Source: Merismopedia glauca CCAP 1448/3 (GTDB lineage Bacteria > Cyanobacteriota > Cyanobacteriia > Cyanobacteriales > CCAP-1448). From it: a stretch of DNA of 33,531 nucleotides. Each line of letters begins with the position of its first letter. The first letter of the stretch is position 1. The translations under genes were made by a program, and so were the position numbers. Below are positions 1 to 33,531 of the stretch, in pieces. The stretch is from contig NZ_PVWJ01000053.1 of the NCBI RefSeq assembly GCF_003003775.1, positions 1 to 33,531 on the forward strand, read 5' to 3'. A model generated the notes under the pieces. It worked only from the letters and a program-made list of their open reading frames with translations. It was not told the origin of the DNA and did no database searches.

Positions 1-19
1 AGATGTGTATAAGAGACAG
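1..19 (+). other. Nextera/Tn5 mosaic-end adapter remnant
   Basis: The first 19 bases are identical to the 19-bp Tn5 mosaic end used in Nextera library preparation (AGATGTGTATAAGAGACAG). This is a sequencing adapter left untrimmed at a contig end, not genomic sequence. Genomic DNA presumably begins at base 20. The rest of the stretch up to 132 holds no gene that I can support. Confidence 0.93.
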
Positions 20-132
20 CAAGAGTACATCCAATTTATCACTAGCAACTTGGCTTATTAGAGTGATATTTGTTAGCAAAAACCCAGAAAAATACTTTTA
101 ACAATCAGCTTTTCAACAGGTAAGTCAGCTAT

Positions 133-1161
133 CTAAGGAGTAGGGATTTCGTATATAGTACCGACACCAGTTGTACGATTATTCTCGCTGACATAAAGAC
201 TGTATCCTGCTGCGCCAGAACTGCGACGACCAAAATCTATATCCCTAAGATCGGCAACAAATCCTTTAGCAAAGACAGTAGCATCGCTCAAATCTGCTTT
301 GATGCGAACAATTATGGGGGAACGCGTCTCGAAATTTAGAGTCCAGAATATATCTCCGCTAACTGGATGGATGGTACATCTAGCACCGTAACCGGCTATC
401 GTCAGGGCTGCATTAACATCGACATCTGTTTTTAAGTTGTAAACTTTGACAATGTTGCCGTTAGGTAACAGTTCCTGGATGCCAAACTTGGGTTCAGTGC
501 AGATGATTGTTCTACCAGTTGGGGTAATAACATGATCGTCCCAAGGGACGTTTGCGGTATTAATTTTGGTAGGAAATGTAGTGGCATTTTTCAGGAAACG
601 AAATACTCCGCCAGGCCAATCGCTAGATACTAGCGCTGCGCTACCATCTGGAGTAAAGGTTATACCACTAGATCCCACATTTTTCGTTGGCCAGGTAGCA
701 AATGATGATGCTGCACCTCCGGTTGGGCTAAAACCCCAAAGTCCAGTTTTGGTAAATATGTAGTATAACCCGTTAGGTCCTAAAGTCAGGTCATTACCCC
801 AAGTTCGGTGATTACCGACATTTAGAGTCGGTCCTACCTGCACAGCAGTCCCAAGACCTGTAGATTTAATCAGTCGATTCATGGTGCTGAGAGAAGATGG
901 ACCATTGAAGGGAGCCGCATTTGCTTGAGCCACGAATACTGCACTTCCATCTGGGGCTACTTCTAGCCCTTGCATATGGAAAAGGTTCGAGTCAGGGTTA
1001 AGAACACCTCCTTGATCGAATATAGATAATGGACCTGCTGTGGGATCGACAACTTGAATAGCTGCTTTGGCAGGTGTTACAGTCGCTAGAAGCAAACTTA
1101 AGCTAGTCAAACCTACCAGTGCGTTCTTGATCTTCTTCAAAGATATGGGACAATTATTCAT
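133..1161 (-). CDS. Secreted beta-propeller protein (SMP-30/NHL-like)
   Basis: A 342-residue exported protein of unknown substrate. It has a clear signal peptide: a basic start with Lys residues, a hydrophobic core (LVGLTSLSLLLATV), and a probable cleavage after AKA near residue 33. The mature part is built of repeating strands with FTPDGSAALVSS- and VAPDGSAVFVAQ-like stretches, as in six-bladed SMP-30/gluconolactonase or NHL propellers. I see no certain metal-binding set, so lactonase activity is not claimed. The start is well supported by a perfect AGGAGG Shine-Dalgarno sequence (1169-1174 on the complement), 7 bases upstream of ATG. It lies 112 bases downstream of the condensation-domain gene on the same strand, so it may be the last gene of that operon or a separate unit. 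Confidence 0.75.
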   Translation of the reverse strand: MNNCPISLKKIKNALVGLTSLSLLLATVTPAKAAIQVVDPTAGPLSIFDQGGVLNPDSNLFHMQGLEVAPDGSAVFVAQANAAPFNGPSSLSTMNRLIKSTGLGTAVQVGPTLNVGNHRTWGNDLTLGPNGLYYIFTKTGLWGFSPTGGAASSFATWPTKNVGSSGITFTPDGSAALVSSDWPGGVFRFLKNATTFPTKINTANVPWDDHVITPTGRTIICTEPKFGIQELLPNGNIVKVYNLKTDVDVNAALTIAGYGARCTIHPVSGDIFWTLNFETRSPIIVRIKADLSDATVFAKGFVADLRDIDFGRRSSGAAGYSLYVSENNRTTGVGTIYEIPTP

Positions 1162-1273
1162 CTAGTTTCCTCCTGAGCTAGGGTGATTTTAGGGTTGTTA
1201 ATTAGCAAAAATAAACCTAAATATCCTTAAAAATGAGTTTTAAAAGAGATAATTAAATCTGTTAATCGTTTAT

Positions 1274-3019
1274 CTATCTATTAGTCATCCTCCTTTGTTT
1301 CATCAATTGCTGACGGCGTTTGATAGTTTCTTTTTGCCTTTGAGCATTGTCTTGGATTTCTTGCCAAGCTGACTGAGCCACATCACTTTCCTGGCTAAGA
1401 TATTGAGCCATTGCTCTGATAGTCGGATATTTAAACAGATCGATAGTTGATAGATCTCTATTAAACTTTTCTCGCAATTGGCTAATTACTTTCGCCACCA
1501 GGAGAGAATGCCCTCCAAGATCGAAAAAGTTTTGCTCAATGCTTACTTGGTCGATATGTAGAACTTGTTGCCAAACAGCAGCAATAGTGCGTTCTATCTC
1601 TTTCTGGGGTGCTATATAAACAGTTTCTGTCTGAGCTTGACTAGTAGGTTCTGCTTTTCTCAAACAGGGTAAGCCAGATAGGTGTTCCTCTGGATTAGCC
1701 ACCAGACTTTCGAGCAAAGTAGCAAACCGATCGAGAAACTCACGAATAGTAGTTGGCTCAAATAGGTCAGTTTTGTAATCTAGCCATCCAGTCAGGAGAT
1801 CGCCTTTTTCTTCAATAAAAAGGGATAAATCGAAATTAGCTGTGCCATTGGGTATATCTTGCCAATCCACGCCTATCCCTGGCAAATCTAAACTCTCTGT
1901 GGCAGGAGGTTGCAGGGCAAAAAAGCCGCGAGTTAGGGGAGTACGGACTAGATTGGGGAGATCGGCGATCGCCTGAAAAGGTACATCTAGATTTTTGTAA
2001 GCTCCTAGTACTACTTTACCCACCCGATTCATCAGTTGCATCAAGGTGGGATCTCCTGATAAATCGCTCCGAAGCGGTAGGATATTGATGAAATAGCCAA
2101 TTAACTCTTTAGTTTGGAAGCGATGGCGACCAGCCACGGGAGAACACACTAGCATATCTTCTTGCTGAGTGTATTGATACAACAAGGTCTGAAAGGCTGT
2201 CAGAAGGGTGATAAATAAAGTTACCCCTAGGCGATCGCTCAGTTGTTTCAGGGCACTAGTCAAACTTTGGTTAAGCTCTAGAGATTGCCTAGCACCTTGG
2301 TAACTAACCACAAATGACCGAGGGCGATCGCTCGGTAGCTGGAGGGGAGCTAGATTCCCAGCTAGCTGCTGTTCCCAATAGGTGAGTTGAGCGAGTCCTT
2401 TTGAGCCTTGGAGCCATTGTTGCTGCTCTTGGGCAAAATCGGCATATTGTTTCGGTAATGGCGGTAAGGGAGGCGTTTGTCCCTCAATTAAGGCTTTATA
2501 GTTAACGGCTGCTTCCTGCATTAAGAGATGTAAAGACCAGCGATCGCTAACTATGTGGTGGATATTGACTAAGAGAACGTGACGGGATTGCCCTAAAGAG
2601 ATGAGTTGGAAGCGCCACAAGGCTCCATCAGTCAAACTAAAAGGAGTTTCGGCTTCTTCTTTCTCTAGCCGCTTCAGTTCCCCTTCCTGCTGGTCTGCTG
2701 ATAACGAGCTAAGATCTACAACTGGTAAACTAAATTCTGTTATTTCCGCAATAATCTGCACGGGTTGTCCATCAACAGTGCCAAATCTGGTGCGTAGGAC
2801 TTCATGACGTTGGAAAATCTCTCTCAAACTCTGTTCTAGTACTGCTACATCCACTTCACCTGATAAATGATAGGCGACAGGAATGTTATAAATCGCAGTG
2901 CCTACCTCTGACTGCTCGTGTGACCACAAGCGCTGTTGAGCTAAAGAAAGGTAAGCAGATTTAGTGGGGTTAGGTGGGGTGGTAATTGGTGAAAATCCAA
3001 TTAGTTGGGGGCTATCCAT
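1274..3019 (-). CDS. NRPS condensation domain plus C-terminal carrier protein (C-PCP)
   Basis: A 581-residue two-domain NRPS-type protein. The condensation domain fills about residues 20-450. It has the SLAQQRLW (C1), RHEVLRTRF (C2) and HHIVSDR (C3) motifs; the catalytic pair H154/H155 and D159 are present, but the usual Gly after Asp is Arg160. A carrier domain follows at about 465-545, with phosphopantetheine Ser505 in LGGHSL. The tail (about 545-581) is highly basic and rich in Gln, Lys and Arg. There is no adenylation or thioesterase domain. The likely role is to join the acyl chain on the neighbouring ACP to an amine or alcohol, either free or carried on its own PCP and charged in trans. 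It is the fourth gene of the FAAL operon, 37 bases after the ACP gene. No strong Shine-Dalgarno sequence precedes the ATG. Confidence 0.88.
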   Translation of the reverse strand: MDSPQLIGFSPITTPPNPTKSAYLSLAQQRLWSHEQSEVGTAIYNIPVAYHLSGEVDVAVLEQSLREIFQRHEVLRTRFGTVDGQPVQIIAEITEFSLPVVDLSSLSADQQEGELKRLEKEEAETPFSLTDGALWRFQLISLGQSRHVLLVNIHHIVSDRWSLHLLMQEAAVNYKALIEGQTPPLPPLPKQYADFAQEQQQWLQGSKGLAQLTYWEQQLAGNLAPLQLPSDRPRSFVVSYQGARQSLELNQSLTSALKQLSDRLGVTLFITLLTAFQTLLYQYTQQEDMLVCSPVAGRHRFQTKELIGYFINILPLRSDLSGDPTLMQLMNRVGKVVLGAYKNLDVPFQAIADLPNLVRTPLTRGFFALQPPATESLDLPGIGVDWQDIPNGTANFDLSLFIEEKGDLLTGWLDYKTDLFEPTTIREFLDRFATLLESLVANPEEHLSGLPCLRKAEPTSQAQTETVYIAPQKEIERTIAAVWQQVLHIDQVSIEQNFFDLGGHSLLVAKVISQLREKFNRDLSTIDLFKYPTIRAMAQYLSQESDVAQSAWQEIQDNAQRQKETIKRRQQLMKQRRMTNR

Positions 3020-3056
3020 GATTTTTATCGGTCAAAAACTTAGATTAAAAGGAATT

Positions 3057-3383
3057 TCAGTTAACATCGTTGTCAGTTAATATGGCAGAAATATCAAAGT
3101 TTTCTGCTAAATATTGAGCCGATTTTTCAATTGTCGGATAGTCCCACAACAAAGTTGCTGGTAACTCTAGAGCCAACAAATCTTCTAAATCACTGACCAT
3201 AGTTACAGCATCAATAGAATCTATACCGTAACGGGTGACTGGTTCGGTGACGCTAACTGTATTCACATCAAGAGATAATTGCTCGGCTAGTTTGACGGAT
3301 AGCCACTTTTCCATAGCTGTTTGGAGTGTTGTTTTGGTATTCTCTGTCTCATTAGGCTGGGAGCAAAGATCCTGAAGTTGCAT
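3057..3383 (-). CDS. Acyl carrier protein
   Basis: A 108-residue carrier protein of the ACP/PCP fold (about residues 20-100). The phosphopantetheine attachment site is Ser56 in YGIDSIDAV, a GxDS motif, followed by the typical helix II (MVSDLEDLL). The domain is preceded by about 20 polar residues. The proposed ATG lies inside the end of the acyl-CoA dehydrogenase gene (32-base overlap) and has a GAGGA Shine-Dalgarno sequence 9 bases upstream, so translational coupling is likely. A shorter start at Met24 (3314) would still give a full carrier domain. It presumably receives the acyl-adenylate made by the FAAL, presents the chain to the dehydrogenase and hands it to the condensation domain. Confidence 0.9.
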   Translation of the reverse strand: MQLQDLCSQPNETENTKTTLQTAMEKWLSVKLAEQLSLDVNTVSVTEPVTRYGIDSIDAVTMVSDLEDLLALELPATLLWDYPTIEKSAQYLAENFDISAILTDNDVN

Positions 3384-5166
3384 TGGTTTTGTCCTCTAAT
3401 ATTTGAGTTTTTGATTGAGCTAGTTGAAAAGGAACAATAGAAAAGAGTCTTTCTTCTCTATAGAGTTTGAGCATTTCTTGAGCCACATTTTCAACTTCAG
3501 ACCTAGAAGTTAAGTATGGCATAGGTCGTAAGCTCCGCAGTAACCTATGCAGGCTTAAGACCAACCATTCACCTTTGGCAAAGAAATCACCCAAAGTTTT
3601 GCGGTTATAAATCCACATATGTAGGCAAGATGCGGCTGCGTGTAAAGTGCAGTATTTCTTGGCTGTGTCAAATAATTTGCTCGACTGATTATGACCGTAC
3701 TCGAATTTCAAGTCAGCAATTAGTTCATCGTGAACATTGAGTTCTTCCAGAATTATTTTGCTGAGGTCAATCAGTTGCTTGAGGATCTCGCTATTTATAT
3801 TAGACTCACTCTTCAACTCTCGGAGTTGTTCTAAAGCTATTTCCAAGCCTTGCAAAGCATCATCGACACCGCGCCCAAAAAGTTCCAGGTTTTGGGGGAC
3901 GAAAGTGGGGACTGGCTGTTGTAGGGTAAAGATAATTTCCAGGCGAGATTTTAAGGCTTCAGTAGTTTTAGGATTCGTTTTCGCACGGTATTTGGTTATT
4001 TGACGCAGTTGTAAAATGAGGGCGTGTAAGTTCACCACTGTACTGCCATCAAAGACGCTGATAATTGAATTATCCCGCAGTAATTTCTGAAAAATACCCC
4101 AATCGTGTTCCTCACGCATATAAAAACGCGATCCTAGAACCACGGAAAGGTTATTAATCGCTGTTTCTAACTGAGTGGTGACGAAATATTTAACTACTGA
4201 TGCCCAAACGCTAAATTGTTCTGGAACTACGTGAAATCCTCTAGCGGCTCCAATGGTTTCACAATCGCAAATCAAGATGTCTAAAAATCCATCAACTAAG
4301 GTTTGTTGAGGTTGGGGAAGGTCAAAAACAGTCTTGTCATAGATACGGCGATTGAGGGCAAATTTCAAGGTAGTTCTCAAGGCTGTATCTGCGGCTCCGT
4401 GAGAAAAAGCAGCACAGAGAGTTCGGGTGACTTGAAAACCTTTCAAGGCTAATTCTAAACCCACTCCTTCATCACCTAAACGCATATCATCAGGAATGAA
4501 GCAGTCTGTAAACCCAATACCACTCATATCGCAGCCGCGAATTCCATGTGTGAGTATTTTGGGTAAATTGTAGTATTCAGCCTGATTGATTCGGCTCTTC
4601 TCGACCATGAATAGAGAAAGACATCTAGCACCGCCAGCAGGATCGGTTCTAGCGATAATGTAAGTTACTCCAGAAACGGTAGCGCGGTTGATGGGCCATT
4701 TTTCACCGTTGAGGAGATAACCTCCTGGGACTTTTGTGGCTGTGACATCTCCACCGACTAAATCGCTACCATGCTCTCTTTCCGAATAACCCAAGCACAT
4801 GGCTCCATGCTGCTCTTTAATAAAGTGAGCTAGTCTTTGCTTTTGAGGTTCAGTACCAGCTAACCAGGTAATAAAAGACCAAAATAGAGTTGAGAAACTA
4901 ATGCCTGTAGTTTGATCCCGACGGGACATGACTCTGATGGCAGCTACCAGTTCTTCAAAAGAGGTAAATTCTCCGCCACAGCTAACTGGAATGTAATGGT
5001 TTTGGAGGTTCCAGTTATAGAGCCATTCAATCTCGGCTTCAGGAAAAGCTTCTTGCTCATCGAGGGCGATCGCACTGGCAAAAGACATGATACTCTCAGG
5101 ATCGCCAGGATGTCCCAAGTCTTTTTCTAAAGCTTCAGCTAGCCAATATTGTTTTAATTGATGCAT
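3352..5166 (-). CDS. Acyl-CoA dehydrogenase-like flavoprotein (acting on ACP-bound acyl chain?)
   Basis: A 604-residue acyl-CoA dehydrogenase family member, longer than classic enzymes (about 380-400) because of a helical C-terminal extension from about residue 400, as in very-long-chain and FadE-type members. The flavin/substrate region reads LGYSEREHGSDL followed by GGYLLNGEKWPI, matching the family's TEPxxGSD...xGxKxxI pattern. At the place of the medium-chain catalytic Glu (YEGT) it has FDGS, putting Asp373 there. Family members alpha,beta-desaturate acyl thioesters using FAD. The gene sits between a FAAL and an ACP gene, so ACP-bound acyl chain is the likelier substrate than acyl-CoA (inference). 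It starts 20 bases after the FAAL stop and overlaps the ACP gene by 32 bases. Confidence 0.85.
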   Translation of the reverse strand: MHQLKQYWLAEALEKDLGHPGDPESIMSFASAIALDEQEAFPEAEIEWLYNWNLQNHYIPVSCGGEFTSFEELVAAIRVMSRRDQTTGISFSTLFWSFITWLAGTEPQKQRLAHFIKEQHGAMCLGYSEREHGSDLVGGDVTATKVPGGYLLNGEKWPINRATVSGVTYIIARTDPAGGARCLSLFMVEKSRINQAEYYNLPKILTHGIRGCDMSGIGFTDCFIPDDMRLGDEGVGLELALKGFQVTRTLCAAFSHGAADTALRTTLKFALNRRIYDKTVFDLPQPQQTLVDGFLDILICDCETIGAARGFHVVPEQFSVWASVVKYFVTTQLETAINNLSVVLGSRFYMREEHDWGIFQKLLRDNSIISVFDGSTVVNLHALILQLRQITKYRAKTNPKTTEALKSRLEIIFTLQQPVPTFVPQNLELFGRGVDDALQGLEIALEQLRELKSESNINSEILKQLIDLSKIILEELNVHDELIADLKFEYGHNQSSKLFDTAKKYCTLHAAASCLHMWIYNRKTLGDFFAKGEWLVLSLHRLLRSLRPMPYLTSRSEVENVAQEMLKLYREERLFSIVPFQLAQSKTQILEDKTNATSGSLLPA

Positions 5167-5186
5167 AGAACTCTAAAAAGTAAATT

Positions 5187-6986
5187 TTAGGTAGTGTGTA
5201 ATTGCTCAGCTAGGGAGTCTACTTCCTGCCGCAGACGACGGAAATTGGCAGTGAGTTTCGGATCTTCGCTCCAATCATCGATCACACCCAGTTCCCCAGC
5301 CAAAAAACTAGCTCGACAAGCTCGGCGTTGAATTTTGCCACTGGCTGTCTTCAAGATATTTCCCCGCTTGACGAGGACAATAGCATGAGTCTGGAGTTCG
5401 TGCTGTTCAGCGATTTCTTGACGAATATCGGCGATCGCTTTTTGGGTATCGAAACCCTCATTACCTCTTTCTATTTCCTGAACTACCACTAATCTTTCTT
5501 CGCCATTAGCGTCGATGGAGAAGGCTGCACCATAATCAGGTCTAAAGGCTGGGTGAACTTGCTGCATAGTCCACTCAATGTCTTGGGGATAGTGGTTTGT
5601 CCCTCTGATAATGATTAAATCTTTGATCCGACCACTAATATATAATTCCCCATCTTTAATAAATCCTAAATCTCCAGTGCGAAGAAATGGCCCTTCGCCT
5701 GTATCGGCGATATATGCGCTGAAAGTGCTGTTAGTTTCTTCCACCCGTTGCCAGTAGCCTTGAGCTACGCTGGGGTCTGATACCCAAATCTCGCCCACTC
5801 GATCGAGAGAGCATCTAGTTAGCTTGTCAGGATTAACAATAGCCACTTTGGTTTCACAAACTAGACGACCGCAACTAGGGAAGGTTCTGACTCCTTCATC
5901 ATCGGGTCTAACTGGAATAATCTGGTCTTTTTCAATAGCTACTGTCGAAACATGGCAAAAAACTGGCTCAGTTAGCTTCGGTTTAGTAGATACTAATAAT
6001 GTGTCTTCTGCTAGTCCGTAAGCTGGAGCAAAAGCATTCCAGCGAAAACCATACGGAGCAAACTTTTCCCAGAAAGCCTGCATCACTTTGGGATTAATGG
6101 GTTCGGCGGCGTTCCCGGCTGCTTCCCAACAGCTTAGGTCTAGGTTAGCCATTTGAGCGGGTTTAATCCGGCGAATGCATTGATCGTAGGCAAAGTTAGG
6201 TGCTTGACTATGAGTGCCTTTATAGTTAGCGATCGCTTGTAACCAGACCAAGGGTCGCTTAATAAATGCAAAAGGCGACATCACATAGCAGGGGGTACAG
6301 TTGTACAGGGGAACTATTAACCCTTCTACCAATCCATAATCGTGGAAATAAGGCATCCAGGTCACGGTAACACTATTGGTTTCGTAACCGCAGGCTTGTT
6401 TCAAATAAGACGCATGGTGCATCAGATTGTAGTGACTGAGCATCACGCCTTTGGGAGTGGAAGTCGAGCCTGATGTGTACTGGAGATAAGCTAGTACGTC
6501 TTGGTCTACATCAGGCTCTTGCCAAGTTTCTGCTAGATCTAGATCTACTTGTTCGGTATCGATCCAGCGCATACTCTGCAATTCGGGAAAATCTGCCTCT
6601 ACCTCACTTACTATTTCCAAAATCCCAGCCGTCGTTAACACTAAAGAGGCTTGAGCATCCTTGATAATGGCTTGGAGTCTGGGTAAAGTCCGCTTCAGTC
6701 TACCTGCTTCTGGTGGTGGTGCGGGAATGGCAATGACTCCAGCATACAAGCAACCGCAAAAAGCCGCTATTACTTCTAGACCAGCCGGATATAGGATGAG
6801 AGCGCGTTCTCCCTGAGCGTTGAGGGATTGTAATTGAGCGGCGATCGCCCGCGCTCGTCTATCTAATTCTCCATATGTCAGCCGCCCAGTTTCTTTATTC
6901 CCGTCGGCGAGAAACGTATATGCGTGTTGCTCAGATTGCTCTGTTGCCCTTTCCCTTAGTAGTTGCAGTAATGTAGAGTTTCCCAT
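5187..6986 (-). CDS. Fatty acyl-AMP ligase (FAAL)
   Basis: A 599-residue member of the ANL adenylating superfamily. It has the phosphate-binding loop YTSGSTSTPKG near residues 170-180, the AYGLAE core, the TGDLGFI and GRIKDLIIIRG motifs, and the C-terminal adenylation Lys551 in ASGKIQRR. The length, the GLVEGLIVPLY and WMPYFHDYG segments, and the ACP gene two genes downstream favour a fatty acyl-AMP ligase over an acyl-CoA synthetase. FAALs activate a free fatty acid with ATP and transfer it directly to an ACP. It is the first gene of the minus-strand operon. No Shine-Dalgarno sequence is visible, and the start codon region lies in a possible stem-loop with 7022-7030. Confidence 0.92.
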   Translation of the reverse strand: MGNSTLLQLLRERATEQSEQHAYTFLADGNKETGRLTYGELDRRARAIAAQLQSLNAQGERALILYPAGLEVIAAFCGCLYAGVIAIPAPPPEAGRLKRTLPRLQAIIKDAQASLVLTTAGILEIVSEVEADFPELQSMRWIDTEQVDLDLAETWQEPDVDQDVLAYLQYTSGSTSTPKGVMLSHYNLMHHASYLKQACGYETNSVTVTWMPYFHDYGLVEGLIVPLYNCTPCYVMSPFAFIKRPLVWLQAIANYKGTHSQAPNFAYDQCIRRIKPAQMANLDLSCWEAAGNAAEPINPKVMQAFWEKFAPYGFRWNAFAPAYGLAEDTLLVSTKPKLTEPVFCHVSTVAIEKDQIIPVRPDDEGVRTFPSCGRLVCETKVAIVNPDKLTRCSLDRVGEIWVSDPSVAQGYWQRVEETNSTFSAYIADTGEGPFLRTGDLGFIKDGELYISGRIKDLIIIRGTNHYPQDIEWTMQQVHPAFRPDYGAAFSIDANGEERLVVVQEIERGNEGFDTQKAIADIRQEIAEQHELQTHAIVLVKRGNILKTASGKIQRRACRASFLAGELGVIDDWSEDPKLTANFRRLRQEVDSLAEQLHTT

Positions 6987-7124
6987 TGAAGGCGGTTGCT
7001 ATCATTTTATGTAGTGATACTCGCCTTTAATATAACTACTTACTTAGAGCTTTGCCAGTCTTTCAGCTTTTTGTCTGATTGATTTATAGTTCTTGATGTG
7101 CGTAGGTTAAGAGGACAAGCAAAC

Positions 7125-8351
7125 CTACTTACAAGTACCTAACGCTTGAGACAACTCTTGAGCCGTTTGGAAGCGATCTCCTACCTTCATAGCTGTAGCT
7201 TTCTCAATTACTTGTCGTAATTGTGGTGTAATTGTGGGAATATTCGTTGTGTCAAATTTATAACCCGTACCCCAAGGGCGATAAAAACCCATCGGGTTTT
7301 CTCCAGTTAGTAGAAAAATAATCGTTGGTCCAATGGCATACAAATCTGATTGAGTGCAAGGTTGACCGCGATATTGTTCTGGCGCACAATATCCTTCTGC
7401 ACCAATTCTAGTTCCCGCAAAGGTTCCAATCTCTTTCACCGCACCAAAATCTAAGACGACAATGTGATTATTGGTACTACGAGCCATTAAATTGGCTGGT
7501 TTAATATCTCGATGGATTAAAGGGGGATTTTGCTCGTGGATATATTCTAAAACCTCACAAGTTTGGATCGCCCAATCAATAGCTTGCTGCGGAATCACAG
7601 GTCCTTGTTGAAAAATCCGCTTCTCTAAATCTTGACCGTGAATTAACTCCATCGCCAAGTATTTTTTCCCTGCTTCGACAAAAAAGTCATAGTATTTAGG
7701 AATTCCTGGATGGCTAAGATTTTTGAGAATCCGAGCTTCTCTTTCAAAAAGCTCTCTGGCTTTCTCAATTTGCGCCATATCAGCATTCATTTCTTTAATT
7801 ACCAGCATTTGAGGACTATGTTCCTGACTAACTCGTTTATCCCAAGCTAAATAGGTTGTCCCCATTCCTCCTTGTCCTAGGGTACGCAAAACCTTGTACT
7901 GACGGATTAATCTCTCTACTTCAACTATAGGTTCTCCACAGTGAATGCAAAATAAGCTTCCAGGGGCATTTCCTTCATGCTGACAAACTGCTTCGGGAGT
8001 ACGGCTAGGGGGTTTCTGGACAGTTAGTATTTGCAAGTCAAATTTGAGCAAAGGACCACTTTGGGCTAGCTGAAGCACAGAATTTGGCGTAATTAAAGCC
8101 TGAGAAACGAGAATTCCATTTAAATAGGTGCCATTTACCCCTTGATTAATTAGCCGCCATTGATTTTGGTTAACTTGATGGAGTTCTAGATGACGACGAG
8201 AGACTAAAGGCTCATTGATCACCACATCATTATCAGGCGAACGACCAATCCGAATCACAGGCAGATTAGTAAAGCGCCATTCTTTAACTGAGGCGTTTTC
8301 TGAAGGATTAGTGAGGGTAAGCTTTACTTCTAGTGTTTGCTGGGTATTCAT
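7125..8351 (-). CDS. FHA domain-containing Ser/Thr protein kinase
   Basis: A 408-residue signalling kinase. An N-terminal FHA domain (about residues 20-105) shows IRIGRSPDNDVVI and SRRHLEL, the phosphothreonine-binding core. A short four-Cys/His segment (CQHEGNAPGSLFCIHCGEP) follows near 120-140, perhaps a zinc ribbon. The Hanks-type kinase domain spans about 150-408: glycine loop LGQGGMGTTYLA, Lys186 in VIKEM, catalytic Asp282 in HRDIKPANL, Asp301 of DFG, and a GYCAPEQYRG activation-segment end. All catalytic residues are present. There is no transmembrane segment, so it is probably cytosolic. It begins 20 bases after the PP2C phosphatase gene on the same strand, so the two are probably cotranscribed and act on shared targets. 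Confidence 0.93.
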   Translation of the reverse strand: MNTQQTLEVKLTLTNPSENASVKEWRFTNLPVIRIGRSPDNDVVINEPLVSRRHLELHQVNQNQWRLINQGVNGTYLNGILVSQALITPNSVLQLAQSGPLLKFDLQILTVQKPPSRTPEAVCQHEGNAPGSLFCIHCGEPIVEVERLIRQYKVLRTLGQGGMGTTYLAWDKRVSQEHSPQMLVIKEMNADMAQIEKARELFEREARILKNLSHPGIPKYYDFFVEAGKKYLAMELIHGQDLEKRIFQQGPVIPQQAIDWAIQTCEVLEYIHEQNPPLIHRDIKPANLMARSTNNHIVVLDFGAVKEIGTFAGTRIGAEGYCAPEQYRGQPCTQSDLYAIGPTIIFLLTGENPMGFYRPWGTGYKFDTTNIPTITPQLRQVIEKATAMKVGDRFQTAQELSQALGTCK

Positions 8352-8371
8352 CCTAGGATTGAGAATCGAAC

Positions 8372-10435
8372 TTAGGAAGCTGCTCTAACACGAACCAAAA
8401 CAGCCGTAATGTTATCGTGACCGTTATACTCATTAGCTAGCTCAATCAGCTTATTGGCTCCTTGATCTAGATTATTAGCTGAACTGAGCAAAGGTAGTAA
8501 ATGACTAGACCAGTAAGTTTCTAACAAATCGTTATCTGTTAAACCATCAGAGCCTAAAATTAGGAGTGTATCTTGATTAATCTCAAATTCTTTGATGTCT
8601 GGCTTGACAAAATTATGATCTCTAGGACCTAGGGCTTGAGTTAGTTGGTAAGCATCGGGTCTGGAATATGCTATAGCTTCTTCCACTCCTCTTTGAATTT
8701 CTCTTTGACCGACTTCATGATCGACAGTTAACCTTTGTAAACCGCCTTGTTTAGTGATTGAGTAGAGGCGGGAATCTCCCACATGAGCTATGGCGGCTTT
8801 AGTATCTTGTACCAACAACATCACCAGAGTTGTACCCATCCTACCAGTACCAGAAGAGGCATTTCGCTGGTTTAGATTGTAAAGTTCCTGATTGGCGAGG
8901 AATATAGCTTCATTAATCGTTTTTTGATCTGGTAATGTGTCTTGCCACTTATTTTCAAAGAAATCCTTCAGGGTTTCTACTGCCATTTGACTGGCTACTT
9001 CTCCACCTGCGTGTCCTCCCATCCCATCACATAAGATGTAAAGTCCTTTGGCAGTAATGTTTTCGCCATGAGGATATTCTACTTTGTTAATCTTCGTCTC
9101 AATCGCGAAAAAATCTTCGTTATAAGGTCTTTGCTTACCAGGATGAGTCACTCCAGCGTCCTCGATCGCAGTTAGTCGTTTTGGTAAGACTATAGTAGGT
9201 GACTCGTCACTTTCTTCTGGCTCATTTTCTGGAAGATTAATTAGGTCATCATTTATCAAGTTCTGATTCTCTCCAGCGATAGAATTTGGTTGTAGTTCAT
9301 CATATATACTTCCCAAATTAGCCTGCAATTGAGCAACATCCTCAATTTCCCCTTGACATAAGCTTTTGAGCATTTGACTCAGAGATAAAAATTGAGTTTT
9401 AGCAGATTCACCAAATAACGTATGCCACAATTGACCCAAGTCTTGTAATTTTAGCTCTGTTGCCTCTGTCTCAGCATATAATTGCTGCAAAGCAATAGTT
9501 TCATCTTCATCTACTTTGAGATTATCGATATTTAATAAACTTTGCCGATAACCTTCTATCTCCAAAGCCGTCCATAGTCTTACCATTTGATTCATCCAGT
9601 TTAAAATCTTGGTAGTGTCTACCTCTGGACTTGACCACAACTGTTGCAGAGAAGACCATTGAGAGCGATCTTCTAACAGGAGAACAATTTGCTGACCATC
9701 TTGCCAAGCATCGTGGATGGTGGGAATGGCTGACGATTGGCATTCATCTTGAATTTTGAGGTAATCTAGGGCAATTTCTGGAATATTTAACTGAGCCTGA
9801 GTTAAATTCCTCTTTTCAGCTTTGGTACTTTCATTCCATTTTGGCCAAGCCGATAAGATGGTTGCTTGTAATGGTTTTAGGTCTAATACTCTTAAATGGG
9901 GCGGATCTGCATCAAATAATTTATAGCGCTGCTGTTTTGGATCTAAATAGGCATTGGATGGATCTTCTTGGCTAACATTGGGGCTAGCATCTTCGGGCAA
10001 TGCTGTAATATTGTCACTTAATTCTCCAGATGGCTCTGATTTTTCCGCATTATCTAGGAATGATTCATTTTCGGCGAGATTAACATCTGCTGAAGCGTCT
10101 CTATCAGGTGATGGAAGTTCTTCTGACTCTTGTTGGGGGGTAATAGGGTCTACAGATGAGATATCTGGAGTTAAGGATTCTGGTGATGCTGCGATCGCTG
10201 TCTCTATTGGTGCTGGAACAGTGCTAATTGCTTCTTTGACGGTGGCAACTGCCTCAATACTTACCCACCAGAGTTGACCGATAAATTGACCGCAATTAGG
10301 GCAAGATTCCGCTTCATAGGGTAAGTGTTCGCGATGACAGCTAGGACAGGTTTTTTCCGTCAGGGAAGTACCGCAGCGCTGACAAAATTTATTTTGCTCA
10401 GGATTTGTAGAATGACAAGAAGGACATACCAACAT
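8372..10435 (-). CDS. Zinc-ribbon, pseudokinase-like, PP2C Ser/Thr phosphatase
   Basis: A 687-residue protein. Residues 1-55 carry two zinc ribbons (CPSCHSTNPEQNKFCQRCG and CPSCHREHLPYEAESCPNCG). Residues about 60-165 are acidic, Ser/Pro-rich and probably disordered. Residues about 170-375 look like a degenerate protein kinase fold (IPTIHDAWQDGQQIVLLLE; GYRQSLLNIDNLKV where HRDIKPxNLL would be) without catalytic residues. Residues about 427-687 form a PP2C domain with metal-binding motifs intact: KQRPYNEDFF, LCDGMGGHAGGE, GTTLVMLL, HVGDSRLY and GSDGLTDND. PP2C enzymes dephosphorylate phospho-Ser/Thr using Mn/Mg. It lies immediately upstream of the FHA kinase, which it probably opposes. Confidence 0.9.
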   Translation of the reverse strand: MLVCPSCHSTNPEQNKFCQRCGTSLTEKTCPSCHREHLPYEAESCPNCGQFIGQLWWVSIEAVATVKEAISTVPAPIETAIAASPESLTPDISSVDPITPQQESEELPSPDRDASADVNLAENESFLDNAEKSEPSGELSDNITALPEDASPNVSQEDPSNAYLDPKQQRYKLFDADPPHLRVLDLKPLQATILSAWPKWNESTKAEKRNLTQAQLNIPEIALDYLKIQDECQSSAIPTIHDAWQDGQQIVLLLEDRSQWSSLQQLWSSPEVDTTKILNWMNQMVRLWTALEIEGYRQSLLNIDNLKVDEDETIALQQLYAETEATELKLQDLGQLWHTLFGESAKTQFLSLSQMLKSLCQGEIEDVAQLQANLGSIYDELQPNSIAGENQNLINDDLINLPENEPEESDESPTIVLPKRLTAIEDAGVTHPGKQRPYNEDFFAIETKINKVEYPHGENITAKGLYILCDGMGGHAGGEVASQMAVETLKDFFENKWQDTLPDQKTINEAIFLANQELYNLNQRNASSGTGRMGTTLVMLLVQDTKAAIAHVGDSRLYSITKQGGLQRLTVDHEVGQREIQRGVEEAIAYSRPDAYQLTQALGPRDHNFVKPDIKEFEINQDTLLILGSDGLTDNDLLETYWSSHLLPLLSSANNLDQGANKLIELANEYNGHDNITAVLVRVRAAS

Positions 10436-10557
10436 ATTTAGCTATTAATATTTTGAAAATAACTACCTTAATTTATGGATTTAGCTTCCATGACCAATAG
10501 TAACTAAATCAGTAGACGTTTGCTCAGATTATTCTCAATTGAGAGGTGCTTGAGATT

Positions 10558-10582
10558 GTAGGGTAGGCAATGCCTACCCTAC
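10558..10582. repeat. Perfect 25-base palindrome downstream of the thiamine-enzyme gene
   Basis: Two 12-base arms (GTAGGGTAGGCA and TGCCTACCCTAC) flank a single A. The palindrome lies 6 bases beyond the stop of the transketolase-family gene and about 120 bases upstream of the phosphatase gene on the same strand. Similar GTAGGGT-armed dyads occur at 25223-25250 and 32984-33005, so this is probably one member of a dispersed REP-like family. There is no U-run, so a simple intrinsic terminator is unlikely. Confidence 0.8.
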
Positions 10583-10588
10583 GAAAAC

Positions 10589-12790
10589 TTAATGAATTAG
10601 TTCAATTGCTCTTTTTGTCAAAGCTTCTGCGGTTAGTCCATTAAATGCCATTAACTGAGCCGCACTAGCGGTGGTTTCACCCCGTTTCCAAGCAAAGGTA
10701 TCGCGAGGACAACGAGATCGTAACATAACTGGTTCTAACATGGCGCTAGCACCACCTGTAATGCCAATTAAGGCATCACCACTAAATAATTCATCAAATC
10801 TAGCATCATCTAAAAACTTGCCATCTGGGAGGCTACAGGTATCCCAGGCGACATCGCTAGGACGATATAACCTTCTGGGACTAACGATAGATACTATCCG
10901 CACGCCAATGCCTTCGGTTTCCAGGGAAGCTGCGGCTTCAAAGACTGGAATTAAGGTCATATCGCCAATGGTGGCTAAAACTACGGTCTTATCTCCTGGT
11001 ACTTCATGTAAGACTACTGCACCATCTTCTAAGGCTTGCTGGTTTTGCTCGAAGGTAGTCCGAATTGGTAATGGTGACTTGCTGGCTGTAATTACTATCC
11101 CTTTATTTTGGCTATTCAATGCCCACTGGTAGCAAATTTGAATACTATTAGCATCGGGGGGAAATAAGGGGAAAATATTGCCATTCCGCATCATGGCGGC
11201 GAAATAAGCTTCTATCTCTGGTCTTTGGTGCGTCCAGCCATTGCGACCTTGCTCTAATGCCCCAGCAGTGAATAAAGTAATCGTAGCAGGAGTAGAACGG
11301 CGTAATTCTGCCATTGCTTGAGTCACGGTTTGCCAGATGGGAAGTCCATTTATGGCAAAGGATTCGTAAGAACACCATAAGGTTCTAGCACCCATTAAGG
11401 CTAGTCCCACGGCTAGTCCAGCACAAGCGTCTTCGCTTAAAGGTTCGTAAACTTGTCCGGTGGGAGTTTGATTATAGAGGGAATCTTCGGTGGGGTGAAT
11501 AATTTTTAAGGCTTGGTTGATGTTTCCAATTCCCGAAGCTTCGTTACCATCGGCATTGGTGACTAAAAATTGAGAGTCGCTAGTTCCTACTTTACCCACC
11601 ATGTTACCCATGACGGTAGTAGATACTTGGGGGCGATCGTCGCCAATGGGATACTCTGTTAGTGGTAGTTCCCCGATATCGGCTAAGGGTAATTCTGACT
11701 CTGTGACGGCGGTTTTGCTTGCAGGACCTCCTCCAGCACGTTCGGCATTGATTCTAACTAACTGCCATGCTTCAGGTGCTAGAGCGCGGGTTTTGAGTGC
11801 TTCTGAGATGTGAGGACTATCTAAGGTATCTTTGGGATAAAGGTTATGGGATTTTGCCCCTCTAGCGTGGACTCCTGCACCTTTGAGTTGTTTGATGATA
11901 AAGGCTGTTAACTTACCACTACGGATGGAATTAATGGCTCTATCTATCCCAACTAAGACGGCTTTGGTAAAGGCTAAGCGTTGTTCGATAGAGAACGCGG
12001 TACTATCAACATAATCTCCCGATTGATGCTGGTCATCAAAGTCTTTGGCATCGACTAGGATAACCTCAGCAAAGCCGTTTCCATGCCAATAAGCCAGCAT
12101 TTCGGCATTGGTTTTCGTAGAAACCATGCTGTGATGTTCTTGGCTGTAGCCATTCCAGACTAAAACTGGTAAAAAGTTAGTTACTTGGGGGTAAGCTGTG
12201 TGGAAGTGAGCCATGCTACTCATGATATAGGGTTCTCCCAGACCGCCATCTCCTAATGTGAAGGGAAATATCTGATCTCGGTGCAATAAGGCGGCAGCCA
12301 TCGCAAAATGCTGTCCCTGTCCTAATGGCCCTGCTGGAGCTAATATTCCCGGAATATAGCCCGAAAGATGCCCTAATAAACCATCTTTTTCGCGGTAGCG
12401 ATCGCGCAACTGTTTAACTGTTTTGATCCCCATGTCTTCTAAGGAACGATCCAAGAACATGGCACTATAGAAACCAGGGGCATGGTGACCGACTTCAGTT
12501 AAGATGTTTTTGTGACCTAACATGACTAAAGCGGCATAGGCTTCAGCTACACTAGCAAAACCACCAGGATGTCCAGAAGCTTTCGCACCAGTAATTTGCA
12601 GTGTTAGGTAGCGTAAGGCATCTGCCATCAATAATGTTTGAAAAACTGCTTGGGGTTCATTTGGAGAGGAGATACTCGTCGCGTTTTCCTCAATCGCTGG
12701 TACTTGACCGTAAGCTTCAAATCCTGAAGTTAGTTGACCAAAATACTGAATTCCTTCACAGAAAGCCGCAGCTTGAGTGATGGTGTTCAT
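10589..12790 (-). CDS. Transketolase/phosphoketolase-family thiamine diphosphate enzyme
   Basis: A 733-residue protein with two-part transketolase organisation. Near residue 65-90, DALRYLTLQITGAKASGHPGG resembles the N-terminal SGHPG motif. The thiamine-binding signature follows, starting GDGGLGEP and ending WNGYS. A pyrimidine-binding domain (NADGNEASGIGN, then DACAGLAVGLALMGARTLW) and a C-terminal domain (IVSIVSPRRLYRP) complete the fold. Phosphoketolases (XFP, about 790-800 residues) split xylulose-5-phosphate or fructose-6-phosphate to acetyl phosphate; transketolases move two-carbon units. I recall a related cyanobacterial family, Sll0529 of Synechocystis, whose activity is less certain than that of the phosphoketolase Slr0453. 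Substrate cannot be set from sequence. A GAGGAA Shine-Dalgarno sequence lies about 10 bases upstream of ATG. Confidence 0.85.
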   Translation of the reverse strand: MNTITQAAAFCEGIQYFGQLTSGFEAYGQVPAIEENATSISSPNEPQAVFQTLLMADALRYLTLQITGAKASGHPGGFASVAEAYAALVMLGHKNILTEVGHHAPGFYSAMFLDRSLEDMGIKTVKQLRDRYREKDGLLGHLSGYIPGILAPAGPLGQGQHFAMAAALLHRDQIFPFTLGDGGLGEPYIMSSMAHFHTAYPQVTNFLPVLVWNGYSQEHHSMVSTKTNAEMLAYWHGNGFAEVILVDAKDFDDQHQSGDYVDSTAFSIEQRLAFTKAVLVGIDRAINSIRSGKLTAFIIKQLKGAGVHARGAKSHNLYPKDTLDSPHISEALKTRALAPEAWQLVRINAERAGGGPASKTAVTESELPLADIGELPLTEYPIGDDRPQVSTTVMGNMVGKVGTSDSQFLVTNADGNEASGIGNINQALKIIHPTEDSLYNQTPTGQVYEPLSEDACAGLAVGLALMGARTLWCSYESFAINGLPIWQTVTQAMAELRRSTPATITLFTAGALEQGRNGWTHQRPEIEAYFAAMMRNGNIFPLFPPDANSIQICYQWALNSQNKGIVITASKSPLPIRTTFEQNQQALEDGAVVLHEVPGDKTVVLATIGDMTLIPVFEAAASLETEGIGVRIVSIVSPRRLYRPSDVAWDTCSLPDGKFLDDARFDELFSGDALIGITGGASAMLEPVMLRSRCPRDTFAWKRGETTASAAQLMAFNGLTAEALTKRAIELIH

Positions 12791-12823
12791 AATCTGAGAA
12801 TTCCTCTTGAATAATTACGCCCC

Positions 12824-12856
12824 TGTAGGCAAATTTTGACCTATGTCAATCCTACA
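12824..12856. promoter_or_regulatory. Nested dyad upstream of the thiamine-enzyme gene
   Basis: An outer pair TGTAGG (12824-12829) and CCTACA (12851-12856) encloses an inner pair TTGAC (12836-12840) and GTCAA (12845-12849). It lies 34-66 bases upstream of the start codon, a normal position for an operator or 5'-leader hairpin. No regulator can be named. Confidence 0.3.
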
Positions 12857-12937
12857 AGTTACTGGTTATCTATCTGAGGTTCTCTAGCTTTAGGTAAATG
12901 AGGATTTATTGATGGATACTATAGCAGGAGTCAGAAG

Positions 12938-13012
12938 TCAACAATCAACAATCAACAATCAACAATCAACAATCAACAATCAACAATCAACAATCAACAA
13001 TCAACAATCAAC
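12938..13012. repeat. Tandem heptamer repeat (TCAACAA)n
   Basis: About 10.7 uninterrupted copies of the 7-base unit TCAACAA, ending directly at the stop codon (13013-13015, complement) of the anti-sigma kinase gene. Short tandem heptamers are a known feature of cyanobacterial genomes. Copies are exact, so length is probably polymorphic between strains or assemblies. Confidence 0.97.
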
Positions 13013-13513
13013 CTAATTTAGTTGTTGTTGTGGTTGGTAATATTTGATAAATAAGAGGCAATTTCTGCCTGTTTCCACTGGCTCATAGCTGAGCTTATCA
13101 GCCATTTTGTCTAAGAGGATGAGTCCGCGACCACCTTCTGTCTGATTATCTACTTCTTGAACTCTTTTTTCCAGCGTTTCTTGCAAATTAAAAGCTTTGC
13201 CTCGATCCCAGATCCGCAGTTCCAAGTATTCTGAAAGTAACTTAACTTCAATTTCTACAGGGGGTATTTCGCGATCGTAATTTTTATGGGCGTGACGGAC
13301 GGCATTAGTAAAACCCTCAACTAAAGCCAGTTTACATTGTTGCCAAACTAATGAGGGAATATGCGGAGAATAGGATTTATTTGGGCACTTTTCGGGGTAT
13401 AAGCTATCAAACCACAACAATACTTGCTCAAGTATGCCTAGATTGGATGGGAATTGATGCCTAGCCAAGTCCTCAAAACCCCCTAAAACCCTTTTGCTCA
13501 ACATTACAGCCAT
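13013..13513 (-). CDS. Anti-sigma regulatory kinase, HATPase (RsbW/SpoIIAB-like)
   Basis: A 166-residue GHKL ATPase domain protein. It shows the N box EGFTNAVRHAHKN, the G1 box WDRGKAFNL and the G2 box GGRGLILLDKMAD, with no sensor or histidine phosphoacceptor domain. This is the pattern of RsbW/SpoIIAB serine kinases, which phosphorylate a STAS antagonist and bind a sigma factor or another partner. A candidate substrate (STAS protein, 15483-15803) and a matching PP2C phosphatase (14280-15446) are encoded close by. It is transcribed divergently from the HPt gene, with 352 bases between them. The stop codon abuts the heptamer repeat, so the gene may have lost or gained a few residues at its end. 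Confidence 0.88.
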   Translation of the reverse strand: MAVMLSKRVLGGFEDLARHQFPSNLGILEQVLLWFDSLYPEKCPNKSYSPHIPSLVWQQCKLALVEGFTNAVRHAHKNYDREIPPVEIEVKLLSEYLELRIWDRGKAFNLQETLEKRVQEVDNQTEGGRGLILLDKMADKLSYEPVETGRNCLLFIKYYQPQQQLN

Positions 13514-13865
13514 CGCTAGTACAAATTCAGTTCAAAATGTGGGTCAACCCTCACTTTTCCTGCTGAAAATACGGTGAGTCCGATTAGTTTTAGTCAGCCG
13601 CTCCCTGACTTGACCCAAGTTGATACCTACATGGGAAACTTATGATTGTTAGACTGGCTGCCGAGGAACTAAAATTGTGTTTACCACAACTTTTAGCTAT
13701 TAGTCAACCTCTTTTCAATTCATTAGGAGTATCTGAGTCAGGTAATTTTCAATTATAAGTATCTTAGGATACCAATCGATATAAAACTGAGCTACTGAAT
13801 TTTCTCGTATAACTAATATATGTCAAGTCCTCTGCAAAAATCAATCTAGTTTTTTTACCTGAACT
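13514..13865. other. 352-base divergent intergenic region
   Basis: This region separates the anti-sigma kinase (minus) from the HPt gene (plus) and must hold both promoters. The right half is AT-rich with TATAAAACT- and ATAACTAATATATG-like stretches, but I cannot fix a -35/-10 pair. A small open frame at 13642-13758 is listed separately. I saw no tRNA, riboswitch or terminator. Confidence 0.6.
13642..13758 (+). CDS. Possible 38-residue small protein
   Basis: An ATG-started frame of 38 codons ending in TAA, reading MIVRLAAEELKLCLPQLL and then a polar tail ending in GNFQL. The first half is a plausible amphipathic helix. There is no strong Shine-Dalgarno sequence (upstream GGGAAACTT) and no recognised family. 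It may be chance, a leader peptide upstream of the HPt gene, or a remnant of a longer gene. Confidence 0.2.
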   Translation: MIVRLAAEELKLCLPQLLAISQPLFNSLGVSESGNFQL

Positions 13866-14246
13866 ATGTACTCAGAATCACCATTTCCCTCATTAGATTC
13901 CTCCGTAGTTGATATTGACTGGTATCAGTTGAGTCAGTTATCTGAAGGTAACTCAGAATTTGAGTTAGAACTTTTGCAAATGTTTACTGAAGATGTACCT
14001 ATATATATTGAAGAGATTAAAACTGCTTTAGCTAATCAAGATTTGGTAACTTTAAATAGAGTAGCTCACCAGATCAAAGGCTCTAGTGGTAATGTTGGGG
14101 CTAAAAAAATTGAGAGTTTAGCTGCTGAGCTAGAAAAAGTCTCTTTAGACAATAGTTCAGAATTAATTAGAGAAATTATTTTAAAACTAGCCGAGCAATT
14201 AGAGGTAATTAAACAATTAATGAACCAAAAATATGTCAATGGGTAA
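13866..14246 (+). CDS. HPt (histidine phosphotransfer) domain protein
   Basis: A 126-residue single-domain HPt protein. The phosphoacceptor is His68 in VAHQIKGSSGNVGA, which matches the family's AHxLKGxxxxxGA signature. Helices predicted before and after it fit a four-helix bundle (LLQMFTEDVPIYIEEIKTAL; KIESLAAELEKVSL). HPt proteins shuttle phosphoryl groups between receiver domains. The next gene (33 bases downstream, same strand) encodes a receiver-PP2C protein, the most likely partner. No hybrid histidine kinase is encoded in this window, so the phosphate source must lie elsewhere. The start is the first ATG of the frame; it lacks a clear Shine-Dalgarno sequence. Confidence 0.9.
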   Translation: MYSESPFPSLDSSVVDIDWYQLSQLSEGNSEFELELLQMFTEDVPIYIEEIKTALANQDLVTLNRVAHQIKGSSGNVGAKKIESLAAELEKVSLDNSSELIREIILKLAEQLEVIKQLMNQKYVNG

Positions 14247-14279
14247 GCTAAATTAAAAGCGGAGTTTTCCCATAATTAT

Positions 14280-15446
14280 ATGTTTCGGATTTTAGTGATT
14301 GATGATGACCCAATTATCCGTACTGTCCTCCAAAGAACCTTGAAAAATCAAGGTTACCAAGTGACTGTAGCTGATAATGGGATAGAAGGAATAGCCCAAG
14401 CTAAAAATCTCCGTCCAGCCTTAATTATTTGCGATTGGGTGATGACTCCTATAGACGGAATTGAGGTATGTAGAACTATTAAATCAGATGTAGATTTAGC
14501 CACAACTTTTTTAGTTCTATTAACAGCTAAAGGTGCTGTAGAAGATCGGGTGATTGGATTAGATGCTGGAGCCGATGAATTCCTGTCTAAACCAATTGAA
14601 ATGAATGAATTAAAAGCTAGAGTTAGGGCTGGTTTAAGGCTATATCAACTGAATGAAGATTTACGCACACAAAAGCACAATTTGCAAATACTTAATCAGA
14701 AATTACAAGCTGAGTTGGATGAAGCGGCTGAGTATGTGCGATCGCTCCTACCTGCCCCCAGGTCTGGTAAAATTAGTATCGAGACTTTTTTCCGACCCTC
14801 GGCTCAGTTAGGTGGAGATTGTTTTGATTATTACGAAATCGATCCAGAAACAATTGCCATTTATTTGCTAGATGTGTCTGGGCATGGTGTCGGTGCTGCT
14901 TTACTTTCAATATCGGTGTTGAATGTGTTGCGATCGCAATCTTTACCTAACACTAACTTTACCGATCCGGCTCAAGTTCTGAAAGCCTTAAATCAAGCTT
15001 TTCCGATGAGCGAACATGGGGATAAATACTTTACTATTTGGTACGGAGTTTATCATAGCGATCGCCGTCAATTAGTCTACTCTTCGGCGGGACATCCACC
15101 AGCTATTTTAGTGGCGAAACAAGCTGAAGAGGAGTTACAAATCAAACAGTTAGGTAAACCCGACTTACCAATTGGAATGTTATCTGATGTTGTTTTTCAA
15201 AAGTATTATATAGAAATTGCTGGTGTGAGCGATCTTTATTTATTTAGTGATGGTGCCTATGAAATTAGAATTTCAGATACTCAAATCTGGGGTTTAGATG
15301 CTTTTTTAGAGTTGATAGGTGAATGTTATAAAAGTCAAACTGACAAATTACAGCAATTAGTAGATAAAATTAAACAAGTTACCTTCAAAGATGATTTTGA
15401 TGACGACCTATCTCTAGTTAAAGTTAAGTTTTTAAATGAGAATTAA
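14280..15446 (+). CDS. Response regulator with SpoIIE/RsbU-type PP2C phosphatase
   Basis: A 388-residue two-domain protein. The receiver domain (1-120) has the acidic pocket D8-D10, phosphoacceptor Asp52 in ICDWVM, Thr82 and Lys104 in SKP. A short coiled-coil linker (about 125-155, LNEDLRTQKHNLQILNQKL) leads to a SpoIIE/RsbU PP2C domain (about 165-388) with GGDCFDYYEI, LLDVSGHGVGAALLS, YSSAGHPPAIL and LFSDGAYE. These phosphatases remove phosphate from a Ser on a STAS antagonist. Phosphorylation at Asp52, perhaps via the neighbouring HPt protein, would control output. It converges on the STAS gene, with only 36 bases between stops. Confidence 0.94.
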   Translation: MFRILVIDDDPIIRTVLQRTLKNQGYQVTVADNGIEGIAQAKNLRPALIICDWVMTPIDGIEVCRTIKSDVDLATTFLVLLTAKGAVEDRVIGLDAGADEFLSKPIEMNELKARVRAGLRLYQLNEDLRTQKHNLQILNQKLQAELDEAAEYVRSLLPAPRSGKISIETFFRPSAQLGGDCFDYYEIDPETIAIYLLDVSGHGVGAALLSISVLNVLRSQSLPNTNFTDPAQVLKALNQAFPMSEHGDKYFTIWYGVYHSDRRQLVYSSAGHPPAILVAKQAEEELQIKQLGKPDLPIGMLSDVVFQKYYIEIAGVSDLYLFSDGAYEIRISDTQIWGLDAFLELIGECYKSQTDKLQQLVDKIKQVTFKDDFDDDLSLVKVKFLNEN

Positions 15447-15482
15447 GGGCATTGGGCATTGGTCATATTAATATGGGGTAAG

Positions 15483-15803
15483 TTACTTATGACTTAGATA
15501 AAAATCATCTTGATTAGCAAAAGTTTCAAAAACTCTGTCCATTCTAGTTAGTTCAAATACCATTTGTAGTTGTTCATTAATTGAGCAAAGGTAAAGTTTC
15601 CCCCCAGCAGTCCTAACCATTTTTAAAGCTGATACTAAAGCACTTAAACCAGAACTATCCATAAAATTAACATTTTCCAGGTCAATCAGGACTGTATTCG
15701 CGCCATTTGCCAAAATATCGCCGACTTCTTGACGTAGTTGATTAGATTTAATTCCATCTAATATTCCTTGAGGTTGAACTACTTTAACTACCATAGAGTC
15801 CAT
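15483..15803 (-). CDS. STAS-domain anti-sigma factor antagonist
   Basis: A 106-residue single STAS domain (SpoIIAA/RsbV-like). The motif NFMDSSGLSALVSAL contains the phosphorylatable Ser50/Ser51 pair. In partner switching, the unphosphorylated form binds the RsbW-like kinase and releases its sigma factor or other client; the kinase inactivates it and the RsbU-like phosphatase restores it. Both enzymes are encoded within 2.8 kb. A purine-rich Shine-Dalgarno sequence (AGGGAG) lies about 9 bases upstream of ATG at 15803; a second ATG at 15794 is also possible. The gene faces the receiver-PP2C gene tail to tail. Confidence 0.93.
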   Translation of the reverse strand: MDSMVVKVVQPQGILDGIKSNQLRQEVGDILANGANTVLIDLENVNFMDSSGLSALVSALKMVRTAGGKLYLCSINEQLQMVFELTRMDRVFETFANQDDFYLSHK

Positions 15804-15869
15804 TGCTCTTTTCTCCCTCTATTGTTGGCTAGATAGATAATTTTTTAGCTTTATGTGACTCAAATAATC

Positions 15870-15957
15870 CCAATTCTTTAAATTCACGCTACCGATCCAA
15901 GCATTCCAACGTCTCTAAATACCAATTATGTAGCACAACAAAATGAAAATGGTATAA
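15870..15957. repeat. Dispersed repeat, copy A (hairpin arm lost)
   Basis: This stretch matches 33011-33109 closely. The last 34 bases (15922-15955) are identical to 33076-33109, and the first 31 differ at two positions. In copy B a 29-base palindrome sits between these blocks; here only its right arm AACGTCTCTA (15908-15917) remains. The ends (CCAATT and AATGGTAT) are imperfect inverted repeats. It is a small MITE- or REP-like element between the STAS gene and the caspase gene and may lie in the latter's promoter region. Confidence 0.85.
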
Positions 15958-16061
15958 CTATTGTGAGTTATATTGAACAGAAAATTACCAATTTTTTATT
16001 CCGAAATTGAAATTGATTAAACTGTATGTAACTATTGAGTCTGGATCTTGAAATCTAAATT

Positions 16062-19000
16062 ATGTCTCCTCTTAGCATACGCACTAGTAGATCGATTCTC
16101 GATTTAGAGACGGGAGCCGCTACCATTTGGGTATTACCAATTGGAGTTAATCAATATCACGATCCTGAACTACCAGCTTTACGTTATTCAGCGTTTGATT
16201 GTCAAGGGTTCGCCTCAGCTTTAGCTACAGCAACTGAGACGTTTCCTAAAAAGCACATGAGGATTCACCACGATTTTGCGCCTCAATTGCCTTTATTGAA
16301 GCAAGTACGCGATAGTTTAGGGATAATTGCGGCTCAAGCTCAATCACAAGATACTGTAGTATTTTACTTTTCTGGACATGGCATTTTAGATCCAACGACT
16401 GGGGAAGCAGTTTTGTGTTTAGCAGATACCAAAACCAATAACCTAGTTAATACAGCTTTAAGCTTGGCAGAGTTATTACAAACTCTAGAAAGAAGTTTAG
16501 CTCATAACCAACTAATCTGTTTAGATGCGTGCCACAGTGGTGGCTTAAGTTTGCGGAAACAGCAAAGTTTTTCGGGTAAAACACCAGATGAACCTCAAGG
16601 GTTAGTACAGCCTGCTATACAAGTTAATCCGGTTCAAGGCTCCAAATCTGGGGCGATTAACCCTTTAACTAATCAATTAGTCCAGGTTTTACAGCAAAGA
16701 GCCGCTCGATCGCAAGGATTTTATGCTTTACTATCCTCAGATCGCGCTCAGCAATCTTGGGAGTTTCCCGAATTAGGACATGGGGTCTTTACTTACTATC
16801 TCATGCAAGGGTTGCGGGGAGAAGCATCTGATGACGCGGGTTTAATTACGGCTGATGGCTTATATAGCTATGTTTTTCATCAAACTCTGCAATATATCGA
16901 TCAAACTAACCAACAACTACGCCTAGTTAATCAGCACAAAGCCAGTCGCGGGGAAAAACTCTTACAAGCTGAATATCCTTTACAAACTCCGAAGCGGATT
17001 GTGGAAGGGGTAGGAGAATTGATTTTAGGTGTCAAACCCCAACAAGTAAAAGCTTCTGTTTCTAGTCGGAAAGCGATAGTGATTGATGGGTTTGGGAATC
17101 CAGAAACCCTTGCTTTTAGTAAATTAATCAGTCGTTCGGGTAATTTCGATCTAACATATTGGCATCCTCAAGGTAAGCAGGAAGAGGATTTACAGCAAAT
17201 TCTGAGTAAATCTCTAGGTGATGGTGTCTCTAGTCTAGAAGAGAAAAAAACCCTGCTATTGTACGTGCGATCGCAGATCGAACAAACTTCTACTGGTGAA
17301 TCCGTCCTCATTTTGGGAGAAGATGTAAAATTAGCTCGTTCTTGGCTCAGACAACTATTACGTCGCTGTCTGTATAGTCAACAGATTGTTATACTCGATT
17401 TTCCCACACCAATTGAACTAACTGGTGTGATTCTCTCTTTACTCAAAGATTGGCTGGAAGATTTGCAAGTAGACAGCCATATCGCACAATGTTTCATAGC
17501 TGGCTCATCTTTGGCAGATCGATCCGAAACTTTTACTCATATTCTCGTCAGAACTTTAGCTAGAGCCAGTAATAATCCTGAAGGTTTAACAATTGCCAGT
17601 TGGATTCCACAATTACAACAAGAATTAGCTGGTAGTAACGTTCCTTGGCAAATTTCCTTGGCTGGAACCAAAGCGGTGATGGAGGTTTTACCAACTCAAA
17701 ATGGGAAATCAAAAACCTCTATCGATTTAGGAATCTGTCCTTATAAAGGTTTAAGAGCTTTTACCGAAGCTGATGCTCAATATTTCTACGGTAGAGACAG
17801 TTTAACTCAAGAATTGATCCAAAAGTTGAGCTTGCGATCGCTTTTACCAGTAGTTGGTGCGTCTGGTAGCGGTAAGTCTTCGGTAGTTCAAGCGGGATTA
17901 GTCGCTAAGTTGCGTCAGGGGAGACATTTACCTGGAAGCGAACAATGGTGGATTCGCACCTTGCGTCCGAGCGATCGCCCTATGCAAGCATTATCTCGCA
18001 GTTTGGTGGATGCGAAGACGGAAAAGGATCGATCCTATCAACAAAAACTCCTCGAAGGGATTCTCTATCAAGGGTTAGAAGGATTTGTCTATTGGTTGCG
18101 AACTCGCAGCGAACCGATGGTGGTTCTGGTTGTCGATCAATTTGAGGAATTATTTACTCTGGCTTCTGCTATTGAGAGAGAACAGTTTTTAAACCTAATT
18201 TTGGGTGCGATCGAGTTAGCTCCTGATAAGTTTAAAGTAGTTATTACCTTACGAGCCGATTTTATGGCTAGTTGTTTGGAAATTCCCCAACTAGCTAACC
18301 TACTTCAAAGCCATAGCGTTCTAGTTCCGGCTAAACTTACCAGCGACGATTATCGCCAAGCAATCTTACAACCAGCCGAAACAGTTGGTTTAAAGGTAGA
18401 ACCGGATTTAATTGCGGTCTTATTACAAGAATTGGATAATTCTGCCGCCGATTTGCCTTTATTACAGTTTCTCTTAGAACAGTTATGGGAACAAAGGATT
18501 GGTGGCAAGTTAACTTTACAGACTTATTTACAACAAATTGGCGGACTTAAAGGTGCTTTGGAGCAAAAAGCTCAATCTGTCTACGATAGTTTAGATCCAG
18601 AGGCTCAAAGATGCACTCAATGGATTTTTCTGAGTCTGACTCAACTGGGAGAAGGTACGGAAGATACCCGTCGTCGGATTCCTAAAAGCGATCTAGTGGT
18701 GGCTAAATATCCTCCCGAATTGGTGGAAAGAACGCTCAAAGCTTTGACAGATGCTAAGTTAGTGGTAGTAAGCTGTGAAGAAGAAGTTGGGACAGCTAAA
18801 GGGCAAACTAGTCAAGAATTACCAAATTCTGGCTTAAAACCCCAGGAAATATCGGTAGAAGTCGCCCATGAAATCTTGATTCGTCATTGGTCAACTTTGC
18901 GGTGGTGGCTGCAAGAAAACCGCGCTAGATTGAGTTTACAAAGACAGGTGGAAGCTGCTGCTCGTCTTTGGCAAGAAAATGCTCACCAAAGCGACTTTTT

Positions 19001-21347
19001 ACTCCAAGGAGTTCGATTAGGAGCAGCAGAAGAAATTTATATTAAATACACCGATGAATTATCAACTGAGGTACAGCACTTCCTCGAAGCTTGTTTAGCA
19101 GCGCGAAACGAACAGCAACTACAAGCCAAAAAAAGACTGAGACAGACACAAGCTGTAGCTGTAGGGGCGATCGCTTTAGGAATATTAGCGATGGGTTTGG
19201 GTAGTTTGGCTTATGTACAAGGGGAGAAAGCAGCATTAAGTGAGGTTTCGGCTTTAAAATCCCTATCTTTAGCTAGTTTAAGCTCAAATCACCAATTAGA
19301 AGCTTTAGTCGCTAGCTTGAAAGCAGCGAAAAAGTGGCAACATCAGAGAAAGCTACTGAGTCTGGTTCCTGGGAGTGATTATGCTACCCATGAGAAACTG
19401 ATGCTTAGTGTCTTAATGCAAACTATCTATGAGACTCAGGAACGCAACCGCTTGTTAGGACATGGTTCTTGGGTAACTACAGCAATTTTTAGTCCTAATG
19501 GGCAAATTATTGCTTCTGCTAGTGTCGATCGCACCATCAAACTTTGGAAAGTTGACGGAACTCTAATTCAAACCCTCACGGGACATACTCAAGGAGTCAA
19601 TAGCGTCACTTTTAGCCCTGATGGACAAATTTTAGCTTCTGCTAGTAGCGATCGCACTATCAAACTCTGGAAAGTTGACGGAACTTTAATTAAAACCCTC
19701 ACCGGACATACAGACAGCGTTTTGGGGGTAAGTTTTAGCGCTGATGGACAGCAACTAGCATCAGTAAGTAGCGATCGCACCATTAAAATTTGGACAGTTG
19801 ACGGTCAATTAGTCAAGAATTTACCAGGTACTCTCAAACAGTTCACTGTAGTTAAATTTAACCCTCAATTTACCACTTTAGCTGTCGGTAATTCTGATGG
19901 TTCCGTAGAACTGTGGAATCAAGACGGGAAATTTCAGAAGACATTAGGTAAACACTCAGCAGAAGTCGATAGCTTGGCTTTTAGCCCCGATGGTCAGGCA
20001 TTAGTTTCTGGTAGTGAAGATGGTACACTCAAGCTATGGCAGTTGGAGCAGGGCACGCAACGCACGCTGAGCCAAAATAATGAAGATCTACCTCGGCGTG
20101 AAGGTCCTATCAAAAGTGTTAGTTTTAGTCCAGATGGGAAATATATCCTTTCTGCTGGTGGGGATGCAGCTATTCGATTGTGGAGTGTAGATGGTAGCTT
20201 ATTAGCTACTTTTTTGGGACATACTCGCGGTATCAACAGCGTTAGTTTTAGTCCAGTTGGTGCGACGATGCCTTCAGGAATTGGTCAATCGATTATTTCG
20301 GCTAGCGATGACCAAACTGTGAGAATTTGGCATTGGGGGGAAGTCGTACCGACATCTTTAGTGGGTCATGAAAGTGATATAGTTGGCTTGAATTTTAGTC
20401 CTGATGGTCAAACTTTAGCTTCATCTAGTCAAGATGGGACAGTGAAGCTATGGAATTGGCAAACTAAGACATTATTAAATACTTTGAGGGGACATACCTC
20501 TTGGCTAACTAGTGTCAGTTTTAGTCCCGATGGTCAAACCCTAGTTTCAGCTAGTGCTGATAAGACCATGAAAGTTTGGACTAGCGCTGGTAATTTACTG
20601 CAAACCCTATCAGGTCACCAAGGTTGGGTGATTAGTGCCAATTTTAGTCCCATAGGTCTAAATTTAGTTTCAGGTAGTGCGGATGGCACAATTAAATTAT
20701 GGGAACGTCCTGCAAATACTAGCCTATTTGCCAGCCAACCTAAAGCAACCCTAACCGGACATACTGGATGGGTAACTAGCGTCAGTTTTAGTCCTGATGC
20801 TCAATTAATCGCTTCTGCTAGTGCTGATAAAACTGTCAAAATATGGAATCTCAAAGGTGAATTAATCCACACCCTAGAGAAACATCTAGCCAGTGTTTGG
20901 GATGTCAGTTTTAGCCCTGACGGTCAGTTATTGGGTTCGGCTAGTCAAGATGGTACGATTAATCTATGGCAAAGTAATGGAACTTGGCTGAAAACCCTAG
21001 AAGGTCACGAAAACGAAGTAAATACTCTAGCTTTTAGCCCAGATAGCCAGTTAATTGCCTCTGGTAGCGATGATGACACGATGAAAATTTGGAATCGGGA
21101 AGGGGATTTACTCAAAACCCTCTCAGGACACGGGGGTAACATTAGAAGTGTGGCTTTTAGCCTTGATGGTCATACTTTAGCAACTGGAAGCAGCGATCGC
21201 ACCATCAAACTCTGGGATTTACGCGCAGTTGAATTACAAAAACGCGACTTGAATAGTTTAATTTCAGTTGGCTGTCAGGAAGTGCGCGATTATCTCAAGA
21301 CTAACTCAAAAATAGAAGAGAGCGATCGCTCTTTGTGCGATTCTTAA
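16062..21347 (+). CDS. Caspase, STAND ATPase and WD40-repeat giant protein
   Basis: A 1761-residue protein. Residues about 20-310 are a caspase-type (peptidase C14) domain with catalytic His106 (FYFSGHG) and Cys157 (LDACHSGG). Residues about 337-548 look like a second, degenerate caspase-like fold lacking the dyad. A STAND/NACHT-type ATPase follows (about 560-1020): CPYKGLRAF entry motif, Walker A GASGSGKSS (Lys605), Walker B VVLVVDQFEELF (Asp692). A hydrophobic segment (about 1032-1053) may cross or touch the membrane. Fourteen WD40 repeats (about 1130-1720) fit two seven-bladed propellers. Such proteins are thought to sense a ligand through the repeats, oligomerise through the STAND module and activate the protease, in cell death or conflict. 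The trigger and target are unknown. Confidence 0.95.
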   Translation: MSPLSIRTSRSILDLETGAATIWVLPIGVNQYHDPELPALRYSAFDCQGFASALATATETFPKKHMRIHHDFAPQLPLLKQVRDSLGIIAAQAQSQDTVVFYFSGHGILDPTTGEAVLCLADTKTNNLVNTALSLAELLQTLERSLAHNQLICLDACHSGGLSLRKQQSFSGKTPDEPQGLVQPAIQVNPVQGSKSGAINPLTNQLVQVLQQRAARSQGFYALLSSDRAQQSWEFPELGHGVFTYYLMQGLRGEASDDAGLITADGLYSYVFHQTLQYIDQTNQQLRLVNQHKASRGEKLLQAEYPLQTPKRIVEGVGELILGVKPQQVKASVSSRKAIVIDGFGNPETLAFSKLISRSGNFDLTYWHPQGKQEEDLQQILSKSLGDGVSSLEEKKTLLLYVRSQIEQTSTGESVLILGEDVKLARSWLRQLLRRCLYSQQIVILDFPTPIELTGVILSLLKDWLEDLQVDSHIAQCFIAGSSLADRSETFTHILVRTLARASNNPEGLTIASWIPQLQQELAGSNVPWQISLAGTKAVMEVLPTQNGKSKTSIDLGICPYKGLRAFTEADAQYFYGRDSLTQELIQKLSLRSLLPVVGASGSGKSSVVQAGLVAKLRQGRHLPGSEQWWIRTLRPSDRPMQALSRSLVDAKTEKDRSYQQKLLEGILYQGLEGFVYWLRTRSEPMVVLVVDQFEELFTLASAIEREQFLNLILGAIELAPDKFKVVITLRADFMASCLEIPQLANLLQSHSVLVPAKLTSDDYRQAILQPAETVGLKVEPDLIAVLLQELDNSAADLPLLQFLLEQLWEQRIGGKLTLQTYLQQIGGLKGALEQKAQSVYDSLDPEAQRCTQWIFLSLTQLGEGTEDTRRRIPKSDLVVAKYPPELVERTLKALTDAKLVVVSCEEEVGTAKGQTSQELPNSGLKPQEISVEVAHEILIRHWSTLRWWLQENRARLSLQRQVEAAARLWQENAHQSDFLLQGVRLGAAEEIYIKYTDELSTEVQHFLEACLAARNEQQLQAKKRLRQTQAVAVGAIALGILAMGLGSLAYVQGEKAALSEVSALKSLSLASLSSNHQLEALVASLKAAKKWQHQRKLLSLVPGSDYATHEKLMLSVLMQTIYETQERNRLLGHGSWVTTAIFSPNGQIIASASVDRTIKLWKVDGTLIQTLTGHTQGVNSVTFSPDGQILASASSDRTIKLWKVDGTLIKTLTGHTDSVLGVSFSADGQQLASVSSDRTIKIWTVDGQLVKNLPGTLKQFTVVKFNPQFTTLAVGNSDGSVELWNQDGKFQKTLGKHSAEVDSLAFSPDGQALVSGSEDGTLKLWQLEQGTQRTLSQNNEDLPRREGPIKSVSFSPDGKYILSAGGDAAIRLWSVDGSLLATFLGHTRGINSVSFSPVGATMPSGIGQSIISASDDQTVRIWHWGEVVPTSLVGHESDIVGLNFSPDGQTLASSSQDGTVKLWNWQTKTLLNTLRGHTSWLTSVSFSPDGQTLVSASADKTMKVWTSAGNLLQTLSGHQGWVISANFSPIGLNLVSGSADGTIKLWERPANTSLFASQPKATLTGHTGWVTSVSFSPDAQLIASASADKTVKIWNLKGELIHTLEKHLASVWDVSFSPDGQLLGSASQDGTINLWQSNGTWLKTLEGHENEVNTLAFSPDSQLIASGSDDDTMKIWNREGDLLKTLSGHGGNIRSVAFSLDGHTLATGSSDRTIKLWDLRAVELQKRDLNSLISVGCQEVRDYLKTNSKIEESDRSLCDS

Positions 21348-21441
21348 GATAATTTCTGGCGTTTACGGCTACTATCAGAGCTAAAGAAATCAAGCGATCG
21401 AGCTAAAATTAATTGAAAAGGACGCGTGCCAGAGATCGAAA

Positions 21442-21651
21442 ATGAAAAGCAAAGAGTTTTATGTTGTAATTGAACGCGATGAAGATGGAATATATGTTGG
21501 TGAAGTTCCTCAAATCAAAGCTTGCTATAGCCAAGGAGAAACCATTGATGAGCTAATGCAAAATATCCGAGAGGTTATTGAAATGTGTCTTGAGGAACTT
21601 GAAGAACAATCAACTACTGAATTTATTGGCATTCAAAGGGTGGTAGTTTAG
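21442..21651 (+). CDS. hicB: HicB-family antitoxin
   Basis: A 69-residue protein with the partial RNase H-like HicB fold: FYVVIERDEDGIYVGEVPQIKAC followed by SQGETIDELMQNIREVIEMCLEE. No C-terminal DNA-binding domain is evident, so it is the short form. HicB neutralises HicA by binding it. The gene precedes and overlaps hicA by one base, the reverse of the classic hicA-hicB order but common in cyanobacteria. Translation of the two is presumably coupled. It begins 94 bases after the caspase gene, on the same strand, with no terminator visible between them. Confidence 0.92.
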   Translation: MKSKEFYVVIERDEDGIYVGEVPQIKACYSQGETIDELMQNIREVIEMCLEELEEQSTTEFIGIQRVVV

Positions 21652-21878
21652 TGGCAAAACTCCCAAACTTAACAGGAGAAGAACTGATTGCTACACTTCA
21701 AAAGATTGGCTTCTACGTGGTGAGACAAAAAGGTAGTCATGTTCGTATGCAGCATGAAGATAGTCGGGTTGTTACTATTCCAGTTCATGCTGGTAAGACA
21801 ATTGGTAAAGGTTTACTTTTGAAGATTCTTAGAGATGCCGATCTCACTAAAGATGAATTGGTAAATTTGCTAAGATAA
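21651..21878 (+). CDS. hicA: HicA-family mRNA interferase toxin
   Basis: A 75-residue HicA toxin with a double-stranded-RNA-binding-like fold. The conserved core KIGFYVVRQKGSHVRM holds catalytic His30, followed by VVTIPVHAGKTIGKGLLLKILRDADL, which matches the family. HicA cleaves mRNA when not bound by HicB. The start codon is GTG, sharing its first base with the last base of the hicB stop codon (TAGTGG), which fixes the start and implies coupled translation. All expected motifs are present, so the toxin looks intact. Confidence 0.93.
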   Translation: MAKLPNLTGEELIATLQKIGFYVVRQKGSHVRMQHEDSRVVTIPVHAGKTIGKGLLLKILRDADLTKDELVNLLR

Positions 21879-21880
21879 TC

Positions 21881-22021
21881 TGGCATTATCAGGGTCAATT
21901 GGTTTTTCCTGTTAAAGGTAAGATGCTCAATAAAGTAGTAATTGCTGAATTTTGCAATCGCTGGCAGATCGTTGAATTTGCCATATTCGATGTAGAACGA
22001 GCGATCGCGTGGATGAACTAG
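21881..22021 (+). pseudogene. Possible 3' remnant of an unidentified gene
   Basis: In one frame the gap between hicA and relN reads WHYQGQLVFPVKGKM, then LNKVVIAEFCNRWQIVEF and AIFDVERAIAWMN before a stop. It looks protein-like but has no good start except ATG at 21923 (32 codons) and no recognised family. It could be the tail of a decayed gene within the toxin-antitoxin island, or chance. Confidence 0.2.
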
Positions 22022-22080
22022 CACCTTGAAATGTTGAGAATCAACCTTACAACTACTACTTAAACGATATTGGAGTAACA

Positions 22081-22320
22081 ATGAAAGCACTTAAAGTCAT
22101 GGGAACGATCGATGATCGAGGACAACTAACTTTAGATCGCCCACTTGTAACAGATAAAAATAGCCGAGTAGAAGTGATTGTTTTAATCCCAGAAGAAGCA
22201 GATCCAGACGATAAATCTCAAACCGAAGTGTTAGGAGATTTCCGGCAAGCTTGGCACGAAGCTATGACGGGACAAACTATACCAGTCTCTCAACTTTGGG
22301 AAGGGCTTGAAGATGGATGA
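22081..22320 (+). CDS. relN: RelN-family antitoxin
   Basis: A 79-residue protein starting MKALKVMGTIDDRGQLTLDRP and containing NSRVEVIVLIPEEADPDD. This pattern (an AbrB-like strand region, then an acidic linker and a C-terminal QLWEGL helix) matches the cyanobacterial RelN antitoxins of RelNE modules. It should bind and neutralise the RelE-type toxin encoded next. A GGAG Shine-Dalgarno sequence lies 6 bases before ATG. Its stop codon overlaps the start region of the toxin gene, supporting an operon and coupled translation. Confidence 0.85.
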   Translation: MKALKVMGTIDDRGQLTLDRPLVTDKNSRVEVIVLIPEEADPDDKSQTEVLGDFRQAWHEAMTGQTIPVSQLWEGLEDG

Positions 22321-22693
22321 ACAGCCTTTAATTCAAGTTGAAGCTGCACCAACATTCAGCCGCAATCTCCGCGCTCTCGCTAAAAAATATCGCAGTATTC
22401 AGAACGATATACAGCCGATTATCGAACAACTTGAGCAGGGAGAGTTACCAGGAGATCGAATATCTGGAATTGGTTATGCAGTCTTCAAACTGAGAGTACG
22501 AAACAGCGACAATCAAAAAGGTAAGAGTGGTGGTTACCGTCTGATTTACTACCTCAAAACAGCAGTAGCGATCATTTTGCTGACGATTTACGCCAAATCC
22601 GAACAGGTGGATCTTGCCGCAGACGATATTCAGAGCATCATTGCCGAATATGATCGATGTGCGGGTGAAGGTAAAAAGGATGAGGAGATCTAG
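22313..22693 (+). CDS. relE: RelE-family toxin
   Basis: A toxin of the RelE/ParE superfamily, about 126 residues from the ATG at 22313; a TTG at 22307 would add two residues but is less likely. The family features are PTFSRNLRALAKKYRSI (helix 1), GDRISGIGYAVFKLRVRNSD (strands) and KSGGYRLIYYLKTAVAIILLTIYAKSEQ, where the Arg and Tyr residues are typical of ribosome-dependent mRNA cleavage. The ATG lies 5 bases before the relN stop. It is longer than E. coli RelE (95) at both ends, which is usual for cyanobacterial members. It appears complete. Confidence 0.87.
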   Translation: MDEQPLIQVEAAPTFSRNLRALAKKYRSIQNDIQPIIEQLEQGELPGDRISGIGYAVFKLRVRNSDNQKGKSGGYRLIYYLKTAVAIILLTIYAKSEQVDLAADDIQSIIAEYDRCAGEGKKDEEI

Positions 22694-22695
22694 AT

Positions 22696-22890
22696 ATGAA
22701 AAAGATTAGCTATAGCAAAGATGTTGATGCTCTATTAATTGAACTTTCTCACGCTCCAATTGCCTACGCTGAAGATGAAGGACAAGTAATTTTGCATTAT
22801 TCTCAAGATGACAAGCTAGTTCTAGTTCAAATCCTAGATTTTCGACGATTGATGTCGAATGAAAATGTGACTGTATCGTTAGCATCCTGA
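22696..22890 (+). CDS. DUF2283 family protein
   Basis: A 64-residue protein with the DUF2283 pattern: KISYSKDVDALLIELSHAPIA, then EDEGQVILHYSQDDKLVLVQILDFRR. The family is small, of unknown function, and often found near toxin-antitoxin genes. The start is set by a GAGGAG Shine-Dalgarno sequence inside the end of relE, 9 bases before ATG. The 2-base gap to relE makes cotranscription near certain. It could be an accessory part of the RelNE unit or a partner of the Uma2-like protein downstream. Confidence 0.85.
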   Translation: MKKISYSKDVDALLIELSHAPIAYAEDEGQVILHYSQDDKLVLVQILDFRRLMSNENVTVSLAS

Positions 22891-22998
22891 CAAAATTGCG
22901 AAAACATGAGTTGAAAGGGCGATCGAAACCGAAACCGATGAACAGACAGCAACTACTAGGATCGAGCCACAACTTAAAGCTTTAGAGGTATCTATCTC

Positions 22999-23580
22999 AT
23001 GATTATGCAAGCTGAAGAGAAAAAGACTTATACACTTGATGAGTATCTTGAGTTTGAAGTAAATTCAGACACGCGACACGAATACATCAATGGAGAAATC
23101 ATTCCCATGACTGGCGGCACTCCTGAGCATAATGAAATTGCCAGTATCCTCAATGCTGCCTTCAGGATGAGTTTGAAAGGTAAATCCTACAGTATTTTTG
23201 TGGCGGATCAGCGACTTTGGATTCCTGATCGTAATCTTTACACCTATCCTGATGTTATGGTTGTACCCCGCCCACTCCAACGGCAACCAGGGCGAACTGA
23301 CACGATTATTAACCCAGTCATTATTGCTGAAGTGCTGTCAAAATCAACCAAAAGCTACGACAGGGATGAAAAATTTTCGGCTTATCGCACCATTCCCACA
23401 TTTCAGGAATATCTATTAATCGACCAATACACGCCACATATTGAGCAATACTCCAAAACAGGATCTTCCAAATGGCTTTTCACAGAATATAACGGCATAG
23501 GATCGTCTATTTCCCTAGCATCTATTTCCTTTGAAATTAGCTTAGCAGATATTTATGAAAGCTTTGAGTTCGCTCCTTAA
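22999..23580 (+). CDS. Uma2 family (DUF820) putative restriction endonuclease
   Basis: A 193-residue protein of the Uma2/DUF820 family, a PD-(D/E)XK-fold group greatly expanded in cyanobacteria. It has YTLDEYLEFEVNSDTRHEYINGEII, then DQRLWIPDRNLYTYPDVMVV (catalytic-type Asp) and PVIIAEVLSKSTKSYDRDEK (the ExxSxST strand), with QEYLLIDQYTPHIEQYSK at the C-terminal side. Nuclease activity is inferred from the fold; the biological role is unknown. An AGAGG Shine-Dalgarno sequence precedes ATG at 22999; ATG at 23005 is an alternative. It lies 108 bases after the DUF2283 gene. Confidence 0.92.
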   Translation: MIMQAEEKKTYTLDEYLEFEVNSDTRHEYINGEIIPMTGGTPEHNEIASILNAAFRMSLKGKSYSIFVADQRLWIPDRNLYTYPDVMVVPRPLQRQPGRTDTIINPVIIAEVLSKSTKSYDRDEKFSAYRTIPTFQEYLLIDQYTPHIEQYSKTGSSKWLFTEYNGIGSSISLASISFEISLADIYESFEFAP

Positions 23581-23593
23581 AGGTAAGGGTTAT

Positions 23594-23986
23594 ATGGATA
23601 TTCTAGAAATACTAAAACAAGACTATCAGAAATTTCCTCACGATCAAACTTATAGCATCTACGCTGAAAATGTCTTTTTCAAAGATCCTATGAATCAATT
23701 TCAAGGAATTGAACGTTATCAAACAATGATTGGTTTTATCAAAAATTGGTTTAAAAACCCACAGCTAGATTTACATGATATCCAACGCTCTGGTAACACT
23801 ATTACTACTCGTTGGACTTTGAGTTGGACAACTCCATTACCGTGGAATCCCCACATTTCTATTCCTGGTTGGAGTGAATTAAAAGTTAATCAAGATGAGC
23901 TAATTTGTTCTCACATCGATTATTGGAATTGTTCTCGTTTAGATGTAGTGCGGCAACATATATTCCCTTTACAAAGTTTAAAATAG
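23594..23986 (+). CDS. DUF2358 (SnoaL-like) conserved protein
   Basis: A protein of about 130 residues, beginning MDILEILKQDYQKFP and containing FFKDPMNQFQGIERYQTMIGF, which is the DUF2358 pattern seen in cyanobacteria and plastids. The fold is NTF2/SnoaL-like; function is unknown. The longer frame begins at 23555 inside the Uma2 gene, but ATG at 23594, with AAGGG 5 bases upstream, gives the family's normal N-terminus, so I chose it. It sits 13 bases after the Uma2 stop. It is probably core-genome material marking the right edge of the accessory island. Confidence 0.82.
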   Translation: MDILEILKQDYQKFPHDQTYSIYAENVFFKDPMNQFQGIERYQTMIGFIKNWFKNPQLDLHDIQRSGNTITTRWTLSWTTPLPWNPHISIPGWSELKVNQDELICSHIDYWNCSRLDVVRQHIFPLQSLK

Positions 23987-24030
23987 AGTGATACATAATG
24001 TAAATAATTTTCAGACAGGACTTCATCCCC

Positions 24031-25203
24031 ATGCGTTTGATTCTCATGACTGGTAAAGGAGGCGTAGGTAAAACCTCCGTAGCTGCGGCTACTGGCTTGC
24101 GTTGTGCGGAACTAGGCTATAAAACTCTAGTCTTGAGTACAGATCCGGCTCATTCTCTAGCTGACAGCTTCGATCTCGAATTAGGACACGAGCCACTAGA
24201 AGTAAAACCGAACCTTTGGGGAGCCGAATTAGACGCTTTAAAGGAATTGGAAGGTAACTGGGGTTCTGTAAAGCGATATATTACTCAGGTATTGCAAGCT
24301 AGAGGCTTAGATGGCGTTCAAGCTGAAGAATTAGCCATTTTACCAGGAATGGATGAAATTTTTGCCCTGGTGAGAATGAAGCGCCACTATGACGAGGGAG
24401 AATTTGATGTTTTAATCATTGACTCAGCACCTACCGGAACCGCTTTGAGATTGTTGAGTTTACCAGAGGTAGGCGGCTGGTATATGAGAAGATTTTACAA
24501 ACCTTTGCAACAAGTATCAGTCGTATTGCGTCCTTTAGTAGAGCCATTTTTTAAACCAATTGCCGGATTTTCTTTACCAGATAAAGAGGTAATGGATGCT
24601 CCTTATGAATTCTATGAGCAAATCGAAGCTTTAGAGAAAATCTTGACTGATAATAAGATTACTTCGGTCAGATTAGTCACCAATCCTGAAAAAATGGTAT
24701 TGAAGGAATCATTACGCGCTCATGCTTATTTAAGCTTGTACAATGTTGCTACCGATCTAGTAATTGCTAACCGCATTATTCCCGATTCTGTCACCGATCC
24801 ATTTTTCAAACGTTGGAAAGAAAGCCAACAGGAATACCGCCAACAAATTCATGATGATTTTAGTCCATTACCAGTCAAAGAAGTTCCCCTCTATTCTGAG
24901 GAAATGTGTGGTTTTGCGGCTTTAGAAAGATTGAAAGAAACTTTATACAAAGATGAAGATCCTTCCCAAATTTTTTATAAAGAAACTACTTTAAAAGTAT
25001 TCCAAGAAAATAACCAATACTTCTTAGAAATCTATCTGCCATCAGTTCCCAAAGATCGGATTCAATTAAGTAAAACTGGAGATGAATTAAACATTACGAT
25101 TGGAAATCATCGTCGTAATATGGTGCTTCCTCAAGCTTTAGCGGCTTTAACCCCTGCTGGTGCGAAAATGGAATCAGATTATTTGAGAATCAAATTTGCC
25201 TAG
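24031..25203 (+). CDS. ArsA/GET3-like ATPase with C-terminal HSP20-like domain
   Basis: A 390-residue P-loop ATPase of the ArsA/GET3 (TRC40) family. The deviant Walker [10 protein letters not shown] (residues 8-16) carries the signature Lys9; switch I is [13 protein letters not shown] and Walker B/switch II is [11 protein letters not shown]-terminal ArsA-HSP20-like domain (about 325-390) reads [17 protein letters not shown] and ends DYLRIKF. Eukaryotic GET3 targets tail-anchored membrane proteins and bacterial ArsA drives arsenite export. No ars genes or CxC zinc site are seen, so protein targeting or chaperoning is the likelier role (inference). It is convergent with the coiled-coil genes. 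A dyad begins at its stop codon. Confidence 0.92.
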
Positions 25204-25250
25204 TTTCATCTATGAAACTAATAGTAGGGTGTATCTAGACGCACCCTACT
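25201..25250. repeat. Two adjacent hairpins at the stop codon of the ArsA-like gene
   Basis: The first dyad, TAGTTTCAT (25201-25209) and ATGAAACTA (25212-25220), begins with the stop codon itself and has a 2-base centre. The second, AGTAGGGTG (25223-25231) and CACCCTACT (25242-25250), follows after two bases and resembles the palindrome at 10558. Lying between convergent genes, they could end transcription or shield mRNA 3' ends, although there is no U-run. Confidence 0.7.
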
Positions 25251-25270
25251 GATAAAGTTGTTTAATCAGA

Positions 25271-26353
25271 CTATTTACCTTTCAACTGATTTTTAGCCTG
25301 TTCCAACGCAATTTCTTTCATAGCTTGATAAGAGTTGACATTAGAAGCACCTTCAATCGCTTTAACTGCTAAATCTTGGACTTGTTTTAAGGCTGATTCT
25401 AACTGTTTCGATAAACTTTCAATTCGCCCTTCGTTAGTCATGATAGATTGTTCTAAAGAATGCAATCTTTGCTGATAGAAGTGTTTTTGTCCTTCCACTT
25501 CTTTAGCATATAAATCTGCTTGAGATTTAGTTTGATGATAGGCTATTCCCTTGCCTTCTTCTGTCACTTTTTTCAAAGCTGTTTCTTTCTCTTTTGGTAA
25601 AGATTCTACTTTAGCTTTTGCCTCAGCATATAGTTTTTCGGTTTCTGCAACACTTTTTTCTTTCTCTTCCCAAGCCTTTTCTTGCACTTCTCGCAATTCA
25701 GCTAGTTCTTTATCTATCGCTTTTTGCTGTTGTTTATCTGCGTCAATTTGTTGCTTGCGTTCTAATTCCAAATTGTATTTGTATTCTGCTACTTCCCTTT
25801 CTTGAGTCTTTTGATAATTACTTTGTTCTTCTTTGATGGTAAGTTTGTGTTCTTCTTGTTCTTTTTGCCAAGCTTTTATTTGTTCTTGTAGTTCTTGTTC
25901 TAACGTTTCTTGTCGTTCATTAAATTGAGTTTTAAAGGTTTTAGAATCATTTTCATATTTGATGAATAATGTTTCCAGACTATCTTCTTTCAACTCTATT
26001 TTGTGTAAGTTTTCGAGAATTGAGGTTTCCTCAGCCACATTTTTTTGAATTTCTTGTAATTGAGATGCTTGACTAGTTAATTGTTCCGATAAACTACTAA
26101 TGGCACTTCCAAATCCTAATTGAATTTTGCCTAGATTTTCGATAATGTTATTCATGTTTCTTGCGACTGACTCTGGGGATTTAATAGTGGTTGGAGAGGT
26201 TGAAGTTGTATTTTCTTTGACTGTTGGTGTAGCTTTTTCTTTTGATAGTTTTTGTACTTCTGTTTTCAGAGCATTTTTCTCTTTAGCTAGCTCTTTATAA
26301 GCATCGAGGATTTCTGCTTTTGTGCTGCGTTCATTCGGTTCTTTGGTTGCCAT
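25271..26353 (-). CDS. Coiled-coil protein, paralogue 1
   Basis: A 360-residue cytosolic protein, almost wholly coiled coil and rich in Glu, Lys and Gln. The first 35 residues (a basic segment ending near KAEILDAYKELAKEKNALK) may form a separate helix; a Thr/Ser/Pro linker (about 45-65) separates it from the long coil (about 65-340). The C-terminus shares QLESALKQVQDLAVKA with the next gene's QLEAVMKQAQGLAVRA. I recognise no named family; myosin- or SMC-like hits would be coil artefacts. It lies 71 bases downstream of its paralogue on the same strand, so they are probably cotranscribed and may form hetero-oligomeric filaments (inference). Confidence 0.85.
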   Translation of the reverse strand: MATKEPNERSTKAEILDAYKELAKEKNALKTEVQKLSKEKATPTVKENTTSTSPTTIKSPESVARNMNNIIENLGKIQLGFGSAISSLSEQLTSQASQLQEIQKNVAEETSILENLHKIELKEDSLETLFIKYENDSKTFKTQFNERQETLEQELQEQIKAWQKEQEEHKLTIKEEQSNYQKTQEREVAEYKYNLELERKQQIDADKQQQKAIDKELAELREVQEKAWEEKEKSVAETEKLYAEAKAKVESLPKEKETALKKVTEEGKGIAYHQTKSQADLYAKEVEGQKHFYQQRLHSLEQSIMTNEGRIESLSKQLESALKQVQDLAVKAIEGASNVNSYQAMKEIALEQAKNQLKGK

Positions 26354-26424
26354 ATTTACCCCAAATAAGTTATCTATCTCGTTTGACTAAAATTTACTAA
26401 CTTCGATCGCTCATTCTTCACCTA

Positions 26425-27408
26425 TTACTTATTTGCTGAATTATCTAAGGCTCTGACTGCCAAACCTTGAGCTTGTTTCATAACAGCTTCTAGCTGAGTA
26501 GATAAGCCTTGAATTTGTTCGAGTTGCTTGGCAACATTTTGTTCCAAAGATTGAATCTGAAACTCATAACTTTGCTTGCTACCTTGCCATTCTTTTTCAA
26601 ATAAATCTGCTTTGATTTTGGCTTCTTTATGTACGTCTTTAATGGCTTCTTCTCTAGCCTTTTTAATGGCTTCTTCAATTTCAGTAGTGAAGGTAGCTAT
26701 CTGTTTCTGATTCTGCTCAAATTCAGCTTTACTATTTTTCAAAACAGTTTCTCTTTCTCGCCAATCTTTGGCTTTGACTTCGTTATTTTCTCGTAACTCA
26801 ATTTCTAAAGCAGCTTTATTAGAGGTATTTGCATCTGCAACTCTTTTGCGAGTAAGTTCTAGTTTATAGGCATATTCTTCTGCTTCTTTTTGGCGATATT
26901 TTTGCTGTATTTCCAGTTGTTGCTGAATTTCTTCAGTTCGTTCTTGTTGTTCTTGTTGCCAAGATTTACGAGTTTTACCAATCTCTCGATCTAAATCTTC
27001 TTTTTGGCGATCGCTCTCAGCTTCAATTAATCTCAGTTTTTCTTGATGCTCTTGTTGTAAAATGTGTAAAGTATCTGCGACTAATCTAATATTTTTTAGT
27101 TCTTGTAAGTGCTGGGTTTCTACAGCGATCGCACTTTTTAATTCATCTACTTTGTCGTGTTCTTTACCTAGCTTTTCGGCAAGACTAGTAATTATTTCGC
27201 CAAATTCAAGTTGTAAATCTGCTAAGCCTTTAACAATATTATCAACTGTGTACTGAGAAGCAGTTTGTAAAAGCTGTTGATTACTTTCTTTTTCAGCTTC
27301 TTCTTGTTTAGTCGCCACTTTTATGGCAGATTTGTTGCGTTCTGCCATTAGTTTTTGAAACATGGCTAATATGTATTCTTGACTATCTTGCATAGTGGTT
27401 TTGTTCAT
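26425..27408 (-). CDS. Coiled-coil protein, paralogue 2
   Basis: A protein of about 327 residues, mostly coiled coil, paralogous to the downstream gene (shared pattern EEYAYKLELTRKR / AEYKYNLELERKQ and a common C-terminus). The open frame extends to 27453, but ATG at 27408 has a GGGAGAAG Shine-Dalgarno sequence 4 bases upstream and gives an N-terminus (MNKTTMQDSQEYILAMFQKL) like a family start, so I set the gene there. Residues about 60-85 (VDNIVKGLADLQLEFGEIITSLAEKL) parallel MNNIIENLGKIQLGFGSAISSLSEQL in the paralogue. Function is unknown. There is no signal peptide or transmembrane segment. Confidence 0.83.
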   Translation of the reverse strand: MNKTTMQDSQEYILAMFQKLMAERNKSAIKVATKQEEAEKESNQQLLQTASQYTVDNIVKGLADLQLEFGEIITSLAEKLGKEHDKVDELKSAIAVETQHLQELKNIRLVADTLHILQQEHQEKLRLIEAESDRQKEDLDREIGKTRKSWQQEQQERTEEIQQQLEIQQKYRQKEAEEYAYKLELTRKRVADANTSNKAALEIELRENNEVKAKDWRERETVLKNSKAEFEQNQKQIATFTTEIEEAIKKAREEAIKDVHKEAKIKADLFEKEWQGSKQSYEFQIQSLEQNVAKQLEQIQGLSTQLEAVMKQAQGLAVRALDNSANK

Positions 27409-27744
27409 GTCTTCTCCCAGAATGAATAAGTAGGCACTAATTAACATACCCATGCTCGAATCAAAATCATGCTGGGGTGATAATTAGATAAGTAAATTGA
27501 TCGATACTCCAACACAACTTAGATTCCGCCTGTAGTCACGAGTGGAATCTGAAAAACTCGGTGGTTTTTGCTAGATATAAAAAACTCAAATCTTTGCTAC
27601 AGCAAGGTTTTCTGAGTTATTTGTGAGAAATAGTAGACTAATCAGAACGTATGTACTACTAAAGTATAAATAACCCGCAGGGGCTTGTCAAGAGCGAGAA
27701 TTAGAGATCGGGAGTTGGTTTTAGCATTGGACAGTTCGATATCT
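27409..27744. other. 336-base intergenic region with two stem-loops
   Basis: This lies between the barrel-protein stop and the coiled-coil start on the minus strand. It holds a 9-pair stem (27521-27529 with 27542-27550) and a stem-loop at 27583-27618 that is listed as a possible terminator. The part near 27520 probably contains the promoter of the coiled-coil operon, but no clear -35/-10 pair could be fixed. Confidence 0.55.
27578..27618 (-). terminator. Possible intrinsic terminator of the barrel-protein gene
   Basis: On the minus strand the outer stem AACTCA / TGAGTT (27613-27618 with 27583-27588) encloses an inner pairing TTGCT / AGCAA around 27594-27605, and is followed directly by a run of T residues (complement of 27578-27584). 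It lies about 127 bases past the stop of the barrel gene. The inner loop is tight, so confidence is moderate. Confidence 0.45.
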
Positions 27745-28689
27745 CTAAAAGCTGTGTCTAATCCCTACAGACAAGTTATTGGAACCATCTCTAGCGCCGT
27801 TAAAAATCCCAAAAACTCCAGAACGGTGGTTCAATCGCAAAACTAAACTCCAATCGGGGTTTTTCGGTAGGGAAAAGGTGGTTTCAATTAATAAGTAATT
27901 AAGCAAATTCGATTTTTTAAAGCTGTCGGGACGATTAGCTTCCACTTGGGGTAAGTCTGTCACGTAAGAGAAACCATCACCAAGAGCTAAACTAGCATTC
28001 AAAAAGTTACTATTCCGAGCTATATGCCAGCGAAGTACTATAGCTGTTTCTAGAGCTAAATAGTCAGATTCATTAAAATGTTGTCTTGCTTGTCCTGTAA
28101 CTTCTATTTGGAATTTTTTTCCCAGATTTGCGATTTTTCTGCCAACTTCTACCCCTACATAGTTTTCACCATTAAAGAAAGAATCATAAAACTCGCTAGT
28201 TTTGCCAGTTAAAGTTTGACCTAAACTACTGTTTGTTCCTGTTCCACCATAAATAGTAAAAAACCATTTTTTATCGGGTTTTTCAGTTTTTGATGTAATT
28301 TCTGAACCACTAGAATCAACCGTTAAAGTTACAGGAAGATCGGAATTATTAGTGGGTTGATTAGGTACATTAGAATTGATTGTAGCTAATGATGGGGCTG
28401 GAATATCCGGTGTATTTACTGTAAACTCCGAAATTTCAGTAAGACTAAACTTGGGGATAACGGTACGATCTAATTCAGATAATGATAGCAATTCGTGAGG
28501 GGATAATGTATCATAATTAGAGGTGAGATACTGGTTATTAACTAACAAAAAATCTGGGCGATCGCTCCACTGAATTTGATTAGCTTCTTGGGCGAAAATC
28601 ACAGATTGATGGCATAGCAAGCAACTTATGCTAGCTAAAGTAACTTGCGACAACTTACTTAAATTAGGGAAGGTTTTTTCAGAAGACAT
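27745..28689 (-). CDS. Predicted outer-membrane beta-barrel, PagL/acyloxyacyl hydrolase-like
   Basis: A 314-residue exported protein. A signal sequence with hydrophobic core (VTLASISCLLCHQSVIFA) is probably cleaved near residue 34. Residues about 35-150 are a low-complexity, Ser/Thr/Asn-rich linker. Residues about 150-314 show alternating strands of a small barrel and end in a C-terminal Phe (GIRHSF), typical of outer-membrane proteins. The segment RLNHRSGVFG places His288 and Ser290 as in the HxS motif of PagL-type lipid A 3-O-deacylases. Deacylase activity is an inference: the barrel match is by pattern only and the catalytic acid was not located. Many cyanobacterial members are annotated only as acyloxyacyl hydrolase-like. 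Confidence 0.6.
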   Translation of the reverse strand: MSSEKTFPNLSKLSQVTLASISCLLCHQSVIFAQEANQIQWSDRPDFLLVNNQYLTSNYDTLSPHELLSLSELDRTVIPKFSLTEISEFTVNTPDIPAPSLATINSNVPNQPTNNSDLPVTLTVDSSGSEITSKTEKPDKKWFFTIYGGTGTNSSLGQTLTGKTSEFYDSFFNGENYVGVEVGRKIANLGKKFQIEVTGQARQHFNESDYLALETAIVLRWHIARNSNFLNASLALGDGFSYVTDLPQVEANRPDSFKKSNLLNYLLIETTFSLPKNPDWSLVLRLNHRSGVFGIFNGARDGSNNLSVGIRHSF

Positions 28690-29063
28690 TTTAATAATTT
28701 TAATGACAGAAATAGTGGTGACTCTTTTACACCCGATTGTGAAAAACTGACCTTCGTATGTTCAAGAGTTATCAAGAAATTGCTTGAGCGATCGCATAGT
28801 TAAGAATTAGTGGTAAAAAGAGAGATACTCGAATTTTAGATTATCATGAATTATCCACAATTTTCAGATCGTTATCTGAGGTCTTTTGAGCAATACAATA
28901 TCTTTTCAGCTATAGCTCTTTCCAGAGATAGATGTTAATTTAATTGCTGGGAAGATATAACTTGATTATCTACTCGGAGCGTCATGGGATAGCTGGGATG
29001 CTAGTATAATCAGCAAAAATCAAGCAAAACTTCGTAAAAACTGCACTTAAATCAGGAAATAAT
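28690..29063. other. 374-base divergent intergenic region
   Basis: It separates the barrel gene (minus) from the lipid kinase gene (plus). Contents: a HIP1 octamer near 28788, a perfect DnaA box TTATCCACA (28851-28859), a 6-base dyad TCAGAT-cgtt-ATCTGA (28864-28879), and a perfect TATAAT at 29005-29010 which is a likely -10 for the lipid kinase gene. No protein-coding frame with support was seen. Confidence 0.6.
29005..29010 (+). promoter_or_regulatory. Likely -10 element of the lipid kinase gene
   Basis: A perfect TATAAT hexamer lies 54 bases upstream of the start codon. No good -35 box is found at the usual 17-base distance, so this may be an activator-dependent or extended promoter. Confidence 0.45.
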
Positions 29064-30044
29064 ATGGAACGCTCTGCCTGCCTGATTTTTAACCCCGCCT
29101 CTGGTCAAGGGGAGCCAGAAACAGAATTGAAAATCATTAGATCGATTTTAGAGCCAAACATGGCTTTGGATATCCGCCTGACCACACCGGATTTAGATGC
29201 AGATTGTCTCGCTGAAGAAGCAATTCGTCAAGGAGCAAAAGCCATTATCGCTTCTGGGGGAGATGGAACGATTTCTGCGGCTTCAGGAGCATTAATTGGC
29301 ACTGGTATTCCCTTGGGGATAATTTCTCGCGGTACAGCTAACGCTTTTGCGACAGCTTTAGAGTTACCCACTACTTTAGAGGGTGCTTGTCAGACAATTG
29401 TGAATGGCTTTACGAGAAATGTTGATGCAGCTTACTGTAATGACAAGCCAATGGTATTGTTAGCTGGAATTGGTTTTGAGGCGCAAACAATCGATTTAGC
29501 CGATAGAGATACCAAAGATAGGTTGGGGATTCTTGCTTATATTTTTGCAGGACTCCAAGAGTTGAGAAATTTAAGTAACTTTGAAACTGAGATCGAAACT
29601 GAGGAAAAGATAGTTAAAGTCACCGCAGCAGCAGTAACAGTTGCTAATGCGGCTCCCGCTACCTCAATCTTGGCACAAGGTCCGGCTGGAGTGATTGCTA
29701 ACGATGGACTTTTGGATATGACAATTGTTTCTCCCAGTAGTATGACTGGTGCTATAGCAGCTTCTTATCACTTATTACGTACTGCTTTGCAAGGTGAGGC
29801 TTCAGAACGTCAAGATATTGGTTACTTGCGGTCTAAATATTTTAAAGTTGCGACTACACCGCCACAAAAGGTAGTTGTCGATGGCGAAATTATAGGGACA
29901 ACTCCCATAGAAGTGAGATGCATTCCAGGTGGATTGATTGTATTTTCTCCCCAGTTTGAACCTACTCAACCCGTGGAAAAACTTGAAGGTTTACCAAATC
30001 TGGTAGTGGAATTAAAAAATCCCGAAAATCTTGATGCAGATTAA
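29064..30044 (+). CDS. YegS/DagK-like lipid kinase
   Basis: A 326-residue member of the diacylglycerol/sphingosine kinase (DAGK catalytic) family. It has the N-terminal nucleotide-binding loop FNPASGQG (residues 9-16), the GGDGT motif (65-69), and SRGTANAFATAL (about 87-98). The C-terminal part carries the DGEIIGTTPIEV strand pair. The family phosphorylates lipid alcohols such as diacylglycerol or phosphatidylglycerol using ATP; the precise substrate is not predictable. No signal peptide or transmembrane span is present, so it is probably a peripheral membrane protein. The start is supported by an AGGAAA Shine-Dalgarno sequence 5 bases before ATG. Confidence 0.92.
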   Translation: MERSACLIFNPASGQGEPETELKIIRSILEPNMALDIRLTTPDLDADCLAEEAIRQGAKAIIASGGDGTISAASGALIGTGIPLGIISRGTANAFATALELPTTLEGACQTIVNGFTRNVDAAYCNDKPMVLLAGIGFEAQTIDLADRDTKDRLGILAYIFAGLQELRNLSNFETEIETEEKIVKVTAAAVTVANAAPATSILAQGPAGVIANDGLLDMTIVSPSSMTGAIAASYHLLRTALQGEASERQDIGYLRSKYFKVATTPPQKVVVDGEIIGTTPIEVRCIPGGLIVFSPQFEPTQPVEKLEGLPNLVVELKNPENLDAD

Positions 30045-30364
30045 ATAAGCTGGTGCGGTGCTAAATTTTATGTTGTTGAGTTATTAGTTATTAATAGCTT
30101 CATTATCTATCACCTAAAATCGTTTTATTAGGAGCCGATCGCCGAAAAATATTAAGTAAGTTAAGCATTACTTGATACCTCAAGCGATCTATCTAGCGAA
30201 TGAATTTTTAAATCTGGGGTACTATCGCTAGTCTAATAATCGCCAGAGATAATTGTTGACTCCCGACAGATTTCAAGGGTCAATACTTAGTAGTAAAACT
30301 AAAGCTATGGTTACTCAAGGGTAAGTTTTGTACTTCAAATCTTACCGAATTATCGGAGAAGTTA
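30045..30364. other. 320-base intergenic region upstream of the stress cluster
   Basis: It holds the promoter of the small exported protein at 30365. Candidate elements are a consensus-like TTGACT at 30256-30261 and a 6-base dyad AAGTAA (30154-30159) / TTACTT (30168-30173). I found no strong -10 at normal spacing and no terminator for the lipid kinase gene. Confidence 0.5.
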
Positions 30365-30856
30365 ATGAATAAGAAAATCAAAAGTCTACTTTTATCAGTC
30401 GTGTCTTATTGCTTGGCATTTTTGGTCGCTTGGTCAGGTGCCGTATTGCCAAGTAACTCTGTAGCTCAGGCTGCTCCTTTTTCTAATTCTAACGACTTAA
30501 TATCGACTAAACCCCTAGGCACTAAAGCCGTAGAAAATGCGAAGGCTCAAGTCAAAAATGATACGGATGCCGACTCCGTAGCTCCTTCTGATATTAGTGA
30601 CAACATCGAAGGTAAAGGATTACCAGAAGTTAGGACAGACGATATCGGCAAACAAGATCCTGTAGCAGTTAAACGAAGAGCCAAAGAATTAGCCGATCGG
30701 AACCAACAACAGATTGAAGGTACTAGAAAAGAAATTCAAGGCAAAGCTAAACAAGCCGCAGGCAATGTTAAAAGTGCTGCTGAAGATGCTACTTCTAAAG
30801 TAGAAGAAACTAAAGATAATGCAGTCGATGCAGTTAAAGATTTCTTTAAAAGATAG
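30365..30856 (+). CDS. Small secreted LEA/CsbD-like hydrophilic protein
   Basis: A 163-residue exported protein. A long signal peptide (basic start MNKKIKS, core LLLSVVSYCLAFLVAW) is probably cleaved after AQA near residue 37. The mature part is charged and repetitive, with a C-terminal stretch rich in Ala, Lys and Glu (GKAKQAAGNVKSAAEDATSK), resembling CsbD or LEA-type stress proteins. Such proteins usually protect membranes or other proteins during desiccation or cold, but no activity can be assigned. A GGAGAA Shine-Dalgarno sequence lies 5 bases before ATG. Genes for a second similar protein and Dps follow. Confidence 0.78.
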   Translation: MNKKIKSLLLSVVSYCLAFLVAWSGAVLPSNSVAQAAPFSNSNDLISTKPLGTKAVENAKAQVKNDTDADSVAPSDISDNIEGKGLPEVRTDDIGKQDPVAVKRRAKELADRNQQQIEGTRKEIQGKAKQAAGNVKSAAEDATSKVEETKDNAVDAVKDFFKR

Positions 30857-30969
30857 AGCAGACGAAAACAATACAGTCGCGGCGGATCTCTAAGACCAGC
30901 AACTGTTTGCCACTAGCCAAAATAGCTTGATTAACACTTGTACAACTTAACTTAATGTCAGAGGTAATT

Positions 30970-31323
30970 ATGAATTTTTCACAATTCAAAAAACAATTCC
31001 GTCCAGTTCGTTTTCTAGTGATGGCGATCGCTTGCCTTTTTGTCCTCTTCTCTAACGTCCCTCAAGCTTCTGCCAATATGGCTGGTCAGAGTTCTCCCCA
31101 GAAAGGAGCCGAGCAATTAAATTCCATCGAACAAGAGTCGGAAAACCTGACTTTTAGAGAGCCAGATGACTTAAAAGACGTACAATCAAGAGCCAATAAA
31201 GGCATTAATGAAGTTCAAGGGGATGCTGACGCAGATAAAATGAAAAACCCCGGCAACAGCGGTGGTGTCAATACCGTTGAAAAGCAAGTCAAGAATTTAC
31301 TAGAAAAAGCCACTGGTAAATAG
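30970..31323 (+). CDS. Small secreted hydrophilic protein
   Basis: A protein of about 117 residues with a signal peptide (FRPVRFLVMAIACLFVLFSN) probably cleaved after ASA near residue 36. The mature part is about 80 residues, hydrophilic and without cysteine (KDVQSRANKGINEVQGDAD). The frame opens at 30955, but ATG at 30970 has an AGAGG Shine-Dalgarno sequence 6 bases upstream and is the better start. It lies 113 bases after the LEA/CsbD-like gene and is followed by a strong terminator, so the two form a likely transcription unit. Family unknown to me. Confidence 0.75.
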   Translation: MNFSQFKKQFRPVRFLVMAIACLFVLFSNVPQASANMAGQSSPQKGAEQLNSIEQESENLTFREPDDLKDVQSRANKGINEVQGDADADKMKNPGNSGGVNTVEKQVKNLLEKATGK

Positions 31324-31356
31324 TTGAAAATCTCCTAACCTTGCCAGATACATTGT

Positions 31357-31388
31357 AAACCGAGGTGCGATCGCGCCTCGGTTTTTTT
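31357..31388 (+). terminator. Strong intrinsic terminator with a HIP1 core
   Basis: Nine paired bases, AAACCGAGG (31357-31365) and CCTCGGTTT (31376-31384), are followed by T residues to 31388. The loop contains the octamer GCGATCGC (31367-31374), which could pair with itself to lengthen the hairpin. It ends the unit of the two small secreted proteins and separates them from dps. Confidence 0.92.
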
Positions 31389-31501
31389 ACTATATTTATA
31401 TCACGCAGGTTAACTTAATTTTCTGTAGATAAAAGTATCTCTTGATAGGTCTTTCATCGGAATTCAATAGCTTATATCTATCTATTGAATAAAACTTTAG
31501 A

Positions 31502-31533
31502 TTGATTTTTTTTCCAAGACACCTTGGTACGAT
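31502..31533 (+). promoter_or_regulatory. Possible dps promoter region with dyad
   Basis: A TTGATT box (31502-31507) and TACGAT (31528-31533) flank a CCAAG-acac-CTTGG inverted repeat (31514-31527). The spacing of 20 bases is longer than usual for -35/-10 elements, so the dyad may be the more meaningful element, as an operator for a redox or metal regulator. It lies 34-65 bases upstream of the dps start. Confidence 0.3.
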
Positions 31534-31566
31534 CTAATTATCAGTGAAGTTAGAGAATAATATGTC

Positions 31567-32106
31567 ATGGGCAAGCTAAATATTGGTTTAACAAAAGAGC
31601 AACGTCAAGGTGTAATTGAGTTGTTAAACAGAGACTTGGCAGATAGCTATTTACTCTTAGTCAAAACTAAAAAATATCATTGGGATGTGGTGGGACCCCA
31701 GTTCCGAACTTTGCATCAAATGTGGGAAGAACACTACGAAAAACTTACCATAAACATTGATGCGATCGCAGAAAGAGTGAGAACATTGGGTGGTTATCCC
31801 GTGGGAACTATGGAAGGTTTTCTGGAACTGACTTCTTTAAAAGAACAAACTGGAGAAGTACCTTTAGCTACAGAAATGGTATCTCGCTTGGTAGAAGACC
31901 ACGAAACAATCATTCGCAACCTCAGAAAACACGTAGATCAAGCTAGCGAAGACTTCCACGATGAAGGTACGGCTGATTTCTTAACCGGATTAATGGAAGA
32001 ACACGAACAAATCGCCTGGATGCTGCGCTCATTTATTGAAGGAGAACAGATTCACTCAGATGGTAGTAAACCTAAACTACAGCCAGCTAGTGCTGCTTCT
32101 GTGTAA
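31567..32106 (+). CDS. dps: Dps family ferritin-like DNA protection protein
   Basis: A 179-residue Dps protein. The ferroxidase segment reads KYHWDVVGPQFRTLHQMWEEHYEKL and IDAIAERVRTLGGYPV, containing the conserved His, Asp and Glu residues shared between subunits, followed by two further helices (HETIIRNLRKHVDQA and TADFLTGLMEEHEQIAWMLRSFI). Dps forms 12-subunit shells that oxidise iron with peroxide and protect DNA under oxidative or starvation stress. A short C-terminal tail of about 15 residues holds two lysines. The upstream terminator at 31388 shows that dps has its own promoter. No clear Shine-Dalgarno sequence precedes the ATG. Confidence 0.95.
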   Translation: MGKLNIGLTKEQRQGVIELLNRDLADSYLLLVKTKKYHWDVVGPQFRTLHQMWEEHYEKLTINIDAIAERVRTLGGYPVGTMEGFLELTSLKEQTGEVPLATEMVSRLVEDHETIIRNLRKHVDQASEDFHDEGTADFLTGLMEEHEQIAWMLRSFIEGEQIHSDGSKPKLQPASAASV

Positions 32107-32175
32107 TCAAACAACACTCCACTCTAGCTAATCGCCTAATTACCCAGAATATTGTTTTTTGCAGGAGAAATATCA

Positions 32176-32937
32176 GTGTCAAATCCAGCCGAAAGTACCA
32201 TTTCCGCCGTCTTTAAAGAGCAAGAGCAAATTGATGGAGTGGTTCGGAAATTATTAGACAAAGGTATATCCCGCGATGATATATCTGTCATGGGAAGCAA
32301 GTTTCAATCAGAAACCCGGATTGCAGGTTTCATCACTAAAAAAGATGTCATTTTCGGGGGTTTGCGTCAAGGAGCTATTTTTGGTTCCTTATTCGGTTCA
32401 TTACTAGGTTTACTATCTGGTGTAGGTGTCCTATTTATCCCCTTCGTTGGTCCAATCGTTGCAGCAGGACCGATTGGTGCTGCACTACTAGGAGCCGCTA
32501 GCGGTGCTTTAGCTGGTAGCGCTGGTGCTGGTTTAGCTTCTGTATTAGTCACATTAGGAATGCCAGAAGATAAAGCCGCTATCTACGCTACACGCTTAGA
32601 AGCTGGCGAATTTATGGTCATGGTGGAAGTACCTGCTGATAAAAGCGGTGAAATCCAAATGCTGCTAGAAAGTGCTGGTGGGGAGGAGGTTCATGCAGCA
32701 GAGATGAAGCTACCTCGTGCTTGTAAAGGTCGCTGCAATAGCGTAACCGATTTATCTCCCGAAATTCGCTCTCACCTTTCGGAAGAGGCTCAGAAAACCT
32801 TTATGGAGCGCTACAATGCTTCTTTAGACGAAAGCGATGATGAGGTTAAAGCGGAGCAAACTGCTTGGAATGCCATTCACGACCAGTATGATGAAGACGA
32901 AAGTGGTATTTGGTCAAAAGCTAAAGTCGCCGTTTAG
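32176..32937 (+). CDS. Stress protein with glycine-zipper membrane segment and ChaB domain
   Basis: A protein of about 253 residues. The N-terminus (about 1-65) resembles the general stress protein 17M-type domain ([24 protein letters not shown]). A long Gly/Ala-rich hydrophobic stretch (about 70-125, [12 protein letters not shown]) may insert in a membrane. The C-terminus (about 180-250) matches Cha[23 protein letters not shown] and [15 protein letters not shown]. The start is GTG at 32176, with an AGGAGA Shine-Dalgarno sequence 7 bases upstream; the frame also opens at TTG 32152 but that has no such support. Function is unknown; dps lies 69 bases upstream on the same strand and a shared stress role is an inference. 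Confidence 0.8.
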
Positions 32938-32944
32938 TACAGAC

Positions 32945-33136
32945 AGGACTTACGCAAATTACCAAATTCTACACTATATGTAGAGTAGGGTACGCATCGC
33001 CTACTTTATACCAATTCTTGAAATTCACGCTACAGATCCAAACGTAGAGACGTTGCAATGCAACGTCTCTACACACCAATTATGTAGCACAACAAAATGA
33101 AAATGGTATTACCTATAGTGTCTCTGCGTAAGTCCT
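32945..33136. mobile_element. MITE-like element, 192 bp
   Basis: Perfect 12-base inverted termini AGGACTTACGCA (32945-32956) and TGCGTAAGTCCT (33125-33136) bound a non-coding stretch between two genes. There is no transposase gene. It contains a nested repeat (33011-33109), a 29-base palindrome (33044-33072), and an AGTAGG/CCTACT dyad (32984-33005). No target-site duplication is evident. It would be moved in trans by a transposase that recognises ACTTACGC-type ends. Confidence 0.75.
33011..33109. repeat. Dispersed repeat, copy B, with intact palindrome
   Basis: It matches the copy at 15870-15957, with a 34-base identical 3' block. Its centre holds a perfect palindrome: 14-base arms GTAGAGACGTTGCA (33044-33057) and TGCAACGTCTCTAC (33059-33072) around one A. 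The outer ends (CCAATT and AATGGTAT) are imperfect inverted repeats. It lies wholly inside the 32945-33136 MITE-like element, so it may have inserted into it. Confidence 0.85.
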
Positions 33137-33217
33137 AACAGATTTATTTTATTAGATAGATACCTACCAAATCCCTCATAATTTGGTAGGTATTCAGTTT
33201 TTTTACGTTATAAATGT

Positions 33218-33531
33218 CTATTTTATATATTGAGAATTAGCTACTAGTTTGTCGAGCAAACACTGAGCAATTCGATGTGCTGCGCCTGGTTCGCCCATGC
33301 GTTTAATGCCATTATTAGCGATCGCACTCCAAATTTCTGGTTTTCCTAATAAAGTATTAATAGTTATTCCAACTCGATCTGGCTGTTCTACTAAAATAAC
33401 TGAATTACCTAAAAGACGGGTTTGAGCTTCAGCAAATTGAGGCGTAAATTGAGGCCCTTTTCCAGGCATGATAATTGCTGGTTTGCCTAAACCAACAAAT
33501 TGTTCGGTTGCTGTACCCGCCATAGCAATGG
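33218..33531 (-). CDS. Lipid-A-disaccharide synthase-related protein (partial, C-terminus)
   Basis: The final 104 codons of a gene whose 5' part lies beyond the right edge; the frame continues through the edge as ...IAMAGTATEQ. The segment AGTATEQFVGLGKPAIIMPGKGPQF resembles the C-terminal nucleotide-sugar binding half of LpxB/MurG-type GT-B glycosyltransferases, most like the LpxB-related TIGR03492 family of cyanobacteria. The C-terminal helix (GAAHRIAQCLLDKL) is typical. The first Met in the window (33523) is internal, not a start. Sugar donor and acceptor are unknown. Confidence 0.8.
   Translation of the reverse strand, partial: IAMAGTATEQFVGLGKPAIIMPGKGPQFTPQFAEAQTRLLGNSVILVEQPDRVGITINTLLGKPEIWSAIANNGIKRMGEPGAAHRIAQCLLDKLVANSQYIK

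Follow-up and report, generated by a model that had tools for sequence, protein, structure and literature searches.

A fatty acyl-AMP ligase operon at a contig end of Merismopedia glauca, probable starter half of a split NRPS/PKS lipid assembly line

The window, by which we mean the whole stretch of 33,531 bases that was analyzed, is the complete contig C53 of the Merismopedia glauca CCAP 1448/3 genome (G000), and close to its left end it carries a four-gene operon for fatty acid activation and condensation. We conclude that this operon and a gene set on a second contig of the same genome, C117, are probably the split halves of one hybrid NRPS/PKS lipid assembly line. The unusual remainder is that neither half has an amino-acid-loading adenylation (A) domain. 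If the join is true, what looks like an isolated operon would turn into an A-domain-free lipid assembly line whose missing release step is accounted for by the contig end.

The operon and the left end of its contig

The operon genes all lie on the minus strand in the order FAAL-ACAD-ACP-C-PCP, with gaps of 20, -32, and 37 bases according to the ORF calls, exactly as given in the preliminary description. The stand-alone fatty acyl-AMP ligase (FAAL, 599 aa, 5187 to 6986) matched Pfam AMP-binding at 1.5e-62. NCBIfam FAAL subfamilies were among its best matches, strong yet all under the curated cut-offs, and the solved relatives of its profile include FadD32, FadD23, and FadD28; the AMP-binding fold is present, and FAALs are its nearest relatives. 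The acyl-CoA dehydrogenase-like protein (ACAD, 604 aa, 3352 to 5166) matched Acyl-CoA_dh_M and Acyl-CoA_dh_1, the ACP (108 aa, 3057 to 3383) matched PP-binding at 9.4e-13, and the C-PCP didomain (581 aa, 1274 to 3019) matched Condensation at 1.6e-100 and PP-binding at 2.4e-18. Pfam found no AMP-binding domain between these last two, in keeping with the earlier statement that the operon lacks an A domain, and the genes of C117 likewise hold none, leaving both C-PCP modules A-less.

A fifth gene on the same strand (133 to 1161) encodes a propeller-like protein of 342 aa, predicted to be exported. The preliminary description had called it a secreted beta-propeller. It has a signal-peptide-like N-terminus and, as judged by eye alone, propeller-like repeats; no Pfam or NCBIfam family matched, the best relative of solved structure was unconvincing (E 0.11), and a fold prediction from the two copies of the protein gave no usable model (pLDDT 31). 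Among 388 genomes sampled across the class the gene is present in this one only, with none in the 387 others and no plasmid match. M. glauca holds exactly two copies, 90% identical and with 236 identical bases in common, each at a contig end (C53 and C117).

Downstream of the C-PCP gene, C53 continues for 1.3 kb before the contig breaks off, 132 bases past the propeller-like gene. Its first 19 bases (1 to 19, no strand assigned) read AGATGTGTATAAGAGACAG, which we take to be a Nextera sequencing adapter and hence an artifact; among the loci compared, these bases were found only at the start of C53 itself. Positions 20 to 60 (no strand assigned) are a dispersed repeat that matches at least 38 further places in the genome; among the matches listed, eight begin no more than 41 bases from the start of a contig and run in the same orientation. 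Because the window is a complete contig, the absence of genes beyond base 1 carries no meaning, and the contig-end break probably explains why the operon appears to lack a release enzyme.

The acyl-supply trio and the A-less condensation domain

In a profile comparison the ACAD matched acyl-CoA dehydrogenases whose structures are solved; the middle and C-terminal dehydrogenase domains are present, and the N-terminal Pfam domain had no match. The enzyme is predicted to act on acyl-ACP. At the position of the Glu in the YEG motif, which we take to be the catalytic residue of acyl-CoA dehydrogenases, it has Asp373 (codon 4048 to 4050, minus strand; FDGS aligned to YEGT), and this Asp could still serve as the base. 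It is invariant in all 15 aligned ACADs, and FDG occurs in 79 of 80 ACAD loci, the remaining one being broken by a contig end. A second dehydrogenase, from locus L198, has neither Glu nor Asp at this position.

Homologues of the ACAD were found in 22 of the 148 genomes of the order, counting M. glauca itself. Partners were counted at the best 80 of 387 ACAD loci from a genome-wide scan, a choice biased toward close relatives, and in 56 of these 80 a FAAL is found no more than three genes upstream. Given these counts, the FAAL-ACAD-ACP trio goes beyond chance, and we conclude that it is an acyl-supply cassette. An adenylating gene and a thioesterase (TE) always beside the cluster, the pattern that the preliminary description had set against its own reading, did not emerge: in the same best 80 loci an MBOAT acyltransferase comes next after the trio in 57, and an NRPS C domain in only three distant ones, two of them full C-A-PCP-TE and the third broken by a contig end. 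PKS or NRPS genes follow the trio in five of the 80, a point in favor of the assembly line proposed below. Where the MBOAT is lacking, the next genes are NRPS, PKS, or serine-palmitoyltransferase-like. The window ACAD is 59 to 75% identical to those of MBOAT-linked trios and 44 to 51% identical to those linked to PKS, NRPS, or serine-palmitoyltransferase-like genes. Reused with such different partners, the trio is a candidate general feeder device, which may supply various lipid pathways with a fatty acid that is bound to an ACP and possibly unsaturated.

Within the C-PCP protein, the condensation domain (1649 to 2956, minus strand; active-site motif HHIVSDR) is followed directly by the peptidyl carrier domain (1397 to 1588, minus strand; serine site DLGGHSL). 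In an unrooted tree of 54 C domains, whose bootstrap convergence of 0.988 is not settled, the 15 A-less domains cluster together (support 99/96), the window domain among them and sister to those of loci L103 and L104 (98/92). The rows came from fetched loci, mostly picked for their resemblance to the window C-PCP or the C117 C domain, and from Condensation matches in the M. glauca genome; nine unclassified rows were left uncounted. The grouping suggests that the A-less C-PCP(-TE) of cyanobacteria is an inherited module type. More tentatively, such proteins may form a family in which a single discrete ligase activates the acid, a single free carrier protein holds it, and the acyl chain is joined to a nucleophile that no A domain selects; the window and C117 would then be a version with two modules separated by a PKS step. 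The nucleophile might, for example, be a free small molecule or a hydroxyacyl chain on the PCP, the latter yielding fatty acid esters of hydroxy fatty acids; what a C domain uses when no A domain selects it is a question that this group makes testable.

Contig C117 and the proposed join

C117 begins with the second propeller copy, in an orientation that would place it head-to-tail with the C53 copy if the contigs were joined. Then follow, on one strand, KS-AT, KR-ACP, and TubC_N-C-PCP-TE, and on the opposite strand glyS. The set thus holds KS, AT, KR, and TE, that is, extension and release with no starter, and complements the window operon, to which it would be linked only through the proposed join. 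The earlier statement that there is no thioesterase holds for the operon on C53, and the C-PCP-TE of C117 probably belongs to the same line; the earlier suggestion that the operon makes a starter unit for an assembly line elsewhere is favored by the contig break, by these C117 genes, and by the tail of the C-PCP protein.

This basic tail (1277 to 1366, minus strand) is predicted to dock with a KS. The comparison took in complete ORFs of 300 aa or more in which a PCP match lies no more than 110 aa from the end, and identical tails were counted once. K, R, and Q made up 0.30 to 0.60 of the last 30 residues in all 20 PCP-ending proteins that precede a KS, and 0.13 to 0.27 in the 12 that precede a C-domain protein, none of which had a K/R/Q-rich tail. 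The rows are related and selected, those with a KS coming mostly from the nearest relatives of the C117 KS, which weakens the docking argument; four rows with no recognized next gene in the sequence examined, the window C-PCP included, stand outside the 20 and the 12. At 0.53, the window tail falls in the KS-docking class. Judged by its relatives, the C117 KS belongs among those accepting chains from a PCP: an NRPS-type PCP lies within 1.5 kb upstream in 25 of 29 near relatives examined, and immediately upstream in 24. At E ≤ 1e-140 the M. glauca genome holds one other such KS, which has its own NRPS upstream (six of eight candidates scored).

The assembled order would be FAAL, ACAD, ACP, C-PCP, propeller copy 1, a gap with the dispersed repeat, propeller copy 2, KS-AT, KR-ACP, and docking domain-C-PCP-TE. 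A fatty acid would be adenylated by the FAAL and loaded on the free ACP, where the ACAD may desaturate it, with the alpha-beta position as the family default. The first C domain would then join the acyl chain to a unit carried on its PCP, the KS would dock through the basic tail and extend the chain with malonyl (the AT motif, HAFH, is presumably malonyl-type), and the KR would reduce it to a beta-hydroxyacyl chain. The second C domain would add a second unit and the TE would release the product, both PCPs being loaded in trans or put to another use.

Several observations weigh against the join or the hybrid line. The gap is spanned by no read or contig, a repeat interrupts an assembly at each of its copies however distant these are from one another, and the two propeller genes have a stretch of 236 identical bases in common. 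It would be odd for two propeller genes to stand between C-PCP and KS-AT, no A domain accounts for the PCP cargo, and the window ACAD is nearest to MBOAT-linked trios. Synteny was uninformative: glyS and the PP2C gene that neighbors the operon, sought in 40 genomes, were non-adjacent in the cases compared. In the one further genome of the family they fall on separate contigs, and in genomes consisting of a single contig, G007 and G009 among them, over 1 Mb lies between them.

Alternative readings and known systems

The question of what loads the two PCPs has one possible answer that fits together with a split line, namely that an A domain of another NRPS in the genome serves both in trans and the product is an ordinary lipopeptide-polyketide; we consider this conceivable but somewhat less than even in likelihood. 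The genome holds 23 AMP-binding matches, many inside NRPS proteins whose A domains could still act in trans, and C51 encodes an A-methyltransferase-PCP-reductase protein with no C domain. Against this, no free-standing amino-acid A domain was seen among the 23, of which four (two on C191 and single ones on C90 and C121) are broken by contig ends; those outside NRPS proteins are FAALs (C53, C60, and C21), acetate- or acetoacetate-type ligases (C224 and C1), and proteins resembling a fatty acid-CoA ligase (C46) and menE (C17). An A domain in each NRPS module, expected of a hybrid cis-AT PKS/NRPS lipopeptide assembly line, is lacking in the operon and C117 genes.

The preliminary description also offered a stand-alone N-acylation or ester-forming system without release, which we do not favor for a contig that ends so soon after the C-PCP gene. 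That the window genes are complete, with the C domain passing the acyl chain from the ACP to a free amine or alcohol, seems unlikely to us. Such a system would resemble the ligase/ACP/C pathways by which gut bacteria make fatty acid amides. In its favor, the sister loci L103 and L104 are whole clusters with FAAL, ACP, C-PCP-TE, and dehydrogenase (in L103 the FAAL is fused to an ACAD), BLAST having seen no second ligase within 18 to 19 kb of either. The Oaa pathway, as set out in excerpts of a preprint (PMC13142362), shows that such chemistry exists. Against this reading, Oaa-type C domains lack a PCP and have the motif (D/H)HxxxDS/A, whereas the window C domain reads HHIVSDR and is fused to a PCP with an intact serine site; the C-PCP protein ends in a KS-docking-class tail, and the contig runs out 132 bases beyond the last gene. 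Least probable is a decaying remnant, a trio that has lost its usual MBOAT beside a C-A-PCP that has lost its A domain. No MBOAT orthologue was found elsewhere in the genome (best 32%), and broken trios exist in other genomes, such as G010, whose ACAD is in pieces; yet all five reading frames here are intact, the Glu-to-Asp change is common to the ACAD family, and the A-less C domain clusters with 14 others.

In open-licence PMC papers we found no described lipopeptide locus that the operon matches exactly and no product reported for its arrangement; the preliminary description knew of no such product either. Stand-alone FAAL starters are known from jamaicamide (JamA) and cylindrocyclophane (CylA), where, in the passages available, a discrete FAAL loads a discrete ACP and the chain can be modified there before PKS/NRPS extension (PMC11837247); the window resembles these, except that its modifier is acyl-CoA dehydrogenase-like and its first acceptor an A-less C-PCP. 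Like the C domains of ClyF and NocQ (chlorosphaerolactylate and nocuolactylate synthetases), proposed to join a fatty acid and a hydroxy acid, that of the window is cyanobacterial; those enzymes are described as having typical depsipeptide synthetase architectures, whereas the window has C and PCP only (PMC12184294). The Oaa system (OaaA/OaaACP/OaaC) likewise pairs a discrete fatty-acid activator and ACP with a C domain lacking an A domain. According to the same preprint excerpts, OaaC has no acceptor PCP and carries (D/H)HxxxDS, the Oaa-type motif being (D/H)HxxxD plus a variable last position, usually Ser or Ala (PMC13142362); the window C domain, with HHIVSDR and a fused PCP that probably feeds a PKS, departs from the Oaa type on both counts. 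The cyanobacterial FAAL-ACAD-ACP-MBOAT loci counted above have the same trio. There the gene that comes next encodes a membrane O-acyltransferase, often accompanied by genes that by eye look SGNH-, NDH-, and HTTM-like, whereas in the window it encodes a C domain.

The operon and the contig end

Open reading frames and Pfam bore out the coordinates, domains, and gaps (20, -32, and 37 bases) of the preliminary description for the four minus-strand genes, encoding a fatty acyl-AMP ligase (FAAL, 5187-6986), an acyl-CoA dehydrogenase-like protein (ACAD, 3352-5166), a free ACP (3057-3383), and a C-PCP protein (1274-3019). No domain was detected by Pfam between C and PCP, and the reported absence of an adenylation (A) domain was confirmed by domain searches for the operon and extended to the genes of contig C117, another contig of the same assembly. 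The product of the gene downstream of C-PCP (133-1161), previously called a secreted beta-propeller, does look exported and contains propeller-like repeats by eye, but it had no family match in Pfam or NCBIfam. We conclude that the operon is probably part of a truncated hybrid assembly line for a lipid, and its kind of starter is already known; this is the ordinary side of the finding. Two elements are new, namely a group of condensation modules in which C is directly followed by PCP (A-less) and the FAAL-ACAD-ACP cassette, which is widely reused and includes an unusual dehydrogenase. The open-licence literature searched yielded no described product of such an arrangement.

The preliminary description saw nothing obvious that releases the product. 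The window is the entire contig C53 (33,531 of the genome's 5,204,926 bases); bases 1-19 are what we take to be a sequencing adapter string. A dispersed repeat occupies bases 20-60 and also sits at the start of several other contigs; it has at least 38 further matches in this genome (a minimum, since 40 of 77 candidates were scored). Of the listed matches, eight lie at the start of a contig, oriented as in the window. Because C53 is a complete contig with this left end, the lack of a release step is no evidence of its absence. Elsewhere in the window, positions 16062-21347 encode a large 1761-aa protein that, by eye, starts with a caspase-like region, continues with an NTPase-like one, and carries WD40-type repeats. 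Positions 25271-27453 encode a tandem pair of coiled-coil proteins that, by eye, are alike in composition and probably paralogous.

A candidate partner contig

Among 388 genomes drawn from the class, the propeller-like gene was present only in that of M. glauca itself, in two copies. The second copy, 90% identical to that in the window, opens C117 and is followed by genes for KS-AT, KR-ACP, and TubC_N docking-C-PCP-thioesterase (TE), all on one strand, with glyS next on the opposite strand. The encoded sequences contain the motifs TACSTS (KS), GHSIGE and HAFH (AT), LDD (KR), and GLSGG (TE). The two contigs are complementary in content, C117 having no starter and the window no extension or release. 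Synteny in relatives was of no help in joining them.

The window C-PCP ends in a basic tail (K/R/Q fraction of 0.53 in the last 30 residues). In the fetched loci, this fraction was 0.30-0.60 for all 20 PCP-ended proteins followed by a KS and 0.13-0.27 for all 12 followed by a C-domain protein. An NRPS-type PCP was encoded within 1.5 kb upstream in 25 of the 29 examined near relatives of the C117 KS (immediately upstream in 24, with a 293-aa frame intervening in one) and was not found there in the other four. The C117 KR-ACP tail is acidic, and the adjoining protein carries the TubC_N domain, presumably of the beta-hairpin docking type. Beta-hairpin docking domains occur at carrier/C junctions, according to PMC9113145. 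The basic tail, KS neighbours, acidic tail, and TubC_N domain favor an assembly order of C-PCP, KS-AT, KR-ACP, and C-PCP-TE, in which the operon would initiate and C117 would extend and release; the physical join of the two contigs is itself inferred.

The FAAL-ACAD-ACP cassette

A genome-collection scan returned 387 ACAD loci, and partners were counted in the best 80. In 56 of these, a FAAL gene lay upstream at a distance of at most three genes. The next partner was MBOAT in 57, NRPS C in 3, PKS in 2, and a serine-palmitoyltransferase-like enzyme with an SDR in 3; the contig ended in 5, and none of the scored partners was present in 10 (8 being Microcystis). The M. glauca genome has no MBOAT orthologue. 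The trio thus has the look of an acyl-supply unit, one that provides an ACP-bound chain and has been paired with different enzymes. In 79 of the best 80 loci, Asp takes the place of the catalytic Glu of the dehydrogenase, the remaining locus being cut by a contig end. The window ACAD is 59-75% identical to those of MBOAT-linked trios.

Locus L050 (6363-18501) is one of the 57 MBOAT-linked loci, a type that is widespread in cyanobacteria, often includes SGNH-like, NDH-like, and HTTM-like genes and a second MBOAT, and to our knowledge has no assigned product. In L197, L205, and L206 (Oscillatoria, Oscillatoriaceae, and Planktothricoides), FAAL-ACAD is followed by ACP, the serine-palmitoyltransferase-like PLP enzyme, and SDR, an arrangement that, with labels assigned by similarity, looks similar to the beginning of a sphingolipid-type pathway supplied from ACP. 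Microcystis loci L150-L154, L158, L162, and L173 have ACAD and ACP with no adjoining FAAL or MBOAT in the stretch covered. In L198 (Nostoc sp. FACHB-110), the first dehydrogenase is directly followed by another (11774-13561), whose residue at the catalytic position is neither Asp nor Glu. On contig C21 of M. glauca (L234, 4338-8348), the trio's activities are in a single 1336-aa chain of FAAL, acyl-CoA dehydrogenase (all three Pfam domains), and ACP, which adjoins large PKS/NRPS genes.

Adenylation-less condensation modules

A tree of 54 C domains (9 unclassified) contained one branch, with support of 99/96, that separated 15 A-less rows from 30 with A; shuffled labels needed 12.8 changes on average. 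The sister of the window C domain comprised those of L103 and L104 (support 98/92), loci in which FAAL, ACP, C-PCP-TE, and a dehydrogenase occur together. By BLAST, exactly one ligase gene was present in 9 of 14 A-less loci, C117 itself counted: a FAAL in L097, L103 (fused to ACAD), and L104, and another type in L100, L105, L106, L107, L108, and L115. L099 gave a weak partial match only, two NRPS A domains were encoded in L101, and no ligase was seen within the stretch covered of L098, L102, and L116. Outside NRPS proteins, the AMP-binding proteins of M. glauca were FAALs (including a third, on C21), CoA ligases, a menE-like protein, and one A-methyltransferase-PCP-reductase. L097 (6186-16118 on contig C60) is a second A-less cluster of this genome, besides window/C117, and contains FAAL, two fatty acid desaturases, ACP, a KS without AT, ACP, and TubC_N-C-PCP-TE.
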